A DNA stretch of 64,000 nucleotides from Sedimentibacter hydroxybenzoicus DSM 7310 (GTDB lineage: Bacteria > Bacillota > Clostridia > Tissierellales > Sedimentibacteraceae): positions 124,001 through 188,000 of the forward strand of contig NZ_JACBNQ010000001.1 of assembly GCF_013403245.1 (NCBI RefSeq). The letters are read 5' to 3'. Shown here piece by piece: positions 1 to 64,000 of this stretch; the first letter of the stretch is position 1; each line of letters begins with the position of its first letter. The notes below the pieces were generated by a model. That model was not told the DNA's origin. It saw only the letters and a program-made list of their open reading frames with translations, and made no database searches. The position numbers were made by a program, and so were the translations under genes.

Positions 1-1293
1 AAGCTTTCAGACCATTTAGATTTAATAAGCAATCCCGAATTGAAAGGAATTGATTTTACCTACTCATACAATGTAAGTAAATATGCCGAACTCAAGGATG
101 TAATTGCTTCAATAGACGGTGCAAAAATTCACAGCTATACAGGTAGCAGCTTCTATACAAAATTGTTTAGTCATGATGAAAAACCAATTAACGGTATTTC
201 TTTTTCTGCTTCAATTAATTATCCTGCAATGCTGGCATCAGAAAAAGATTTTGAAAAATACGATACAGATTTTATCGAAAGCTCTGTAAATAAAATTAAA
301 AATACAAATAATTTAATTCAGAACCCAACGGAATCTGATCCATCTTTGAAATGGCAGTTCGAATTTGAAATGCCAAATATAGGTACAGTTAAAGCTGAAT
401 CTACTTATACATACTACATATGTGATTGGAAAGATCCGGATAAGAAGTGGTGGTATGAAGATAAAGATATTAATGGAAATATAATAGGTAGACCTTCAAT
501 ACCCCGTTATCCTGATACTGATGGAGCCAATTTAGATTCTGTGATAGATGCTCTCAATAATGATAGAGGTCTGAGTCTACTTAAGGATACCAACGGAACA
601 GGCGGTTATATCCAAGTAAGCTTTAATTTAACTGCAGAATCAAGTTACAAGGTTAACACCGGAGATTCAACATCGTACAGTAATGTAGGAAGTATAACTA
701 TGAGTATTCGTGTTAGTGGTTCGGACACTGTGGAAACAATAAATGAAAAACTGGCAAATATAAAAGGACTTGATATATATGCAGGAAATGAAGCTACGAA
801 TGAATTATCATCTAAAAGCTATACTCGTGCAAATTGGTATGAAGAACCATGGGGTATTGGTCAGATAGACGGAGCTCCCATATACGAGAAAAAAGAGGAA
901 ATTAATTTAGAAATACAAGCCGGTGCAAATGAGGAAGAAACAATTTCCATAGATTATACTGCATTGACAAATACAAAGGTTGGAATAAATGATATTTCTG
1001 TTCTTACACGTGAGGATGCAAATAATGCTATTTCGTTAATAGATAAAGCTTCACAAATTATTTCCGAACAAAGAGGCATATTTGGTGCTCTTCAGAACAG
1101 AATGGAGCATGCAAAATCTAATGTTGACAATTCACATATAAATACTGTTGACTCGGAAAGTATAATAAGAGATACTAATATGGCTAAGGAGATGGCAGCA
1201 TACGTTAAGGAACAAATTCTTATGCAAGCTAATCAAAGCATTATGCCGCAAATAAGAACCATGTCCGAATCGGTACTTGCGCTGTTAAAATAG
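1..1293 (+). CDS. Large flagellin, 3' part (5' end outside the window)
   Basis: The reading frame is open from the first base, so this is the carboxy-terminal part of a longer protein. The last ~90 residues are a typical flagellin C-terminal D0/D1 domain: a helical stretch with ISEQRGIFGALQNRMEH, then SIIRDTNMAKEMAAYVKEQI and a terminal helix. The ~320 residues before it are a polar variable region rich in Asn, Asp, Thr and Tyr, as expected for the surface-exposed D2/D3 domain. Flagellin is exported through the flagellar type III apparatus and polymerises into the filament. Unlike the shorter flagellin at 9359 it has a very large variable domain, so it may be a minor or alternative filament protein. 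The nearby glycosylation genes probably act on one or both flagellins. The TTG at position 40 is not a credible start. Confidence 0.85.
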   Translation, partial: KLSDHLDLISNPELKGIDFTYSYNVSKYAELKDVIASIDGAKIHSYTGSSFYTKLFSHDEKPINGISFSASINYPAMLASEKDFEKYDTDFIESSVNKIKNTNNLIQNPTESDPSLKWQFEFEMPNIGTVKAESTYTYYICDWKDPDKKWWYEDKDINGNIIGRPSIPRYPDTDGANLDSVIDALNNDRGLSLLKDTNGTGGYIQVSFNLTAESSYKVNTGDSTSYSNVGSITMSIRVSGSDTVETINEKLANIKGLDIYAGNEATNELSSKSYTRANWYEEPWGIGQIDGAPIYEKKEEINLEIQAGANEEETISIDYTALTNTKVGINDISVLTREDANNAISLIDKASQIISEQRGIFGALQNRMEHAKSNVDNSHINTVDSESIIRDTNMAKEMAAYVKEQILMQANQSIMPQIRTMSESVLALLK

Positions 1294-1344
1294 GGTAAAT
1301 ATTTGAATAATGAACTTTGAATGAACTTTGAAACACTATTTAAA

Positions 1345-1374
1345 TTGCAATTTATTTTATTTTTGTGATATAAT
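1345..1374 (+). promoter_or_regulatory. Probable sigma-A promoter of hicBA
   Basis: A TTGCAA -35 box at 1345-1350 is followed after 18 bases by a perfect TATAAT at 1369-1374 with a TG just upstream. It lies ~55 bases before the hicB start. A short direct repeat (ATGAACTTTGA twice, about 1309-1329) sits just upstream and could be a regulator site. Confidence 0.5.
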
Positions 1375-1428
1375 ATATAAAAGAATTTATTATTATCATA
1401 ATAAATAATTATGGAAAGGAATGATACA

Positions 1429-1635
1429 ATGAGTGTCAAATTCACAGTAGTTATTCAAAAAGAAGAAGACTGGTATGTTTCAAGATGTTTAGAAAATAAT
1501 GTAGCATCTCAGGGCAAGACTATTGAAGAATCAATGGCTAATTTATCTGAGGCGATATCATTATATTACGAGGACAACGATGTTGAAAGCATATCGCTGC
1601 CTGTGTTTGTTACCACTATGGAGGTAGCGATATAA
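1429..1635 (+). CDS. hicB: HicB-family antitoxin
   Basis: A 68-residue protein with the HicB N-terminal fold: a beta-strand MSVKFTVVIQ, then a WYVSRCLENNVASQGKT core and an amphipathic helix EESMANLSEAISLYYE. It lacks the C-terminal DNA-binding domain of longer HicB proteins, so it may neutralise the toxin without binding DNA well. The start is placed at 1429 because GGAAAGGA lies eight bases before it; the ATG at 1411 has no ribosome site. The stop overlaps the hicA start by one base (TAATG), indicating translational coupling. HicB binds and blocks the mRNA-cleaving toxin HicA. Confidence 0.8.
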   Translation: MSVKFTVVIQKEEDWYVSRCLENNVASQGKTIEESMANLSEAISLYYEDNDVESISLPVFVTTMEVAI

Positions 1636-1856
1636 TGGGTTCCAAATATCCTGTTTTAAAGCCAAATGAAGTAATTGATTGTTTAAAAAAATTTGGATTT
1701 GAATATAAAAGTCAAAAAGGAAGCCATGTAAAATATACTAACGGAAACAAAATAACAATAATACCTATGCACGATGAAGTTGCAAAAGGGACATTGAAGA
1801 GTATTCTTGAGCTTGCAGGAATATCATTGGAAGATTTTCTTGAAAAGTTAAAATAA
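1635..1856 (+). CDS. hicA: HicA-family mRNA interferase toxin
   Basis: A 73-residue protein with the double-stranded RNA-binding-like HicA fold. It has an N-terminal helix (NEVIDCLKKFGF), the key GSHVKY motif with catalytic His31, a strand ending in IPMHDEVAKGTL, and a C-terminal helix. HicA cleaves mRNA independently of the ribosome and arrests growth when HicB is degraded. The order is antitoxin first, the reverse of the commonest hicAB order but frequent in Firmicutes. The genes overlap by one base. A solitary pair next to flagellin genes probably arrived by transfer, though base composition does not stand out. Confidence 0.85.
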   Translation: MGSKYPVLKPNEVIDCLKKFGFEYKSQKGSHVKYTNGNKITIIPMHDEVAKGTLKSILELAGISLEDFLEKLK

Positions 1857-1884
1857 AAAGAGCTGGTTTAAAACCAACTCTTTT
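1855..1884. terminator. Bidirectional terminator between convergent genes
   Basis: AAAAGAG and CTCTTTT form the outer stem and TGGTT/AACCA the inner stem. The A-run and T-run on the two sides let it end transcription both from hicA and from the convergent gene at 1883-2401. Confidence 0.75.
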
Positions 1885-2401
1885 ATTCGTTCTCCCATTC
1901 ATCAAAACGCTTCATAATTTCGTCATATGTTTGATTGCATATATCGGGAAGCCCTTCACCACCGTTAAATTCCAAACCTGCCGCTTCAAAGCCTTTCTTA
2001 ACCGCATCTCTTAATAAAGAAATCTTTGATTTGTCTCCACCTGCCAATGATTTAGCCATATCCATAATTCTTGTAGCTACTGCATCTACAGAATATTCAC
2101 CGCCTTCTGCGATTGCTTCGGCAGCTTTTTGCGAATCTTCAACGGTCACATTTAAATTCTTTCCAAACAATGTAAGATTGGATTTTTCGCCCTGCTTCGC
2201 AATCATTTTGCGGATCATTTCTTTAAAGTCATCTATCCTTTTTTCATTATCAGTAATTAGCTTGTTAATTTCTATGCTGTCATATTTTCTATTGTTTTTT
2301 ACTGAATTAACTTCTTTTTTTATGTCTTTAGTCTTAGAATTATCTACAGTTTTATTATTAGGCGCTATCGATGGATTAACGGAATTGATTTCATTAATCA
2401 T
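1883..2401 (-). CDS. Conserved hypothetical protein, probably motility-associated
   Basis: A 172-residue soluble protein with no signal peptide. Residues 1-60 are low-complexity and rich in Asn and Lys, which suggests a disordered tail. The rest is helical with several motifs: an EMIRKMIAKQGEK helix, GEYSVDAVATRIMDMAKSLAGGD, and a C-terminal TYDEIMKRFDEWE. I do not recognise a named family. The start at 2401 is chosen because AGGAGGTGG precedes it; the upstream in-frame ATG at 2434 has no ribosome site. A perfect sigma-D -10 box (GCCGATAT) just upstream and the flagellin neighbours suggest expression with late flagellar genes. The function is unknown; a filament-associated or regulatory role is inference only. 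Confidence 0.7.
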   Translation of the reverse strand: MINEINSVNPSIAPNNKTVDNSKTKDIKKEVNSVKNNRKYDSIEINKLITDNEKRIDDFKEMIRKMIAKQGEKSNLTLFGKNLNVTVEDSQKAAEAIAEGGEYSVDAVATRIMDMAKSLAGGDKSKISLLRDAVKKGFEAAGLEFNGGEGLPDICNQTYDEIMKRFDEWENE

Positions 2402-2424
2402 AATTACCACCTCCTTATACATAT

Positions 2425-2432
2425 ATATCGGC
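2425..2432 (-). promoter_or_regulatory. Sigma-D -10 box (weak -35)
   Basis: On the minus strand this reads GCCGATAT, the exact sigma-D -10 consensus, 24 bases upstream of the start at 2401. The expected -35 position (15 bases further up) reads TTTA rather than TAAA, so the promoter would be weak or need help. Confidence 0.45.
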
Positions 2433-2659
2433 ATATTTTGATATAAATAAACAATTTTTACTAAAATAAGTCAATATTAGCATAAATCAATTGCGGATAT
2501 ATTATTATAATGGTATAATTGCAATAAAAATAAGCATTTTTCAACATAAATACTCTTAATATTTGTATTTTTATGACGATAATAATAAAAGAACCTTATT
2601 GACAGAAAGATTAGCAAAATTATTAAGAAACAGAAAACTTTATAGAAAGAAGGCAATAT

Positions 2660-3274
2660 ATGAATATACATATAAAAGACAAGGTATTGGAGTGTAAGAA
2701 TGATCCTGAATTTATAGAAGATATATTTAATGGCATTAATGAGTATTTGCATAAGGAAGATTTGCAATTTTCTCATCTTATTATTGATGGCGAAGAAATA
2801 TACGATAATTTTGATGGTTACATTATTGAAAAGATTAAAGATATTAAGAAAATAGAAGTTATTGCCTTATCGCTTTCGGAAATAGTTGATGAATCACTTA
2901 AGTCAGCTGAACAATATTCGAAAAATGCAATTCCTATAATTAATAAATTAGCAGAAGAATTCTATCAAAAACCTGATGAAAATACATGGTCTCATCTTAC
3001 AGATTTGTTTGAAGGAATTCAATGGATTATACAATCACTTACAGAAATAAACTCGATTGAAAGTTCTGATGAAATAATCGTAGATTATGAAGTATGGGAT
3101 GAATATGTGCAAGAGATATCAAAATTTAATGATATAGTTTTTGAATTGGAAAATGCAGTTCTTAATAAAGATAATATATTAATAGGGGACGTGCTGCTAT
3201 ATGAAATAGTACCTATATTTGAGGTTATGGTTGAAAAATTAAATTCATTAATATCCGAGGTGGATATATGTTAA
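2660..3274 (+). CDS. Hypothetical acidic protein coupled to the Maf glycosyltransferase
   Basis: A 204-residue, mostly helical, acidic, cytosolic protein without membrane segments. The N-terminal ~60 residues alternate strands and helices (FSHLIIDGEEIYDNF). Residues ~75-200 are long helices with many Glu and Ile, consistent with a helical bundle. The start has AGAAGG six bases upstream. Its last seven bases overlap the start of the glycosyltransferase at 3268, so the two are translationally coupled and probably interact. No family is recognised; a chaperone or adaptor that delivers flagellin to Maf is a reasonable guess, not a conclusion. Confidence 0.75.
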   Translation: MNIHIKDKVLECKNDPEFIEDIFNGINEYLHKEDLQFSHLIIDGEEIYDNFDGYIIEKIKDIKKIEVIALSLSEIVDESLKSAEQYSKNAIPIINKLAEEFYQKPDENTWSHLTDLFEGIQWIIQSLTEINSIESSDEIIVDYEVWDEYVQEISKFNDIVFELENAVLNKDNILIGDVLLYEIVPIFEVMVEKLNSLISEVDIC

Positions 3275-5160
3275 CTGATAATATTGTATTTTTAAAAAAC
3301 AATTATCCTAAATTGTATGAAGAATTAGAAAATGAAAGCACAAGAAATCAGCAAAGCAATATCTCTATAGAAAATACTAGGAATAACCAGAAAACCATTA
3401 TAGTTAATAAAGAAGAAAAAATCTTCTATCTTCACAGCAAGTACGATCCTTTACGAGAAGCTGAATCAATTATAAATAAACTTGAAGAAAAAGAAAAGAT
3501 TGACGAAAATTCACACGTGATTTTTTATGGAGTAGGTCTTGGTTATCACGTAGATGTATTTACAAAGAGACATCCTAATACATCATTTTCACTTTATGAA
3601 CCATCAATTGAAGTGTTTCAAATTCTTTTAGATAATATAAACTTAAAAAAGTTAGCTGGTGGCAATCTGGAAATCATGCAATGTGAGTTTGAACCAGAGT
3701 ATGGGAATGCTTTTCTTAATACTTTGCTTAATAAAATAAATAAAAAAATTATAATATCAACTTTACCAATTTATGAGAATGTATTCGAAGAGCAATACAA
3801 TGTCTTTTTTAGTAAATTTAAGGAATTAATAATTGGTAAAAGAATTAATTTGCATACGAATTATGCTCATCAAAAAGATTGGATAACAAATAGCATGAGA
3901 AATATGGAAAAAGTATTATCCACTCCGAGCATTATATCGGAAAAGATGGGTACTTTTAAAAATAAAACAGCTATATTAGTTGCAGCAGGTCCATCCTTGA
4001 ATGAAGAAATTGAAAACCTTAGATATATTAAGGATAATGGATTAGCATACATATTTAGTGTTGGGTCGGCTGTTAATACACTTATTTATAATAACATATA
4101 TCCTCATGCAACATCTGCAATTGATCCAAGTGTTAAAAATCAAGTAGTTTTTGAAACGATAAAGGAAAAAAAGATAACTGAAATTCCTATAATTTTTGGA
4201 TCATCAGCCGGATATAAGACATTAGAAGATTATCCGGGAAATAAATATCATATGATAACAAGTCAGGATGCAATAGCGTTATATTATATGAGAAATGATG
4301 ATGGGAGTACAGTAAACATAGTTTCTGATGCTCCAACTGTGGCAGCGGCAACGCTTCAGTTGTTGTATATATTAGGATTTGAAAAAATAATATTGGTTGG
4401 GCAAAATTTGGGTTATTGCGATAAAAAGAGGTATTCTGAAGGAATAACGTATCACAAAGCTGAATTAACGGATGAGGAATTAAAAAAAGGCATTTGGGTA
4501 CAAGATGTTTATGGAAATGAGATAATGACTACAAACGGATTTAATTCTATGAGAAATCAAATTGAAAGATATATTAAACAACTTCCTAATATAAACGTTA
4601 TAAATACTACTAAAGGCGGAGCTAGAATCGAGGGTGCAGAGTTTATAGAATTAAGGGATATAATTGAAAGTGACCTAAGGCGAAAAATGGTAGATGAAGA
4701 GGGTCTTGATGAATTAGAAAAAAATAAAACACGTTATGATAAAGAATATATGGCATCACAGTCAAAAAATATGGATAAAGCATATGGGAGTGCTTTAAAG
4801 ATAAACAAGGAATATCGAGCAATATTAAATAAAATTGAAAAGGTTATAAACAACAGAAACTATACTCAGGCTAAAAATTTATATGTAAAACTGGATAAAG
4901 AATTGAAAAAAATAGAGAACAATGATTTTTATAAAACATTCATACTTCCTATGAACAGAGTTCAATATAAGATACTGGCAGACAGTATAGAAAGCTTGAA
5001 TGCAGAAAAAGATCCACAAGAACAAGGCAAGAGAATTATAAAAAGCTTCGGCAATTTTATAGATATATGTATCAATGATATAGAAATGATAAAACCAATT
5101 TATGATGATATGAAAGAAAGTATTAATGAATATGTTGAGAAAAATAGTGAGGAGGAGTAA
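3268..5160 (+). CDS. Maf/DUF115 motility-associated glycosyltransferase
   Basis: A 630-residue cytosolic protein of the Maf flagellin glycosyltransferase family. The central DUF115 (MptE-like) domain begins near residue 230 with the diagnostic AILVAAGPSLNEEIENL, followed by SVGSAVNTLIYNNIYPH and ATSAIDPS. The N-terminal ~220 residues carry the nucleotide-binding-like VIFYGVGLGYHVD motif, and residues ~480-630 form a helical C-terminal domain. In Campylobacter, Aeromonas and Geobacillus, Maf proteins transfer nonulosonic acids from CMP-sugars to Ser/Thr of flagellin before export. Here the next genes would make a CMP-nonulosonate and a flagellin gene lies 4.2 kb downstream, so the same role is strongly supported by context. 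The exact sugar cannot be read from the sequence. Confidence 0.88.
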   Translation: MLTDNIVFLKNNYPKLYEELENESTRNQQSNISIENTRNNQKTIIVNKEEKIFYLHSKYDPLREAESIINKLEEKEKIDENSHVIFYGVGLGYHVDVFTKRHPNTSFSLYEPSIEVFQILLDNINLKKLAGGNLEIMQCEFEPEYGNAFLNTLLNKINKKIIISTLPIYENVFEEQYNVFFSKFKELIIGKRINLHTNYAHQKDWITNSMRNMEKVLSTPSIISEKMGTFKNKTAILVAAGPSLNEEIENLRYIKDNGLAYIFSVGSAVNTLIYNNIYPHATSAIDPSVKNQVVFETIKEKKITEIPIIFGSSAGYKTLEDYPGNKYHMITSQDAIALYYMRNDDGSTVNIVSDAPTVAAATLQLLYILGFEKIILVGQNLGYCDKKRYSEGITYHKAELTDEELKKGIWVQDVYGNEIMTTNGFNSMRNQIERYIKQLPNINVINTTKGGARIEGAEFIELRDIIESDLRRKMVDEEGLDELEKNKTRYDKEYMASQSKNMDKAYGSALKINKEYRAILNKIEKVINNRNYTQAKNLYVKLDKELKKIENNDFYKTFILPMNRVQYKILADSIESLNAEKDPQEQGKRIIKSFGNFIDICINDIEMIKPIYDDMKESINEYVEKNSEEE

Positions 5161-5163
5161 AAT

Positions 5164-6036
5164 ATGATTTACAAAAAACCAAGATTAATAGCAGAGGCAG
5201 GATGTAACCATAAAGGAGAACTGGAAATAGCAAAAGAATTAATTAAAATAGCTTCAATATTCTGTAAAGCAGACGTAATAAAATTTCAAAAAAGAAACAA
5301 CAAAGAATTATTGACAAAAGAGCAATACAATGCACCTCATCCAAATCCGGCAAATTCCTATGGAGATACTTATGGAGCTCATAGAGAGTTCTTGGAATTT
5401 GATGTTGAACAGCATAGACAATTAAAAGAATGGTGTGAAGAATTTGGAATTACATATAGTACATCAGTATGGGACCTTACATCTGCAAAAGAGATAGCAT
5501 CGTTAAAACCGGAACTTATAAAAATTCCATCGGCATGTAACAATCATTACGAAATGTTGGAGTGGTTATGTGATAATTACGAGGGTGAAATACATCTATC
5601 CTTTGGAATGACAATGCATGAGGAAGAAGACAAAATTGTTAGGTTATTCGAAGATAAAGGGAGAAATAAGGATTTAGTCATCTATAGCTGTACATCAGGT
5701 TATCCTGTTCCGTACGAAGATATCGCACTGTTAGAAATAGTTCGATTAAAAGATAAGTTCGGAGCGCGGGTAAAAGAAGTTGGATTCTCAGGGCATCATT
5801 TAGGTGTTGCTGTAGATATAGCAGCTTATACTTTAGGAGCAACCACAATTGAAAGACATTATACACTTGACAGAACGTGGAAAGGAACAGACCATGCGGC
5901 TTCTCTTGAACCAAATGGAATCAGAAGATTAAAAAATGATTTGGTTGCAACAAACAAAGCATTAAGCTATAAAAAAGAAGAGATTTTAGATATCGAAAAG
6001 GTTCAACGAGAAAAGTTGAAATACAGGGAGAGATAA
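5164..6036 (+). CDS. NeuB-family nonulosonate (sialic-acid-like) synthase lacking a SAF domain
   Basis: A 290-residue TIM-barrel enzyme that condenses a hexose or hexosamine (possibly phosphorylated) with phosphoenolpyruvate. NeuB signatures are clear: IAEAGCNHKGELEIAKEL near the start, VIKFQK, IKIPSACNNH, SFGMTMHEEE, and GFSGHHLGVAVDIAAYTLGA followed by ERHYTLDRTWKGTDHAASLEP. Typical NeuB, PseI and LegI proteins have ~340-350 residues because of a C-terminal SAF antifreeze-like domain that closes the partner subunit's active site; here the protein ends soon after the barrel. It starts four bases after the Maf stop in one operon. The combination with a HAD phosphatase downstream favours a 9-phosphate product (KDN-9-P or a related sugar) over free sialic acid, but this is inference. 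Confidence 0.85.
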   Translation: MIYKKPRLIAEAGCNHKGELEIAKELIKIASIFCKADVIKFQKRNNKELLTKEQYNAPHPNPANSYGDTYGAHREFLEFDVEQHRQLKEWCEEFGITYSTSVWDLTSAKEIASLKPELIKIPSACNNHYEMLEWLCDNYEGEIHLSFGMTMHEEEDKIVRLFEDKGRNKDLVIYSCTSGYPVPYEDIALLEIVRLKDKFGARVKEVGFSGHHLGVAVDIAAYTLGATTIERHYTLDRTWKGTDHAASLEPNGIRRLKNDLVATNKALSYKKEEILDIEKVQREKLKYRER

Positions 6037-6038
6037 TT

Positions 6039-7217
6039 TTGAAAAATTTTATTGGAAAAACAGTGGCATTTATTCCGGTAAGGGGTGGTAGTAAATCAAT
6101 ACCTTTAAAAAACATAAAATTGATTAACAATCGCCCGTTAATTTATTGGACTTTAGATGCAACCGTTAATTGTGATGAAATTGATTCAGTAGTAGTTTCA
6201 ACAGATAGTAAAGAAATTAAAAGAACAGTTGAAAAGTATAGTTCAGACAAAGTTAAGGTAATAGATAGATCTGAAGAAGTATCTACAGATACGGCAACGA
6301 CAGAATCAGTTATGATTGAATTTGCTCGAAATTATGATTTTGAAAACATTGTATTAGTACAAGCCACCTCACCGCTTTTAAAAAGCAAAGATATTACAAA
6401 AGGCATAAATAAATATTTTGAAAACGGAATTGATAGTGCACTATCAGTGGTCAGACAAAAAAGATTCATATGGGAAGAAAAATCAAGTTCTGCCGTTGCA
6501 ATTAACTATATTCCCTCAAAACGTCCAAGAAGGCAAGAGTTTGACGGATTTTTAGTGGAAAACGGAGCTTTTTATATTACTTCAAAGAAAAATCTTTTAT
6601 CCAGCCAATGTAGAATCTCAGGAAATATAACAGCAATAGAGATGTCTGAAGATACGTATTACGAAATAGACGAACCATCCGATTGGGCAATTGTAGAAGA
6701 ATTATTAAAGAAAAATATAAGTAATAATACTTGTGATGCAGATATAGGAAGAATAAAATGCTTTCTTACAGATAGTGACGGAGTATTGACAGATGGTGGC
6801 ATGTATTATTCAGAAAACGGAGATGAACTCAAGAAATTTAATACCAAAGATGGAATGGGTTTTAAATTACTTAAAGAAGCCGGAATTATAACCGGAATTA
6901 TTACAGGTGAAAACATTGAATTAGTAAGGCGAAGAGCTGAGAAGATGAAAGTAGATGAGGTGCATTTAGGTGTCCATAATAAGATGGAGATACTAAATGA
7001 TATCTGCTCAAAGTATAACTTGAAGTATGAAGAAATTGCTTATATTGGAGACGACATTAATGATTTAGATGTTATTCGAACTGTAGGGCTTGGATGTACA
7101 GTTTATGACGGTATGGATTGTGTAAAGGATGCAGCAAAAATAATAACTAAAGCTAAGGGCGGAGAAGGTGCTGTCAGAGAGATTGTCGAGATTATTTTAA
7201 ATGTAAAAAAAAGGTGA
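6039..7217 (+). CDS. Bifunctional CMP-nonulosonate synthetase / HAD phosphatase
   Basis: A 392-residue fusion. Residues 1-~225 are a NeuA-type cytidylyltransferase with the nucleotide-binding AFIPVRGGSKSIPLKNIK loop, VVVSTDS and LVQATSPLL. Residues ~240-392 are a KdsC-like HAD phosphatase: LTDSDGVLTDGG contains the Asp nucleophile and the general acid, GIITGE is motif II, and YIGDDINDLD is motif IV. Vertebrate CMAS has the same domain order. Here the HAD motifs are intact, so dephosphorylation of the NeuB product followed by activation with CTP could occur in one polypeptide. The start is a TTG preceded by GGGAG; it lies three bases after the neuB stop. Confidence 0.87.
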   Translation: MKNFIGKTVAFIPVRGGSKSIPLKNIKLINNRPLIYWTLDATVNCDEIDSVVVSTDSKEIKRTVEKYSSDKVKVIDRSEEVSTDTATTESVMIEFARNYDFENIVLVQATSPLLKSKDITKGINKYFENGIDSALSVVRQKRFIWEEKSSSAVAINYIPSKRPRRQEFDGFLVENGAFYITSKKNLLSSQCRISGNITAIEMSEDTYYEIDEPSDWAIVEELLKKNISNNTCDADIGRIKCFLTDSDGVLTDGGMYYSENGDELKKFNTKDGMGFKLLKEAGIITGIITGENIELVRRRAEKMKVDEVHLGVHNKMEILNDICSKYNLKYEEIAYIGDDINDLDVIRTVGLGCTVYDGMDCVKDAAKIITKAKGGEGAVREIVEIILNVKKR

Positions 7218-7221
7218 TAAT

Positions 7222-7977
7222 ATGGATTTAACCAATTATTTAATTAAACCATCGGAATCAATTTTGGATGCTTTAACTAAAATTGATAATAACAACAAAG
7301 GGTTTTTGATAGTTGTTGATGATGAGAAATACTTCTTAGGAACGATTACAGATGGTGACATAAGAAGAGGGTTCATTAAAGGTATGAATATAAATGAAAA
7401 AATAGAAAAAGTATATAATAAAGAATCAGAAAAGACATTTAGAAATGATGAATTCAATAAAATAGTTGATTTATTTAAGAAGTCAAAAATAAAATTTCTC
7501 CCGATCATAGATGAATGTGGCAGACTTTTCAATGTAATTACAAAAACAAATATGCATGTCTTGCTGTTAAAAGATATTCAATTTGATTTAGATTATGATT
7601 TTACTAAATTGGATGACTCTTTACTTGAGCATGAGATTTATAACAGACCGTGGGGTATTTACAAGACAACTTTTATTAATGAGTACTCTCAATCAAAAAT
7701 TATAAAAGTTAATCCTAAAGGAATTTTAAGTTTACAAGAACATAAACGACGAGAAGAATATTGGGTGGTCATTAATGGAACAGGAGAAGTTACAATTGGT
7801 GAATCGGTTAAAAAAGTGGAATCCGGTAGTTTTATTTATATACCGAAAGGGTGTAAGCATAGGATTGTAAATTTATCTGAAATAAAATCTCTTATGATTG
7901 CAGAAGTGCAGCTTGGGGACTACTTTGGCGAAGATGATATTATAAGATATGAAGATGCTTATGGTAGAATTCAATAA
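7222..7977 (+). CDS. CBS-domain pair fused to a cupin mannose-6-phosphate isomerase-like domain
   Basis: A 251-residue fusion. Residues 1-~115 hold two CBS motifs (FLIVVDDEKYFLGTITDGDIRRG and KFLPIIDECGRLFNVITKTN), which in other proteins bind adenosyl ligands. Residues ~140-251 match the C-terminal cupin of type II phosphomannose isomerase/ManC: RPWGIYKTTF, LSLQEHKRREEYWVV, YIPKGCKHRI and the terminal GEDDIIRYEDAYGR. The Gln, His, Glu and His metal-ligand positions are kept, although one His of the usual HHH run is Lys. It would interconvert fructose-6-P and mannose-6-P under nucleotide control. In legionaminic-acid loci a CBS pair is usually fused to a nucleotidyltransferase, so this partner is unusual. 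Confidence 0.8.
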   Translation: MDLTNYLIKPSESILDALTKIDNNNKGFLIVVDDEKYFLGTITDGDIRRGFIKGMNINEKIEKVYNKESEKTFRNDEFNKIVDLFKKSKIKFLPIIDECGRLFNVITKTNMHVLLLKDIQFDLDYDFTKLDDSLLEHEIYNRPWGIYKTTFINEYSQSKIIKVNPKGILSLQEHKRREEYWVVINGTGEVTIGESVKKVESGSFIYIPKGCKHRIVNLSEIKSLMIAEVQLGDYFGEDDIIRYEDAYGRIQ

Positions 7978-8020
7978 TGAAAGCTGATTGGGACATAATT
8001 AGCAAAAGGAGGTATTTACT

Positions 8021-9184
8021 TTGGAGAAGATTAAGGCATTGCATGTTGCAAGTTTCAACGGAAATATAGGGGATAATGCAAATCATAACGGATTCAGAAA
8101 AAGATTAATCGAGACATTAGGCAGAGAAATTGATTTTACTAATATTGAGATGAGAGAATTTTATAAATCATGGAATCTTAGAGATTTTAATAGTGACGAT
8201 TTCATTGATTTATGCAATAATCATGACTTAGTAGTTATTGGTGGCGGAAATTTTTTTGAATTAAAATGGGATTATTCACATACAGGAACGACAATAAATA
8301 TTAAGGAAGAAACACTTAACTTAATAAAAACGCCGATATTATTTCATGGAGTAGGTTGTGATATTGCCAAAGGTGCGAGCCAAAATTCAATAGAGAAATT
8401 CAGATTGTTTATGGAACGTATTACAGGTGATAAAAATATATTGGTTAGCGTCAGGAATGACGGCTCTTATGAGACAATACAGAAGTTATATGGTAATTTG
8501 TTCGATAATAAATTTTATAGAGTACCGGACGGAGCTTTTTTTATGGATTCTAAAAAATATGATTTTCCGGAGATTAAGAATGATTATAAGTCTATTGGTA
8601 TAAATGTTGTTGCCGATATGAAAGAAATTCGATTTAACAGCGAAGTAAAGGGCTTCATTTCATACGAGAATTTTATTAATGGCTTTGCTGAAGAATTAAA
8701 TGAATTATTAAAAAAACATGAAAACTATCAAATACTTTTATTCCCCCATATATATAGTGACTTGAGTGCTATTTATGACTTGTTGGAAAAAATAGAGGAT
8801 AAATATAGAAGAACCCGTGTTGTTGTATCACCGTGCCTTACAGGAAAAGGGTCTGAAGAATATATTTTTGGCTTATATAAAGAATGTGATTTTATTATGG
8901 GGATGAGATTTCATAGCAATGTATGTGCCGTTGCACAAAATATTCCTACTATAGGTTTATGCAGCTATAAAAAAATACTTGATTTATACCGGGAAATTGA
9001 TTTAAATGATAGAGTTATAGAAGTGAACAAGTATGGCTTTAAAAGCCTTTTAAGAGAAGAAATAGAAAATACAATAATTAATTTGGAAAAGATAAGGAAT
9101 GATTACAAAAGAGTAAATTCAAATATATTTAAAGAAAGCATTGAATTTTATGATGCGGTTAAAAATTGGTACATAACTAATTAA
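8021..9184 (+). CDS. Polysaccharide pyruvyltransferase-family protein
   Basis: A 387-residue cytosolic protein of the polysaccharide pyruvyltransferase (PF04230, GT-B-like) family. Residues 1-25 hold a Rossmann-like start with NIGDNANHNG; VVIGGGNFFEL and LFHGVGCDIAKGA follow; the C-terminal half has ILLFPHIYSD and DFIMGMRFHSNVCAVAQNIPTIGL, the family's H-containing signature. Members transfer pyruvate from PEP to sugars (CsaB, WcaK) and some act as glycosyltransferases. The start is TTG, supported by AAGGAGG ending eight bases upstream; no ATG has a comparable site. As the last gene of the glycosylation run it may decorate or extend the flagellar glycan. Confidence 0.78.
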   Translation: MEKIKALHVASFNGNIGDNANHNGFRKRLIETLGREIDFTNIEMREFYKSWNLRDFNSDDFIDLCNNHDLVVIGGGNFFELKWDYSHTGTTINIKEETLNLIKTPILFHGVGCDIAKGASQNSIEKFRLFMERITGDKNILVSVRNDGSYETIQKLYGNLFDNKFYRVPDGAFFMDSKKYDFPEIKNDYKSIGINVVADMKEIRFNSEVKGFISYENFINGFAEELNELLKKHENYQILLFPHIYSDLSAIYDLLEKIEDKYRRTRVVVSPCLTGKGSEEYIFGLYKECDFIMGMRFHSNVCAVAQNIPTIGLCSYKKILDLYREIDLNDRVIEVNKYGFKSLLREEIENTIINLEKIRNDYKRVNSNIFKESIEFYDAVKNWYITN

Positions 9185-9214
9185 AGTTGAAATAAAAAAA
9201 ATTATAAAAAAAGC

Positions 9215-9241
9215 TAAACTAATTTAATATAATTACGATAT
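9215..9241 (+). promoter_or_regulatory. Sigma-D promoter of flagellin
   Basis: TAAA at 9215-9218, a 15-base spacer, and TACGATAT at 9234-9241 match the sigma-D (FliA) consensus TAAA-N15-GCCGATAT. Transcription would begin near 9249 and give a leader of ~110 bases. Confidence 0.8.
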
Positions 9242-9253
9242 ATGTTTTGTAAC

Positions 9254-9301
9254 AGTAAATTATTTTTAGCACCAAGGGCCCGGTGTTGAAAATAATTTAC
9301 T
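9254..9301 (+). promoter_or_regulatory. Long 5' leader hairpin of the flagellin mRNA
   Basis: AGTAAATTATTTT at 9254-9266 pairs perfectly with AAAATAATTTACT at 9289-9301, and CACC/GGTG (9270-9273, 9282-9285) extends the stem inside. It would form at the extreme 5' end of the transcript, about five bases after the predicted start site, where such hairpins usually protect highly expressed mRNA from decay. It lacks a following T-run, so it is not a terminator. Confidence 0.65.
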
Positions 9302-9323
9302 CAAAAATAAAATTATAATAAAA

Positions 9324-9354
9324 GGGAAGGATCCCGATAAAATTACACGGAGGT
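9324..9354 (+). promoter_or_regulatory. Candidate double CsrA-binding site over the flagellin ribosome site
   Basis: GGGAAGGATCCC (9324-9335) forms a four-pair hairpin with AGGA in the loop, the classic CsrA recognition shape. A second motif, TTACACGGAGG (9343-9353), contains the Shine-Dalgarno sequence and resembles the CsrA consensus. Two sites in this arrangement are known from the Bacillus hag leader, where CsrA blocks translation unless FliW removes it. No csrA or fliW gene lies in this window. Confidence 0.5.
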
Positions 9355-9358
9355 AATT

Positions 9359-10246
9359 ATGAGAATACAACACAATCTTAACGCAATGAATTCTTTAAGA
9401 CAGCTTGGAATTAACAATAATAACACAGGTAAAAATTTAGAAAAACTTTCATCAGGCTTCAAAATCAACAGAGCAGGTGATGATGCTGCGGGTTTGGCTA
9501 TATCAGAAAAAATGAGAGCTCAGATCAAAGGCTTGGAAATGGCTTCTAAAAATGCTCAAGATGGTATTTCATTAATTCAGACTGCAGAAGGCGGATTGAA
9601 TGAAACTCATGCTATTCTTCAAAGAATGAGAGAATTGGCAGTTCAGGCAGCAAACGGAACAAACAAAGGTGAAGATCTTGACAGTATTGATGCAGAAGTG
9701 GACGCATTATTGACAGAAATAGACAGAATATCTGATTCAACTAAGTTCAATGGTATTGATTTGCTTAATGGTAATATGAGAACAACTGGAAGTGGTGGAA
9801 ATGGTGTATTAACATTACAAATTGGTGCAAACACTGTTCTTAGTGGTACAGCTCATGCTGCCGATCAATATGAAAGAGTGTCATTGGCAATCAATGATAT
9901 GGGTCAAACAGGGTTAGGATTAATTGGTACTGGTGGTACTGGTCTTATTGATTTATCATCACAAACTGGTGCTCAGGCTGCGTTAGTTACATTAGATGCT
10001 GCTATTAAAGCTGTTTCAGAACAAAGAGCTGGTCTTGGTGCTTTACAAAACAGATTAGAGCACACTGTTAACAACTTAGGAGTAACTTCAGAAAACTTAA
10101 CAGCTGCTGAATCTCGTATAAGAGACGTTGATATGGCTAAAGAAATGATGCAGTACACTAAGAACAACATTCTTACTCAAGCTGCTCAGGCTATGCTTGC
10201 TCAGGCAAACATGCAGCCACAAGGTGTATTACAGTTATTACAGTAA
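9359..10246 (+). CDS. fliC: Flagellin
   Basis: A 295-residue flagellin, the main filament subunit. The N-terminal domain begins MRIQHNLNAMNSLRQ and contains KLSSGFKINRAGDDAAGLAISEKMR. A short variable region (~residues 135-200) is rich in Gly, Thr and Ser and offers potential O-glycosylation sites. The C-terminal domain has QRAGLGALQNRLEHTVNNL, RIRDVDMAKEMMQYTKNNIL and ends QGVLQLLQ. It is a single-gene transcription unit with its own sigma-D promoter, structured leader and terminator. GGAGG lies five bases before the ATG. The glycosylation operon directly upstream probably modifies this protein. It is far shorter than the flagellin at the left edge. Confidence 0.97.
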   Translation: MRIQHNLNAMNSLRQLGINNNNTGKNLEKLSSGFKINRAGDDAAGLAISEKMRAQIKGLEMASKNAQDGISLIQTAEGGLNETHAILQRMRELAVQAANGTNKGEDLDSIDAEVDALLTEIDRISDSTKFNGIDLLNGNMRTTGSGGNGVLTLQIGANTVLSGTAHAADQYERVSLAINDMGQTGLGLIGTGGTGLIDLSSQTGAQAALVTLDAAIKAVSEQRAGLGALQNRLEHTVNNLGVTSENLTAAESRIRDVDMAKEMMQYTKNNILTQAAQAMLAQANMQPQGVLQLLQ

Positions 10247-10256
10247 TTAAAAACTT

Positions 10257-10290
10257 AATAAGGGGTGAGAACCCCTTATTTTTATGTTTT
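10257..10290 (+). terminator. Flagellin terminator
   Basis: AATAAGGGGT at 10257-10266 and ACCCCTTATT at 10271-10280 form a ten-pair stem with a GAGA loop, followed by a T-rich tract. Confidence 0.9.
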
Positions 10291-10303
10291 TATTATTATG
10301 ATA

Positions 10304-10330
10304 TAAATTTTATGAATATAATGCCGATAT
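10304..10330 (+). promoter_or_regulatory. Consensus sigma-D promoter upstream of the EAL/MCP genes
   Basis: TAAA (10304-10307), exactly 15 bases, then GCCGATAT (10323-10330) is a perfect sigma-D promoter. It lies directly after the flagellin terminator and faces the EAL-domain gene at 10618 and the chemoreceptor at 12271. A ~280-base leader made largely of dispersed repeats separates promoter and gene. Confidence 0.8.
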
Positions 10331-10350
10331 TGTATAATGAGTGAATTGAT

Positions 10351-10566
10351 GAGATTCCCAGTCTCATTCACCAATGACTTAGCTCTCTTTGGTCGCAAGC
10401 ATTGGGAATTCGTTGCGAATGACCTACCTTCCATTTCTCAGAAAAAAGACTCTGATAAATGGGGTTAGGGCAAATTTCACTGACGTTCAGGATGACAGAG
10501 AAGAGCTGAGATCCTTCGCTCAGGATGACGGAGAAGAGATTCTTCGGGCAAGCTCTCAGAATGACA
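10351..10566. repeat. Cluster of family-1 dispersed repeats
   Basis: This gene-free stretch is built from several degenerate copies of a short element: GAGATTCCCAGTCTCATTC at 10351, a GTTCAGGATGAC half at 10485-10497, GAGATCCTTCGCTCAGG at 10508 continuing into ATGAC, and AGAGATTCTTCGGGC at 10535 running to CAGAATGAC at 10565. The element has inverted ends (GAGATCCTTCG and CAGGATGAC). It recurs at 23670, 27385, 29261, 35691, 41676 and 63730. The open frame running through it is probably fortuitous. Confidence 0.75.
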
Positions 10567-10617
10567 ATAAAGGGATGATGGTTCGTATATTTGTGAATAA
10601 ACTGATGGAGTACTGAG

Positions 10618-12183
10618 ATGAATAAGATTAACAACGATAAGATTTTAAAGTTTACTCCCCTGATAAAAAGATTTATTACAATTGTTTTAATAGGTACATT
10701 AATAATTATATTTTCTATAATACGTATAATAGGAGGGCGTGAAATTACATATAGTGAATGGATGCTTACTCTTTTTAATTTTATTTTTATTGCAATGATA
10801 ATTGGGTTATGCTTTTTCATAATAAAAGTATATAGATCGTTTAAGAAAAATATATACAACAAATTAAAAAACTTGGAACAATCGGATATATTGTACAATG
10901 TAAGAAACAAATTTAAATTTATTGTTGATGCTGAGGAGCATATAAATAATAATATTGAAAAAAGATATGCGCTTGCTCATTATGATATAAATAAATTTTC
11001 GATAATAAATAACAGTGTCGGTTATAAAATAGGCGACGAAATACTTATGCAGATAGGCATGATTTTGAATGATAATTTTGTAAATGAGGTTTTCGGCAAG
11101 GCTGAAGGAGATAATTTTTTTGTTTTATTTGAATATTCTGAGCAGGATGAGTTAGTTAGCAGAATTAAAAATATAACTGAAAAAATTGAGGGTCTGGATA
11201 TTTGGAACGAAGTCAATATAAAGCCGGCAATCATGGCAGGCATATGCTTTATAGATAATGAAAATGTCGATGTACGCTCAGCGATAGATAAGGCAATTTT
11301 TGCAAAAGGTGACTTGAAAAGCGAGTACAAAAGCAGCTATGCAATTTATAATGACAGCATCGGAAATAATTTAATCGAAGTTAAAAAATTAGAGGACGGT
11401 ATGTATGGAGCTTTAGAGAGAAATGAATTTGAAGTTTACATGCAGCCGAAGGTAGATTTAAAGACAGGTGAAATATCCGGTGCCGAGGCGTTGGTCAGAT
11501 GGAATCATCCGGAGTTAGGGTTATTAAATCCAATCAGATTTATCCCGATTTTTGAAAAGAATGGATTTATTACAAAGCTTGATAAATTTGTTTTTGAACA
11601 GGTATGTCTTTATTTAAGAAATTGGCTCAATTTAGGATATTATGTGGTACCTGTTTCGGTAAATGTTTCAAGGATACATTTTTTAAACGCAAATTTTGTA
11701 CATGATTACAATAAAATAAAGGAAAATTATAATATACCTGACAATTTAATTGAAATTGAAATTACTGAATCGGTGGTATTCAGCAATGAAAAAGAGGACG
11801 AAGTTTTTACTGTAATGAGAAAATTCAGAAATGATGGTTTTGATATATCAATGGATGATTTCGGTTCGGGCTATTCATGCCTGGGGTTATTAAAGGATAT
11901 GCCTATTGATACTCTTAAGCTGGATAAGATATTTTTAGAACATATCGAAGATTACAGTTCACAAATCATCGTTAACAATATTGTTAATATGGCAAAAAAT
12001 TTAAATCTGAATGTTATATCGGAAGGTGTAGAAACCGATATGCAGGTTGATTTTTTAAGAGATATAGGTTGTGATATGGCTCAGGGATTTATTTTCGAAA
12101 AACCAATCCCCATATCAGAATTCAATGCGCTTATATGTAATGGCAGAAAAAAATATAAACTGCCCACATCGGAATATGTGTAG
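10618..12183 (+). CDS. Membrane c-di-GMP phosphodiesterase (degenerate GGDEF plus EAL)
   Basis: A 521-residue protein with two membrane helices (~residues 17-40 and 50-72), a GGDEF-like domain (~85-250) and an EAL domain (~265-510). The GGDEF signature is replaced by AEGDN (~162-166), so diguanylate cyclase activity is unlikely; the domain may sense GTP. The EAL domain looks active: GAEALVRW holds the EAL signature, and SVNVS, EITES, DDFGSGYS, LKLDK and SEGVE follow. It would hydrolyse c-di-GMP and favour swimming over attachment. Placement behind a sigma-D promoter and ahead of a chemoreceptor fits a motility role. The ATG is preceded by GGAG. Confidence 0.88.
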   Translation: MNKINNDKILKFTPLIKRFITIVLIGTLIIIFSIIRIIGGREITYSEWMLTLFNFIFIAMIIGLCFFIIKVYRSFKKNIYNKLKNLEQSDILYNVRNKFKFIVDAEEHINNNIEKRYALAHYDINKFSIINNSVGYKIGDEILMQIGMILNDNFVNEVFGKAEGDNFFVLFEYSEQDELVSRIKNITEKIEGLDIWNEVNIKPAIMAGICFIDNENVDVRSAIDKAIFAKGDLKSEYKSSYAIYNDSIGNNLIEVKKLEDGMYGALERNEFEVYMQPKVDLKTGEISGAEALVRWNHPELGLLNPIRFIPIFEKNGFITKLDKFVFEQVCLYLRNWLNLGYYVVPVSVNVSRIHFLNANFVHDYNKIKENYNIPDNLIEIEITESVVFSNEKEDEVFTVMRKFRNDGFDISMDDFGSGYSCLGLLKDMPIDTLKLDKIFLEHIEDYSSQIIVNNIVNMAKNLNLNVISEGVETDMQVDFLRDIGCDMAQGFIFEKPIPISEFNALICNGRKKYKLPTSEYV

Positions 12184-12189
12184 AGGAAA

Positions 12190-12242
12190 AGGGACCCTCC
12201 CTAACATAGGGAAAGTCTATGATGATAAAGGGGAATGCCCCC
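12190..12242. repeat. Family-2 dispersed repeat (degenerate copy)
   Basis: The segment GGGACCCTCCC...AGGGAAAGTCTATG...GGGGAATGCCCC aligns with the copies at 32441, 33536, 33608 and 47768 (core GGGGACACACCTC ... AGGAATGTCCCC). It separates the EAL gene from the chemoreceptor gene. Confidence 0.6.
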
Positions 12243-12270
12243 TAAACATTAAATTATAGGAGAAAAGTAT

Positions 12271-13581
12271 ATGAAGGATTTGGGAATAAATAAAATGTCT
12301 AAGAGTATTAAAAAAAAGTTGCATATTGATATTATTTCTTTTGTAATTTTTACAATAATATTAGTGTCTGCATTATCTGCATATATTGGCTTCAGGTATG
12401 CAAATAATACATTAAATACAGTTGAAATTATGGCGGCTGTTTCAATTGCGGTTATTTTGATTATATTTTCTTATGTATTGGTACATAGCTTATGTAGTCG
12501 TATAATAAGTCCATTAAATAAGTTTACAAAAAGGTTGGATGATTTGGCAAAAGGGGACATGCGTACTGATGTTGAGATAATCGATAAAGAAGATGAAATA
12601 GGACTATTAAGTAAAGCAGTAAATAATATTGTTCAGGAATTAAACTCAATGGTCAATGATATGTTATATAATTTAAGTGGAGTTGACGATGGAGATTTCA
12701 CAAGATATACAGAACGAGGATATCCGGGAGATTTTGAGAAAATCGGAATAAGAATACAAAGGATAAATCTACGATTAAACAGATTGATTGGAAGATTTTT
12801 TAACAGCGCAAAACAAGTAGCCACCGGAGCAGACCAAGTTGCTGAAAACACACAGGACTTATCTCAGGGAGCTACGGAGCAAGCCAGCTCAATTGAAGAA
12901 CTAGCAGCAACCATTAATGAATTATCCGAACAAATAAATCAGAATGCAAAGAATGCAGAAACAGCAAGAAATAGTTCTTTAGAAACATCTATAGAGGTCG
13001 AAGGCGGAAAAGAGCACATGGACAATATGGTTCATGCTATGAATGAAATTAAAAATGCATCTATAGAAATTTCTAAAATAATCAAAACAATTGATGATAT
13101 TGCTTTTCAAACAAATATACTTGCATTAAATGCAGCAGTTGAGGCAGCCAGAGCCGGTTCTGCAGGAAAGGGCTTTGCTGTAGTAGCGGAGGAAGTGAGA
13201 AATTTAGCTTCTAAAAGTGCTGAAGCTGCTAAAAATACTACCGAACTTATAGAAAGATCTCTGTTTGCGGTTGAGAAGGGAGCTGATATAGCATACAAAA
13301 CGGAAGAATCGTTAAATGGAATAGTAGATAAGGTTAAAATAACTGTGGAACTTGTGGAACAAATATCCAAAGCCTCTGCTCAACAAGCTCTTGGTGCTTC
13401 ACAGGTATTAATCGGTGTTGAACAGATATCATCAGTCATACAAACAAATTCAAAAAATTCGGAAGATAATGCCGCTGCCTGTGAAGAGTTAAGCAGCCTT
13501 GCTCAAGAATTAAAAGGTTTTGTTGAGGATGTAAAACTTAGAGAAGTAGAAGTTTATAACATTGATGATGCAATTGATTAA
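12271..13581 (+). CDS. Methyl-accepting chemotaxis protein without an extracellular sensor domain
   Basis: A 436-residue chemoreceptor. Two membrane helices (~residues 24-44 and 49-70) are separated by only about a dozen residues, so no periplasmic-type ligand domain exists. A HAMP domain (~70-125) is followed by a linker and the cytoplasmic signalling coiled coil, whose tip reads [19 protein letters not shown] near residue 277 and contacts CheA and CheW. It presumably senses a membrane, redox or intracellular cue. AGGAGA precedes the ATG. It is probably co-transcribed with the EAL gene from the sigma-D promoter at 10304. Confidence 0.9.
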
Positions 13582-13665
13582 ACAAATAAATAAGTCAGAA
13601 GATAAGAAGGTTGCCGAACATATAAAGGCAATAAAATAATAGAGAAATATAACTAAGTTAAGATG

Positions 13666-13692
13666 CCACCGCCTCTAAAGGCGGTGGTTTAA
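13666..13692. terminator. Convergent terminator
   Basis: CCACCGCCT (13666-13674) pairs with AGGCGGTGG (13679-13687) around a CTAA loop, then TTTAATATT. It separates the chemoreceptor from the convergent GntR gene. Confidence 0.85.
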
Positions 13693-13694
13693 TA

Positions 13695-14345
13695 TTACAG
13701 AGAATCAAACATGGCTGATTCTTTGTTCCAATGCACATCCCTGATATATCGTTCAAGCTCATCCTTTTTCTTTTCTTTAAACAACTGTATAATTTCATGA
13801 TGCTGAAGGTTTGTTTTTCTTAAGATTTGCATTTCGTTGTCTTTATCATCAAAAATATAATACTTTCTTAAAAAATTATCTTTTAATTTGTTAAGAAGAG
13901 AAATTAATTCGGAGTTATCATATAGGTTAAGATATATATCATGAAACTGAATTTGCAGTTCATAATATTTAGCACTCATACCCTGTTCAATTGCTACGTC
14001 CATTGAGTCAGCTAAAAATTTCATATTTCTCAAATCATCTTCTTTAATTAAATCAACAGTGTTGTAAGCAATTCTTCCATCCAGAATTCCTATGATTTCA
14101 TATAATTCCTGGGCTCTTTTTATATCTAAAAATTTTACACGAAAACCTCTCCGTGGTGTGTTTTCTAAAAATCCATCGGATGCTAATTGAATTAGGGCTT
14201 CTCTTATAGGAGTTCTGCTAATGTTTAATGCATCTGAAATTTGCTGTTCATTAATTTTATCATCGGGCTTTAATGAGCCATCATTAATTTTTTCAGATAT
14301 ATAATTATAAACGTGATCCTTTAGTGACATATAATGTGTTAACAT
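13695..14345 (-). CDS. GntR-family regulator with FCD domain
   Basis: A 216-residue transcription factor. Residues ~6-72 are the GntR winged helix (INEQQISDALNISRTPIREALIQLASDGFLENTPRRGFRV). Residues ~78-210 form the all-helical FCD effector domain of the FadR/VanR group; FHDIYLNLYDNSELISLL and the LQHHEIIQLFKEK segment supply the expected metal/ligand residues. It is transcribed away from the amidinohydrolase operon at 14582, the usual layout for a local repressor relieved by a pathway substrate. The AT-rich gap contains several TTGTAT/ATACAA half-sites typical of FCD regulators. Confidence 0.9.
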   Translation of the reverse strand: MLTHYMSLKDHVYNYISEKINDGSLKPDDKINEQQISDALNISRTPIREALIQLASDGFLENTPRRGFRVKFLDIKRAQELYEIIGILDGRIAYNTVDLIKEDDLRNMKFLADSMDVAIEQGMSAKYYELQIQFHDIYLNLYDNSELISLLNKLKDNFLRKYYIFDDKDNEMQILRKTNLQHHEIIQLFKEKKKDELERYIRDVHWNKESAMFDSL

Positions 14346-14410
14346 AAATTATCTCCCGGTTAGTTTAAAACATTTATTTAAAATAATAACACAAATTAAA
14401 ACATATTTCA

Positions 14411-14555
14411 ACAATATATTGTATATAATATTTTTTGTTCTAATAGCATCATTATATACAATATAATACAAAATATACAAAATATTTCTTGCATTTATTT
14501 TCTATTAATATATAATATATATTGTATACAAAATATTTAATACAAAATATTTCAC
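14411..14555. promoter_or_regulatory. Operator region with repeated TTGTAT/ATACAA half-sites
   Basis: The palindromes ACAATATATTGT (14411-14422) and TTGTATACAA (14522-14531) are perfect. Further half-sites occur at 14419, 14455, 14466, 14475 and 14541. Such sites are bound by FCD-type GntR regulators. The copy at 14522 sits on the predicted transcription start of the operon, so binding there should repress. Confidence 0.6.
14490..14517 (+). promoter_or_regulatory. Probable sigma-A promoter of the amidinohydrolase operon
   Basis: TTGCAT (14490-14495), a 16-base spacer and TATAAT (14512-14517). Transcription would start inside the TTGTATACAA palindrome at 14522. Confidence 0.5.
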
Positions 14556-14581
14556 AACTATTATTTAAATATGGAGGCATT

Positions 14582-15457
14582 ATGGAATATGGTTGTCAAT
14601 CTATGGTAGGCAAAATTAAATCCGTCTTATTAAAAAGACCATCTGAAGCATTTGTGAGTCAAGATCATTTAAACAGCAATTATGAAAAATTTTGTTATTT
14701 TGGATGTCCTGACTATGAAAAAGCAGTTAAGGAATATGAAGATTTCGAAAAAATTATTATTGACTATGTGGAAAATGTTTTCTACTTACCGCAGGACGAA
14801 AGGGCCGGACTGGATTCTATTTATACTCATGACCCACTGAAGGTTACGTCAAAGGGTGCTATTTATTTTCCGATGGGTAAGGAGTTAAGGAGCAAGGAAT
14901 ATCTCGTAACAGAGGAATATTTAAAAAGTATTGGTGTGCCTACATTGGGATACATTAAATCTCCCGGAAAAATGGAGGGCGGCGATGTAGTGTGGCTTGA
15001 TGAAAGAACAGTTGCAATCGGAAGAGGATATCGCACTAACGATGAAGGAATACGGCAATTTAAGGAGTTAGTAAAAGATATAGTGGATGAGGTAATTGTT
15101 GTTTCTATGCCCCATGGCGAAGGAACGGATGCCTGCCTGCATCTTATGAGCGTAATAAGCATGGTTGATAAGGATTTAGCAGTTGTATATTCGAAATATA
15201 TGCCGGTATTTTTCAGGGAGCTGTTAGTTGAAAGAGGAATGAAGTTGATTGAAGTTAATGACAAAGAATACGATTATTTAGGTTCAAATGTATTGGCCTT
15301 GGCACCCAGAGTATGCATTGTTTTAGAAGGAAATCCTGAGGTAAAACAAAAATTAATTGAAGAAGGATGTACGGTATATGCATATGAAGGTCATGAGATG
15401 TCTTACCGGGGAACAGGCGGACCGACATGCCTGACTCACCCGATAACCAGATTGTAA
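14582..15457 (+). CDS. Arginine deiminase/amidinotransferase-superfamily hydrolase
   Basis: A 291-residue guanidine-modifying enzyme. The five-bladed propeller signatures are visible: KSVLLKRPSEAF at the start, a conserved YTHDP (Asp84), KMEGGDVVWLD with Glu132, CLHLMS with the putative catalytic His187, and GGPTCLTHP with the nucleophile Cys283. Such enzymes attack a guanidinium carbon and release ammonia or an alkylamine, leaving a urea group. The substrate (arginine, methylarginine or another guanidino acid) is not determined. The start at 14582 is set by GGAGG; the upstream TTG at 14522 lies inside the operator. First gene of a six-gene unit; 13 bases separate it from rocB. Confidence 0.82.
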   Translation: MEYGCQSMVGKIKSVLLKRPSEAFVSQDHLNSNYEKFCYFGCPDYEKAVKEYEDFEKIIIDYVENVFYLPQDERAGLDSIYTHDPLKVTSKGAIYFPMGKELRSKEYLVTEEYLKSIGVPTLGYIKSPGKMEGGDVVWLDERTVAIGRGYRTNDEGIRQFKELVKDIVDEVIVVSMPHGEGTDACLHLMSVISMVDKDLAVVYSKYMPVFFRELLVERGMKLIEVNDKEYDYLGSNVLALAPRVCIVLEGNPEVKQKLIEEGCTVYAYEGHEMSYRGTGGPTCLTHPITRL

Positions 15458-15470
15458 TTGGAGAAATAAA

Positions 15471-17144
15471 ATGACAATTAATGATGCAATTATAGATGGT
15501 ATTGAAAATGATATAAAAGAAATTTTATTTGCTTATTTAAAAGCTGAAAGCTTCACTAATACAGCTAAAGAAAAAGAAGCTGAAAAATTCTTTTTAGACT
15601 ATTTTTCAAAGATTCCATATTTTAAAAATACTCCTGATTCATTTGGAGCATATCCAATAGATAACGATGTGTTTGACAGGTCTGTAAGCTATGCATTTTT
15701 AAAAGGAGAGGGAAAAGATACGGTTGTATTTGTTCATCACAATGATGTTGTCAGCGTAGAGGATTTTAAGCTGTTGAAGGATTTTGCTTTTTCGCCGGAT
15801 GAATTAAAAGAAGAGCTGTTGAAAATAAAAGACACCTTGGGCGAAAACGCTCAGAAGGATTTAACAGACGATACGTTTCTGTTCGGACGAGGTGTTTGTG
15901 ATATGAAAGGCGGAGGTTCCATTCAGATAGCTTTGCTGAAGAGATACAGTGAATTAAAGAATTTCAAAGGAAATATTGTTTTAATAGCCGTACCCGATGA
16001 AGAAAATCTGTCTGCAGGCATGAGATCTGCCGTAAAGCTGTTATATGAATTAAAAGAAAAACACCAATTGAATTACAGGATTATGATTAACTCGGAGCCG
16101 CATCAAAGAAAGGATTTTTCTCAGGGTATTTTTTCGGAAGGCTCTGTGGGGAAATTAATGCCTTTTGTGTATGTAAGAGGTGCTTTAGCACATGCAGGCA
16201 AGGTTTTTGAAGGATTGAATCCACTGAATATAATGAGCTGCATAGTCAGAAAGACTGAGCTTAATATGCGGTTTAGTGATATTGTGAAGGGTGAGACATC
16301 ACCGCCTCCGACATGGCTTTATCTGAGAGATGGTAAGAATAAATATGATGTATCAATGCCTTTGAGCGTTAAGGGCTGCTTCAGCATTCTAACATTACAT
16401 CAAACTCCTCAAAGCATTTTGGAGGAAGTAAAGTATATATGCGCAGAAGCATTTGATGAAGTAATTAAAGACATGAATAAAAGTCATGTTGAATTTACAG
16501 GGATTACTAAAATACCATATAAAAAGCTTCCGTGGGAAACAAAGGTAGCAAATTTTTCTGAATTATATCAGGAAGCAAAAGAGAAATACGGTAAAAAATT
16601 CACAGAAAAATATAGCAATAAAATGGATGAATTAAGTCATAAATTTAAATACAACGAAATATCCATGATAGAAGCAAACTTTGATTTGATTGAATTGATA
16701 TATGAATATATAGATGATGTATCACCAAGGATCATATATGGCCTGATACCTCCATATTATCCCAACACTTCTAATATTAATTTTGATTCATTAGATACTG
16801 AAATAAAAAACATTAGCGAAGAGTTGAATAAATTTACAAAGGAACAGTTTGACCAAACATATACAAAGGAATATTTCTATACAGGAATTTCTGATTTAAG
16901 TTACACCGGTATTGTTAACGGCCAAGAAATAATAAGTGCATTGCGGTTGTCAATGCCGTTATATGGCAAGCTGTACGACATCCCTGTTGATACAATCGAA
17001 AAAATATCAATGCCATGTATTAACATTGGACCATGGGGCAAGGATTTTCATAAGTTAACGGAAAGGGTTTTTAATGAAGATTTATATATACGCACGCCGA
17101 GAATATTAAATCACGCGGTTTGCTTGATATTAAATAATAAATAA
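15471..17144 (+). CDS. rocB: RocB-like M20 metallohydrolase
   Basis: A 557-residue member of the M20 peptidase group, matching the length and layout of Bacillus RocB (arginine utilisation). Metal-binding segments include VFVHHNDVV (~residues 86-94), GRGVCDMKGGG with the bridging Asp (~139-149), VPDEENLSAG (~175-184) and NSEPHQRKDF. The insert around residues 215-330 replaces the usual dimerisation lid. RocB's reaction has never been settled; the fold implies hydrolysis of an amide such as an N-acyl or peptide bond. It stands between two amidinohydrolases, which strongly ties it to a guanidino or ureido substrate. Confidence 0.82.
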   Translation: MTINDAIIDGIENDIKEILFAYLKAESFTNTAKEKEAEKFFLDYFSKIPYFKNTPDSFGAYPIDNDVFDRSVSYAFLKGEGKDTVVFVHHNDVVSVEDFKLLKDFAFSPDELKEELLKIKDTLGENAQKDLTDDTFLFGRGVCDMKGGGSIQIALLKRYSELKNFKGNIVLIAVPDEENLSAGMRSAVKLLYELKEKHQLNYRIMINSEPHQRKDFSQGIFSEGSVGKLMPFVYVRGALAHAGKVFEGLNPLNIMSCIVRKTELNMRFSDIVKGETSPPPTWLYLRDGKNKYDVSMPLSVKGCFSILTLHQTPQSILEEVKYICAEAFDEVIKDMNKSHVEFTGITKIPYKKLPWETKVANFSELYQEAKEKYGKKFTEKYSNKMDELSHKFKYNEISMIEANFDLIELIYEYIDDVSPRIIYGLIPPYYPNTSNINFDSLDTEIKNISEELNKFTKEQFDQTYTKEYFYTGISDLSYTGIVNGQEIISALRLSMPLYGKLYDIPVDTIEKISMPCINIGPWGKDFHKLTERVFNEDLYIRTPRILNHAVCLILNNK

Positions 17145-17174
17145 AAATCAGCATAAATTTTAAGGAGGATTAAA

Positions 17175-17945
17175 ATGTTTAAAAATGTCATAGTCAGAAG
17201 ACCGGGAAGGTCATTAGCAGAAGGAATTACATCAGCGCCGGAGTTAGGTAAGCCGGATTACGAGTTAGCTTTAAGGCAGCATGATGCTTACATTAAAGCT
17301 TTAGAAGAATGTGGGGTTAAAGTAACAGTATTGGAAGCATTGGAAGAATATCCGGACTCATGTTTTGTGGAGGATACCGCAGTATTAACAAAGAGATGCG
17401 CAATTATTTCAAATCCCGGAGCTTCTACCAGAAGGGGAGAGTCAGTTCTTATGATTGATACCATTAAAAAATTTTATAGTGATGATCAAATTGAATACAT
17501 TACTTCACCCGGGACCATGGAAGGCGGAGATGTAATGATGGTAGGAAATCATTTCTATATTGGTTTGTCTGCCCGCACAAATGAAGAAGGCTGCAGACAG
17601 TTTAAAGAAGCTCTTGAAAAATACGGACATACGTGCTCTGTTGTTTCCCTTGAAGAGGTTTTACACTTAAAAACCGGCGTAAATTACATTGAAAATAATA
17701 ATATGCTTGTGTCGGGTGAATTTATCGAAAAGGAAGATTTTAAATCATTCAATAAAATAATTGTTCCGGAAAATGAAGCGTATGGAGCTAATTGCATATG
17801 GGTAAATGATATAGTTATAGTTCCCGAAGGTTACCCTACGGTAGAAAAAGGGGTAAGAGATGCAGGATACAAAGTAATAGTTTTAGATACATCCGAATAT
17901 AAGAAGCTCGACGGAGGATTAAGCTGCTTGTCTTTAAGGTTTTAG
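17175..17945 (+). CDS. Dimethylarginine dimethylaminohydrolase (DDAH)-like enzyme
   Basis: A 256-residue protein very close in length and motif spacing to Pseudomonas DDAH (254 residues; Glu114, His162, Cys249). Here SPGTMEGGDVM supplies the glutamate near residue 116, HLKTGVNY the catalytic His164, and GGLSCLSLRF the nucleophile Cys251. FVEDTAVL (~64-71) holds the substrate-binding acidic residues. DDAH hydrolyses N-omega-methylated arginines to citrulline and methylamines; some relatives act on other guanidines. It is the third gene of the operon, with AGGAGG before the ATG. Two distant members of one superfamily in a single operon suggest two different substrates or successive steps. Confidence 0.85.
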   Translation: MFKNVIVRRPGRSLAEGITSAPELGKPDYELALRQHDAYIKALEECGVKVTVLEALEEYPDSCFVEDTAVLTKRCAIISNPGASTRRGESVLMIDTIKKFYSDDQIEYITSPGTMEGGDVMMVGNHFYIGLSARTNEEGCRQFKEALEKYGHTCSVVSLEEVLHLKTGVNYIENNNMLVSGEFIEKEDFKSFNKIIVPENEAYGANCIWVNDIVIVPEGYPTVEKGVRDAGYKVIVLDTSEYKKLDGGLSCLSLRF

Positions 17946-17973
17946 ATTAATGAACTTAGGGGAGGTAAAAGTT

Positions 17974-19140
17974 ATGAAACATAAGTATATTGCAAAAAGA
18001 TACTGGAATACAGTTGCATCGGCTATGGGTGAAGTCGGAACAATGATGGGTAAATATAATGACATCATAGATTTAACGTTTGGTGATCCTGATTTTACAA
18101 CAGATGAAATTATAATTAACGCTGCTTTCGAAGATGCAAAAAAAGGTCATACTCATTATACAAATTTTTATGGTGACGAAGAATTGAGAAGAGAAGTATG
18201 CAAGTATTATAAGGAAGATTATAATATTGATATTTCAGTGGATGAAACATTTATTTCAACCAGTGCATGCCAAGGGCTTTGGTTGGTTCTTGAAACAATC
18301 ACAGATGACGGAGATGAAATAATAATACATGAACCCTTTTTCACCCCATATCCTGATCAGATTAAACTGACAAGAGGTATTCCGGTTTATCTTGACACGT
18401 ATGAAGAAGAGGGTTTCCAGATTAATGTTGAGAGATTGGAAAATCTTATAACGAACAGAACTAAGGCTATTGTTATAAACACTCCAAATAATCCTTCAGG
18501 TGCCAGATTCAGCGATGAAACCTTATATAAAATAGCGGAAATAGCCGAAAAATATGACATATTAGTTATTGCAGATGATATTTACGGATTGTACACATTT
18601 GACAGTGAAGAAAAAAATATGCCATTTATGAATATCAAAGGTATGAGAGAAAGAACGATAACTGTTTGCAGTGCGTCTAAGGACTTTGCCATGACGGGCT
18701 GGCGTGTTGGTTATATTATAGCTCCCAGTTACCTTATTGATGCGATGGAAAAAATAAACGAAAACAATGTATTTACGGCTCCATCAATTTCACAAAGGGG
18801 CATGCTTCATGCTATAAGGAATAGAAAGCTTATTCAGCCGAAATTATATGAAGCTTTTAAAGAAAGAGTATTTTACTCCTATGAAAGAATATGTAAAACG
18901 AAAAATATGAGTGTACTGCCCCCTCGCGGGACATTCTATCTTTTCCCTAATATAAAGGGAACAGGATTATCTTCGGAGGAAGTTGCAAAAAAACTTTTCG
19001 AGGAGGCACATGTCTTGGTGATACCGGGTAATGGATTTGGAAAGAGCGGGGAAGGATATATAAGAATTGCATGTACAGTCAGTGTGGATAAAATAAAAGA
19101 AGCATTTGACCGCATTAATCGTATGAGTATTTTTAGTTGA
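17974..19140 (+). CDS. PLP-dependent aminotransferase, class I/II
   Basis: A 388-residue fold-type I aminotransferase. Landmarks are DLTFGDPDF near the start, NTPNNPSGARF, ADDIYGLYTF, and SASKDFAMTGWRVGY with the pyridoxal lysine at residue 236. RIACTVS near the C-terminus supplies the arginine that holds the substrate carboxylate. The start at 17974 follows GGGGAGG; the ATG at 17950 precedes that site and is not used. In this operon it could transaminate the amino acid left after deimination to a 2-oxo acid. The amino-acid specificity cannot be read. Confidence 0.88.
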   Translation: MKHKYIAKRYWNTVASAMGEVGTMMGKYNDIIDLTFGDPDFTTDEIIINAAFEDAKKGHTHYTNFYGDEELRREVCKYYKEDYNIDISVDETFISTSACQGLWLVLETITDDGDEIIIHEPFFTPYPDQIKLTRGIPVYLDTYEEEGFQINVERLENLITNRTKAIVINTPNNPSGARFSDETLYKIAEIAEKYDILVIADDIYGLYTFDSEEKNMPFMNIKGMRERTITVCSASKDFAMTGWRVGYIIAPSYLIDAMEKINENNVFTAPSISQRGMLHAIRNRKLIQPKLYEAFKERVFYSYERICKTKNMSVLPPRGTFYLFPNIKGTGLSSEEVAKKLFEEAHVLVIPGNGFGKSGEGYIRIACTVSVDKIKEAFDRINRMSIFS

Positions 19141-19151
19141 AAGGAGATATG

Positions 19152-20096
19152 ATGAAAATTTGTATTATTGATGCAAAATGCTTTATTTCAGATGAACATT
19201 TAATTGAACCATTATACCAAATTGGCGAAGTAGCTGTATTTGATGGAATCCCCGAAAGTGTTGAAGAAGTTTTATTAAGAGCTCACGATGCCGATATTAT
19301 AATGTTTGCACTTATGCAGTTTACCAATGAAATGCTTGATAAGTTACCTGATTTAAAAGTTTTGCAGTTTATCGGTACCGGTATGTGGAACTTTGTTGAT
19401 GTTGAATATGCAACTCAAAAGGGTATTGAAGTATTGAATATCGAAGGATATGGTAACAATGCGGTAGCTGAATTTGCATTGAGCTGTGCATTTTCTTTAG
19501 CGAGAAAAATAACCGCTGCCGATAAAAATCTTAAGGAAAGAAAATGGACACAAGAGAATATGGAAGGCATGGAGATTGAAGAATCTGTACTTGGTGTTAT
19601 AGGAACGGGAAACATTGGTTCCATAGTTGCAAAAAAAGCATCGCTTTTAGGGGCAGATGTTTTAGCGTGTGACATATATGAATCGGAAGAGCTTAAAACT
19701 AAGTACAATGTCAGATATGTACCGCTTGAAGAAATTTTTTCAAAATCAGATATTATATCTTTACATATGAAGGCAACTAAAGAAAATGAAGGGATTATAA
19801 ACAGAACTCTATTATCCCTCATGAAGGAAAATTCATATTTTATTAATGTGGCAAGAGCAGAGCTGGTAGATAATGAGGCATTGTATGAGCTTTTGAAGGA
19901 TGGCAAAATTTCAGGAGCTGCGGTAGATGTATATGATTGTGAGCCTCCCAAGGATTACAGATTATCTGATTTGTCAAATGTTATAGCAACGCCTCACATT
20001 GGTTTTTACACCGGTAAAGCAAACAATAATTCGATTACTATGTCAGTAAATTCAGTCGCTAAAGCTTTTCAAGACATCATAAAAACTAAGTTTTAA
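19152..20096 (+). CDS. D-2-hydroxyacid dehydrogenase family protein
   Basis: A 314-residue NAD(P)-dependent dehydrogenase. The Rossmann motif GVIGTGNIGSIVAKKASLLG is central; catalytic Arg is in INVARAELVD, the Glu region in VDVYDCEPP, and His in ATPHIGFYT. It would reduce a 2-oxo acid to the D-hydroxy acid. Following the aminotransferase, the likely logic is amino acid to 2-oxo acid to 2-hydroxy acid, a reductive branch found in amino-acid fermenters. The ATG at 19152 has AGGAG five bases upstream; the ATG at 19149 is too close, and the frame's TTG at 19137 overlaps the preceding gene. Confidence 0.87.
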   Translation: MKICIIDAKCFISDEHLIEPLYQIGEVAVFDGIPESVEEVLLRAHDADIIMFALMQFTNEMLDKLPDLKVLQFIGTGMWNFVDVEYATQKGIEVLNIEGYGNNAVAEFALSCAFSLARKITAADKNLKERKWTQENMEGMEIEESVLGVIGTGNIGSIVAKKASLLGADVLACDIYESEELKTKYNVRYVPLEEIFSKSDIISLHMKATKENEGIINRTLLSLMKENSYFINVARAELVDNEALYELLKDGKISGAAVDVYDCEPPKDYRLSDLSNVIATPHIGFYTGKANNNSITMSVNSVAKAFQDIIKTKF

Positions 20097-20156
20097 AAAT
20101 CACATTAAACTAATTCCCAAATTGTATTAAATATAAAATTTTTCAAGGAGGATGTT

Positions 20157-21572
20157 ATGGGTACAGCTGATTTAATTGTTTTTGCAGTATACATGGTAGG
20201 AATGGTAGTTATAGGGTTTATTGCACAAGGAAAAATTCAAACTATGGATGACTTTATACTTGGCGGAAGAAGATTTAACTTAATCGCATTAGTCGGTACT
20301 ATTATGGCAACAATGGTTGGTTCCGGAATGACTATGGGTGCTGTTGGCGATGCATATAAAAATGGCATCGGAGGTAATGTTTTTTGGATGTATGTAGGCT
20401 TTAGTATTGGTTTGTTCTATTTCGGTTACATTAGTGTTAAAATCAGGGAAACAGGAAAGAGAACTATTGCTGAAATAATTTCCTTTAGATTCGGAAATAA
20501 CGCAAGGTTGATTTCTTCAATAGTTATAATTTTATATGCTGTATCTATTGTTGCCATCAATATTGCCGGTTTAAGAAATGTAATACTATATGTTTTCGGA
20601 GAACATATGGCATTATCATTATCGATGGCAACGGCCATAGCGGCTGCAGTATGTATACTTTATACTTCTATCGGAGGATTCTATGCTGTTGCATGGACTG
20701 ATGTCGTTCAATTTGCCGTTATGATAGTCGGCATCATTATACTTGGTCCGATTATAGGACTTTCTAATGCCGGAGGATTTGAAGCCGTAAGTACAGCGTA
20801 TACAAGTGCTGGTTCTTCTATGACCAATCCTCTGATAAATGGGTTCAGCGCCGGCGCACTGGGTTATTTTCTTGCTTATTTTCTTACTGTACCCGGAGAT
20901 CCGACAATGCCTCAAAGGGCACTTGCATCAAAGGATGACAAGTCAGCTAAAAAGGCTTTCTATATTTCCGGTGTTATGGGTCTGATTCTTGGTGCTTCAC
21001 TTTTGGTTATCGGTGGTGCGGCATTTGTATTAATGCCCGGATTGGAAAATCCTGAAGCGGCACTTCCGGTATTTATACTGAATTATTATCCGCCGGTTAT
21101 CAGAGGCCTTGCAATTTCAGGAATAGTTGCCGCCATTATGTCATCCTTTGACTCATTCCTGATATTGGCAACAACACACTTGGTATATGATGTCGGCAGT
21201 TCTTTAAATAAAGAAATCAGTGAAGAAAAAATGAGTAAAATGCTCCCTAAGGTTACAATAGTAATTGGTGTATTAGGATTGCTTATAGCTTTGTTTATTC
21301 AATCACTGTTTACTTATTTATATATGGTATTCTCAATAATAGGTTCTGCTTTAGTTCCATCAATAATTGCAGCATTATATTATAAAGAAAAAGCTACAAG
21401 TAAAGCAGTAGTTGCAAGTGTTATCACAGGAACCTTTGTGCCGGCTGTTCTGTACTTAACTGTTGGATACGATGTGTTTTTAGGAGATCCTGTATTCCTC
21501 GGCATTATTGCTTCTACATTGGTATTAATTGTTGGTTCGATAGTGACAAAAGAAAGAGCGTCTATAAAGTAA
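20157..21572 (+). CDS. Sodium:solute symporter (SSS family)
   Basis: A 471-residue polytopic membrane protein with about 13 helices and the LeuT-like inverted-repeat layout of the SSS family (PutP/PanF). Seen motifs: DDFILGGRRFNLIAL, a GTIMATMVGSGMTMG first-repeat sodium-site helix, and GGFYAVAWTDVVQF, the family's central signature. It would import a small organic solute with sodium, most simply the guanidino or amino compound that the upstream enzymes degrade. AAGGAGG precedes the start. It is the last gene before a strong terminator, so it belongs to the same operon. Confidence 0.9.
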   Translation: MGTADLIVFAVYMVGMVVIGFIAQGKIQTMDDFILGGRRFNLIALVGTIMATMVGSGMTMGAVGDAYKNGIGGNVFWMYVGFSIGLFYFGYISVKIRETGKRTIAEIISFRFGNNARLISSIVIILYAVSIVAINIAGLRNVILYVFGEHMALSLSMATAIAAAVCILYTSIGGFYAVAWTDVVQFAVMIVGIIILGPIIGLSNAGGFEAVSTAYTSAGSSMTNPLINGFSAGALGYFLAYFLTVPGDPTMPQRALASKDDKSAKKAFYISGVMGLILGASLLVIGGAAFVLMPGLENPEAALPVFILNYYPPVIRGLAISGIVAAIMSSFDSFLILATTHLVYDVGSSLNKEISEEKMSKMLPKVTIVIGVLGLLIALFIQSLFTYLYMVFSIIGSALVPSIIAALYYKEKATSKAVVASVITGTFVPAVLYLTVGYDVFLGDPVFLGIIASTLVLIVGSIVTKERASIK

Positions 21573-21598
21573 TACAAATACTATTCAGTATAACGAGA

Positions 21599-21632
21599 GA
21601 CCCCTGCCTATCAGGCAGGAGTCTTTTATTTT
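21599..21632 (+). terminator. Terminator of the amidinohydrolase/symporter operon
   Basis: GAC-c-CCTGCCT (21599-21609) pairs with AGGCAGG-a-GTC (21613-21623) around an ATC loop, followed by TTTTATTTT. Confidence 0.9.
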
Positions 21633-21634
21633 GC

Positions 21635-21664
21635 TTGACAAAATGCCCTTTATTCACATAATAT
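21635..21664 (+). promoter_or_regulatory. Sigma-A promoter of the two-component system
   Basis: A perfect TTGACA (21635-21640), an 18-base spacer and TAATAT (21659-21664), ~60 bases upstream of the response-regulator start. Confidence 0.65.
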
Positions 21665-21725
21665 TAATGTAAAATTAAGATTTGGGAATTATTATAGATA
21701 TATCAGAACCTTATAGGAGGTATGT

Positions 21726-22394
21726 ATGAGAATATTAATCGTTGAGGATGAAATAAAAATTACGCAGGCACTCAGTTACTTGTTTGCAAAGCAGAAAATT
21801 GATGTTGATATTGCCAATGACGGTGATGAGGGTCTTATTTTGTCCGAAAAGGATATATATGATGTAATTGTTCTTGATATAATGCTTCCCGGAACAGACG
21901 GAATCGAAATATTGAAATCAATAAGAAAAAACGGTATTCAAACTCCGGTAATTATGCTTACGGCAAAGGATACGGTTGATGACAGGGTGTATGGACTCGA
22001 AACCGGCGCAGATGATTACTTGGTTAAGCCATTTGCAACAAAAGAGCTTATAGCCAGAGTAAAGGCTTTGGCCAGAAGAAAGAGCAATGACTATGTGGGT
22101 GAAATTTATGAGTTTGAAGGTATAAAATACGATGTGAAAAATTATCTCTTATATATTAGTGATGAAGAGTTTAAGCTGCCGTTAAAAGAAGCAATGCTTA
22201 TGGAAATGTTCATAAAAAAACCGAGACAGGTTTTTACACGAGAACAAATCATAGACAGGATATGGGGACTTGAGGCAGATATATTGGAGAGCAATATAGA
22301 GATTTATGTCCATCATTTGAGAAAAAGATTGGACGATACAAATGCAAAAATAGAGACTGTGCGCGGTGTGGGGTATATGCTCAAGGAGAAATAA
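21726..22394 (+). CDS. OmpR-family response regulator
   Basis: A 222-residue regulator. Residues 1-~118 are the receiver domain with acidic pocket EDE (7-9), phospho-acceptor Asp51 in VIVLDIMLPG, LTAKD and the switch lysine in VKPF. Residues ~125-222 are an OmpR winged helix ending RLDDTNAKIETVRGVGYML. It is encoded one base before its histidine kinase, with AGGAGG before the ATG. The regulon is unknown; the closest neighbours are the symporter operon and a chemoreceptor. Confidence 0.95.
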   Translation: MRILIVEDEIKITQALSYLFAKQKIDVDIANDGDEGLILSEKDIYDVIVLDIMLPGTDGIEILKSIRKNGIQTPVIMLTAKDTVDDRVYGLETGADDYLVKPFATKELIARVKALARRKSNDYVGEIYEFEGIKYDVKNYLLYISDEEFKLPLKEAMLMEMFIKKPRQVFTREQIIDRIWGLEADILESNIEIYVHHLRKRLDDTNAKIETVRGVGYMLKEK

Positions 22395-22395
22395 T

Positions 22396-23667
22396 ATGTT
22401 TAGAAGGTTGCATTTTAAATTAACTGCTTATATGGGCTTAGTATTGGTCGCATTCATGATTTTTATAGCGGCAGGCATATACAACTTTACCCGTATGGTT
22501 TTCGAAGACGGAAATAAGGAATTAATGCGTTCGGAAGCACTTAGAGTATATGTCTATAGGAATTCTTCGTATATGAATTTCAGTATAACAGGAAGATTCG
22601 GAGTCGATAGAATCGGACCGAGCATAACCTTTATCGGACCTCAAAAGCTTGATGCCTGTTATATTATGTATAATGAAAATCTGGATAGAATACTGGCAAA
22701 TGAAAATGAAATTACAATTGCAGATGAAATTAAGCACCTTGCGGCAAAATCTTTTGCGGATCAAAAGGATTCATATACTTCACGCAGGGTAGGTCGATTT
22801 AATTATAGAATTTATACACGTTACTTTGATGATATTAACGGTAGCAGTGTAGTGCAGGTTTATCAAAATACAATAAATGAGGATATACTGTGGTCATTTT
22901 TAAAGACCGTACTGTATGTAACCGGATTAACCGGAACTGCGGTATTGTTATTTATCAGCTTTATTTTTACCGGTCAGGCAATAAAACCTATAAGAGATAC
23001 GTGGATCCGGCAAAAGGAATTTGTAGCGGATGCTTCTCATGAGCTCAGAACGCCTCTTACAGTTATTCAGACGAATCTTGATGTTGTATTAAGCGATGAT
23101 GAAGGAACTGTGGAGGAAAATGAAGTTTGGCTGGATAATGCGTACTCTGAGACGAGAGTAATGGCAAAATTGATTGACCAACTTTTAATATTGGCAAAGG
23201 CCGATGTTAATGAAGAGAAATTAGCTGTTTCCGAATTTTTATTATCCGAAGTTGTAGAAAATGTGTGCCAAAGCATGGAAGTATTGGCCAAGAAGAAGGG
23301 TCTGGATTTTATAGTTAATGTAGCAGAAGATATAAAAATAAAAGCAGACTATGATAAAATAAGGAGATTAGTAGTAATATTAGTGGATAATGCCGTAAAA
23401 TATACCGAAGAGGGAAAGATAACGGTAAGCTTATATACTGAAAAAAATAAAAAGATATTTACGGTTGAGGATACGGGTATAGGAATAGCTAAAAAGGATT
23501 TATGCAGGATATTTGACCGCTTCTACAGGGCAGATAAAGCTCGGCACCGTGAAGGCGGTACAGGTCTTGGTCTAAGTATAGCAAAGTGGATAGCGGATGT
23601 TCACAGGTTCTCATTGACAGTAGAAAGTACCGTAAATGAAGGAAGTAAGTTTACGTTAAAGATGTAA
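22396..23667 (+). CDS. Sensor histidine kinase
   Basis: A 423-residue membrane kinase. An N-terminal helix (~residues 10-30) and a second helix (~178-200) enclose an extracytoplasmic domain of ~145 residues rich in Arg, Tyr and Gly. The DHp helix carries FVADASHELRTPL with His215; the catalytic domain shows the N box (VILVDNAVKYT), EDTGIGI, the FDRFYRADKARH segment and GGTGLGLSIAKWI. Only a few residues (AIKPIRDTWIRQK) separate the second helix from the DHp, so no complete HAMP domain is present. The start at 22396 follows AAGGAGAA. Confidence 0.93.
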   Translation: MFRRLHFKLTAYMGLVLVAFMIFIAAGIYNFTRMVFEDGNKELMRSEALRVYVYRNSSYMNFSITGRFGVDRIGPSITFIGPQKLDACYIMYNENLDRILANENEITIADEIKHLAAKSFADQKDSYTSRRVGRFNYRIYTRYFDDINGSSVVQVYQNTINEDILWSFLKTVLYVTGLTGTAVLLFISFIFTGQAIKPIRDTWIRQKEFVADASHELRTPLTVIQTNLDVVLSDDEGTVEENEVWLDNAYSETRVMAKLIDQLLILAKADVNEEKLAVSEFLLSEVVENVCQSMEVLAKKKGLDFIVNVAEDIKIKADYDKIRRLVVILVDNAVKYTEEGKITVSLYTEKNKKIFTVEDTGIGIAKKDLCRIFDRFYRADKARHREGGTGLGLSIAKWIADVHRFSLTVESTVNEGSKFTLKM

Positions 23668-23669
23668 TA

Positions 23670-23738
23670 AAAAATGAGATTCCCAGTCTCAGAATGACAA
23701 TGCTGTCATCCTGGGTGATAAAGAAGAATCTCATTTTT
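23670..23738. repeat. Family-1 repeat pair acting as convergent terminator
   Basis: AAAAATGAGATTC (23670-23682) and GAATCTCATTTTT (23726-23738) are perfect inverted ends enclosing CAGTCTCAGAATGAC and GTCATCCTGGG. It fills the gap between the convergent kinase and chemoreceptor genes, and the T/A runs at both ends make it a plausible bidirectional terminator. Confidence 0.75.
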
Positions 23739-23745
23739 AATGTTC

Positions 23746-25545
23746 TTATATATTCTCGGCAGGAACCCTTAGCTTAAATACAGAAATTTGTTCTTTCAAC
23801 ATATCTGCTTGTCCGGATAATTCTTCACATGCCGCCGCACTCTCTTCGGCAGATGCTGAATTTGTTTGTACAACTGCAGAAATCTGTTCTAATCCAACGT
23901 TGATTTGCTTGATGGAATTAGCTTGCTCTTGTGAAGCTTCCGATATTTTATTTATGGATTCTACTACAAGATTAGTACTATCCACTATATTTTTAAGGTG
24001 TGTGGCTGTGCTTTCGGCTATGCTTGTTCCATCTTTAACTGCTTTAATTGAATTCTCGATTAAATCGGTAGTTTGTTTTGCTGCATCAGCACTTTTTGAA
24101 GCTAAATTTCTTACCTCATCCGCAACTACCGCAAATCCCTTTCCGGCAGCACCTGCTCTTGCGGCCTCTACTGCTGCATTTAAAGCCAGTATGTTGGTTT
24201 GGAAAGCAATATCATCTATAACTTTGATTATTTTTGCGATTTCATTAGATGATTTATTTATTTCTGACATTGAATAAAGCATACTTTGCATTTGCTCATT
24301 GCTTTTTGTAACTGTATCTTCCGCTGACTTAACATGTTTTTCAGCCAATTTTACGTTTTCATCATTGGAAAGAATTTGTGTTGAAATTTCATTTATGGAA
24401 GCAGAAAGCTCCTCTATCGTACTCGCTTGCTCGGTAGCTCCTTGCGATAATTCCTGAGCACCGTTAGATAATTCATTTGATCCTGCCAGTACTTGCATTG
24501 ATGCCGCATTTATGTCAGATAGAATCTTATTTAATTTCTCTATAGTTTTTTCAAGAGAAACTTCCATTATATCTTTGTCAGACCTTGGGATTATTGTAAA
24601 GGATAAATCTCCTTCAGCTATTTTATATACATAATCCACTTGATTTTTTATTCCTTCCACAACCTCATTAAACGCAACGGCAAGCGTGCCTATTTCATCA
24701 TCTGAATTAATTTCGATGTCTATTTCCGTATCACCTGTAGCAAGCTTATTGGCTGCGTTTACCATAGAATTAATCGGAGTGGATATCGTTTTTGATATGA
24801 AGATACCAATTAGTATGGATATTATCACACCTGCCGCTACAACTGCTATTAATACTATTGATAGCAGTATTGACAGATTGGTATTTGATTTGCTTGTCAG
24901 TTCAACCTGATGTACCTTGTCATTCATACTATCATTAAGATAAGTAAAAATAAAATCCACCGAGCTTGATATAGATTGCGAAGCTATGTAGGCACCTGTT
25001 AAATCGCCGCTTTTAGCAAGACTGAAGCTTTTTTCAGAATTTGTAAGATAAAAATTATTTATTATGGATTCCACATTTGCTAATATACTTAGCCCTTCTG
25101 AGTCAAGTCCTACTTTATATGCTTCTAATGAAGCTTTAAAACTTTCATGCTGTTCATAGAACGCTTTTTCAAATGTATCGATTACTTCTAATTTACCCGA
25201 ACTTATTATTGCGTCTTTTAAATGCTTTTGCATATCATTTAAGCTGTTCAACATATACGATAAATGTACTATCGGCTCGGTTTCCTGTTCATATAGCCTT
25301 TTATCGGCATCACTTATTTGCTTCATGCCGATTATACCTACAATACCGACTATTGCGGTAATAATTGAAACAATCAAAAATCCTGTAACAAGTCTTTTAG
25401 ATATTTTTGAATTTTGAAAATAATTTCTCAAGTTAAATTGGTTAAGCTTTTTTTTATCTGTGTCTTGTTCTACATTCTTTTTAACTTTAGAGAATTTAAA
25501 ACCCTTTAAACCTTTAAAACCCTTTAAACCCTTAAATTTTTTCAT
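23746..25545 (-). CDS. Methyl-accepting chemotaxis protein with four-helix-bundle sensor
   Basis: A 599-residue chemoreceptor. Residues 1-~50 are a basic cytoplasmic extension that opens with a KGFKGL repeat. A membrane helix (~52-75) leads to a 4HB_MCP-type sensor of ~150 residues, then a second helix (~225-250), a HAMP domain (~250-305) and the signalling coiled coil with [19 protein letters not shown]. The C-terminus ends without the NWETF-like pentapeptide used to tether CheR/CheB. AGAGGA lies before the ATG. A GCCGATTT box upstream suggests sigma-D control. Confidence 0.92.
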
Positions 25546-25591
25546 ACCATTATCCTCTGTCTATAAATTGTCAATTTTCTATCCACATAAT

Positions 25592-25599
25592 AAATCGGC
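25592..25599 (-). promoter_or_regulatory. Sigma-D-like -10 box of the chemoreceptor
   Basis: The minus strand reads GCCGATTT, one mismatch from the sigma-D -10 consensus; the position 15 bases further up reads TTGA, a poor -35. Confidence 0.35.
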
Positions 25600-25638
25600 A
25601 GATTATATATAAAATCAAGAGGAATAAATTACCACATT

Positions 25639-26442
25639 CTACAAAAATTTGTCTTTAATTACGTTCCAATAATTAAATTTACCTGTGGTTAATCTGTTAA
25701 TTACCTTTTTTGAAGTTCTGAATTGTATGCTTTCCAATTGTTCATATTCAAATGTAAATCCGTCTGCCATTATTGCAACATAGTAATCAACTTCTCTTTC
25801 GGGGAAAATTGATATTTCAAATTCCGGCGGAACGATTATGCTGCATTCTAAGCACCTGTAGGCGTTTGAAATTATAGGTGAAAGAGGTGTAATCTGTAAA
25901 GTTTTAAGTGAAGGATAAACTAAGCTTCCACCGGCTGATTTATTATATGCAGAGCTTCCTAAGGGTGAAGAAATTATAAGACCGTCCCCGCTTATTTTTT
26001 CTAAATGATTCGAAGCAATATATACATCCAGATGTATTGTCTTCATATCCTTTCTTTTAAGAACGATATCATTAACTGCATATAAAATTTCGCTGCGTCC
26101 TCCTGCTTTGATTTCACATTCTACTAAACTAACGCTGTTGATGGTAAAATTGCCGGATATGTAATCTGATACAAAAGTTTCTAATTTTTCAGGCGATATT
26201 TCAGGATAAAATCCCAAGGTTCCTGTGTTGATACCAACAAAGGGAGTTTTAGAAAAATTACTGTCCCTGACACCTTTTAAGAAAGACCCATCTCCGCCTA
26301 TGGTTACATTTAGCTCTGCTCCCTTGGAAAATCCATCATTATGCTTAAAACCGTTTTTATTTAACAGCTCTATTAACCTGTCTTTTATTTGCAGAGTGTA
26401 TTCGTCGTGATTCGCAGATATATTTATTAATTTTTCTTTCAT
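25639..26442 (-). CDS. nadK: NAD kinase
   Basis: A 267-residue NAD kinase that makes NADP from NAD and ATP or polyphosphate. The GGDGS motif is at residues 49-53 (VTIGGDGSFLKG), followed by GINTGTLGF, an NDIVLKR segment, and GDGLIISSPLGSSAYNKSAGG, the NAD-binding signature where most homologues have TPTGSTAY. The length is normal for a short bacterial enzyme. It is divergent from the pseudouridine synthase gene, with a ~65-base shared promoter gap. Confidence 0.92.
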   Translation of the reverse strand: MKEKLINISANHDEYTLQIKDRLIELLNKNGFKHNDGFSKGAELNVTIGGDGSFLKGVRDSNFSKTPFVGINTGTLGFYPEISPEKLETFVSDYISGNFTINSVSLVECEIKAGGRSEILYAVNDIVLKRKDMKTIHLDVYIASNHLEKISGDGLIISSPLGSSAYNKSAGGSLVYPSLKTLQITPLSPIISNAYRCLECSIIVPPEFEISIFPEREVDYYVAIMADGFTFEYEQLESIQFRTSKKVINRLTTGKFNYWNVIKDKFL

Positions 26443-26508
26443 GTTATCCCCTTTACATAAAATACTTTTTATATTATATTTATATTGACGAAATTACGGG
26501 AGTTTTTA

Positions 26509-27420
26509 ATGAATAACAATATTCTTAATTATACAATACAAGAAAACGGCAAAACTGTAAAGGACATATTGTCCGAAAACTTAAATTTTTCCAGACGTTT
26601 ATCAAAGAAATTGGAGATTAACGATAAGATTTTTTTAAATGATAAGGTGATCAGATTAAACAAAAGAGTTTGCATAGGTGATGTTTTATCCTTGAAGTTT
26701 GATGAGGATGAAGATGAATATACAGCCATAGACATTCCCATAAACATAGTTTATGAGGATGACGATTTACTTGTTGTAAATAAACCGCCATATATTGTGG
26801 TCCATCCGACAAAGTCTCACCAAAATAATACAATTGCCAATGGTGTTGCATATTACTTCAGAGAAAAGGGTCTCAAGAGAAAAGTCAGGCTGGTTAACCG
26901 CCTCGATATGAACACCTCGGGAATTGTTATAATAGCTAAAAACCCATATGCACATAATGAGCTATCAAAGCAAATGAAGGGTAATAAGGTGGATAAATAC
27001 TATTATGCAATAGTAGAAGGGATTATAGAAAACGGCTGTGGAACGATTAATGAACCAATTGCAAGGCTAAATGCAGATGATATCATGAGGATTGTCCACC
27101 CTTCAGGCAAGGATTGTATTACACACTACAGTGTGGAAAAGCGTTTTAATAATCTTACATTGGTTAAATTAAAGCTTGAAACGGGACGTACTCATCAGAT
27201 AAGAGTACATATGAAGCATATAGGGCATATAGTATTAGGGGATTCTCTATACGGAAGTGAAAGTGATTTAATTAAGAGACAGGCACTGCATTGCTATGAA
27301 ATGAAATTTTTGCAACCGTCTACGGCTGAGGAAATAGTTATAAAATGCCCTCTGCCGGAGGATATGGAAAAAATAATAAAAAAAGATGAGATCCTTCGCT
27401 GTGCTCAGGATGACAAATAA
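26509..27420 (+). CDS. RluA-family 23S rRNA/tRNA pseudouridine synthase
   Basis: A 303-residue RNA pseudouridine synthase. The S4-like N-terminal domain (~residues 10-75, FSRRLSKKLEINDKIFLND) precedes the catalytic domain. The catalytic Asp133 is in NRLDMNTSG, with the usual His replaced by Asn; LLVVNKPPYIVVHPT and LKLETGRTHQIRVHM are also typical. The site it modifies cannot be told apart within RluD, RluC and YjbO-like proteins. The start at 26509 follows GGGAG. The last ~11 codons (DEILRCAQDDK) come from a family-1 repeat, so the natural C-terminus has been altered by repeat insertion. Confidence 0.9.
   Translation: MNNNILNYTIQENGKTVKDILSENLNFSRRLSKKLEINDKIFLNDKVIRLNKRVCIGDVLSLKFDEDEDEYTAIDIPINIVYEDDDLLVVNKPPYIVVHPTKSHQNNTIANGVAYYFREKGLKRKVRLVNRLDMNTSGIVIIAKNPYAHNELSKQMKGNKVDKYYYAIVEGIIENGCGTINEPIARLNADDIMRIVHPSGKDCITHYSVEKRFNNLTLVKLKLETGRTHQIRVHMKHIGHIVLGDSLYGSESDLIKRQALHCYEMKFLQPSTAEEIVIKCPLPEDMEKIIKKDEILRCAQDDK
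27385..27414. repeat. Family-1 repeat inside the end of the pseudouridine synthase gene
   Basis: GATGAGATCCTTCGCT and GCTCAGGATGAC form the two inverted halves, read in frame as the last residues of the upstream protein. The next gene's ribosome site lies just beyond. Confidence 0.8.
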
Positions 27421-27436
27421 AGGGGGTAACAAAGTT

Positions 27437-28435
27437 ATGAAGAAAAATATATTGCTTATCGCTACAGGCGGTACTATTGCCTCGAAAAATACAGAGGATG
27501 GTTTAGCTCCTCAGATAACCTCCCAAGAACTCCTTGGTTATGTTCCTGAAATTAAGGAGTATTGTAACGTAGAAACAATTCAGCTTTTAAACATTGACAG
27601 TACAAATATTCAACCTGAATATTGGGTGTTGATGACGGAGGCAATAGAGAAAAATTATCATAAGTATGACGGATTCGTTATATCCCATGGAACCGATACT
27701 ATGTCTTATACCTCCGCCGCTTTATCATATTTAATTCAAAATTTAGATAAACCGGTCATCATTACAGGTTCACAAAAGCCTATAAACGCCGATATAACCG
27801 ATGCTAAGAAAAACCTTCTTGACAGCTTCAGGTTCGCTGCAGAAAAAGATGTAAGCGGAGTATATTTAGTATTTGACGGGAAAGCTATAGTCGGAACGAG
27901 GGCAAGAAAAATAAAGTCAAAGAGCTACAGCGCATTTGAATCAATTAATTTTCCTGTTGCAGCAATAATAGATGATAATAGAATTACCAAATATATCAGA
28001 AATGAAAGATTTACAGAGAGCGTTAAATTTTATAAGGATATTTACCCTTCAATATTTTTGCTTAAGCTGGCACCGGGAATGGAACCGGATGTTTTAGATT
28101 ATATAGGTGAAAAATACGAAGGTGTTGTAATTGAAAGCTATGGAGTCGGAGGACTTCCGTTCCTGGATAAAAGAAACTTTTTAGAGAAGCTGGGATATTT
28201 GACTGATGAAGGGAAAATTATAGTAATTGCCACACAGGTTATGTTTGAAGGCAGTGATATGGGTATATATGAAGTAGGAATAAAGGCCTTAAAAAAATTC
28301 AAGGTTCTTCAGGCATATGATATGACCATAGAGGCCGCAATTACAAAGCTTATGTGGATAATGGCTCAAACAAAGAATTTTGATGAAATAAAGGAAATGT
28401 TTTATACCAAAGTAAACGAAGACTTATTATATTAA
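27437..28435 (+). CDS. ansA: Type I L-asparaginase
   Basis: A 332-residue cytosolic asparaginase: L-asparagine to aspartate and ammonia. The catalytic motifs are ATGGTIAS with nucleophile Thr13 and VISHGTDTMSYT with the second Thr-Lys-Asp set (~residues 80-90). GSQKPINADITDAKKNLLDS and VESYGVGGLPF are typical of type I enzymes. No signal peptide is present. The start is at 27437 after GGGGGT; the longer open frame from 27386 only runs back through a repeat. Confidence 0.9.
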   Translation: MKKNILLIATGGTIASKNTEDGLAPQITSQELLGYVPEIKEYCNVETIQLLNIDSTNIQPEYWVLMTEAIEKNYHKYDGFVISHGTDTMSYTSAALSYLIQNLDKPVIITGSQKPINADITDAKKNLLDSFRFAAEKDVSGVYLVFDGKAIVGTRARKIKSKSYSAFESINFPVAAIIDDNRITKYIRNERFTESVKFYKDIYPSIFLLKLAPGMEPDVLDYIGEKYEGVVIESYGVGGLPFLDKRNFLEKLGYLTDEGKIIVIATQVMFEGSDMGIYEVGIKALKKFKVLQAYDMTIEAAITKLMWIMAQTKNFDEIKEMFYTKVNEDLLY

Positions 28436-28444
28436 AGAGGTACT

Positions 28445-29257
28445 ATGAAGAAAATTGACATGCACATGCATACCTATGCTTCCGATGGGACGTGGGATGT
28501 ATCAGAATTGAAAGAAGAATTGATTAAAAATAAAATAAATGTATTTTCAATAACGGACCATGATTCGATTGAAAATATTAAAAACATGCAGGATATATTA
28601 AGGCCAAGCGATAATTTAATTTTTATCCCGGGCACAGAGCTTACTTGTGAATATCAAGGCAGAGAATATCATTTGACACTGTATAATTTTGATATACAGA
28701 ACAAACAGCTTCTGGATATGATAAATTGGACAAATGAAAGTAAATTAAGCTCAAATAAGGATTATATAAAATATGTTTCTGAAAAATATGACATCATAAG
28801 CTTTGAAGATTATGAAAAATATGAATACGACAGAAAAAGAGGCGGCTGGAAATCTGCAAACTACATGGTAGACAGGGGTATACACAAGGATGTGCCGACT
28901 CACTTAACGGATGTAATAAATTCAGGTCTTAAAGCTGAGCTTAAAGGTCCTGAAGAAGTTATAAAAACCGGTCATAAAAGCGGAGGCTACGTATTTCTGG
29001 CTCATCCGTCATATCATTACAAAAATAGCCGGATGCCCATAGAAGAATTGGAATTCTGGCTTGAAGCGGGAATAGACGGCATAGAATGCTTTTCGCCTTA
29101 CAATAAGGGTCAGGAGCAATACTATATTGATTTTTGCAAAAAGAACAATCTGATGATATCCGGAGGCTCCGACTGCCACGGTCTGTTTATTCCAAGCAGA
29201 AAAATAGGCTTACCGGAAGTGATGCTGGAAGATTTGAATATTAAAAAAATATTGTAA
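28445..29257 (+). CDS. PHP-domain phosphoesterase
   Basis: A 270-residue PHP metallohydrolase. Metal-binding motifs are DMHMHTYASDGT at the start, SITDHDSI, PGTELTCEY, FLAHPSYHY and SGGSDCHG near the C-terminus, which together supply the trinuclear site. Members of this group (RNase AM/YciV-like) hydrolyse nucleoside 3',5'-bisphosphates or RNA 5' ends; others act as small-molecule phosphatases. It starts nine bases after ansA and is probably co-transcribed. The substrate is not assigned. Confidence 0.82.
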   Translation: MKKIDMHMHTYASDGTWDVSELKEELIKNKINVFSITDHDSIENIKNMQDILRPSDNLIFIPGTELTCEYQGREYHLTLYNFDIQNKQLLDMINWTNESKLSSNKDYIKYVSEKYDIISFEDYEKYEYDRKRGGWKSANYMVDRGIHKDVPTHLTDVINSGLKAELKGPEEVIKTGHKSGGYVFLAHPSYHYKNSRMPIEELEFWLEAGIDGIECFSPYNKGQEQYYIDFCKKNNLMISGGSDCHGLFIPSRKIGLPEVMLEDLNIKKIL

Positions 29258-29260
29258 AAG

Positions 29261-29336
29261 AGATGAGATCCTTCACTGCGTTCAGGATAACAAAAGACTT
29301 TGTCATTCAGAGGGCGAAAGCCCGAAGAATCTCATG
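29261..29336. repeat. Two family-1 repeats in inverted orientation
   Basis: GATGAGATCCTTCACTGCG with TTCAGGATAAC is followed by GTCATTCAGAGG and GAAGAATCTCATG; the outer GATGAGAT/ATCTCATG arms allow one large hairpin between the PHP and ispD genes. Confidence 0.75.
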
Positions 29337-29366
29337 TTTGACCAATACTAAGGGGACTATAAAATT

Positions 29367-30059
29367 ATGTATAAAGACAAATTTGTTTCTGCGATTGTAG
29401 TTGCTGCGGGAAAGGGTACAAGAATGGGCTCTGAGATACCGAAACAATATATATCCATCGGTGGCAAGACTATATTGGATACTACCTTGTACAAATTCGA
29501 AAAAAGCAACGAAATTGATGAAATAATACTGATTGTAAACAAAGAAGATTTAGATTACGTCAGAAGCGAAATGGCTGACGACTATAAAAAAATTACATGT
29601 GTAAAAGCAGGAGGGTCAACCCGTACCGAATCTGTATATGAGGGCATTAAAGCAGTAAGCGGGGATTGTGGGATTGTTCTCATTCATGACGGTGTCAGAC
29701 CCTTTATTTCATATAATTTAATATTGAACTGTGTTGAAGGTGCGTATAATTACAAAGCCTGCATTCCGGCTGTTGATGTTATGGATACTGTCAAAGAAAT
29801 AGCCGAGGATAGCTTTGTTAACAGAACCTTTGACAGAACAAGTATAAAAGCTGTTCAAACTCCTCAGGCCTTTGAATATGAGCTCATAATGAATTGCTAC
29901 TATAATGCGGTTACAGAGGATGCAGCTTTTACTGATGATTCATCCATTGTCGAATATTACGGTTATCGAGTGAAAGTTATTGAAGGTTTAACGAGAAATA
30001 TAAAAATTACCACACCTCAGGATTTAAGAATAGCTGAAATCTTTGCAAGCTTATATTAA
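29367..30059 (+). CDS. ispD: 2-C-methyl-D-erythritol 4-phosphate cytidylyltransferase
   Basis: A 230-residue enzyme of the MEP isoprenoid pathway that joins methylerythritol phosphate to CTP. AIVVAAGKGTRMGSEIPKQY is the nucleotide-binding loop; LIHDGVRPFIS and AVQTPQAFEYELI are the other family signatures. The next gene encodes the enzyme two steps later (IspF), a common bacterial pairing. GGGGA precedes the ATG. Confidence 0.95.
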   Translation: MYKDKFVSAIVVAAGKGTRMGSEIPKQYISIGGKTILDTTLYKFEKSNEIDEIILIVNKEDLDYVRSEMADDYKKITCVKAGGSTRTESVYEGIKAVSGDCGIVLIHDGVRPFISYNLILNCVEGAYNYKACIPAVDVMDTVKEIAEDSFVNRTFDRTSIKAVQTPQAFEYELIMNCYYNAVTEDAAFTDDSSIVEYYGYRVKVIEGLTRNIKITTPQDLRIAEIFASLY

Positions 30060-30068
30060 GGAGCGCAT

Positions 30069-30551
30069 ATGAAAATCGGGATAGGTTACGATGTACATGC
30101 ATTAGCATCAAACAGAAAATTAATAATCGGCGGAGTGCAAATACCATACGAGATGGGACTTTACGGTCATTCGGATGCGGACGTATTGGTTCATGCTGTT
30201 ATGGACAGCCTGTTAGGTGCCATGGGCCAGGGAGATATCGGTAAGATGTTTCCTGATACAGATGACAAATACAAGGATGCCGATAGCAGAGAGCTTTTAA
30301 GACAAATTGTAAAGTACATGAAAAATAGTGGCTTCAAGCTATGCAATTTAGATGCGGTGATAATAGCGCAGAAACCCAAAATGAGCCTTTTCATAGAGGA
30401 GATGAGAAAGAATTTGGCTTGTGATATGGAAACAGAAGTATCAAATATAAATATTAAGGCAACCACAACAGAAAAGCTGGGATTTGAGGGCAGAGGAGAA
30501 GGCATAGCGGCACAGGCTGTTTGTTTATTGGAAAATAAGGAAAAACATTGA
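30069..30551 (+). CDS. ispF: 2-C-methyl-D-erythritol 2,4-cyclodiphosphate synthase
   Basis: A 160-residue trimeric zinc enzyme of the MEP pathway. Zinc ligands Asp8 and His10 are in GIGYDVHAL, and the third, His42, in GLYGHSDADVLVHAVMD; the C-terminal KATTTEKLGFEGRGEGIAAQA is also diagnostic. It begins nine bases after ispD with AAGGAG upstream, so the two are co-transcribed. Confidence 0.96.
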   Translation: MKIGIGYDVHALASNRKLIIGGVQIPYEMGLYGHSDADVLVHAVMDSLLGAMGQGDIGKMFPDTDDKYKDADSRELLRQIVKYMKNSGFKLCNLDAVIIAQKPKMSLFIEEMRKNLACDMETEVSNINIKATTTEKLGFEGRGEGIAAQAVCLLENKEKH

Positions 30552-30656
30552 AATCTATCTATATATTAAGTATATCCAAACATATATCCAAATGGTACAA
30601 TTAATTAACTAAAAGAACTAATATTAATGAACAATGAATGCTCTGGGGGTATATGG

Positions 30657-32090
30657 ATGGATAAATTTCAGATAGCAGGAATAATTATTGTGCTGATCTT
30701 TGTAATTCTACTGTTACTGAGAAATAAAAAAACAGCACAAAAAGAAATAAATAAATTAAATGAAATAGAGTACGTAAGCTCATCAAATATGAAATTTGAT
30801 GATGTGGCAGGAAACTATGAAGCAAAGGACAGCCTTCAGGAAATAGTTGATTTTATTAAAAATCCTGAAAAATATAGCAGATTCAATGCAAGAATGCCCA
30901 AAGGTGTTCTTTTATACGGCTCTCCGGGTACGGGAAAAACATTGATGGCAAAGGCATTGGCCGGAGAAGCAGGAGTACCATTTTATGCGGTATCCGGTTC
31001 GGATTTTGTACAGGTTTATGCCGGATTAGGAGCGGGAAGAATCAGAAATCTGTTCAAAAAAGCAAAAAAATCAGGAAAAAGTGTAGTATTCATTGATGAG
31101 ATTGATGCCATAGGTAAGAAAAGAATGAATGGCAACATGAGAGGCAGCGATGAAGGGGACAGGACTCTTAATGCGCTTCTGACAGAAATGTCAGGTTTCA
31201 GTGATGATTCCGGAACCGTTGTTATAGCTGCCACTAACAGAATTGATACATTGGATTCAGCTCTTTTAAGACCGGGAAGATTTGACAGACAAATAGAAAT
31301 AATGCTCCCTGACAGAAATGCAAGAAAAGATATATTGAGATTATATTTATCAAGAAAAAAAGCAAAATCTGATATAGATATAGAAGAAATTGCTGATTTA
31401 ACAGTATATTTCAGCGGTGCGATGATAGAGAATTTAGTTAATGAGGCTGCCTTAACAGCAATAAGGGAAAATGCCGATGAAATAACAGAAGAACATATAA
31501 ATAAAGCTTATCTTGAAATAATAGCCGGAACAGAAAAAAAGAACTTAGCTGAAAACAGCAAACAAAAAATTGTAACCTCTTACCATGAAGCGGGACATGC
31601 TTTTGTATCAAAGCATTTGATACCTGACAGCAAGATTGTAAGGGTATCCGTAATCCCGACCAGCAAGGGTGCAGGCGGTTATACATTGAGCACTCCTGAC
31701 GGAGCGGAGGTCATAACTAAAAAGCGTATAAAAAATCAGCTTGCAGTATTAATGGCAGGCCGTGTTGCAGAAGAAGTATTTTTTGGAAAAGAAAATATTA
31801 CTGTTGGGGCGCAAAATGACATTGAAAAAGCAACTTCATTAGCAGTTGACTACATTGCACGATATGGAATGGATGACGGTAACTCATTTGTGAATTTAGG
31901 TGTTTTAGCTGAGAAGCTTAATATTCCGCTAAGTTCTGTAGAAAAATCAGTCAAAGATTTAGTTGCTGAAATTTATAAGGATGTTATAAAAATAATTGAA
32001 AGCAATAAAGAAAAGATAGAAAAAATAGCAAAGCTTTTAATGGAAAAAGAAGTTGTTTATGAAGAAGAATTAAATGTAATATTATCCTGA
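30657..32090 (+). CDS. FtsH-like AAA+ zinc metalloprotease with a single membrane anchor
   Basis: A 477-residue membrane-anchored ATP-dependent protease. One helix (~residues 5-22) is followed directly by the AAA domain: Walker A GSPGTGKT (88-95), Walker B SVVFIDEIDAIG and the second region of homology AATNRIDTLDSALLRPGRFD. The M41 peptidase has HEAGH (310-314) and a third zinc ligand in the NDIEKAT segment. Standard FtsH has two helices and an extracytoplasmic domain and 600 or more residues, so this is a short paralogue of the kind seen in Clostridia. The start at 30657 follows GGGGGT. The substrate set is unknown; a stress or sporulation role is possible. Confidence 0.88.
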   Translation: MDKFQIAGIIIVLIFVILLLLRNKKTAQKEINKLNEIEYVSSSNMKFDDVAGNYEAKDSLQEIVDFIKNPEKYSRFNARMPKGVLLYGSPGTGKTLMAKALAGEAGVPFYAVSGSDFVQVYAGLGAGRIRNLFKKAKKSGKSVVFIDEIDAIGKKRMNGNMRGSDEGDRTLNALLTEMSGFSDDSGTVVIAATNRIDTLDSALLRPGRFDRQIEIMLPDRNARKDILRLYLSRKKAKSDIDIEEIADLTVYFSGAMIENLVNEAALTAIRENADEITEEHINKAYLEIIAGTEKKNLAENSKQKIVTSYHEAGHAFVSKHLIPDSKIVRVSVIPTSKGAGGYTLSTPDGAEVITKKRIKNQLAVLMAGRVAEEVFFGKENITVGAQNDIEKATSLAVDYIARYGMDDGNSFVNLGVLAEKLNIPLSSVEKSVKDLVAEIYKDVIKIIESNKEKIEKIAKLLMEKEVVYEEELNVILS

Positions 32091-32127
32091 ATAATGGGGG
32101 AGAATATTTATCACAAATAAAATACAG

Positions 32128-32156
32128 TTGAAAAAATCCATAATTAGTGCTATAAT
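32128..32156 (+). promoter_or_regulatory. Sigma-A promoter of the putative 6S RNA
   Basis: TTGAAA (32128-32133), a 17-base spacer and a perfect TATAAT (32151-32156). Transcription would begin near 32163, exactly where the structured RNA begins. Confidence 0.75.
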
Positions 32157-32162
32157 AATATT

Positions 32163-32346
32163 AATAAAAGGCCTGCGGAGTGCGGAAGCTTATTAATTCA
32201 ACCGACATATTGTAAAAGGGAATTCGTGTTTAAGTGCAGATGACATGCCCGCCTTGACGGGAAATCAGAACCAATTAACAGAAATCCCACCTGCTTAGAT
32301 GCGGGTGTGAATTAAAGGCTTGCGGCTCATGCGGGTATTTTTTTAT
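32163..32346 (+). ncRNA. ssrS: Probable 6S RNA
   Basis: This gene-free stretch encodes an RNA of ~180 bases with the 6S shape. The 5' part (GCCTGCGGAGTGCGGAAGC, then TTAATTC) pairs over a long interrupted stem with the 3' part (GAATTAA, GGCTTGCGG, CTCATGCGGGT). A central bubble is followed by an apical hairpin (CCCG-CCTTGA-CGGG) and a 3' bubble hairpin (CACCTGC-TTAGAT-GCGGGTG). Segments CCGACATATT and ACATGCCCG resemble the E. coli 6S CCGATATTT and GCATGCTCGG. A strong promoter and a closing T-run frame it. 6S RNA binds the housekeeping RNA polymerase holoenzyme. Assignment is by structure from reading, not by covariance search. Confidence 0.75.
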
Positions 32347-32440
32347 TTTAGGAAAATCAGGAAAAAACGATTGATTATTATACGAATTACATATATAATG
32401 TTAATATAAACAGGAAAACGAAGGAATAAATATAAGAGGA

Positions 32441-32499
32441 AGGGCGACACACCTCTTTTTCACAGGGTTAGTCACTGTGGGATAGGAGGAATGTCCCCG
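32441..32499. repeat. Family-2 dispersed repeat
   Basis: CGACACACCTC at the left and AGGAGGAATGTCCCCG at the right are the family ends; an inner CACAG/CTGTG hairpin lies between them. It sits in the leader of the LacI-type gene. Confidence 0.7.
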
Positions 32500-32515
32500 T
32501 CAGAAGGAGGCAAAA

Positions 32516-33514
32516 ATGGTTACGATAAAGGATGTTGCTCGACTTGCGGAAGTATCGATTTCAACTGTTTCAAGAGTTATAAATGATTCTAAGCCTGTAA
32601 GTCCCGAAGTAAGAAGAAAAGTATTAAAGGTAATTGAAGAAACAGGATATAAGCCAAATGATGTGGCAAGAAGCTTGGTTACAAGAAGATCCTACTTAAT
32701 AGGTGTTATCATAAACAATCTTGCACAAAGCTACGTTGCTGATATAGTAAGAGGAATTGAAGAAATAGGGAAAATGTATGGCTATGACATTCTTCTATGC
32801 AGCAGTTATTCAAGTAAGGAAACTCAGGAAAAATACTTGCAGCTTTTAGACAGAAAGCAGGCAGAAGGGTTATTCCTTGTAGGAAATAAATTTGATGATG
32901 AAATTATTGATATCGCAAAAGGATTTAATAAACCGTGCATTTATTTTACGAGAAATGTTCGTGAAGATATGAATCATATTTCCATTGACTGCAATGCAGC
33001 AATTTTTGAAATGACCAATTACTTAATTAAAGAAGGACATAAAAAAATTGTTTATGTTTCTGACTTCAAAGACAGGTCGACAGTAGAAAACGATAAAATT
33101 TCAGGATATTTAAGAGCAGTTGAAGAAAGTGATTTAGGATATTCCAACATATACACTGTTGGAGGAAACAAGCATGGAAAAGCATATGAGCTTGGAAAAT
33201 CTCTTGTAAAGGATGCAAAAGATTTTACTGCGGTTGTTTGCAGCAACGATGAAATTGCAATTGGAATCATGGACAGCTTTATTGATAAAGGTATAAAGGT
33301 TCCTGATGATGTTTCAATTGTAGGTTTCGGAAATATAAGAGAAGGCAAATTTGTAAGACCTGAATTAACAACTATAGGTGAGCCGTATTATGATGTTGGT
33401 GCAGTAGGAATGAGAATGCTTATTAAAATGATAAAAGGCGACAAAACTCAACAAGGTTTGATGGAACTGCCGTTTACTCTTGAAAAGAGGAAAAGCGTTA
33501 AATCCTTAGTGTAA
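32516..33514 (+). CDS. LacI/CcpA-family transcription regulator
   Basis: A 332-residue regulator. The LacI helix-turn-helix and hinge are clear at residues 1-60 (TIKDVARLAEVSISTVSRVIND, then KPNDVARSLVTRRS). The periplasmic-binding-like effector domain follows, with VVCSNDEIAIGIMDSFIDKG and VPDDVSIVGFGN. CcpA would show particular HPr-Ser-P contacts that I cannot verify, so carbon-catabolite control is only one possibility; no sugar operon adjoins it. GAAGGAGG precedes the ATG. A TAGCGCTA-centred site upstream of the next gene may be a target. Confidence 0.88.
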   Translation: MVTIKDVARLAEVSISTVSRVINDSKPVSPEVRRKVLKVIEETGYKPNDVARSLVTRRSYLIGVIINNLAQSYVADIVRGIEEIGKMYGYDILLCSSYSSKETQEKYLQLLDRKQAEGLFLVGNKFDDEIIDIAKGFNKPCIYFTRNVREDMNHISIDCNAAIFEMTNYLIKEGHKKIVYVSDFKDRSTVENDKISGYLRAVEESDLGYSNIYTVGGNKHGKAYELGKSLVKDAKDFTAVVCSNDEIAIGIMDSFIDKGIKVPDDVSIVGFGNIREGKFVRPELTTIGEPYYDVGAVGMRMLIKMIKGDKTQQGLMELPFTLEKRKSVKSLV

Positions 33515-33535
33515 AAAGTGCACCATCTTTGACGG

Positions 33536-33664
33536 GGACATTCCTTTAAGGACTATCCCCAATGATTTTCCATCCTTAAGGGTGTGTCCCCTTTCCGCTT
33601 TTAACAGGGACATTCCTCTAAGGATTATCCCCAAAGAGTGCCCCTCCTTAGAGGTGTGTCCCTC
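33536..33664. repeat. Two tandem family-2 repeats
   Basis: Copy A (33536-33593) and copy B (33608-33664) each run from GGGACATTCCT to GGTGTGTCCC, and so are inverted relative to the copies at 32441 and 47768. Each can fold on its own through GGGACA/TGTCCC. They fill the gap after the LacI-type gene and may terminate it. Confidence 0.75.
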
Positions 33665-33714
33665 TTCCTATTGACATTATTTGTTGAAATTAATAAAAAA
33701 ATTGATAAAGTACA

Positions 33715-33746
33715 TTGACAAATAGCGCTAACATAAGCCATATAAT
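33715..33746 (+). promoter_or_regulatory. Possible promoter with LacI-type operator
   Basis: TTGACA (33715-33720) and TATAAT (33741-33746) are both perfect but 20 bases apart. The spacer holds AATAGCGCTAACA, whose CGCTAACA half matches the cre consensus and whose TAGCGCTA centre is palindromic. The overlong spacer suggests that another element contributes. Confidence 0.35.
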
Positions 33747-33792
33747 CCCTCTATAATATATAGTATTAATTTATATTGTAGGGGGATTACCA

Positions 33793-34245
33793 ATGAAAAA
33801 AAGATTTATTTACCTGATGATTTTTACAATGTTTTTCAGTTATATTTCAATAGGCGGTCTTGAATACCACCAGGAAATAACAAGTATCGAATATCTGTTA
33901 AATCAGCGCATTGAAATAATGAATGAATTTCTTTATGGATATAAGGATATGGATTCATTAAAGGAAAAATTAATGAATATTGAAAGAGATAAATTGTTTG
34001 ACAATGATACTGATATACTGCAAAAGATTGCGGATAATCCGACCGACTTTGAACTTGCCATGAGTGTAAAGGTTGATAAAATTCACAGTTTAAAACGCAC
34101 GGAAGAGGGAATAAATATAAATGTGGATTTAAATTGGCAGATGAGCGGCTATGACGGCGAATTTAACATGGTTAGAAATTATGATATAAAGTGTATTGAA
34201 GAAGATAAACAAATGTATCTTGCTTCTTTAATAATACAGGATTAA
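33793..34245 (+). CDS. Small anchored hypothetical protein
   Basis: A 150-residue protein with an N-terminal membrane or signal segment (KKRFIYLMIFTMFFSYISIG) lacking a lipobox. The remainder is an alpha+beta domain with DSLKEKLMNIERDKLFDND and a C-terminal strand pair around GININVDLNWQMSGYDGEF. No family is recognised. GGGGGATT precedes the ATG, and the gene ends 14 bases before the aminopeptidase, so they may be co-transcribed. It is probably displayed on the outer face of the membrane. Confidence 0.7.
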   Translation: MKKRFIYLMIFTMFFSYISIGGLEYHQEITSIEYLLNQRIEIMNEFLYGYKDMDSLKEKLMNIERDKLFDNDTDILQKIADNPTDFELAMSVKVDKIHSLKRTEEGININVDLNWQMSGYDGEFNMVRNYDIKCIEEDKQMYLASLIIQD

Positions 34246-34259
34246 GAATAGGAGCATAT

Positions 34260-35672
34260 ATGGAGAACAAACTTTTTTACAAGAAGAATTTTATTTGGGA
34301 AAAATTGAACAGCAATGAAAGAACAGAGGTTTTTGACATAAGTGATGATTATAGGAAATTCATTGATGCATCAAAGACTGAAAGATTGTCCATAAAAGAA
34401 ATTATAAAAAGGGCTGAAGCAAAGGGTTTTGTTAATTTTGAAAGTATAAAAGAAGTAAAACCCGGAGATAGACTATATTATATTAATAAAGAAAAAAATG
34501 CGGTGCTTGTTGTAGTAGGAAAAGAAAAAATTGAAAATGGGATGAATATAGTGGGAAGTCACGTTGATGCGCCTCGTATAGACATAAAACAAAATCCGTT
34601 ATATGAGGAACATGGTCTTTCTTTACTAAAAACTCATTACTACGGCGGCATCAGAAAATACCAATGGGTTACGATTCCTCTTGCTATGTATGGTACGGTT
34701 GTTAAGGCTAACGGAGAAATTGTAGATATATCAATCGGAGATGATGAAAAAGATCCGATATTTTACATAACGGATTTACTGCCGCATCTGGCTAAAGACC
34801 AAAATGAAAAAAAGCTTTCGGAAGCAATCGAAGGAGAAGGTTTGAACGTTATAATCGGTTCACTGCCTGCTGATTGTACAGGAAATGACGATGAGGACGG
34901 CAAGGATAAGAAATTTAAATACAATGTTTTGAAAATTCTCAAAGAGAAATATGGAATGATTGAGGAAGATTTCCAGACTGCCGAGCTTGAAATAGTACCG
35001 GCAGGAAAATCAAGAGACGTAGGAATAGACAGAGGCATGATTGCTGCTTACGGTCACGATGACAGAGTATGTGCATATACATCATTAAAAGCAATTTTAG
35101 AGGTTAAAAATACAGATAAAACTGCGGTTGCCTTGTTTGTTGATAAAGAAGAAATCGGAAGCGTGGGAAATACAGGTATGCAATCCATGTTCTTTAACAA
35201 TATGGTCGCCGAATTAATTGCTTTGCAAAATAACGGTGTTTACAGTGAATTATCTTTAAAAAGATCCCTGTCAAACAGCAGTATGCTTTCGTCAGATGTG
35301 GCAGCAGGTGTTGACCCTACATATCCTCAGGTTTCTGAAATACAAAATTCACCTATAATGGGCAAGGGTGTTGCAATGGTAAAATACACAGGCAGCAGGG
35401 GTAAATCTGGAGCCAACGATGCAAATGCGGAATATATAGGAAAGCTGAGAAAATTATTCAATGAAAACAATGTAGTATGGCAGCCGGCTGAGCTTGGAAA
35501 GGTAGACCAGGGCGGTGGAGGAACAATCGCATACATCATGGCAAACTATAATATGGATGTTGTTGACCTTGGCGTTCCTGTTCTCAGTATGCACGCACCA
35601 TACGAAATAATTTCAAAAACAGACCTTTATATGACATATAAAGCATATAAAGTATTTTATAACAATTTTTAA
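34260..35672 (+). CDS. M18-family aminopeptidase
   Basis: A 470-residue cytosolic zinc aminopeptidase of the M18 group (aspartyl/leucyl aminopeptidase I type). Metal and catalytic motifs in order: VGSHVDAPRID, the Asp in YGHDDRVCAY, DKEEIGSVGNTG with the general base, SSDVAAGVDPTY and SMHAPYEI near the C-terminus. M18 enzymes form dodecameric tetrahedral shells and trim N-terminal residues, often acidic ones. This fits an organism living on peptides and amino acids. GGAGC precedes the ATG. Confidence 0.93.
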   Translation: MENKLFYKKNFIWEKLNSNERTEVFDISDDYRKFIDASKTERLSIKEIIKRAEAKGFVNFESIKEVKPGDRLYYINKEKNAVLVVVGKEKIENGMNIVGSHVDAPRIDIKQNPLYEEHGLSLLKTHYYGGIRKYQWVTIPLAMYGTVVKANGEIVDISIGDDEKDPIFYITDLLPHLAKDQNEKKLSEAIEGEGLNVIIGSLPADCTGNDDEDGKDKKFKYNVLKILKEKYGMIEEDFQTAELEIVPAGKSRDVGIDRGMIAAYGHDDRVCAYTSLKAILEVKNTDKTAVALFVDKEEIGSVGNTGMQSMFFNNMVAELIALQNNGVYSELSLKRSLSNSSMLSSDVAAGVDPTYPQVSEIQNSPIMGKGVAMVKYTGSRGKSGANDANAEYIGKLRKLFNENNVVWQPAELGKVDQGGGGTIAYIMANYNMDVVDLGVPVLSMHAPYEIISKTDLYMTYKAYKVFYNNF

Positions 35673-35690
35673 AAATAATTAAACGAATAT

Positions 35691-35768
35691 TTGTCATTCT
35701 GAGCGATAGCGAAGAATCTCACGTGCACAAAAGATGAGATTCTTCGGGCACAAGCCCTCAGAATGACA
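35691..35768. repeat. Pair of family-1 repeats in inverted orientation
   Basis: TGTCATTCTGAGCG with GCGAAGAATCTCA, then TGAGATTCTTCGGGC with CTCAGAATGACA. The halves are complementary, so the whole 78-base unit can form one long hairpin. It occupies the gap between the aminopeptidase gene and the flavoprotein operon and could act as a terminator. Confidence 0.85.
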
Positions 35769-35878
35769 TTTTTATTTTGGATACGTTAACCGGGAACTTG
35801 TTAATTTGTTATTCATTGACTTTTTATATACCAGAATATATAATTGTTGTGTCATAAAATTTAGAGGAGGGACCTGAA

Positions 35879-36364
35879 TTGCAAAACGATTTCGTGCAAT
35901 TAAAGCAAAAAGAGTTTGCAGAATTAAAGGAATATATTGATTCTGTAAAAAATGTACAAGGTATTTTAATGCAAACCTTGCAAAAAGCTCAAGATATATT
36001 TGGTTATTTACCTTTAGAAGTTCAAAAATTTATTTCGGATGAAACAAATATTCCTTTAGCTGATATTTATGGTGTTGTAACATTCTATACTCAATTTACA
36101 ATAGAAGAAAAGGGCAAGCATACAATAGGAGTCTGTCTTGGTACTGCTTGTTATGTAAAGGGTTCTCAGGAAATAATCGATAAGATAGCTGATGAGTTAG
36201 ATGTTAAGGTCGGACAAACTACGGAAGATAAATTGTTTACTCTTGAAGCAACAAGATGTTTGGGATGCTGCGGGTTAGCACCTGTAATGGTTGTAGACGA
36301 AGATGTTTATGGCAAAGTTGATTCCAAGAAAGTACCTGAAATTATAGCTAAATATAGAAATTAG
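35879..36364 (+). CDS. NuoE/HydC-like [2Fe-2S] subunit (StnA-like)
   Basis: A 161-residue thioredoxin-like ferredoxin subunit. The [2Fe-2S] cysteines are Cys86, Cys91, Cys127 and Cys131 (VCLGTACYVKG and TRCLGCCGLAP), the normal NuoE pattern. The helical N-terminal half docks to the NuoF-like subunit encoded next. The start is TTG with GGAGGGA seven bases upstream. Together with the two downstream genes it forms an NADH-oxidising electron-bifurcating module of the HydABC/Nuo type. Twelve-base spacing to the next gene supports one operon. Confidence 0.9.
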   Translation: MQNDFVQLKQKEFAELKEYIDSVKNVQGILMQTLQKAQDIFGYLPLEVQKFISDETNIPLADIYGVVTFYTQFTIEEKGKHTIGVCLGTACYVKGSQEIIDKIADELDVKVGQTTEDKLFTLEATRCLGCCGLAPVMVVDEDVYGKVDSKKVPEIIAKYRN

Positions 36365-36375
36365 GAGGTGCAAAC

Positions 36376-38205
36376 TTGAAGACATTAAATGAATTGAAAA
36401 ATATGAGAGACGAGTTCGCTAAAAGCTTAGATAGTGATAAAAAAGAAGATGAAGTAAGAATCGTTGTAGGTATGGCAACGTGTGGTATATCAGCCGGAGC
36501 AAGACCTGTGCTCGATACACTTATTGAAGAAGCGAAGCTTAAAAATTTAAGCAACATAAAGGTGGTTCAGACTGGATGTATAGGAATGTGTGTATATGAG
36601 CCTATAGTCGAGGTTTATGAACCAAACAAGGAGAAAGTAACTTATACTCACGTAGATACGGAAAAAGCTAAAAAAATAATTGACGAATTTGCACAAAAGA
36701 CTGAAGAACCTGTAGAAAGTACGTCTCTGATGGATGGAGATTTCTATAAAAAACAAAAAAGAATTGCTCTAAGAAACTGCGGCTTTATAGACCCTGAAAA
36801 TATTAACGAATATATTGCAAGAGATGGTTATGCCGCTTTAGGTAAAGCGCTTACCGAAATGACCCCTGACGAAGTTATTAAGCATATGAAGGATTCGGGT
36901 CTGAGGGGAAGAGGAGGAGCAGGATTCCCTACGGGAGTTAAATGGGGATTTACCGCACCTAACAAAGCGGATCAAAAATACATTATATGTAATGCTGACG
37001 AAGGAGACCCGGGTGCATTCATGGACAGAAGCGTCCTTGAAGGAGACCCTCATGCTGTTTTAGAAGCAATGGCAATAGCGGGATACGCAATCGGTGCAAC
37101 AAAGGGATACATTTATGTCAGAGCCGAATATCCCGTAGCTGTTAAGAGATTGGAAATAGCAATTAAGCAAGCGACGGAACTCGGGCTTTTAGGTAAAAAT
37201 ATATTTAATTCCGGCTTTGATTTTGAAATAGAAACAAGATTAGGGGCAGGAGCATTCGTATGCGGAGAAGAAACTGCTTTAATGCAATCCATCGAAGGTA
37301 AAAGAGGTATGTCAAGAGTTAAGCCTCCGTTCCCGGCAGTTAAGGGTCTTTGGGGTAAACCATCATGTATTAACAATGTTGAAACATTGGCAAATATACC
37401 TCAGATTATAAATGGAGGACCGAAATGGTTCAGAAGCTTCGGTACAGAAAAATCACCGGGAACAAAGGTGTTTGCTTTAGGCGGTAAGGTTGTTAATACA
37501 GGACTTGTTGAAGTGCCAATGGGAACAACCTTAAGAGAAGTTATCTACGATATAGGCGGCGGATGTCCTGACGGAAAAGAGTTTAAGGCGGTTCAGACCG
37601 GAGGTCCCTCAGGCGGATGCTTAACAAAAGACCATCTTGATACACCTATCGAATATGAAACCCTGATGGCTGTGGGTTCAATGATGGGTTCCGGCGGTAT
37701 GATCGTAATGGATGAGGATAATTGTATGGTTGACATCGCAAGGTTCTTCTTAGAATTTACGGTTGATGAATCCTGCGGCAAATGTACTCCATGCAGAGTA
37801 GGTACTAAGAGAATGCTGTCAATTTTAGAAAAAATTACTGAAGGCAAGGGTACGATGGAGGATTTGGACGAGCTTGAAAGCTTAGCGATAAGTGTTAAGG
37901 ATTCATCTCTTTGCGGTCTGGGACAAACAGCTCCAAACCCTGTATTATCAACATTAAGATATTTCAGAGACGAATACATTGCTCATGTTGTTGATAAGAA
38001 ATGCCCTTCTAAACATTGTAAAGCATTATTAACATATGAAATAGATAAAGACAAATGTACAGGATGTACCCTATGCGCAAGAAAATGTCCTGTAAAATGT
38101 ATAGATGGCACTGTTAAGAATCCTCATGTCATCAATCAGGAAGCGTGCATTAAATGTGGTAATTGCTACAGCGTATGTAGATTTGACGCAGTACAAAAGA
38201 ACTAA
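36376..38205 (+). CDS. NuoF/HydB-like flavoprotein subunit (StnB-like)
   Basis: A 609-residue NADH:acceptor subunit. Residues 1-~115 are a thioredoxin-like [2Fe-2S] domain (Cys36, Cys68 and Cys72 visible). Residues ~150-470 hold the FMN and NADH site: GLRGRGGAGFPTGVKWGF, CNADEGDPGAFMDR and ETALMQSIEGKRGMSR. A NuoF [4Fe-4S] site follows (SCGKCTPCR with SSLCGLGQ), and residues ~555-609 add two [4Fe-4S] ferredoxin motifs (CTGCTLCARKCP, CIKCGNCYSVC). This is the domain set of bifurcating HydB/HndC subunits rather than of complex I NuoF. The start is TTG after AGGAGG. Confidence 0.92.
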   Translation: MKTLNELKNMRDEFAKSLDSDKKEDEVRIVVGMATCGISAGARPVLDTLIEEAKLKNLSNIKVVQTGCIGMCVYEPIVEVYEPNKEKVTYTHVDTEKAKKIIDEFAQKTEEPVESTSLMDGDFYKKQKRIALRNCGFIDPENINEYIARDGYAALGKALTEMTPDEVIKHMKDSGLRGRGGAGFPTGVKWGFTAPNKADQKYIICNADEGDPGAFMDRSVLEGDPHAVLEAMAIAGYAIGATKGYIYVRAEYPVAVKRLEIAIKQATELGLLGKNIFNSGFDFEIETRLGAGAFVCGEETALMQSIEGKRGMSRVKPPFPAVKGLWGKPSCINNVETLANIPQIINGGPKWFRSFGTEKSPGTKVFALGGKVVNTGLVEVPMGTTLREVIYDIGGGCPDGKEFKAVQTGGPSGGCLTKDHLDTPIEYETLMAVGSMMGSGGMIVMDEDNCMVDIARFFLEFTVDESCGKCTPCRVGTKRMLSILEKITEGKGTMEDLDELESLAISVKDSSLCGLGQTAPNPVLSTLRYFRDEYIAHVVDKKCPSKHCKALLTYEIDKDKCTGCTLCARKCPVKCIDGTVKNPHVINQEACIKCGNCYSVCRFDAVQKN

Positions 38206-38216
38206 AGGAGGATAAC

Positions 38217-41200
38217 ATGTCATTAGTTAAGCTTAATATAAACGGTATAGAAATTTCAGCAGAACAAGGAAAAACAGTATTACAGGCAGCTTTAGAAAAT
38301 AATATTGAAATTCCGCATTTATGTTTTGATGAAAGATTAGAAGTATACGCAGGCTGCGGATTGTGCCTGATTGAAATAGAAGGACAGCCAAAGACCGCAA
38401 GAGCATGTGCTACACCTGTAGCCGATGGATTGGTAGTAAGATCAGACACCCCAAAAGTTGTGGAAGCAAGAAATACAGCTTTGAATTTACTTGTATCCCA
38501 GCATATAGGTGACTGTAAACCACCGTGTACCTTGAATTGTCCGGCAGAAACCGACGTCCAGGGATATGTTGGATTGGTTGCAAACAAGCAGCCCTTAGAA
38601 TCATTAAAATTAATAAAACAGAGATTGCCTTTGCCGGCTTGTATAGGAAGAGTATGTCCTCATCCTTGTGAAAAAGCATGCAGGAGACAGCACGTTGAAG
38701 AATCCGTATCCATTGCATGTATTAAGACGTATGCGGCAGATTATGATTTGAATTCTGAAAAACAATATATACCAAGTCTAAAACCGTCTACGGGAAAGAA
38801 GGTTGCAGTGGTAGGAGCAGGTCCTGCCGGCTTGTCGGCTGCGTATTTTCTGCTCAGAGAAGGTCATGGGGTAGAAATATTCGAAGCGATGCCTAAGCCG
38901 GGCGGAATGCTGAGATACGGCATACCCGAATACCGTCTCCCTAAAGATGTGGTTGATGCAGAGGTTGCCATCATTGAAGAAATGGGAGCAAAAATTAATT
39001 ACGGAGTAAAAATCGGAGACGATATGTCTTTAGAATATTTACAAAATAATTTTGATGCCGTATTTTTAGGTATAGGAGCATGGAAAAGCTCACCTATGAG
39101 ATGCGAGGGAGAAAACATCGACGGAGTATTGGGCGGTATTGATTTCTTAATCAACGTAGCTGAAAATAAACCCGTAAAAATAGGCAAAAAGGTTATAGTA
39201 GTAGGCGGCGGAAACACTGCGATGGACGTTGCAAGAACGAGCATTCGTCTGGGAGCAGAAGAAGTGAGAGTAGTTTATAGAAGAACCGAAAGCGAAATGC
39301 CTGCCGAAAAAATAGAAATTAAGGAAGCAAAGGAAGAAGGAGTTATATTCTCATTCCTTTCAGCGCCTGTATCAGTAGAAGGAGGCGACAAAGTTACCGG
39401 CTTAAGATGTGAAAAGATGGTTCTCGGAGAAAAGGATGCATCCGGCAGACAAAAACCTGAACCTACAGGAGAATTTGTAACCTTTGAAGCAGATACAATC
39501 ATAGCGGCAATCGGTCAGGAAGTTGATTGCGGAAATATAAATGTGGCACAGGGTAAAAAGAAAAACATTCAGATTAATGAAGAAACATTCGAAACAAATC
39601 TTAGAGGAGTGTTTGCAGGCGGTGATGCTGCAACGGGCCCTAAGATTGCTATTGAAGCAATTGCTCAGGCATTGCATGCTTGTGAAGCAATAAACGGCTA
39701 TTTAAACGGCGAAATTATTCCTTATAATAAATTACCTTTAGTATATACCGAAGTTACTAAAGAGGATTATAAGGACAGAGAAACAGTACCGAGAGTTCAG
39801 CACAGAACTGTTGAGGCGGAACTCAGAAAAGTAAACTTCCAGCCTATTCTCCCGACTATGACTGAAGAAGAAGCGGTAAGAGAAGGTCAGAGATGTCTCG
39901 AGTGCGGATGTAAGGATTATTTTGAGTGTGAATTGGTTGACTACATCAAAAAATATGAAATAGATACCGTAAAATATCATGCCGAAGATGAAAAGAGACA
40001 AAAAGAAACGGATCATCCTTTCATATCACAGAATGTTGATAAGTGCGTACTTTGCGGACTTTGTGTAAGAACGTGCAACGAGGTTGTGGGAGCCAATGCT
40101 TTAGGCTTCGTTGAAAGAGGAAATGCAACATTTGTGGCACCTGCATTTGAACAGGAATTAAAATTAACCGAATGTATTTCATGCGGTCAATGTATAGATG
40201 TGTGCCCGACAGGAGCATGGCTTGACAGAAGAGGAAACATTAAGGAAATTCCGCTTAACTTGGTTCAAACCAAGTCAGTGTGCAGCTACTGCTCGGTTGG
40301 ATGTGATATAGTTTACGAGCATAAGGACAATATAATCTACCAGGCAAGCAGTCCTAAAGAAAATGAAATTCCGTTGTGCGGAAAGGGCAAGTTTGGTATT
40401 GAGCATATAAATAATGACAACAGGCTGTTAAGTGCTAAAGCAATGATAAAAGGAAGACAGGAAGAAACAGCACTGAACGTTGCATTGTTTGAAACAGCTA
40501 AACGCCTGAGAAGCATACAAAATATGTACGGTGAAGATAGGGTTGCGTTTGTTGTATCACCGAAGTTAACAAATGAAGAATTGCTTACTGTAAAATCAAT
40601 AGTCAAAGAATTAGACAGCCACTACAAGGGTTCATTCACAATAGATGAAGAGCCGGGCATCGAGAGAGTTTTAGGGAAAAATCAATCAACCATAGATTTT
40701 GAACAATTAGATGCCGCTGATTTGATAGTTTCCGTCGGACAATTGTATGAGCATCATCCATCAATGGGTATGAAGCTGAGAAGATTATCAGACAGCAGAA
40801 GTATTGTATCCTGTTCAACAGAATCTACAAAGACAGATAAATGGGCAGCTAAAGCAACAGTAAATAATTATGAAGTATTCTTTGCAGGGGTGTTGAAGGC
40901 GCTGATTGAAAAAGGTGCTATCAAAGCCGAACTATTAAATAAATATCCAAACGGTGATACATTATTAAATGCTGTTAAGGATATTGAAGTATCACAATCT
41001 GCCGATATGGTTGCAGAAGGCATCAAGAAGGCTAAAAAGCCTATTATAATTGCAGACTCAAATACTGTTGATAATAAAGCGTTAAAGGTATTGGCTAATA
41101 TAACATTATTGTTAGGAAACGACAATAAGCCGCATAGAGGATTTATAGTTCTTAAGGCTAAATCCAACAGCCAGGGAGCTTGGGATATCGGATTCAAGAC

Positions 41201-41666
41201 GCCGGGCGAAGAAATCAGAGAGGCAATTATTGACGGCAATGTAAAAGGCTTGGTTGTTATAGGTGAGGATATATTATCAAATGACAAGGAATTAAAAGAA
41301 GCTGTAAATAATCTTAAATTCTTTGCCGCATTCGATATTATGGAAAATGAAACGACTGCAGCTGCAGAATATGTACTTCCTTTAAACAGCTTGGCTGAAT
41401 CTGAGGGAACAGTAGTCAGTGCAGACGGTACAGTTAAAAATGTTGTTGAAGCATTCAAGCCGTTGACAGGAATGTCAAATGCTGAGATGTTTAAAACAAT
41501 CGCTGAATTATTAAATGCTGAGCCGGCTGAAAAATGCAAAAAGGTATATGAAACAGAGCTTTATGTTCCAACCTTTGACAACAAGGAAAAGGAATATAAA
41601 ATCTTTGATACGGTTGAAAGAGCATATTTGGCTAACCTGAGAGCTAATTGCGTAAATGCAAAATAA
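38217..41666 (+). CDS. Giant GltD/NuoG-like iron-sulfur flavoprotein (StnC-like)
   Basis: An 1149-residue multi-domain protein. Residues 1-~75 are a plant-type [2Fe-2S] domain (AGCGLCLIEI). Residues ~95-185 are the GltD N-terminal [4Fe-4S] region (CIGRVCPHPCEKACRR). Residues ~195-500 are a GltD/NfnB-like FAD and NADPH reductase, with FAD motif VAVVGAGPAGLSAAY and dinucleotide motif VIVVGGGNTAMDVARTS followed by VYRR. Residues ~600-675 hold two [4Fe-4S] clusters (CVLCGLCVRTC, CISCGQCIDVCP). The rest resembles a NuoG/formate dehydrogenase molybdopterin fold with CSYCSVGC, probably without cofactor. No hydrogenase H-cluster exists. The layout matches StnC of the Sporomusa-type electron-bifurcating transhydrogenase. 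Confidence 0.87.
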   Translation: MSLVKLNINGIEISAEQGKTVLQAALENNIEIPHLCFDERLEVYAGCGLCLIEIEGQPKTARACATPVADGLVVRSDTPKVVEARNTALNLLVSQHIGDCKPPCTLNCPAETDVQGYVGLVANKQPLESLKLIKQRLPLPACIGRVCPHPCEKACRRQHVEESVSIACIKTYAADYDLNSEKQYIPSLKPSTGKKVAVVGAGPAGLSAAYFLLREGHGVEIFEAMPKPGGMLRYGIPEYRLPKDVVDAEVAIIEEMGAKINYGVKIGDDMSLEYLQNNFDAVFLGIGAWKSSPMRCEGENIDGVLGGIDFLINVAENKPVKIGKKVIVVGGGNTAMDVARTSIRLGAEEVRVVYRRTESEMPAEKIEIKEAKEEGVIFSFLSAPVSVEGGDKVTGLRCEKMVLGEKDASGRQKPEPTGEFVTFEADTIIAAIGQEVDCGNINVAQGKKKNIQINEETFETNLRGVFAGGDAATGPKIAIEAIAQALHACEAINGYLNGEIIPYNKLPLVYTEVTKEDYKDRETVPRVQHRTVEAELRKVNFQPILPTMTEEEAVREGQRCLECGCKDYFECELVDYIKKYEIDTVKYHAEDEKRQKETDHPFISQNVDKCVLCGLCVRTCNEVVGANALGFVERGNATFVAPAFEQELKLTECISCGQCIDVCPTGAWLDRRGNIKEIPLNLVQTKSVCSYCSVGCDIVYEHKDNIIYQASSPKENEIPLCGKGKFGIEHINNDNRLLSAKAMIKGRQEETALNVALFETAKRLRSIQNMYGEDRVAFVVSPKLTNEELLTVKSIVKELDSHYKGSFTIDEEPGIERVLGKNQSTIDFEQLDAADLIVSVGQLYEHHPSMGMKLRRLSDSRSIVSCSTESTKTDKWAAKATVNNYEVFFAGVLKALIEKGAIKAELLNKYPNGDTLLNAVKDIEVSQSADMVAEGIKKAKKPIIIADSNTVDNKALKVLANITLLLGNDNKPHRGFIVLKAKSNSQGAWDIGFKTPGEEIREAIIDGNVKGLVVIGEDILSNDKELKEAVNNLKFFAAFDIMENETTAAAEYVLPLNSLAESEGTVVSADGTVKNVVEAFKPLTGMSNAEMFKTIAELLNAEPAEKCKKVYETELYVPTFDNKEKEYKIFDTVERAYLANLRANCVNAK

Positions 41667-41675
41667 ATAAAGAAT

Positions 41676-41735
41676 AGAGATTCTTCATATTGCATTCAGA
41701 ATGATGGTCCGAGTGCAAGAAGAATCTCTTTTTTA
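41676..41735 (+). terminator. Family-1 repeat acting as terminator of the Stn-like operon
   Basis: AGAGATTCTTC (41676-41686) pairs with GAAGAATCTCT (41719-41729), followed by TTTTTTA. The interior keeps the family core CATTCAGAATGATGG. Confidence 0.8.
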
Positions 41736-41815
41736 ATTAATATAATTTATTATTTATATTTGGAGAAAATATAAATTAAGCATGAAGTAATTTTATACTG
41801 TGTACATACGTGGTA

Positions 41816-41844
41816 TTGACATTGTATGAAATGTATGATATAAT
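41816..41844 (+). promoter_or_regulatory. Consensus sigma-A promoter of the toxin-antitoxin module
   Basis: TTGACA (41816-41821), 17 bases, TATAAT (41839-41844): a perfect promoter ~25 bases before the antitoxin start, leaving an unusually short leader. Confidence 0.85.
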
Positions 41845-41870
41845 AGTAAACATGGAAAGAGGTGATGAAT

Positions 41871-42143
41871 GTGGCACAAACAATGGTAAATATTCGTATG
41901 GATGAGGAACTCAAAAAGAATATGGAGAAGACTTGCCAAGAATTGGGATTAAATATGACAACAGCATTTATAATTTTTGCAAAGAAAATGACCAGAGAAA
42001 AAAGAATTCCATTTGAAGTTTCCTATGATCCCTTTTACTCTGAAAGAAATATGCGTGCTATTGACGAGAGCATAGAGCAATTAAGACAAGGCAAGACTGT
42101 AGTGAAGACTATGGAAGAACTTGAGGAAATGGCGAATGAGTAA
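41871..42143 (+). CDS. RelB/DinJ-family antitoxin
   Basis: A ~90-residue antitoxin. The N-terminal ribbon-helix-helix reads TMVNIRMDEELKKNMEKTCQELGLNMTTAFIIFAKKM, the DinJ/RelB pattern that binds operator DNA as a dimer. The C-terminal part (ERNMRAIDESIEQLRQGKTVVKTMEELEEM) wraps the toxin. The GTG at 41871 is preferred because AGAGG lies eight bases upstream; the ATG at 41865 is an alternative two codons longer. It overlaps the toxin gene by eight bases. Confidence 0.85.
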   Translation: MAQTMVNIRMDEELKKNMEKTCQELGLNMTTAFIIFAKKMTREKRIPFEVSYDPFYSERNMRAIDESIEQLRQGKTVVKTMEELEEMANE

Positions 42144-42396
42144 GTTGATTTTTACTGAACGAGCATGGGAAGAATATTTGTATTGGCAAACACAAGATAA
42201 AAAAACCTTAAAACGAATTAATGCCCTTTTGAAAGATATTGACCGTAACAACTTTGATGGATTAGGCAAGCCCGAATTACTAAAAAACTTTGAAGGCAGT
42301 TGGAGCAGACGAATCGATGAAGTAAACAGGCTTGTCTATAAGGTATCGAACGGAAGAATAGAGATAATACAATGTAAAGGACACTATGATGATTAA
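42136..42396 (+). CDS. YoeB/Txe-family mRNA interferase toxin
   Basis: An 86-residue ribosome-dependent endoribonuclease of the YoeB group. Key segments are WEEYLYWQTQDKKTLKRIN, GLGKPELLKNFEGSWSRRID with the general-base Glu and catalytic Arg region, and NRLVYKVSNGRIEIIQCKGHY with the terminal His-Tyr. YoeB usually pairs with a YefM antitoxin; here the partner is RelB/DinJ-like. The start is inside the antitoxin gene (eight-base overlap), so translation is coupled. Confidence 0.88.
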   Translation: MSKLIFTERAWEEYLYWQTQDKKTLKRINALLKDIDRNNFDGLGKPELLKNFEGSWSRRIDEVNRLVYKVSNGRIEIIQCKGHYDD

Positions 42397-42562
42397 AGAT
42401 AATATAAACTTTAATACAAATGTAGAAGATAATAAACTTATATTAAAAAAGAAACAAGAAAAAACTAAATTTGAGCTTCTTGCGGAAAAGTCAGCAGGAG
42501 AAAAATTAAATCCGAAAATTGATATCGACTTTGGTGAACTGTATGGAAAAGAAGAATGGTGA
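42389..42562 (+). CDS. Small third gene of the toxin-antitoxin module (antitoxin-like tail)
   Basis: A 57-residue frame starting inside the last codons of the toxin gene (ATG at 42389, overlap eight bases), the same coupling used between antitoxin and toxin. The sequence is charged and probably disordered: KLILKKKQEKTKFELLAEKSAGEK, then IDIDFGELYGKEEW. The last ~12 residues recall the toxin-binding tail of MazE/PemI antitoxins (DWGEPVGKEVW). It could be a second antitoxin or the remnant of one left by recombination. The assignment is tentative. Confidence 0.5.
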   Translation: MIKDNINFNTNVEDNKLILKKKQEKTKFELLAEKSAGEKLNPKIDIDFGELYGKEEW

Positions 42563-42679
42563 TTACTATGCAGCAAACATATATAAGAACAACTATAATA
42601 TTAAAAATAAGGGTGACGTATTAATGGATTAATATATGAAAAGATGTTGGATTCTTAATTTAGGACACAGGAGACACAA

Positions 42680-43282
42680 ATGGAGCATTATTTTAATCAA
42701 AACCCCACAACAGAAAAGGAAATATATAAATTCGACTGGAACATAGGACAGGACAGATTTTATTTTTATACGAGCAACAGTGTTTTTTCAAAAACCGGTA
42801 TGGACTTCGGCTCAATGCTTTTAGTTGAAACGGTTCTAAATGAAAATGAAGGATTTTCTGGGAGTGTACTGGACTTAGGATGCGGCTACGGTCCCATAGG
42901 TATAATTATTGCGAAGCTTTTAAATAAAACTAACGTTACAATGTCGGATGTCAATGAAAGAAGTCTGGAACTTTGCTCTATGAATGCAAAAGAAAACAAA
43001 GTGGATGGCAGAACAGAAATTATTAAGTCATCCGGCTTTGAAAATATAAACGATAAATATGACATCATAGTAACCAATCCCCCCATAAGGGCAGGCAAGG
43101 ATACCATATTTTCTTTTTATGAAGGAGCATACGAACACTTGAACGAGGGAGGCAAACTATACGTTGTTATACAAAAAAAGCAGGGCGCCCCAAGTACCAA
43201 GACGAAAATAGAAAGCTTGTTCAATAATTGCGAAACAGTCAATAAAAAATCAGGCTACTTCATATTCCGCGCCGAAAGATGA
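42680..43282 (+). CDS. RsmC-like class I methyltransferase
   Basis: A 200-residue SAM-dependent methyltransferase. Motif I is SVLDLGCGYGPIGIIIA (~residues 60-76), then VTMSDVNERSLELC and the active-site IVTNPPIRAGK. The NPPIRAGK signature and size match the RsmC/YbxB group, which methylates the exocyclic amino group of guanine in 16S rRNA or is closely related. AGGAGAC lies upstream. It is transcribed alone and followed by the decayed sigma-factor fragment. Confidence 0.85.
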   Translation: MEHYFNQNPTTEKEIYKFDWNIGQDRFYFYTSNSVFSKTGMDFGSMLLVETVLNENEGFSGSVLDLGCGYGPIGIIIAKLLNKTNVTMSDVNERSLELCSMNAKENKVDGRTEIIKSSGFENINDKYDIIVTNPPIRAGKDTIFSFYEGAYEHLNEGGKLYVVIQKKQGAPSTKTKIESLFNNCETVNKKSGYFIFRAER

Positions 43283-43285
43283 TAC

Positions 43286-43345
43286 ATTTTTCCACATCCC
43301 GCAATTAATTCACCTCCTCAAAACATATATTCGTAAACCGAAGTT
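43286..43345 (-). pseudogene. Remnant of an ECF sigma-factor gene start (duplicate of 45751-45802)
   Basis: On the minus strand this repeats, with few changes, the leader, ribosome site (GAGGAGGTGAATTA) and first ~8 codons of the sigma-factor gene that starts at 45773. Homology stops just past the equivalent of DMEKI. The rest of the gene is missing. Confidence 0.6.
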
Positions 43346-43434
43346 TCAAGACTTAAAAATATTATATATATTATAAAATAATGATAGAAATAAGAATAAG
43401 TAAATAAAAAACATAACATCAATAATATAAATTT

Positions 43435-43484
43435 AAAAAAATGTCAAGTTTGTAATATCAATACTACAAACTTGACATTTTTTT
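43435..43484. repeat. 20-bp perfect inverted repeat upstream of the ATPase gene
   Basis: The left arm 43435-43454 (AAAAAA, ATGTCAAGTTTGTA) and right arm 43465-43484 (TACAAACTTGACAT, TTTTTT) are complementary around a ten-base loop. The right arm contains the -35 box of the ATPase promoter; the left arm holds the same TTGACA on the other strand. It could be an operator, a terminator for leftward or rightward transcripts, or the footprint of a lost mobile element. Confidence 0.8.
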
Positions 43485-43499
43485 AAAATGTGATAAAAT
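43472..43499 (+). promoter_or_regulatory. Promoter of the ATPase gene inside the inverted repeat
   Basis: TTGACA (43472-43477), 16 bases, TAAAAT (43494-43499). The -35 box is part of the right arm of the inverted repeat, so occupancy of the repeat would block the promoter. Confidence 0.5.
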
Positions 43500-43518
43500 G
43501 GTATTGAGGAGTGATAAT

Positions 43519-44844
43519 ATGGTTGTAAAAGATTTTAAACTTAAAAATAGGGATTTATATCTAAATCGCTTGATATCTTTTAAAGATACGGAAATGATTA
43601 AAGTAATAACAGGGATTAGGCGATGTGGAAAATCAAGCTTACTTAAGCTTATGGCAGAGTATTTAAGAAAAACAGGAATAAAGGATACACAAATAATTGC
43701 GCTTAATTTTGAATCTATGATTTTTTATGATATGGACAACAAACAATTTTATTCCTATGTTAAAGAGAGAGTTTTGAAAAATGAAAAAATGTATTTGTTC
43801 TTCGATGAAGTTCAAATGATACCTGCATGGCAAACGGCGGTCAATTCATTCAGAGTAGATTTTGATTGTGATATATATATTACCGGCTCAAATGCTTTTT
43901 TACTTTCATCAGAGTTATCGACCTATCTTTCGGGAAGATATGTTGAAATCAAAATGCTGCCGCTTTCTTTTCGCGAATTTATTGATTTTAATGGTTTTGA
44001 ATTGCAGGATTACGCTGCACTGACCGGGGAGACACTCAGAAGGGTAATTGATATAAATGGTGAAATGTATGAAATAAAAGAACTATTCGATGCGTATTTA
44101 AAATATGGCGGAATGCCTTCAGTTACAGATGCAGGTATGCAGCAGGATAAGGTTACCGCCACATTAGATGGTTTGTATTCTGCCGTGGTTATTCGGGATA
44201 TCTTGGAAAGAGGACGACGTAAAGAACAAAGGGCTATTACGGACCCTATCCTTCTTCGAAAACTAATTATGTTTCTTGCAGATAATATAGGTAATAATAC
44301 ATCAGCTACATCAATTGGAAATATATTAGTAAACGAAGGTTTACTTAATGAAGGATTTCGTAAAGTAAAACCCGCTACACAAACGATTCAAGCATATATA
44401 GAAGCATTAACTGAATCATATATTTTTTATGAGATTAAAAGATTTGATATTAAAGGTAAAGAATATTTACGTACATTAGGCAAATACTACATTGTAGATA
44501 TTGGTTTGCGTAATTATTTGCTTGGCTTTCGTGAAGGTGATAGAGGTCATATACTTGAAAATATTATATATTTTGAATTGCTGAGACGTGGGTATAATGT
44601 TGCAATAGGCAAGTTAGGAAATAAGGAAGTTGATTTTGTTGTTACAAGTACAGATGAAAAGAAATACATTCAGGTTACGGAAAGTATGAATTCTAATGAA
44701 ACTCGTAAGCGTGAACTGGCACCATTATTGTCTATACAAGATAATTATGAAAAAATAGTACTTGCTCTTGATTGTGATTTTACACAAACAATAGATGGAA
44801 TTAAAATTATAAAAATACTTGATTTCTTACTTGAAGATTTTTGA
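43519..44844 (+). CDS. AAA-family ATPase with DUF4143 domain
   Basis: A 441-residue ATP-binding protein. Residues ~20-150 are an AAA_14-type ATPase with Walker A GIRRCGKSSLL and Walker B YLFFDEVQM, then a sensor ITGSNAFLLSSELSTYLSGRY. The C-terminal half is DUF4143 with YFELLRRGYNVAIGKLGNKEVDFVV, which resembles the core of PD-(D/E)XK nucleases. Such proteins are widespread accessory genes of Bacteria and Archaea with poorly known function. The start at 43519 follows GAGGAGTG. Its position between two sigma-gene fragments suggests arrival by recombination. Confidence 0.82.
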   Translation: MVVKDFKLKNRDLYLNRLISFKDTEMIKVITGIRRCGKSSLLKLMAEYLRKTGIKDTQIIALNFESMIFYDMDNKQFYSYVKERVLKNEKMYLFFDEVQMIPAWQTAVNSFRVDFDCDIYITGSNAFLLSSELSTYLSGRYVEIKMLPLSFREFIDFNGFELQDYAALTGETLRRVIDINGEMYEIKELFDAYLKYGGMPSVTDAGMQQDKVTATLDGLYSAVVIRDILERGRRKEQRAITDPILLRKLIMFLADNIGNNTSATSIGNILVNEGLLNEGFRKVKPATQTIQAYIEALTESYIFYEIKRFDIKGKEYLRTLGKYYIVDIGLRNYLLGFREGDRGHILENIIYFELLRRGYNVAIGKLGNKEVDFVVTSTDEKKYIQVTESMNSNETRKRELAPLLSIQDNYEKIVLALDCDFTQTIDGIKIIKILDFLLEDF

Positions 44845-44855
44845 TATGAAAAAAT

Positions 44856-44946
44856 ATAAGAGGCTTCGAACCGTATCCTATTACTTTTTCTAATAAAGAG
44901 ATATGCGAACTCCAAAAGTTAATTGATGAACACAGGGAAGAATTAT
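44856..44946 (+). pseudogene. Possible gene fragment (DUF4160-like C-terminus)
   Basis: One frame reads IRGFEPYPITFSNKEICEL followed by QKLIDEHREEL with no stop, a pattern like the C-terminal helix of small DUF4160-type proteins. No start codon or ribosome site is present and the frame runs into the convergent gene. It may be debris of a lost gene next to the ATPase. Confidence 0.3.
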
Positions 44947-45441
44947 TTATTTTTCCTCGGAAAGAGGCTCTTTTAACTCAAGTAACTGATTATTCCTCAC
45001 TACATATACAACATCCTTGTCTCTGAATCTTATCGTTATATTAAAATCGCGGGTTAGCGGATACCCTATCGTGTAGTTATTACAATCTTTTCCGGGTAAT
45101 GTCAGCACAGAATATGGAGTAAGTACATACCCTGCTGTAATACTATCACCATTATCATCCATGTCTGTTATCGGTCTTGTTGTTACATTTAATCTTTTTC
45201 CGTTTGATAAGACAATTTTAAAGGAACCTTCATTTTCATCATAAACATTGGTTACAATATTAACATCATCTGATTTTACTCTTATGCCTATTAAGAACAC
45301 CAAGGATAATAGTCCGACAACAATTATGAGTGTTGTAAATACAATTATATTAGTTCTAATTGCTTTCGTTTTTACCTTTTTCAGATAATCAATTTCATTT
45401 TCCTGACTCTGCGCTTGTTCAGCTTCTAGGGGAGCATTCAT
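44947..45441 (-). CDS. Anti-sigma factor lacking its zinc-finger head
   Basis: A 164-residue protein: a short cytoplasmic segment (residues 1-~30), one membrane helix (~31-53) and an extracytoplasmic beta-rich domain (~55-164, ending LLELKEPLSEEK). That is the back half of a typical membrane anti-sigma factor. The normal zf-HC2 head is absent, but the DNA just upstream encodes TSCDECKQVYQQM in this same frame, the tail end of such a zinc finger. The gene therefore seems to have lost its 5' part. Its ATG overlaps the truncated sigma gene stop (ATGA). It can no longer be expected to bind a sigma factor. Confidence 0.65.
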   Translation of the reverse strand: MNAPLEAEQAQSQENEIDYLKKVKTKAIRTNIIVFTTLIIVVGLLSLVFLIGIRVKSDDVNIVTNVYDENEGSFKIVLSNGKRLNVTTRPITDMDDNGDSITAGYVLTPYSVLTLPGKDCNNYTIGYPLTRDFNITIRFRDKDVVYVVRNNQLLELKEPLSEEK

Positions 45442-45773
45442 TTGCTGATATACTTGCTTGCATTCATCACAACTTGTACCAATTTATCTTCTACACTGTA
45501 TTCGGAAGAGACTATATCATCTGAAATACTTTCTGTTTTATATTTCGATTTCTTTTCAAGTTCCTGTAACAAGACATGCTTTGCAATTTGACAGAGCCAT
45601 GTAGAAATTTTACAGCTTCCGTCATATGATTTTATAGATTTAATTGCTCTATAAAATGTTTCCTGTGTTAATTCCTCAGCCCAATACGAATCCTGTGTCT
45701 TGGTATAAAGAAATTTATAAACAGTCTTAGCATGCTCGCTATAAATCTTTTCCATATCCTGCAAATAATTCAC
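45438..45773 (-). pseudogene. ECF sigma factor truncated after region 2
   Basis: A 111-residue frame with a good sigma region 2: YSEHAKTVYKFLYTKTQDSYWAEELTQETFYRAIKSI and ISTWLCQIAKHVLLQELEKKS, covering core binding and -10 recognition. Functional ECF factors have ~165-190 residues with a region 4 that reads the -35 box; none is present. After SVEDKL the frame enters DNA that belongs to the anti-sigma zinc finger, read out of frame (VQVVMNASKYISK). A deletion joining the two genes explains this. AGGAGGTGAATTATT precedes the ATG, so expression signals persist. Confidence 0.75.
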
Positions 45774-45885
45774 CTCCTCAAAACATATATCCGAAAAACC
45801 GGCATTTCGTTACAGAGTTTTAAAATATTTTATGTTGATTCAAATTATATCATGGTTCCGGAAATAAATAGGTAAAAGTATAAAA

Positions 45886-46722
45886 TTATTTCTGTACCTT
45901 TTTCTGTCGGCTTTTCCCTACAAAATAGTTAATTTCCGCACCGGTCAGGAAGATTATGGACATAATAAAAATCCACAATAAAAAGATTATTACGCCGGAC
46001 AAATTACCGTAAATGGTATTATAGTAAATCGCCTTGGTTCCTATGTAATATGAATAGGCGGTGGAGCCGGTAATTATGCCTATGGTTGCAAACGCCGCAC
46101 CGGGAAACACAAATGAAAATTTAACCTTTTCGTAGGTCAGATATTTATATGCAGCAGAAAAAATTAAAAACATCAGTAAAAATGGCAGTACGTACCTGAA
46201 AATATGAATTATTGAATAAAGTACATCTGATAATAAGGATGTATTTTGCATTAAGTTAATAATTTCATTCCCTAAAACAATCAGTGCAAAAATAATTTGC
46301 AAAGTTACCATAATAGCGAATGAAAATATGATTCCCTCTAATCTCATAAAAAAATAATTGCGATTAACCGTGAAGCCGTAAGCTCTGTTTATCCCTGCAA
46401 TAATTGTGGCACTCCCTGCTGTCGCAGACCATAACAAAATAATTAAGCTTGAAGATATGTATGGCTTGGCGCAGCTATTTACTGATTTGGTGACGATGCT
46501 GTACACTATTTTATAAACATCCTCAGGTATAATTGATTCTATGGAATGTAATATTTCATATATGAAGTTGCTGTAATTACACAATATTGAGATTGATAAA
46601 ATCAAAAACGGAAAAATACCCAATATTATATAATAAGAGAATTGGGCACTTAACTCGAATATATTGTCTTCCTTCATTTTAGAAAGCAGCTTAACAATAA
46701 ATACGAAAAACTTTTTAAGCAT
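45886..46722 (-). CDS. YihY/BrkB-family membrane protein
   Basis: A 278-residue integral membrane protein with six predicted helices. Family features: an N-terminal cytoplasmic helix, AQFSYYIILGIFPFLI in helix 1, LLWSATAGSATIIAGINRAYG, and IYGNLSGVIIFLLWIFIMSIIFLTGAEINY at the C-terminus. Once called RNase BN, the family is now of uncertain function, with transport or envelope roles proposed. The ribosome site (GGATGGTG) is weak. It is unrelated to the adjacent sigma pair and is transcribed in the same direction. Confidence 0.88.
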   Translation of the reverse strand: MLKKFFVFIVKLLSKMKEDNIFELSAQFSYYIILGIFPFLILSISILCNYSNFIYEILHSIESIIPEDVYKIVYSIVTKSVNSCAKPYISSSLIILLWSATAGSATIIAGINRAYGFTVNRNYFFMRLEGIIFSFAIMVTLQIIFALIVLGNEIINLMQNTSLLSDVLYSIIHIFRYVLPFLLMFLIFSAAYKYLTYEKVKFSFVFPGAAFATIGIITGSTAYSYYIGTKAIYYNTIYGNLSGVIIFLLWIFIMSIIFLTGAEINYFVGKSRQKKVQK

Positions 46723-46836
46723 TACACACCATCCATTTGTTGTCCAGAGGGAAGTAAAGGATCACTCTTATTAAATATTATTTGCAAATACTCAACAATT
46801 ATTTCAATTGTTAAATATTTGTCAAATATATCTGTA

Positions 46837-46865
46837 TTGATAAAACTTATTTACAGTGATATAAT
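46837..46865 (+). promoter_or_regulatory. Sigma-A promoter of hbd
   Basis: TTGATA (46837-46842), 17 bases, TATAAT (46860-46865), ~50 bases before the start codon. Confidence 0.7.
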
Positions 46866-46914
46866 TATGTTAGGCAAAAAAGGGACAAAAGTCCTAATAT
46901 TATAGGAGGATTAA

Positions 46915-47766
46915 ATGGAAATTAAGAAAATTTGTGTTATTGGAACAGGTACAATGTCAAAAGGAATTATTCAAACCTTTGCGCAGGCAGGATATCCTGT
47001 TATAGTTAAGGGAAGACCGGGAAAAACTTATGATACGTTGCAGGATACAATAGGCAAAGGTCTTGCTAAATTGGTTGCTAAGGGAAAAATTGAGCAGGCA
47101 GCTATGGATCAAACTCTTGCAAATATAACAAAGGTTACTACATATGAAGAATGCTCGGAAGCAGATTTATTCATTGAAGCAATAGCAGAAGACATGGCAA
47201 CAAAACATGTTATATTTGGTGAAATTGAGGCTGTTGCTAAAGAAGATGCAATTTTAACTACCAACACATCTTCCCTATCAATTACAGAAATAGCTGCTAA
47301 AATGAAAAAGCCTGAAAATGTAATAGGTATGCATTTCTTTAATCCTGTACCGGTAATGAAATTAATTGAAATCATTAAGGGAAAGATGACTTCTCAGGAA
47401 GTTCATGATGAAATATTTGCATTATCTCAGAAAATAGGAAAAACTCCTGTAAGTGTTGATGAAGCTCCGGGATTTGTTGTTAACAGAATATTGATTCCTT
47501 TAATAAATGAAGGCATTGGTATATTGGCTGACGGAGTTGCGTCAAGAGAAGAAATAGACACTGCTATGAAATTAGGTGCAAACCATCCGATGGGACCGTT
47601 AGAATTGGGTGATTTGGTAGGTCTCGACGTATGCCTTGCTATTATGGAGGTTCTATATAATGAATTCGGTGATACGAAATACAGACCTCATCCACTTCTT
47701 CGTAAAATGGTAAGAGCAAACTTGCTTGGCAGAAAAACGGGCAAGGGATTCTATGACTATAGATGA
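46915..47766 (+). CDS. hbd: 3-hydroxybutyryl-CoA dehydrogenase
   Basis: A 283-residue soluble dehydrogenase that interconverts acetoacetyl-CoA and 3-hydroxybutyryl-CoA with NAD(P)H, a step of butyrate formation. The dinucleotide motif is [10 protein letters not shown] near the N-terminus. [11 protein letters not shown] and [16 protein letters not shown] include the catalytic His, and [17 protein letters not shown] opens the C-terminal helical domain. It is usually encoded in a bcs cluster with crotonase, acyl-CoA dehydrogenase and thiolase; here it stands alone with its own promoter and terminator. Confidence 0.94.
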
Positions 47767-47767
47767 A

Positions 47768-47827
47768 AGGGGACACACCTCTAAAGAAGGGAAAGCCTAT
47801 GGAGAAAAGCTTTATAGGAATGTCCCC
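47768..47827. repeat. Family-2 dispersed repeat
   Basis: GGGGACACACCTC ... GGGAAAGCCTATG ... AGGAATGTCCCC, the best-preserved copy in the window. The ends GGGGACA and TGTCCCC are inverted. Confidence 0.8.
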
Positions 47828-47848
47828 AATTGAATATCGTCAATCTGT

Positions 47849-47880
47849 AAAATGTCATCCATTTTGGATGGCATTTTTTT
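47849..47880 (+). terminator. Terminator after hbd
   Basis: AAAATG-T-CATCC (47849-47860) pairs with GGATG-G-CATTTT around an ATTTT loop and ends in seven T residues. Confidence 0.85.
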
Positions 47881-47994
47881 GATACATTCCGTTGCTTTGG
47901 GAGATAATATGGATATTGGAATATTTAGCTTGAAAATAGTAATTCCATTATATATAATGAAATGAAATAAATACAAAAACTTAGGAGGAAAATT

Positions 47995-49674
47995 ATGAGC
48001 GAAATCGAAAACAGGGAATCGGTTAATTTTATTCAGAAAATAATTAATGAAGACCTTGAAAGTGGTACATACGGAAACAGGGTGCACACAAGATTTCCTC
48101 CGGAGCCAAATGGCTATCTTCATGTAGGTCATGCAAAATCAATTTGCTTAAATTACAGCTTAGCTAAGAAAAACAATGGGATTTTTAATTTGAGATTTGA
48201 TGATACCAATCCTACAAAAGAAGATATATCATTTGTGGAATCTATTATAAAGGATGTTAAATGGCTGTGCCCCGATTGGGAGGAAAGAATATTTTATGCT
48301 TCCGACTATTTTGATCAAATGTATGATTATGCCGTAGAATTAATTAAAAAGGGTATTGCCTTCGTTGATGATTTATCGGCTGAAGAAATAAAGGAATACA
48401 GGGGAACATTGACTGAACCGGGAAAAGAAAGTCCTTTCAGAAACAGAACCGTTGAGGAAAATTTGGAATTGTTTTCAAAAATGAAGAACGGTGAATTTGC
48501 AAACGGTGAAAAAGTATTAAGGGCTAAAATAGATATGGCAAGTCCTAATATCAATATGAGAGATCCCGTAATCTATAGAATTTTACATGAATCTCATCAC
48601 AATACAGGAGATAAGTGGTGCATTTATCCTATGTATGACTATGCTCATCCCTTGGAGGATGCGATCGAAGGAATAACTCATTCAGTGTGTACATTGGAAT
48701 TTGAAGACCACAGACCATTTTATGATTGGGTTTTAAGCAATACAGATGATTTTAAGGCGGCTCCTACCAAGCAAATCGAGTTTGCTAAGTTATTTTTGTC
48801 TAAAACAATGATGGGAAAAAGATATCTGAAGAAAATGGTCGAAGAAGGATATGTTGACGGCTGGGATGACCCTCGTATGCCAACAGTGGCAGCACTAAGG
48901 AGAAGAGGATATACTCCTGAATCTATACAAAGCTTTTGTGAAGCAATAGGAGTATCAAAGGCGCAAAGTGTCGTAGATATTGCAATGCTTGAATTCGCAA
49001 TAAGAGATGATCTAAGCTTAAAAGCCCCGAGAACAATGGCTGTATTAGATCCTATAAAATTGGTTATTACAAATTATCCTGAAGATAAGATAGAATATAT
49101 GGAAGCGGAAAATAATCCTGACAATCCCGAAATGGGCAGTCGCATGGTTCCTTTTGGCAGAGAGCTTTATATTGAAAGAGATGATTTTATGGAAGAGCCG
49201 CCTAAAAAATATTATCGACTTTTCCCGGGCAATGAAGTTCGACTCAGAAATGCATATTTCGTCAAATGTGAGAGCTTTGTTAAGGATGAAGACGGAAAGG
49301 TTGTGGAAGTGCATTGTACCTATGATCCTGAAACTAAAAGCGGGTCCGGCTTTACCGGCAGAAAGGTTAAGGGTACAATACATTGGGTATCTGCGAAACA
49401 TTATGTCGATGCGGAAGTAAGATTATATGATTATATGATGGACGATGAGGATTTTGATAAATCAAACTTTCTGGAAAAATTAAATCCTAATTCTAAAATA
49501 GTTTTAAAGAATTGTAAGATGGAGCCTACATTGAAGGAAAACAAAATAGGTGACAGATTCCAATTTTTAAGACATGGATTTTTTATAATCGATCAGGATA
49601 CAACAGAAGAACATTTGGTATTTAACCGAATTGTACAATTGAAGAGCAGTTTTAAAGGTGCGGGGACACGATAG
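47995..49674 (+). CDS. glnS: Glutaminyl-tRNA synthetase
   Basis: A 559-residue class I synthetase that charges tRNA-Gln with glutamine. The HIGH motif is HVGH (residues 43-46) within [18 protein letters not shown]; the KMSKS-like loop is in [14 protein letters not shown], followed by [18 protein letters not shown], diagnostic for GlnRS over GluRS. The C-terminal anticodon-binding barrels include [21 protein letters not shown]. Most Firmicutes lack GlnRS and use GatCAB amidation, so it was probably acquired by transfer as in several Clostridia. The last residues (AGTR) and stop lie within a family-2 hairpin. Confidence 0.94.
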
Positions 49675-49682
49675 TGTCCCCG
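49661..49682. repeat. Family-2-like hairpin over the glnS stop codon
   Basis: CGGGGACAC (49661-49669) pairs perfectly with GTGTCCCCG (49674-49682) around GATA. The TAG stop of glnS spans the loop and right arm. No T-run follows. Confidence 0.7.
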
Positions 49683-49798
49683 ATTAGGAATAGATAGACG
49701 ATAGATAAAGTGATTTTTACAATTGCTTCTCTATCGCTAAACCTACAGCTAATCTGTTGCAAATCAGGAAAATTTTATTTTCCGCAAGGGGTGGTAAC

Positions 49799-50950
49799 TT
49801 GAACATACAAGAAATAGTTAATAGAAGTATTGAAGAAAACAAATTTATATACGGTGTTTTTACAACACCCAAGAATAAATCTGATAATCCCTATAAAAAA
49901 ATCACAGCAAGACCGATCAATGCTAAGAATAAAAGCATTATTCAATTTGAAAAATTTACAGATAAACAAGCTTTTCATGAAAACTATTCATATGAAGAGG
50001 CAAATGAAGAAATAATTAATTTAATAATTGATGGTTATAAAAATATAAATTTATATACTTCAGAAGCAGATTATCAAATAATTGTAAGTAAAAAAGGCAG
50101 TGTTAAGGTTACTGAAAAACAGCCTTCTAAAAAGCAAACCACGGAAGAGCATAACAAGAAAAAACAGTATATAATCAATGAAAATGAGCCATGCGACTTT
50201 TTAGAGCTCCTTGGAGTAATGAACAAGCAAGGAATGGTGTATTCAAAAAAATACGATAAGTTTAAGCAAATAAATAAGTTTCTGGAAATAGTGGATGATT
50301 CCTTAAAGGGTAGAGAGCTTAGGGATGATTTTATGATAATAGATTTCGGGTGCGGAAAAGCATATTTAACCTTTGCTTTATATTATTATTTTTATCATTT
50401 AAGACAAGTAAAGGTTAAAATAATAGGTCTGGATTTAAAGGAAGAAGTAATAAATTATTGCAATGAAATTTCAAATAAGCTGAATTATGATAATTTGAAA
50501 TTTGTCTACGGAGATATACGCAGCTTCGATTACGAAAACAAAATAGATATGATAGTTACACTTCATGCGTGCGATACTGCAACAGATGCAAGCTTGGTTA
50601 AAGCAATCAAGTGGAATGCAGATATAATATTGTCCGTTCCATGTTGCCAGCATGAGTTTTATGATAAAATAAAAAATACTGAGTTAGAGCCGATGCTTAA
50701 GCACGGTTTAATAAAAGAAAGAGTATCATCTCTGGTTACGGATTCATTGAGAGGATTGTTCATGGAAACAAAGGGCTACAAGGTCCAATTGATGGAATTT
50801 ATAGCTATGGAGCATACTCCAAAAAATATTCTTATCAGAGCCGTAAAGACAGGTAAGGAAAATAAGAATGCAGAGCAGGATTACAATAATTTTAAGAAAT
50901 TCTGGCACTTAGAAGATTTATTCATAGAAAATTACTACTATAAACAATAA
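49799..50950 (+). CDS. Class I SAM-dependent methyltransferase, rRNA/tRNA type
   Basis: A 383-residue protein. The N-terminal ~130 residues are basic with INLYTSEADYQIIVSKKGSVKV. The methyltransferase domain begins near residue 180 with MIIDFGCGKAYLTFALYYY (motif I), then IIGLDLKEEVINYC, FVYGDIRSFD and MIVTLHACDTATDASL, and a SVPCCQHE cysteine pair. This matches the PF13679 group found in many Firmicutes and in eukaryotes, thought to act on RNA. The start is TTG at 49799 after AAGGGGTGG; the upstream frame from 49757 lacks a ribosome site. The substrate is unknown. Confidence 0.8.
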   Translation: MNIQEIVNRSIEENKFIYGVFTTPKNKSDNPYKKITARPINAKNKSIIQFEKFTDKQAFHENYSYEEANEEIINLIIDGYKNINLYTSEADYQIIVSKKGSVKVTEKQPSKKQTTEEHNKKKQYIINENEPCDFLELLGVMNKQGMVYSKKYDKFKQINKFLEIVDDSLKGRELRDDFMIIDFGCGKAYLTFALYYYFYHLRQVKVKIIGLDLKEEVINYCNEISNKLNYDNLKFVYGDIRSFDYENKIDMIVTLHACDTATDASLVKAIKWNADIILSVPCCQHEFYDKIKNTELEPMLKHGLIKERVSSLVTDSLRGLFMETKGYKVQLMEFIAMEHTPKNILIRAVKTGKENKNAEQDYNNFKKFWHLEDLFIENYYYKQ

Positions 50951-51007
50951 CTAACTGTTCATTGTTCATTTTTCACTGTTCAATGTTCATTGTTACAGGG
51001 GGTTGTG

Positions 51008-52435
51008 ATGAATTCCGAAAGCTATTTTAAAGAAAGAGAAAGAGGAATTTTTGAATATATATTAGACAATATACCTGATTCCATAACTGTAGTAGATATG
51101 GAAGGTAAGGTCATTTTTTTTAATTCTACTGCAGAGGAATATTTTAGTGTTTCAAAGAAAGACATCATAGACAGTGATATAAAGGAATTTTTTCCGAATG
51201 CTTTATTATTAAAGGTCCTCGAAAAGAAGATTTCCTATCATAATATATACAATAATCCCAGAGAAAACAGCTTTGTCGTTTCCAGCGCAGTACCTCTTCA
51301 TGATAAGCAGGGTAACATGATTGGCGGACTTGCAAGGGATCGCGATATAACAGAAATTGTAAAGCTCAGTGAGCTCTTAAACAAAACTCAGCATAACCTG
51401 CTTAAGCTTGAAAAGGAATACACAAAAATATCAACCTCCGGTGAAGCATATTTTTCAAAAATAATAAGTAATAACGCTAATTTCATACAAATAATCAATT
51501 TGTGTAAAAATATATCCAAGTCACCTTTAAACATATTGCTAAAGGGTGAAAGCGGAACAGGTAAAGAGCTGTTTGCAAAGGCAATCCATTATGAAAGTGA
51601 AAGGAAGGGGAAGTTTATTCCCATTAACTGCAGCGCTATACCGAAAGAACTTTTTGAAAGCGAATTGTTTGGTTATGAACCGGGAGCCTTTACGGGAGCG
51701 AGAAATGAGGGTAAAAAGGGCAAATTTGAAGAAGCCGAGGGAGGAACACTTTTTTTGGATGAAATTGCAGATATGCCTCTTGAGATGCAGCCAAAGCTTC
51801 TGCGTGTATTAGAAGAAGGTGTTGTAACAAGAATAGGCGGCAATAAGCAAAGAAAAATAGATGTAAGAATTATTTCGGCTACAAATAAAGACATCAGGAC
51901 GCTTATTAAAGAGAATCAATTTAGAAATGACCTTTATTACAGATTGGATGTTTTTCAGGTGAACATTCCTCCTTTAAGAGATAGAAAGGGAGATATAGTT
52001 CTGTTGGCAAATAAATTCCTGCAGGAATTTTGCATGGAGCAGGGTATAGGTATAATTGAAATACCTGATGATATATTAAGTATATTTTCCGAATACAATT
52101 GGGAAGGTAATGTAAGAGAATTAAGAAATGTAATTCAAAGATCTGTAATTTATGCGCATCAAAATGGAAAGGATAAGATAGAAAAGGAATTTCTTCCTGC
52201 ATACATGCAAAAAATTGAAGTAGATGAAATAAATAAAGTTATAAATGTAAGCCAGATAAAGCATCATGAAACCGGTTTAGAAGAATATATTGAAAAAATT
52301 GAGAAAAGAATAATACAAAACACGCTGAGAGAATTAAACTTCAACAAATCAGAAGCGGCCAAGCGCTTGAAAATTCCTCGTGCGACCTTGTATTATAAAA
52401 TAGACAAATACAATATAACAATGGGAGAACAGTAG
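51008..52435 (+). CDS. PAS-containing sigma-54-dependent activator
   Basis: A 475-residue enhancer-binding protein. Residues ~10-125 are a PAS domain (YILDNIPDSITVVDMEGKVI, AVPLHDKQGNMIGGLARDRD). Residues ~160-400 are the AAA+ domain with Walker A GESGTGKE, the sigma-54 contact loop GAFTGA and GGTLFLDEIADMP. The C-terminal Fis-type helix-turn-helix reads NFNKSEAAKRLKIPRATLYYKI. It would activate a -24/-12 promoter in response to a ligand sensed by PAS. No such promoter or target gene is evident nearby. The start at 51008 follows GGGGGTTGTG. Confidence 0.92.
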   Translation: MNSESYFKERERGIFEYILDNIPDSITVVDMEGKVIFFNSTAEEYFSVSKKDIIDSDIKEFFPNALLLKVLEKKISYHNIYNNPRENSFVVSSAVPLHDKQGNMIGGLARDRDITEIVKLSELLNKTQHNLLKLEKEYTKISTSGEAYFSKIISNNANFIQIINLCKNISKSPLNILLKGESGTGKELFAKAIHYESERKGKFIPINCSAIPKELFESELFGYEPGAFTGARNEGKKGKFEEAEGGTLFLDEIADMPLEMQPKLLRVLEEGVVTRIGGNKQRKIDVRIISATNKDIRTLIKENQFRNDLYYRLDVFQVNIPPLRDRKGDIVLLANKFLQEFCMEQGIGIIEIPDDILSIFSEYNWEGNVRELRNVIQRSVIYAHQNGKDKIEKEFLPAYMQKIEVDEINKVINVSQIKHHETGLEEYIEKIEKRIIQNTLRELNFNKSEAAKRLKIPRATLYYKIDKYNITMGEQ

Positions 52436-52442
52436 GAGAACG

Positions 52443-53621
52443 ATGGGAGAACAATTGGAAAACAATATAGTACCGAATGATAAAATTAAATTAGCTGCCA
52501 TATCTGCTTTTGGTTTGGAGGCAATAGTTAAAAGAGAATTAAACGACATAGGATTCCAGGATGTTACTGCTGATAACGGTTGGATGTACTTTGATGCAGG
52601 AATACAGGATATCCCGAAAGCAAATATAAATTTAAGATGTGCAGACAGAGTTATGCTCATAATGGGACAGTTTGAAGCCTACAGCTTTGAAGAACTTTTT
52701 GATAAAACATATGAATTAAACTGGGAAAATTGGATTGACAAGGACGGTAAATTTACCGTAAAGGGAAAAAGTATAAAATCAAAGCTTTACAGCACGCCTG
52801 ATTGTCAGGCTATTGTAAAAAAAGCAGTATCTAAAAAGTTATGTGAACATTATGATGTTGAATGGATGCCTGAAACAGGGGCAGAATACACAATACTCAT
52901 ATCTATTCACAAGGATGTTGCCACAGTGTCAATAGATACGACAGGTGCAAGAGAAGGACTGTTTAAAAGAGGCTACAGAGAGAAGTCAACAGAAGCGCCG
53001 TTGAAAGAAACTATGGCTGCGGCATTGGTTAAGTTAAGCTATTGGAATAAGGACAGAATATTGTATGATCCCCTATGCGGCTCCGGCACAATTGCTATTG
53101 AAGCTGCATTGATAGGCAGGAATATCGCACCCGGACTTAATCGCACATTTGCATCAATGGGTTGGAAAGCTGTAAAAGATGAGTATTGGAAAAACGCTAA
53201 GATTGAAGCAAGAAAAAATATTGATTTTGACGCTGATATAAAAATATATGCATCGGATATAAATCCGAAGGCAATTAAAATAGCGCAGGAAAATGCCATA
53301 GAAGCAGGTGTGGATGATTGCATAGAATTTTTTGTTAAGGATGTTAATAAGATTATTGAGCCTATGTGTCCATACGGCATATTAATTACCAATCCCCCAT
53401 ACGGCGACAGAATAGGTGAGGTTGAAGAAATTCAAAAAATTCATAAAAAATTAGGAAGAGTATTCGGCAAAGATAGAACATGGTCCTGCTACGTAATCAC
53501 ATCTGTTGAAACCTTTGAGAAGGACTTTGGCAGAAAGGCGGACAGAAAAAGAAAGCTATTCAACGGTGATGTAAGGGTTGATTATTATCAATATTATGGA
53601 GAGAGACCGTCAAAAGAATAA
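52443..53621 (+). CDS. THUMP-domain class I RNA methyltransferase (RlmL/YpsC-like)
   Basis: A 392-residue enzyme. Residues ~10-160 hold a ferredoxin-like plus THUMP RNA-binding region (IKLAAISAFGLEAIVKRELND). The Rossmann methyltransferase domain (~165-390) has LYDPLCGSGTIAIEAALIGRN, IYASDINPKAIKIAQENA and the catalytic ILITNPPYGDRIG. This architecture is that of 23S rRNA guanine-N2 methyltransferases (RlmL N-half, YpsC). AGGAGAA precedes the ATG, eight bases after the sigma-54 activator, so they are co-transcribed. Confidence 0.9.
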   Translation: MGEQLENNIVPNDKIKLAAISAFGLEAIVKRELNDIGFQDVTADNGWMYFDAGIQDIPKANINLRCADRVMLIMGQFEAYSFEELFDKTYELNWENWIDKDGKFTVKGKSIKSKLYSTPDCQAIVKKAVSKKLCEHYDVEWMPETGAEYTILISIHKDVATVSIDTTGAREGLFKRGYREKSTEAPLKETMAAALVKLSYWNKDRILYDPLCGSGTIAIEAALIGRNIAPGLNRTFASMGWKAVKDEYWKNAKIEARKNIDFDADIKIYASDINPKAIKIAQENAIEAGVDDCIEFFVKDVNKIIEPMCPYGILITNPPYGDRIGEVEEIQKIHKKLGRVFGKDRTWSCYVITSVETFEKDFGRKADRKRKLFNGDVRVDYYQYYGERPSKE

Positions 53622-53730
53622 TAAATCTGTTGAATTGTAATCATTTTTAGTGTACACTATAAATATATGTTTGATTTTTTTTGATATTGTGTTATTATAT
53701 AAAATACAATATTGGAATGGCGGGTCAAAC

Positions 53731-54156
53731 ATGATTCAGGAAGTGAGTGCAGGCGGAATTGTTTTTTTCAAAAACAGCATATTGATGTTAAAAAAGTTTA
53801 ACGGAGATTGGGTTCTTCCAAAAGGGAGAATTGAGGAAAACGAATCATTGGAAGAAACTGCTTTGCGTGAGGTTTATGAAGAAACCAAGGCAAAGGTTAC
53901 TACAATTAAATACCTTGGCAAAATAAATTATGAATTTAACCGTACCTGTTATATGGATAGAATTCATATCAATAAAGAAGTCCACTGGTATTTGATGATG
54001 GCACACAACATGAATTGCACTGCACAAAAAAATGAAGGCTTTGTAGAAGCTAAATTTCTTCCGTTTGAAAGAACTTTGATAATTGCTCGTTATGATGATG
54101 AAAGAAAAATTATTAGAAAAGCTGTTGAAGACATTAAATTTCATAGTTACAAGTAA
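53731..54156 (+). CDS. NUDIX hydrolase
   Basis: A 141-residue NUDIX enzyme. The NUDIX box is GRIEENESLEETALREVYEE, with the metal-binding REVYEE core; the N-terminal strand AGGIVFFKNSILMLKKFNGDWVLPKG is typical of diadenosine polyphosphate or nucleotide hydrolases. The start at 53731 is chosen because the protein fold begins there; the open frame upstream is hydrophobic and unrelated. It precedes whiA, as NUDIX genes do in several Clostridia. Confidence 0.85.
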   Translation: MIQEVSAGGIVFFKNSILMLKKFNGDWVLPKGRIEENESLEETALREVYEETKAKVTTIKYLGKINYEFNRTCYMDRIHINKEVHWYLMMAHNMNCTAQKNEGFVEAKFLPFERTLIIARYDDERKIIRKAVEDIKFHSYK

Positions 54157-54165
54157 GGTGATTAT

Positions 54166-55128
54166 ATGACCTTTTCTTCAAAAATAAAGGATGAGTTATC
54201 AAGAACAGAAATAACCGATTTAGCAAGCACCAAAGCTGAGCTTGCAGCATTAATCAGAACAATGGGTTATATTAGTCTGAAAGGTTTTAATAAATTTGAA
54301 ATTGAGTTTTCTACAGAAAATGCGGCAGTAGCCAGGCGAATTTTTAGATTATTAAAGGTGGCATTTGAAATTTCAACTCAGGTAAGCGTTGAAAAAACAA
54401 ACCGGTTAAAGAAACGCAATAATTATATTATTAACATCGAAGACAAGTATGCCAAGAATTTTTTAATCGAAACGAAGATAGCCGGCAATAATAATTTTAA
54501 CTTTGTGGAATTTGATTATGGAGTTCCCGATGATTTAGTCATCAACAATGAATGTAAAAGAGCATATTTGAGGGGTACGTTTATGGGCTGCGGCTCAGTA
54601 AGCGATCCGGAAAAATCATACCATGCGGAGTTTGTAAGCAGCAGGGAAAATCACAGCAAGGGTATAAGCTCGTTGCTTAAAGAATACGGTATAACAGCAA
54701 AGACGTTGTTAAGAAAAAACAATTACGTAACGTATATTAAGGAAAGCGAACAAATTTCTGACTTGCTTGCACTGCTTGGAGCGAATAACGCAGTATTGGA
54801 ATTTGAAAACGTAAGAGCCGTTAAAGAAACAAGAAATCAGATAAACAGAGTAATTAACTGTGAAACTGCAAACCTTGACAAAATAGTTGATACATCAATG
54901 AGACAGATTAACAATATCAAAATTTTAAAGAAACATAAAGCTATTGATAAACTCCCTGACCATTTAAAGGAGCTGGCATATTTGAGATTAAAGCATACGA
55001 ACGCAAGCTTAAAGGAATTGGGTGAAATGTTAAATCCACCCCTTGGAAAATCAGGTGTGAATCATAGATTAAGAAAGATTGAAGAAATTGCAAATGATTT
55101 AGAGCATGAAAAAAGAGGTGTAAAATGA
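54166..55128 (+). CDS. whiA: WhiA, LAGLIDADG-fold DNA-binding regulator
   Basis: A 320-residue protein. The N-terminal bidomain LAGLIDADG-like fold (~residues 1-210) includes LAALIRTMGYIS and AYLRGTFMGCGSVSDPEKSYHAEF, with the endonuclease catalytic acid lost as in all WhiA. The C-terminal helix-turn-helix ends AYLRLKHTNASLKELGEML, then PPLGKSGVNHRLRKI. WhiA is needed for sporulation in Streptomyces and affects division in Bacillus. It overlaps the HPr gene by four bases (ATGA), a conserved pairing in Firmicutes, but the usual upstream rapZ-yvcK genes are missing here. Confidence 0.96.
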   Translation: MTFSSKIKDELSRTEITDLASTKAELAALIRTMGYISLKGFNKFEIEFSTENAAVARRIFRLLKVAFEISTQVSVEKTNRLKKRNNYIINIEDKYAKNFLIETKIAGNNNFNFVEFDYGVPDDLVINNECKRAYLRGTFMGCGSVSDPEKSYHAEFVSSRENHSKGISSLLKEYGITAKTLLRKNNYVTYIKESEQISDLLALLGANNAVLEFENVRAVKETRNQINRVINCETANLDKIVDTSMRQINNIKILKKHKAIDKLPDHLKELAYLRLKHTNASLKELGEMLNPPLGKSGVNHRLRKIEEIANDLEHEKRGVK

Positions 55129-55391
55129 GATCACAAAAAGTAGTATTAAAAAATAAAATAGGACTCCATGCGAGACCGGCAGCAATATTTGTAAAGAAAG
55201 CAAGAAACTTTGACAGTGAAATTATTATCAAAAAAGACATCCAGGAAGCTAACGGAAAAAGCATAATCAGCATTATGGCATTAGGGGCTATGAAGGGTGA
55301 TGAGCTTATAATTATAACAAAAGGCTCGGACGAAGACAAATGCATTACTGAATTAGCTAATTTGTTGGAATGTATGGAAGAAGAAGAATAA
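55125..55391 (+). CDS. ptsH: HPr phosphocarrier protein
   Basis: An 88-residue HPr. His15 lies in GLHARPA, the site phosphorylated by enzyme I, and Ser46 in GKSIISIM, the site used by HPr kinase. Because His15 is present it is a true HPr rather than Crh. It serves sugar uptake by the PTS and, as Ser46-P, catabolite control with CcpA. It overlaps whiA by four bases. Confidence 0.93.
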   Translation: MRSQKVVLKNKIGLHARPAAIFVKKARNFDSEIIIKKDIQEANGKSIISIMALGAMKGDELIIITKGSDEDKCITELANLLECMEEEE

Positions 55392-55434
55392 AAATGAGAC
55401 AGTGGGGTATGACCTATCCCATTTTTCATTTTTT
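55391..55434 (+). terminator. Terminator after HPr
   Basis: AAAATGA/TCATTTT and TGGGGTA/TATCCCA stems enclose a TGACC loop and a T-run follows. Confidence 0.75.
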
Positions 55435-55491
55435 GCGACAGTAAGAATTATTCTGTCACAGCTATAACTAAATTAATACATAGGAGACAAG

Positions 55492-56232
55492 ATGGAAAAT
55501 AAAACAATCGCCATAGTAAACGGCAATGAAATCAAGGAATCAGACTTACAAGCTTTAATGAAAAACCTGGGACAAAACGCTGCATATTTTCAAGGTGCCG
55601 AAGGAAGAAAAAAATTAGTTGATGAATTGGTGATGCATGAATTAATGTATTCGGATGCATTGGAAAAAGGCTTGGAAAATGATGAAGAATTTATTGAAGT
55701 AATGGAAAACATGAAAAAATCAATGCTTCAACAATATAACCTCAGGAAAATGTTTAATCAGATAATTCTTTCTGATGAAGAATTAAAAGGGTACTATGAA
55801 AAACATAAAGATACTTATGTAACGCAGGAAATGGTGAAAGCAAGTCATATACTTGTTGACAGCGAAGAAAAAGCCACTGAGATTTTAGAAGATATAACAG
55901 ATGGGTTATCCTTTGAAGATGCGGCCAAAGAATTTTCAAGCTGTCCTTCAAAAGAAGCCGGAGGAGCACTCGGGCAATTTGGTAAGGGTCAGATGGTGCC
56001 TGAATTTGAAGATGCGGTATTTGCAATGCAGGCAGGAGAAATAAGTGGTCCTGTTAAAACACAGTTTGGCTATCATCTCATTAAGCTGACTGAACGCATT
56101 CCCGAAAGAAATTCATCATTCGAAGAGGTAGTACAAGAGGTTAAAGACAGTTGTTTCATGGAAAAACAAGAAAAGGTATACAATGATAAAAAATCGGAGT
56201 TAAGTAAAAAATATAAGGTTGAGATATTATAA
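55492..56232 (+). CDS. Parvulin-type peptidyl-prolyl isomerase (cytosolic)
   Basis: A 246-residue protein with an N-terminal SurA-like helical chaperone region (~residues 5-105) and a parvulin PPIase domain (~115-210: VKASHILVDSEEKATEIL, LGQFGKGQMVPEFEDAVFAM, and VKTQFGYHLIKL). There is no signal peptide or lipobox, unlike PrsA, so it should act inside the cell or be exported by another route. It is monocistronic, with AGGAGAC before the ATG. Confidence 0.9.
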   Translation: MENKTIAIVNGNEIKESDLQALMKNLGQNAAYFQGAEGRKKLVDELVMHELMYSDALEKGLENDEEFIEVMENMKKSMLQQYNLRKMFNQIILSDEELKGYYEKHKDTYVTQEMVKASHILVDSEEKATEILEDITDGLSFEDAAKEFSSCPSKEAGGALGQFGKGQMVPEFEDAVFAMQAGEISGPVKTQFGYHLIKLTERIPERNSSFEEVVQEVKDSCFMEKQEKVYNDKKSELSKKYKVEIL

Positions 56233-56307
56233 CTTTCGTTATAACTTTCATTAAAAAATTATTGCAAAACATTAAATATTGTGCTAATATATTTTAGTGA
56301 TAAGCAA

Positions 56308-56391
56308 GCGGATATGGCGGAATTGGCAGACGCGCACGGTTCAGGTCCGTGTGAGAGCAATTTCATGCAGGTTCAAGTCCTGTTATCCGCA
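56308..56391 (+). tRNA. tRNA-Leu (anticodon CAG)
   Basis: An 84-base class II tRNA. The acceptor stem GCGGATA pairs with TATCCGC, the anticodon stem CACGG/CCGTG holds the loop TTCAGGT with anticodon CAG (56342-56344), and a long variable arm and GGTTCAAGTCC T arm follow. The CCA end is not encoded. It reads CUG, a rare leucine codon in an AT-rich genome. Confidence 0.95.
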
Positions 56392-56394
56392 CTG

Positions 56395-56435
56395 AAAAGA
56401 CATAGTTTCCGTTAAGAGAAAACTATGTCTTTTTT
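56395..56435 (+). terminator. Terminator after tRNA-Leu
   Basis: AAAAGACATAGTTT pairs with AAACTATGTCTTTT (right arm 56420-56433), followed by further T residues. Confidence 0.9.
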
Positions 56436-56556
56436 AAATTGGTTTGTCCAAACAATTGTATGCTCCACATTTGAGTTTATACGGTTATTTTAAGATTGCT
56501 TTTTTGTTGTCCATAATATATGATTTTATATATATAAATCGGGGACGGTAATAAAA

Positions 56557-57750
56557 TTGAAAAAAGCTTCGATAGGAAGATTGTACTTATGCTTTGGGTT
56601 ATTCGCATTATGCAGCAGTATGGGTCATCCGGTGACACCGACTATGTTTATTGAAAAAGGGTTTGCGGATTATGTATTTGGTTTGTCATTTGCCGCAATG
56701 TCCTTGTGTTACTTTTTCGGCTCCCTGATTTGGGGTACTGTAGGAGATAATTATGGGCATATAAAGGTAATGGCATTTACAGGTCCGGTGTATGGGGTAA
56801 CGCAGCTGATTTTTGGAATGACAGATACCGTATTTATGACGATTGCAGCAAGATTAGTGGGTGGCTTTTTTAGTGCGGGTATATACGTCTGCAGCCTTGC
56901 ATACCTGGTTAATGTTACGGATCAGGATAACAGAGGACGGCATATATCCTATTATGTTGCACTGACTTCAGTATTAGCCGCATTTGGATATTTTGTCGGA
57001 GGAGTAGTTGGTAATTTTTCTATACGCGTTGTATTTGTATTGCAGGCATCCTTAATATTCCTATACGGTGTTTTAACATATTTACTAATTGAAGAAGTTA
57101 AATCAGATGATAGGTTTACCGCAGGTATGTCTTTAAACCCTTTTAAGTCCTACAGCAACCTTATAGGTGAGATGCCTAAAATTCTTATAACATTTTTAAT
57201 AGCCGTATTTCTTACCAGCTTTGCTTCAACTGCATATGACAATGCTTTTAATTATTATTTAAAGGATGCACTGAATCTTTCTTCGTCATATAATGGTATA
57301 ATCAAAGCAATAATCGGTATTGTAACATTGATTGTAAACTTTACCGTCAATATATATATTGAAAAGCACTTTAATCCGAGAATGTCTATGATAATCGTAT
57401 TGTTATTATGCGGTATATCATCATTGTCAGTTACATTTATTCCATATTTATATCCGTTCTTTATTGCAAATATAATATTTTTTATGTTTAATGCAATTTA
57501 CCTCCCCATACAGCAAGATATTGTCACAAGAGGTCAGAACTCTAAAACGAGCGGTATAATTTCAGGAATATTTAATTCAGTAAGAGCAGGCGGAATGATC
57601 TTTGGATCGTTATTTTCGGGTTTTATATATGAATTGGGAAGTACATTACCGTTTCTGGCAACAGCCGTAGTATTTTTTATAAGTGCTTTTATTTCAATAA
57701 TAAATCTAAAACAAGAAAAATCGGGAGTAAATTATGGAATTACAAATTAA
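56557..57750 (+). CDS. MFS transporter
   Basis: A 397-residue major-facilitator carrier with twelve helices. The loop 2-3 motif is GTVGDNYGHIKVM, matching the GxxxDxxGRR-like A motif. VGGFFSAGIYVCSLAYLVNVTDQDNRGRHISYYVAL is the helix 4-5 region. It resembles drug or multidrug efflux MFS proteins, but substrate cannot be read. The start is TTG after GGGGACGG. It is followed by an overlapping small membrane ORF. Confidence 0.87.
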   Translation: MKKASIGRLYLCFGLFALCSSMGHPVTPTMFIEKGFADYVFGLSFAAMSLCYFFGSLIWGTVGDNYGHIKVMAFTGPVYGVTQLIFGMTDTVFMTIAARLVGGFFSAGIYVCSLAYLVNVTDQDNRGRHISYYVALTSVLAAFGYFVGGVVGNFSIRVVFVLQASLIFLYGVLTYLLIEEVKSDDRFTAGMSLNPFKSYSNLIGEMPKILITFLIAVFLTSFASTAYDNAFNYYLKDALNLSSSYNGIIKAIIGIVTLIVNFTVNIYIEKHFNPRMSMIIVLLLCGISSLSVTFIPYLYPFFIANIIFFMFNAIYLPIQQDIVTRGQNSKTSGIISGIFNSVRAGGMIFGSLFSGFIYELGSTLPFLATAVVFFISAFISIINLKQEKSGVNYGITN

Positions 57751-57868
57751 AATAATAATGGTTGTAATGTTTTTTATAATATTAGTCAGTATACAGTACA
57801 CCCTTAATAAAATACTTTTGATATTAAAAGAGATTAAGGCGGTAATGCTTATAAAAAAAGAAAAATAA
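57734..57868 (+). CDS. Small single-helix membrane protein
   Basis: A 44-residue frame that starts inside the end of the MFS gene (17-base overlap) with GGGAG seven bases upstream. It encodes one hydrophobic helix (IKIIMVVMFFIILVSI) followed by a basic tail ending LIKKEK. The ribosome site, overlap and membrane-helix composition suggest a real small protein, perhaps a partner of the MFS carrier. No family is recognised. Confidence 0.5.
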   Translation: MELQIKIIMVVMFFIILVSIQYTLNKILLILKEIKAVMLIKKEK

Positions 57869-57921
57869 GTATAATTTGTATGCTTTTAAACCATAATAAA
57901 CTTATTAATAAGGAGGATATT

Positions 57922-58119
57922 ATGGTTGAAAAGAACGATAAAAAGAAGATAAAAAAGAAAAAAGAGCTTACCCCTGACGATATAATGAAATTGGAAATAG
58001 CAAAAGAAATTGGTCTGATGGATAAGGTTGAGGAGCTTGGATGGGGAGGTCTTACCGCTAAGGAAACAGGTAGAATAGGCGGATTAATGACCGCTAAAAA
58101 GAAGAAAAGGAAGAAATAA
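57922..58119 (+). CDS. Alpha/beta-type small acid-soluble spore protein
   Basis: A 65-residue protein. After a basic N-terminus (KNDKKKIKKKKELTPDD) come MKLEIAKEIGLMDKVEELGWGGLTAKE and TGRIGGLM, matching the SASP alpha/beta pattern (xxEIAxELGxxDxVxxxGWxxLxxxExGxxGG), then a basic tail. SASPs coat spore DNA and protect it from UV and hydrolysis. The short, lysine-rich form resembles SspF-type proteins. AAGGAGG precedes the ATG. Its expression would be expected from a forespore sigma factor; I could not identify that promoter. Confidence 0.78.
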   Translation: MVEKNDKKKIKKKKELTPDDIMKLEIAKEIGLMDKVEELGWGGLTAKETGRIGGLMTAKKKKRKK

Positions 58120-58120
58120 A

Positions 58121-58852
58121 ATGCTTAACAGAAGCTATAAAGAATTTTCTCAGATTTATGATATTCTGATGAATGATACAGACTATGAAAAATGGACATC
58201 CTTCATAGCCGAAAAAATTGACGGCAGCAAGGTTTTAGAAGCAGCCTGCGGAACAGGAAACATAACACGTTTATTGGCAGATAAAAACTTTAAGATTACT
58301 GCTTTTGACCTTTCGCAGGACATGCTTATGAGAGCTTATGAAAAGCTTGGGCGGAATCCAAGGGTTAAACTACTAAACATGGATATAAGGTCGTTTAAAA
58401 TAGATGATAGATTTGACGCTGCTGTTTGCTGCTGTGACGGTGTCAATTACATAAATAAAAATGAAATTAAGGATTTTTTCAATAATGTATATAATCATTT
58501 AAATGAAAATTCCGGCTTTATCTTTGATTTGAGTACACAATACAAATATGAAACTATGTTTAATGACACCTATGTATATGATGACGGTGAAATTTTTTAT
58601 GTGTGGGAGAATGGTGCTGATGAATCAAATGATGCAGTTAATATTGAAATAAACTTTTTTATAAAGGATGAATCGGATAAATATAATAGAATCAGTGAGA
58701 TACAGACACAATATATACATAAGATTGAAGAAGTAGTATCATTATTAAATGAAATCGGTTTTAAAAATATAAAAATATATGATGATTACAATGACGAATC
58801 ATGCAGGGATAATTCCTTGAGAGCCGTCTTTGTATGTGAGAAAGGAAACTAG
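58121..58852 (+). CDS. Class I SAM-dependent methyltransferase
   Basis: A 243-residue methyltransferase. SKVLEAACGTGNITRLLADKNF is motif I, ITAFDLSQDMLMRA motif II, and FDAAVCCCDGVNYI motif IV. The FEIYDILMNDTDYEKWTSFI-like N-terminus is common in Firmicute paralogues near hslO or rRNA genes. The substrate is unknown; small molecule or RNA are both possible. It starts two bases after the SASP stop. Confidence 0.85.
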   Translation: MLNRSYKEFSQIYDILMNDTDYEKWTSFIAEKIDGSKVLEAACGTGNITRLLADKNFKITAFDLSQDMLMRAYEKLGRNPRVKLLNMDIRSFKIDDRFDAAVCCCDGVNYINKNEIKDFFNNVYNHLNENSGFIFDLSTQYKYETMFNDTYVYDDGEIFYVWENGADESNDAVNIEINFFIKDESDKYNRISEIQTQYIHKIEEVVSLLNEIGFKNIKIYDDYNDESCRDNSLRAVFVCEKGN

Positions 58853-58854
58853 CA

Positions 58855-59736
58855 ATGGATTACATGATAAGAGCAATAGATAAGAAAAAAACATTCAGAT
58901 TATTTATGGTAAAATCCACAAATGCTGTGGAAGAAGCAAGATGCAGACACAATACAACTCCCACAGTTTCAGCGGCTTTAGGAAGAACATTGACCGCAGG
59001 CTTGATGATGGGATATATGATGAAAAATGAAAAGGATAAGCTCACCATCAACATCAACGGAGGCGGCCCAATCGGAACAATTTTAGCTGTAGTCAATAAC
59101 AATGGTGAAATAAAAGGATATGTTGAAAATTCGAATGTAGATTTGCCCTTAAAGCCAAACGGCAAATTAGATGTTGGAGGAGCAGTTGGTATAAACGGCA
59201 AGATTACAGTGATGATGGATATTGGTTTAAAGGAACCGTATGTTGGAAGCACGGATATCGTAACCGGCGAAATCGGTGAAGATATCGCAATGTATTATTG
59301 GCTTTCCGAACAACAAAATTCTGCTGTTGCATTAGGTGTCTTGGTTGACAGAGATTACAGCATTAAGTCCGCAGGTGGCTTTATAGTTCAGACATTACCG
59401 TTTGTAGAAGATGAAGACCTTGAAAAGTTAGAGAATGTACTAAATAATCTGAAATCTGTTTCTGATTATTTTGATAACGATGATGATGTTGAAGTAATAG
59501 CAAAAAAATTATTTGTTGATTTTGACATTGAAATAATGGAGAAAATACCCGTTGGGTTTAAATGCGACTGTTCTGAAGAAAGAATGGAAAGAGGATTAAT
59601 TTCTTTAGGTAAGAAGGAATTAAAAGAAATAATAGAAGAAGATGAGCAAATAGAAACTGTTTGCCACTTCTGCAATGAAAAATATTTATTTAATGGCGAC
59701 AAATTAAATAATATATTAAAATATATAGAACAATAA
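58855..59736 (+). CDS. hslO: Hsp33 redox-regulated chaperone
   Basis: A 293-residue chaperone activated by oxidation. The N-terminal core (LGRTLTAGLMMGYMMKNEKDKL, GGGPIGTILAVVNNNGEIKGYVEN) is followed by the C-terminal zinc domain with CDCSEE and CHFCNEKY; the four cysteines bind zinc when reduced and form disulfides under oxidative stress. In a strict anaerobe it would respond to oxygen or HOCl exposure. It begins three bases after the methyltransferase stop. Confidence 0.94.
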   Translation: MDYMIRAIDKKKTFRLFMVKSTNAVEEARCRHNTTPTVSAALGRTLTAGLMMGYMMKNEKDKLTININGGGPIGTILAVVNNNGEIKGYVENSNVDLPLKPNGKLDVGGAVGINGKITVMMDIGLKEPYVGSTDIVTGEIGEDIAMYYWLSEQQNSAVALGVLVDRDYSIKSAGGFIVQTLPFVEDEDLEKLENVLNNLKSVSDYFDNDDDVEVIAKKLFVDFDIEIMEKIPVGFKCDCSEERMERGLISLGKKELKEIIEEDEQIETVCHFCNEKYLFNGDKLNNILKYIEQ

Positions 59737-59740
59737 AATA

Positions 59741-59779
59741 TAGAGCTAATGGAAAAAATCCAATAGCTCTAATTTTTTT
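59741..59779. terminator. Bidirectional terminator
   Basis: TAGAGCTA-a-TGGA (59741-59753) pairs with TCCA-a-TAGCTCTA (59759-59771), then a T-run. It closes hslO and reaches into the stop of the convergent lipoprotein gene. Confidence 0.85.
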
Positions 59780-60155
59780 TTGGTGCTATTTTAATACAGT
59801 CCTCAACAGCATCTAAAAGACCTTTGCATGAATTTGTTGCTCCTGCAATCATATCAACTTTAAGTGTTTGACCATCTATAATCTGTTTTGGTAATTTTTC
59901 AAAAACAGGTTTTGCTATATCAGGAGTTTCCTGGTTTTCTCCAACTATAATAGATAGTATTTCTGTATCGCTGAAAGTTACCGTTACAGGAATATCACCG
60001 AAATTTCCCTTTGCGGAAGCAGTATATTCTCCTGCCTTATAAATTGCTGAATCCAAAGGTGCAGATGGATCTGATCCAACGGTATTTGTTGCACATGATG
60101 AAAGACTGAATATCATCAAAATGCATAAACTTAAACTAATAATTCTTTTTAACAT
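59769..60155 (-). CDS. FMN-binding lipoprotein
   Basis: A 128-residue lipoprotein. The signal peptide ends in the lipobox LSSC (Cys21). Residues ~38-125 form an FMN_bind domain: YKAGEYTASAKGNFGDIPVTV and MIAGATNSCKGLLDAVEDCI, where the Thr of GATNS aligns with the FMN-linked Thr of NqrC/RnfG-type proteins. Such proteins pass electrons at the membrane surface or serve extracellular flavin-linked reductases. AGGAGGAGAA precedes the ATG. Upstream lie a 16-bp palindrome and a MerR-type promoter. It is convergent with hslO. Confidence 0.85.
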   Translation of the reverse strand: MLKRIISLSLCILMIFSLSSCATNTVGSDPSAPLDSAIYKAGEYTASAKGNFGDIPVTVTFSDTEILSIIVGENQETPDIAKPVFEKLPKQIIDGQTLKVDMIAGATNSCKGLLDAVEDCIKIAPKKN

Positions 60156-60173
60156 TTATTTCTCCTCCTAAAA

Positions 60174-60209
60174 TTATAATTAGTTTGTTTATTAACAAAC
60201 TAATTATAA
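60174..60209. promoter_or_regulatory. 16-bp perfect inverted repeat, probable operator
   Basis: TTATAATTAGTTTGTT (60174-60189) and AACAAACTAATTATAA (60194-60209) are complementary with a four-base centre. It overlaps the -10 box of the lipoprotein promoter, so a bound regulator would repress. The shape fits a TetR or MarR homodimer more than MerR. The regulator gene is not in the window. Confidence 0.65.
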
Positions 60210-60233
60210 ACCTTAGTCCAGCACTAATGTCAA
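60203..60233 (-). promoter_or_regulatory. MerR-type promoter (19-bp spacer) of the FMN-binding lipoprotein
   Basis: On the minus strand a perfect TTGACA (60228-60233) and perfect TATAAT (60203-60208) are 19 bases apart. The spacer carries the dyad TTAGT-GCTGG-ACTAA (60213-60227). An overlong spacer with a dyad inside is the hallmark of promoters activated by MerR-family DNA distortion, and a MerR gene lies directly upstream. Confidence 0.65.
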
Positions 60234-60247
60234 TGCTTAAAAAGCAA

Positions 60248-60833
60248 TTATTCGTTTGTGAATGGTAAAAACACTCCATGGTAGTTATATTTTTCACCAT
60301 CTATAATATCTGAAGCCAAATAAATTAAAAAGCTATCACCCGATAAAATAAGTTTGTTTTTTTTAAAATATTCCATAGCATCTTTAAAATGAACATGACC
60401 GATAGGTTCAATATCAGGTTTTATTATTACTGTGAATATGTAATCTGACGGATTAATAGATATAGTTCTTGTTTATTTTATCCGGAATAAAACTAAAATA
60501 CTCCTTATATTTGTTTAACATATTTAACTTTGCAGATTCAAATTTAAGCTTTTGTTCAATATCATAGGCTTGTTTATCAAATAAGGAAGAAAGCTCATGA
60601 GATGAGATATCACTAACCATTTTTGAAGCTTGAGAAAGTGAAAATCCAAGACTGCTGTAAAATTTACAGGTTGAAACCTTTCTTACGTCATAGTTTGAGT
60701 AATATCGATAATTATTGGCTTTATCTTTATATGGATTAATAATTTTCTTTTTCTCATACTGTCGTACTGTGTCTACAGTCAGCCCTTGCATTTTAGCAAA
60801 ACTACTTATAGTATATTTCACAATTACCTCCAT
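60248..60833 (-). pseudogene. MerR-family regulator broken by a frameshift
   Basis: The first 126 codons (60453-60833) encode a MerR winged helix (YTISSFAKMQGLTVDTVRQYEKK, NYRYYSNYDVRKVSTCKFYSSLGFSLSQASKMV) and a dimerisation helix, then stop at NKNYIY. From ~60470 to 60248 a second frame continues without interruption: SINPSDYIFTVIIKPDIEP, then IGHVHFKDAMEYFKKNK and YNYHGVFLPFTNE, the likely effector domain. The span of 586 bases is one base off a multiple of three. The shift must lie at 60456-60472, between the two frames' stops. It is a genuine mutation, a sequencing error or, less likely, programmed frameshifting. Confidence 0.75.
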
Positions 60834-60854
60834 CTTTAATATATCATTGACACA

Positions 60855-60883
60855 ATTGTAACATATATTTTTTGCGTATACAA
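60855..60883 (-). promoter_or_regulatory. Probable promoter of the MerR gene
   Basis: Minus-strand TTGTAT (60878-60883), 17 bases, TACAAT (60855-60860), ~25 bases before the start codon. The rest of the 290-base gap up to 61127 contains two small hairpins (AAGCG/CGCTT at ~60997-61018 and GGGC-AAA-GCCC at ~61035) and no gene that I can support. Confidence 0.45.
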
Positions 60884-61126
60884 TAATATGAGCTTAAATT
60901 GGTCACGCCCAAAATACGACTAATAGAATCTTCTAACACTTCATATATTACTAAACGGAATTGATATATACCATAAAATTAATTATAATTAATTAAGCGA
61001 GTGTTCAACTCCCCGCTTAAAACATTGAATGACGGGCAAAGCCCTTATTGAATAATATTAATACTATTATTTTTTCAACAATAAGTTAATATTTACAATT
61101 GAAAATATATTATGGGAGGACGTTAT

Positions 61127-61558
61127 ATGAGATATTTGGCAAAAGAAGATTCGAAGTGTATTCAATGCAAAGCTTGCGAAGAAATATGTTCTACAACCTA
61201 CTTCAAGGTAAATGATAGAAACAAGTCGTGCATTCAAATTAATGAGAAGGATGGTATGCCTGAAATAAACGTTTGCGACCAGTGCGGCGAATGTATAGAC
61301 ATATGTCCTGTAATGGCTATAACGAGAGATAAAAAAGGAATTGTAAGAATAAATAAAAAAATATGTGTCGGATGCTTCATGTGTGTCGGTTTTTGTTCTA
61401 AGCTGTCAATGAGACAGCATGACGACCATATCGAACCTTTTAAATGTATCGCTTGTGATATGTGTTCCAAGGTCTGTCCTACCGGCGCAATCTATATATC
61501 TGAAAGAGATGATTCGGAAGCTTTAGAAATGCCGTTAGAAAAGATTTTTAATAAGTAG
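61127..61558 (+). CDS. Polyferredoxin partner of aldehyde oxidoreductase
   Basis: A 143-residue protein with four [4Fe-4S] motifs: CIQCKACEEIC, CDQCGECIDICP, CVGCFMCVGFC and CIACDMCSKVCP, sixteen cysteines in all. This is the small electron-transfer subunit often encoded before aldehyde:ferredoxin oxidoreductase. It would carry electrons from the tungsten enzyme to ferredoxin or a flavoprotein. The start at 61127 follows GGGAGGA; the earlier in-frame codon at 61112 precedes that site. It ends ten bases before the oxidoreductase. Confidence 0.9.
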   Translation: MRYLAKEDSKCIQCKACEEICSTTYFKVNDRNKSCIQINEKDGMPEINVCDQCGECIDICPVMAITRDKKGIVRINKKICVGCFMCVGFCSKLSMRQHDDHIEPFKCIACDMCSKVCPTGAIYISERDDSEALEMPLEKIFNK

Positions 61559-61567
61559 GAGGACGCT

Positions 61568-63724
61568 ATGGATATAATAACTTTAAAAAATAATCATAAA
61601 CTGTTAAAAGAATATAAATATGAACTGGGTAAAATAGATAAGGGTTATGCAAACAGAACATTGTATGTAAATGTTTCTGATAACAACATTATGGAAAAGC
61701 CTGTTACACAAATGATGAAGGATAAATTTGTAGGCGGTAAGGGCTTTGGATTATGGTATCTGTGGAATGCGGTAACATCTGAAACTAAGTGGAACGATCC
61801 TGAAAATGAAATAGTAATAGCAGGAGGTCCTGTTTGTGGTATTACGCAGTATGCCGGTACAGGCAAATCTCTGGTATGCAGCTTATCTCCTTTGACGGAT
61901 ATCCCCATAGATTCAAACGTAGGCGGATTTTTTGGTCCTTTACTGAAATTCTCAGGCTTTGATGCTTTAGAAATACAAGGTAAGGCAGAAAAGGATGTAA
62001 TAGTTTATATAGATGGAAATACAGGCGTTGTTACAATAGAAGAAGCCCCTCTTGAGGCTGTTGACGGACACGTATTAGGTGAACAGCTGACGGAAATGTA
62101 TGCCGATAATGAGGCGGATAAAAGAAACGTTGCGGTTGTTACGGCAGGTACAGGTGCGGAGCATTCCCGCTTCGGACTGTTAAACTTTACATTTTATGAC
62201 CCCCGAAGAAAAGTTACGAGATTAAAGCAAGCAGGAAGGGGCGGGATAGGAACAGTTTTCAGAGATAAAAAAATAAAGGCGTTGATTGTTAAATTCAGCA
62301 ATGTAAAAGGCGATTTAAACAATCCTTTTGATCAAGCCATAATAAACAAGACAGGTATCAAGTATCATAAGGAAATACATGACCTTGACAGCAAGCAAAA
62401 TAACATGAGAAAAATAGGGACAGCAAACATAATAGAAGTAATGGATGCGTATGATTTGCTTCCTGTCATGAACTATCAGTATGGTATGCACCCTGATACT
62501 CAAAATATAAAATCAACTGTGTTTATAGAAAAATATATTACTCAAGGTGTTCAGGACGGATGCTGGTATGGATGCTCAATGGCATGTGCGAAGGCAGCTG
62601 ATAACTTTGAATTAAAGACAGGTCCATATAAGGGTCAAAAGGTAACTGTTGACGGACCGGAGTATGAAAATGCAGCGGGACTCGGCTCAAATTGTGCAAT
62701 ATTTGATCCTGAAGGAATTTTAGAGCTTAACTTTTATTGTGACACATATGCAATTGATACTATTTCATTTGGTACGGCAACGGCATTTGCAATGGAATGC
62801 TACGAAAGAGGTATTATCAACAAGGAAATAACAGGCGGCATGGAACTAAACTTCGGAAACTTTGAAGCTGCGGCAGAATTGTTACATCAGATGTCGAGAG
62901 GAGAAGGTTTCGGTGTTACGGTAGGGCAGGGAATTAATAGAATGAAAAAACTGTTCGCTGAAAAATACGGTGCGGATCCTGATTTCTTATTTGACATAGG
63001 TATGGAACAAAAAGGTTTGGAATATTCAGAATACGGTTCGAAAGAATCATTGGCACAGCAAGGAGGCTACGGTCTGACAAACAAAGGTCCCCAGCACGAT
63101 GAAGCGTGGCTGATATTCATGGATATGGTTAACAACCAGATTCCTACCTTTGAAGATAAGGCAGAAGCACTTCATTACTTCCCCATGTTCAGAACATGGT
63201 TCGGGCTGTATGGATTATGTAAGCTGCCTTGGAATGACATTGTTCCGGCTGACAATAAATATACTTCGGAGCCTGCAAAAGTTCCGGAACATGTTCAAAA
63301 CTATTTAGACGTTGTATACGGTGTTACGGGTAAAAAATTGAGTGTTTCCGATATGATTAAGGAATCCGAAAGAGTATATAACTTCCAGAAAATATTCTGT
63401 ATCAGAATGGGTAAGGGCTTAAGAGCCAATGACAGAACACCGTACCGCTCAATGGGTCCGGTTACAAAGGAAGAATATGAATCAAGACAGGAACGATATG
63501 ACAGCCAATTAAAAGAAAAAGTAGTATATGATCCGGAAGGCAAATCAACCGAAGAAAAAATAGCCGTTCTTAGAAAGTACAGAGAAAATCAATATGAATT
63601 GCTGATGGATGCCGTTTACAAAAGAAGAGGATGGAATTCCAATGCCGTACCTAAATTAGAACATTTAAAATATCTGGATATGGAATTACCTGAATTGATA
63701 GAAGTTATTAAAGATTTGCAGTAA
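61568..63724 (+). CDS. Aldehyde ferredoxin oxidoreductase (tungsten-type)
   Basis: A 718-residue AOR-family enzyme that oxidises aldehydes to acids or, with reduced ferredoxin, acids to aldehydes. Signatures are FVGGKGFGLWYLWNA, GPVCGITQYAGTGKS, a VGGFFGPLLKFSGFDALEI pterin-binding stretch, and the FeS ligands CWYGCSMACAK with a fourth Cys in GLYGLCKLPW. The length exceeds the ~600 residues of Pyrococcus AOR by extra C-terminal helices. In amino-acid fermenters it removes aldehydes formed from 2-oxo acids. AGGAGGA precedes the ATG. Confidence 0.94.
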   Translation: MDIITLKNNHKLLKEYKYELGKIDKGYANRTLYVNVSDNNIMEKPVTQMMKDKFVGGKGFGLWYLWNAVTSETKWNDPENEIVIAGGPVCGITQYAGTGKSLVCSLSPLTDIPIDSNVGGFFGPLLKFSGFDALEIQGKAEKDVIVYIDGNTGVVTIEEAPLEAVDGHVLGEQLTEMYADNEADKRNVAVVTAGTGAEHSRFGLLNFTFYDPRRKVTRLKQAGRGGIGTVFRDKKIKALIVKFSNVKGDLNNPFDQAIINKTGIKYHKEIHDLDSKQNNMRKIGTANIIEVMDAYDLLPVMNYQYGMHPDTQNIKSTVFIEKYITQGVQDGCWYGCSMACAKAADNFELKTGPYKGQKVTVDGPEYENAAGLGSNCAIFDPEGILELNFYCDTYAIDTISFGTATAFAMECYERGIINKEITGGMELNFGNFEAAAELLHQMSRGEGFGVTVGQGINRMKKLFAEKYGADPDFLFDIGMEQKGLEYSEYGSKESLAQQGGYGLTNKGPQHDEAWLIFMDMVNNQIPTFEDKAEALHYFPMFRTWFGLYGLCKLPWNDIVPADNKYTSEPAKVPEHVQNYLDVVYGVTGKKLSVSDMIKESERVYNFQKIFCIRMGKGLRANDRTPYRSMGPVTKEEYESRQERYDSQLKEKVVYDPEGKSTEEKIAVLRKYRENQYELLMDAVYKRRGWNSNAVPKLEHLKYLDMELPELIEVIKDLQ

Positions 63725-63729
63725 GTAGT

Positions 63730-63758
63730 TGTCATCCTGAGCGATAGGGAAGGATCTC
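63730..63758. repeat. Family-1 repeat
   Basis: TGTCATCCTGAGCG with GGAAGGATCTCA, inserted between the oxidoreductase and the ThiS-like gene and supplying the latter's upstream region. Confidence 0.75.
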
Positions 63759-63765
63759 AAAGGGA

Positions 63766-63972
63766 GTGATTTGTATCATTAAGTTAAACAACAGAGATTT
63801 TCAGTGGGAACAAGGAATGACTGTTGAAGATATCATGAAAATAAAGAAATTTTCATACTCAAGAATCATCGTTAAGGTTAATGACAAGCATATAGAGCAA
63901 GAAGATTATGCTGTGACCGTTGTTAATGACGGAGATGACGTTAAGATGATTCACCTGTTGGCAGGGGGTTAA
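63766..63972 (+). CDS. MoaD/ThiS-like sulfur-carrier protein
   Basis: A ~68-residue ubiquitin-like protein ending in HLLAGG, the C-terminal di-glycine on which sulfur is loaded as a thiocarboxylate. KLNNRDFQWEQGMTVEDIM and VNDKHIEQEDYAVTVVNDGDDVKMI fit ThiS/MoaD folds. Next to AOR such proteins probably give sulfur for tungstopterin or are adaptors to MoeB-like activators. The start is unclear: GTG at 63766 is the only standard start codon in frame, but GGGAG overlaps it; an ATC at 63775 or ATT at 63778 would sit better. The repeat just upstream may have erased the original start. Confidence 0.78.
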   Translation: MICIIKLNNRDFQWEQGMTVEDIMKIKKFSYSRIIVKVNDKHIEQEDYAVTVVNDGDDVKMIHLLAGG

Positions 63973-64000
63973 TGAAAACAGTATAAGCGACCGGCACCAA

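Follow-up and report, generated by a model that had tools for sequence, protein, structure and literature searches.

The window, that is, the whole stretch of DNA analysed (64,000 nucleotides from Sedimentibacter hydroxybenzoicus DSM 7310), contains between positions 2660 and 9184 a compact gene run (orf204, Maf, NeuB, NeuA-HAD, CBS-cupin and pyruvyltransferase) located directly before a flagellin gene:

2660..3274, + strand: 204-aa protein, candidate GlfM (glycosylation factor for Maf) by position only; overlaps the Maf start
3268..5160, + strand: Maf flagellin nonulosonate transferase (PF01973, 3.4e-35; PF20157, 1.1e-5)
5164..6036, + strand: NeuB-family synthase of 290 aa, predicted KDN-9-phosphate synthase (PF03102, 4e-67)
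6039..7217, + strand: NeuA-HAD fusion (PF02348, 1.1e-26, then a HAD of the KdsC/KDN-9-P-phosphatase type)
6039..6704 (edge approximate), + strand: N-terminal domain of the fusion, predicted CMP-KDN synthetase (best PDB match, 9t4z)
6741..7217 (edge approximate), + strand: C-terminal HAD domain of the fusion, predicted KDN-9-phosphate phosphatase (matches 3e81)
7222..7977, + strand: fusion of a CBS pair with a type II mannose-6-phosphate isomerase cupin (PF00571, 9.7e-10; PF01050, 4.9e-28)
8021..9184, + strand: polysaccharide pyruvyltransferase-family protein (PF04230, 2.4e-19)
9359..10246, + strand: flagellin, likely acceptor (PF00669, PF00700; over the cut-off of NF009446, flagellin Hag)

The gaps between the Maf, NeuB, NeuA-HAD and CBS-cupin genes measure 2–4 bases (3 between Maf and NeuB), sequences resembling ribosome-binding sites are found ahead of the starts in this run, and the four genes are presumably co-transcribed. 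The pyruvyltransferase gene starts 43 bases past the CBS-cupin gene. Pfam and NCBIfam matches confirmed the gene order described in an earlier, sequence-only reading of this DNA (Maf, NeuB-like, NeuA/HAD fusion, CBS/cupin), with every gene it had named in its place; its argument, however, had left out the pyruvyltransferase. The latter belongs by sequence to the PF04230 family and has no place in the KDN scheme proposed below.

The NeuB protein is predicted to fold as a barrel (mean pLDDT 89.0). It scores below the cut-offs of the NCBIfam models for N-acetylneuraminate synthase (NeuB_NnaB; 186.5 vs. 399.65) and pseudaminic acid synthase (PseI; 131.1 vs. 340.25); the NeuBs of two genomes of the same genus, G009 and G007, exceed the NeuB_NnaB cut-off (522.1 and 406.6, respectively). 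In a tree taken without BT1714, the characterised Bacteroides KDN-9-P synthase, the window NeuB falls in a 29-row clade apart from the control rows (support 100/100; stem 1.96, with a program warning of long branches), and the median NeuB length is 291 in the clade vs. 342 in controls. These comparisons place it in a clade of NeuB-type barrels separate from synthases of the NeuB, LegI and PseI types, as looked for in a KDN-9-P synthase, and it is predicted to be such an enzyme, using mannose-6-P. The nearest NeuB is located in a MAG labelled Selenomonadales, and clade members are also present on Sinorhizobium plasmids; KDN has been reported in the capsule of S. fredii, in a strain other than the clade carriers (PMC9000132, excerpt).

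A different reading of the same genes is that CMP-Neu5Ac would be made from ManNAc-6-P by the animal-like 9-phosphate route, and that Neu5Ac would be placed on flagellin. We consider it unlikely. The Pfam matches of the 290-aa NeuB include no SAF domain, in which Arg314 is required for Neisseria NeuB (R314A and R314K structures of the Neisseria enzyme are found among the listed structure matches), and family searches of the genome detected neither a NanE match nor a NeuC over cut-off. On the other hand, the human synthase is able to make both Neu5Ac-9-P and KDN-9-P (PMC9000132, excerpt), and the NeuA domain of the fusion is also similar to mouse CMP-Neu5Ac synthetase.

The same family searches detected one NeuB only. 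A 32.7-bit match (L002) considered as a second NeuB is a DAHP synthase. The one strong PF02350 match of the genome (L137), considered as NeuC, is WecB (531 bits vs. 113 for NeuC), and PF02350 also gives a weak match (L138). The sequence-only reading had called for a genome search for PseB/LegB-like genes: no stand-alone PseB was found, PF02719 matches include L140 and L141, of which L140 lies far under the LegB cut-off (121 vs. 475), and a 629-aa relative of UDP-GlcNAc dehydratases is encoded elsewhere in the genome. None of the activities expected near NeuB in a legionaminic or pseudaminic locus (nucleotide-GlcNAc dehydratase, aminotransferase and hydrolysing epimerase) is encoded in the window operon.

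Gene neighbourhoods were compared between clade loci (the best 80 of at least 518 confirmed relatives from a genome scan) and 20 controls taken from 43 weaker NeuB search rows, mostly the highest-scoring ones, with a few near-duplicates among them (L161/L170, L166/L168). Counts within 6 kb on either side were made in 66 clade loci and 16 controls with full flanks: 11 clade loci and 4 of the 20 controls without 6 kb on both sides were dropped, as were L070 and L110, in which no NeuB reading frame was called, and L114, centred on a second, distant NeuB. Within this sample of the best 80 of at least 518 relatives, any PseB, PseC or Epimerase_2 homologue was found in 5/66 clade loci vs. 15/16 controls, and an Epimerase_2 homologue in none of the 66 vs. 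13/16, an observation that also argues against Neu5Ac; Fisher p-values on such counts should not be taken at face value, given the relatedness of the loci. Hence, the lack of hexosamine-modifying enzymes noted earlier for the run holds for the operon and is typical of the NeuB clade, unlike control NeuB loci. HAD phosphatases show the opposite distribution (55/66 clade loci vs. 1/16 controls). Maf (7/66 vs. 12/16) and flagellin (6/66 vs. 7/16) are rarer near the clade, and CBS domains are commoner near controls (10/16 vs. 7/66), where they were fused to a nucleotidyltransferase in the three proteins checked.

Within the NeuA-HAD fusion, the best PDB match of the NeuA domain is 9t4z, PpNeuA (4.2e-47); mouse CMAS follows at 6.2e-36. 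PpNeuA is probably the KDN-specific enzyme of the alga P. parvum, and the domain is predicted to be a CMP-KDN synthetase. The HAD domain matches 3e81, which we take to be the structure of BT1713, at 4.4e-37, and keeps E56, R64 and K67, presumably marker residues of KDN-9-P phosphatases; Lu et al., in 2009, reportedly described these BT1713 residues as binding sugar. At position 56, chain 4hgq has A where 3e81 has E. The E/R/K triad is present in the window HAD, in 66/66 HADs from clade loci (drawn from the best 80 of at least 518 relatives) and in 1/3 control HADs. The NCBIfam model for KDN-9-P phosphatase, NF058599, gives 171.1 bits vs. a cut-off of 180 and is yet the best-scoring model, and the cut-off of the KdsC-type subfamily TIGR01670 is exceeded; for these reasons, the domain probably works like a KDN-9-P phosphatase, outside the NCBIfam equivalog. 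The phosphatase by itself does not indicate KDN, since a NeuB-phosphatase fusion of Leptospira has been proposed for Neu5Ac (PMC3438082), a precedent that speaks for the Neu5Ac alternative.

The CBS-cupin exceeds the curated cut-off of PF01050 (98.1 vs. 23.6 bits), and residues Q172, H174, E179 and H213, invariant in 15/15 homologues, correspond to metal-site positions of the 7zvy and 2vqa cupins. On these sequence alignments it is a strong candidate type II mannose-6-phosphate isomerase with an intact putative metal site. Loss of a metal ligand was considered because a first alignment put a ManC HxH-looking pair at an HxR present in 6/15 homologues, the window protein included. This possibility was dropped: the alignment with 7zvy and 2vqa, made on sequence and not on coordinates, places the cupin HxH on Q172 and H174, and the Thermococcus phosphomannose isomerase 7zvy also has Arg at the R176 position. 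The low score with the bifunctional GMP_PMI model (101 vs. a cut-off of 373) is expected, as the guanylyltransferase part is missing. In the fold search, the chicken CENP-C cupin ranks first and Thermococcus phosphomannose isomerases rank 2–3, with many other cupins close behind, so that the activity is not identified by fold alone. No type I PMI was found in the genome, and its sole strong PF01050 match is this cupin. The mannose-6-phosphate isomerase-like cupin of the earlier description is upheld. Mannose-6-P could also be supplied via a mannose-family PTS. Across 398 genomes of the phylum (E 1e-25), only the window CBS-cupin matched over its full length and 7 other proteins matched in the cupin part only; the survey shows rarity more than linkage, because a close NeuB is carried by only 3 of the other 397 genomes.

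The KdsC-type match of the HAD admits another explanation, namely that the synthase takes some other phosphorylated sugar and yields a different nonulosonate or octulosonate for flagellin, such as Kdo from arabinose-5-P; a Clostridium Maf, which accepts Neu5Ac and KDO, can indeed transfer Kdo (PMC11339370, excerpt). We rate this as the least probable of the readings weighed here, as the synthase is NeuB-type and not KdsA-type, the cupin points to mannose-6-P, and arabinose-5-P was not used by the P. parvum enzyme (PMC6200933, excerpt).

Maf carries both diagnostic domains (PF01973 and PF20157) next to flagellin, as in a Maf glycosylation system, and the arrangement is syntenic in G009. It is 76% and 70% identical to the Maf of two genomes of the genus. 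A homologue of the 204-aa protein lies immediately upstream of Maf in the five loci compared (L179–L182 and L154; 33–70% identity), and following a passage of PMC13317340 we assign it as candidate GlfM from position alone. Between the 70%-identical Maf of G009 and flagellin, a legionaminic-type cassette is found (LegB, LegC and NeuC over cut-off). Because this cassette occupies the same slot in the same genus, whole cassettes appear to swap behind a conserved Maf.

The slot shared with G009 and the 3 bases between Maf and NeuB argue against the view that KDN is made and sent to another surface glycan, its flagellar position being incidental, as in relatives away from flagellar genes. This view has some basis: the pyruvyltransferase suggests polysaccharide work, and L052, the closest homologue of the cassette among the matches listed, shows neither Maf nor flagellin over the 17.7 kb covered. 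Among the best 80 of at least 518 relatives, Maf and/or flagellin were seen nearby in 10 clade loci and not in the other 70, some of which are short contigs. Of those ten linked loci, L054, L064 and L065 gave no HAD match and L054 no NeuA; in L103, from the cultured Eubacterium oxidoreducens DSM 3217, a stretch of about 9 kb encodes NeuB, NeuA-HAD, two flagellins and a protein with a Maf domain. We judge the use of KDN in another glycan very unlikely, less so only than synthesis from another sugar.

Altogether, we find it probable, from sequence comparisons, that the operon makes CMP-KDN and places KDN on flagellin. The CBS-cupin would convert fructose-6-P to mannose-6-P, which NeuB would condense with PEP to KDN-9-phosphate; the HAD domain would dephosphorylate this product to KDN, which the NeuA domain of the same fusion would activate to CMP-KDN, and Maf, with the 204-aa protein encoded ahead, would transfer KDN onto Ser/Thr of the flagellin encoded downstream. 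We infer all the substrates in this scheme, the Maf donor and the transfer to flagellin. The fructose-6-P to CMP-KDN route advanced by the sequence-only reading gains support, as the family searches matched no competing precursor genes, the HAD triad is kept, the cupin is the sole strong candidate for the isomerase and the best PDB match of the NeuA domain is PpNeuA. The CBS pair may sense a nucleotide, possibly CMP-KDN, and so control the first step. With less than even confidence, we further propose that KDN, which may be pyruvylated, joins pseudaminic and legionaminic acid as a third flagellin nonulosonate, that one conserved Maf and its partner accept any D-glycero-D-galacto nonulosonate cassette placed behind them, and that the CBS pair provides end-product shut-off of the first step via a cytidine or adenine nucleotide; as part of this tentative proposal, gating of the isomerase would parallel the CBS domains on arabinose-5-P isomerase (Kdo) and the CBS-nucleotidyltransferase of legionaminic loci.

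If this is true, a nitrogen-free flagellar sugar would come straight from central metabolism without use of UDP-GlcNAc, Maf loci would exchange entire donor pathways yet keep the transferase, and the CBS-cupin would represent a novel mode of gating a KDN pathway. KDN is also present in vertebrates, and its presence on flagella would therefore bear on their perception by the host. The availability of a cultured carrier, E. oxidoreducens DSM 3217, makes KDN on flagellin testable now.

No report of KDN on flagellin was found in the literature searched. Both KDN synthesis and glycosylation by Maf are already known, and the KDN pathway has counterparts in Bacteroides, Prymnesium and Serratia; what is new is its place at flagellin. 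In the Bacteroides thetaiotaomicron KDN pathway, BT1713 is the KDN-9-P phosphatase and BT1714 the KDN-9-P synthase. The steps are the same and the window HAD aligns with 3e81, triad included; the window differs in carrying the phosphatase and the CMP-KDN synthetase as one fusion protein, in having an additional isomerase, and in the location of these genes beside Maf and flagellin. Maf-dependent Leg/Pse islands of Clostridium likewise combine variable nonulosonate genes and Maf inside the flagellar cluster, and those described use Pse/Leg pathways from hexosamines, unlike the window operon, which has no such genes (PMC13317340, excerpt); the word 'KDN' was not found in the main text of that source, as far as the excerpt extends. 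Of seven sugars offered to the Kdn-9-P synthase of Prymnesium parvum, Man-6-P alone was accepted, and the CMP-Kdn synthetase of this species acted on Kdn but not on Neu5Ac (PMC6200933, excerpt). The likeness lies in PpNeuA, presumed to be the latter enzyme; P. parvum is, however, an alga, with no phosphatase gene found and no flagellin link in the excerpt of PMC6200933. Finally, in Serratia marcescens KL1/KL2, KDN depends on a capsule locus that includes neuA and neuB (strains with KDN also carry Neu5Ac, about 1:20), and the NeuB encoded there has an added sugar-phosphate isomerase/epimerase domain. The product there is a capsule and not flagellin, and the isomerase domain belongs to another family (COG1082) and is fused to NeuB (PMC9000132, excerpt).

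The window is located on contig C1 of a 3.8 Mb genome, and the genes of interest form the following run:

40-1293, gene with a Flagellin_C domain, upstream border of the run
2660-3274, plus strand, orf204
3268-5160, plus strand, Maf
5164-6036, plus strand, NeuB (290 residues)
6039-7217, plus strand, NeuA-HAD fusion
7222-7977, plus strand, CBS-cupin
8021-9184, plus strand, pyruvyltransferase-family protein
9359-10246, flagellin, after the run

Intergenic gaps are 2-4 bases from Maf through CBS-cupin. A sequence-only reading had proposed a route from fructose-6-P to CMP-KDN at 3268-9184; its gene observation was confirmed, all the genes being located between the Flagellin_C-domain gene and flagellin. 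The gene content of that stretch holds, with the addition of the pyruvyltransferase-family gene, of which the proposal made no use. This gene separates the KDN cassette from flagellin. At a threshold of E 1e-8 its homologues among the loci compared are weak ones, in L078 and L081, and its product might pyruvylate the flagellin sugar. Upstream of the window, a 12 kb stretch contains genes judged by eye from their translations as chemotaxis- and flagellum-like. Elsewhere in the window (36376-41666 and 61568-63724), NuoF-like and NuoG/molybdopterin-type iron-sulphur proteins and an aldehyde ferredoxin oxidoreductase represent ordinary anaerobic metabolism.

We consider a KDN pathway at this locus quite probable. 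The top NCBIfam model of the HAD domain is the Bacteroides KDN-9-P phosphatase (171.1 bits, just under the cut-off of 180). The domain aligns end to end with 3e81, which we take to be BT1713, the enzyme of B. thetaiotaomicron, and retains E56, R64 and K67. These residues reportedly mark KDN-9-P phosphatases, according to a structure paper of 2009. All three are retained in 66/66 HADs from loci that carry NeuB relatives of the window type (“clade loci”, drawn from the best 80 of at least 518 relatives), and are not retained in two of three HADs from control loci. The best solved match of the NeuA domain is 9t4z, “PpNeuA” (4.2e-47), with mouse CMP-Neu5Ac synthetase behind (6.2e-36). “Pp” is taken to be Prymnesium parvum; in a study on this organism, the CMP-Kdn synthetase does not use Neu5Ac, and the synthase uses mannose-6-P alone out of seven sugars tried (PMC6200933).

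The window NeuB scores far below the cut-offs for N-acetylneuraminate synthase and pseudaminate synthase, and no SAF domain is found among its Pfam matches. Its predicted structure is a barrel (mean pLDDT 89.0), and among solved structures it is best matched by 6ncs, a short synthase from Leptospira. Top identity in 12 same-genus genomes is 35%; close relatives occur in 3 of 397 other genomes of the phylum (60-68%, next best 38%) and in 9 of 17 plasmid records (60-80%), all nine from alphaproteobacterial genera. A scan of named genomes yielded at least 518 confirmed relatives, and the best 80 of these (70-86%), which make up the clade loci, span Lachnospiraceae, other Clostridia, Bacteroidota, Spirochaetes and others. 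In a 55-row tree, for which the program warned that long branches meet, the window NeuB falls inside a 29-row clade (support 100/100, stem 1.96) that also takes in Sinorhizobium, Bacteroidota and Clostridia rows. Its sister group is made of four controls, of which three are short (276-294 aa), and the remaining control NeuBs stand apart. Such taxonomic scatter suggests horizontal transfer of the NeuB clade.

Neighbours were counted where 6 kb of flanking sequence was present on each side of NeuB, which left 66 clade loci from the best 80 of at least 518, and 16 of 20 control loci with NeuBs of the same phylum. PseB homologues were found in 1/66 clade loci vs 15/16 controls, PseC homologues in 4/66 vs 13/16, and Epimerase_2 (NeuC/LegG) in 0/66 vs 13/16; two or more of the three occurred together in none of the clade loci but in 14/16 controls. 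In contrast, a HAD phosphatase was present in 55/66 clade loci and in 1/16 controls, while cytidylyltransferase frequency was about equal (52/66 and 13/16). The clade is thus accompanied by a phosphatase but not by hexosamine modification, as a 9-phosphate route starting from an unmodified hexose-6-phosphate requires. CBS domains were rarer near clade NeuBs (7/66 vs 10/16). Because Maf (7/66 vs 12/16) and flagellin (6/66 vs 7/16) are also commoner near controls, the clade is not mainly flagellar.

Other genes were seen in loci with this type of NeuB. A family of ~390-aa proteins (L082:12044-13216 and its cluster) counts 15 members, spread over 7 of the 80 best clade loci (of at least 518 relatives), some of them adjoining KDN-type genes in flagellar loci. 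Directly 3' of NeuA-HAD, L117:12101-13464 and L096:9935-11322 hold ribulose-phosphate-epimerase-like and IspD-like genes (judged with Pfam in L117), which suggests that a CDP-linked pentitol or a similar compound accompanies KDN. Three alphaproteobacterial plasmid loci (L044-L046), with NeuB, NeuA-HAD, an annotated alpha-2,3-sialyltransferase and a DUF6716 glycosyltransferase, are probably KDN polysaccharide loci.

Competing precursors were sought in the genome by family searches. Since these gave a single NeuB, no NanE, no NeuC (WecB is present) and no stand-alone PseB, the genome appears to have no evident source of ManNAc-6-P for Neu5Ac or of legionaminic/pseudaminic precursors. The search for PseB/LegB-like genes, suggested along with the original proposal, gave a 629-aa relative with a PseB-like part, encoded elsewhere.

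Mannose-6-P supply would fall to the cupin, whose domain belongs to the mannose-6-P isomerase C-terminal family (98.1 bits). In a search with its predicted fold, Thermococcus phosphomannose isomerases rank 2 and 3 (TM 0.86 by target length), after a CENP-C cupin and with other cupins close behind. Q172, H174, E179 and H213, which alignment places at the cupin metal site, are shared by 15/15 CBS-cupins without variation. As the genome has no match to type I isomerase and, besides the window cupin, just four weak PF01050 matches (none above 29 bits), the window cupin is the sole strong candidate there for a mannose-6-P isomerase. Mannose might also be imported, since the genome encodes a mannose-family PTS component. 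CBS-cupins lie near NeuB in 14 of the 80 best clade loci (of at least 518 relatives; within the stretch examined), and the combination of phosphomannose isomerase, CBS domain and cupin was not found in the literature searched. The CBS pair is similar to the one in KpsF and to the pairs of ~350-aa proteins encoded in control loci; three of three such proteins checked (two from control loci, one from the same-genus genome G009) are CBS-nucleotidyltransferases. From these resemblances we infer that the pair may exert end-product control, an idea that, like pyruvylation, we hold with less confidence than the pathway.

A close Maf was found in 2 of 12 same-genus genomes, several of them incomplete. 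In G009, orf203 and a Maf 70% identical to that of the window are followed by two other genes, LegB (521.5 bits, cut-off 475), LegC (491.2, cut-off 420), a CBS-nucleotidyltransferase, a NeuD-type acetyltransferase, NeuB_NnaB (522.1, cut-off 399.65), NeuC_NnaA (451.3, cut-off 235.9), two other genes, NeuA and flagellin; the donor genes make up a legionaminic-type set. After flagellin comes a gene 61% identical to window 10618-12183, the gene after the window flagellin. In the second genome, G007, a 76% identical Maf precedes a NeuB_NnaB-type synthase (406.6) close to the contig end. Judging from these gene orders, the slot behind the conserved Maf varies in the donor pathway it carries. The D-glycero-D-galacto configuration is common to KDN and legionaminic acid. 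A Clostridium Maf of legionaminic type is reported to take Neu5Ac and KDO (PMC11339370).

Outside the genus, Maf and/or flagellin lie near NeuB in 10 of the 80 best clade loci (of at least 518 relatives; within the stretch examined). One of these, Eubacterium oxidoreducens DSM 3217 (L103), has NeuB, NeuA-HAD (PF02348 and HAD matches), a PF01973 protein and two flagellins. In three of the ten (L054, L064 and L065) no HAD match was found; in L064, a 129-aa protein between Maf and NeuB (9532-9921) has a sub-threshold HAD_PNKP match and may be a phosphatase of another kind in place of the KdsC-type HAD.

Neither the KDN route nor glycosylation by Maf is new in itself. In the literature searched, which misses most subscription papers, no paper was found to combine KDN, flagellin and Maf, and among the papers listed by a wider search none reports KDN on flagellin in its title or abstract opening. 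The word KDN is also absent from the available text of a survey, dated 2026, of flagellar nonulosonate islands in Clostridium. Where Maf and flagellin do not lie near NeuB, as in 70 of the 80 best clade loci (of at least 518 relatives; within the stretch examined), KDN-type genes may serve other glycans. The KDN capsule of Serratia is an experimental example of such a non-flagellar glycan (PMC9000132).
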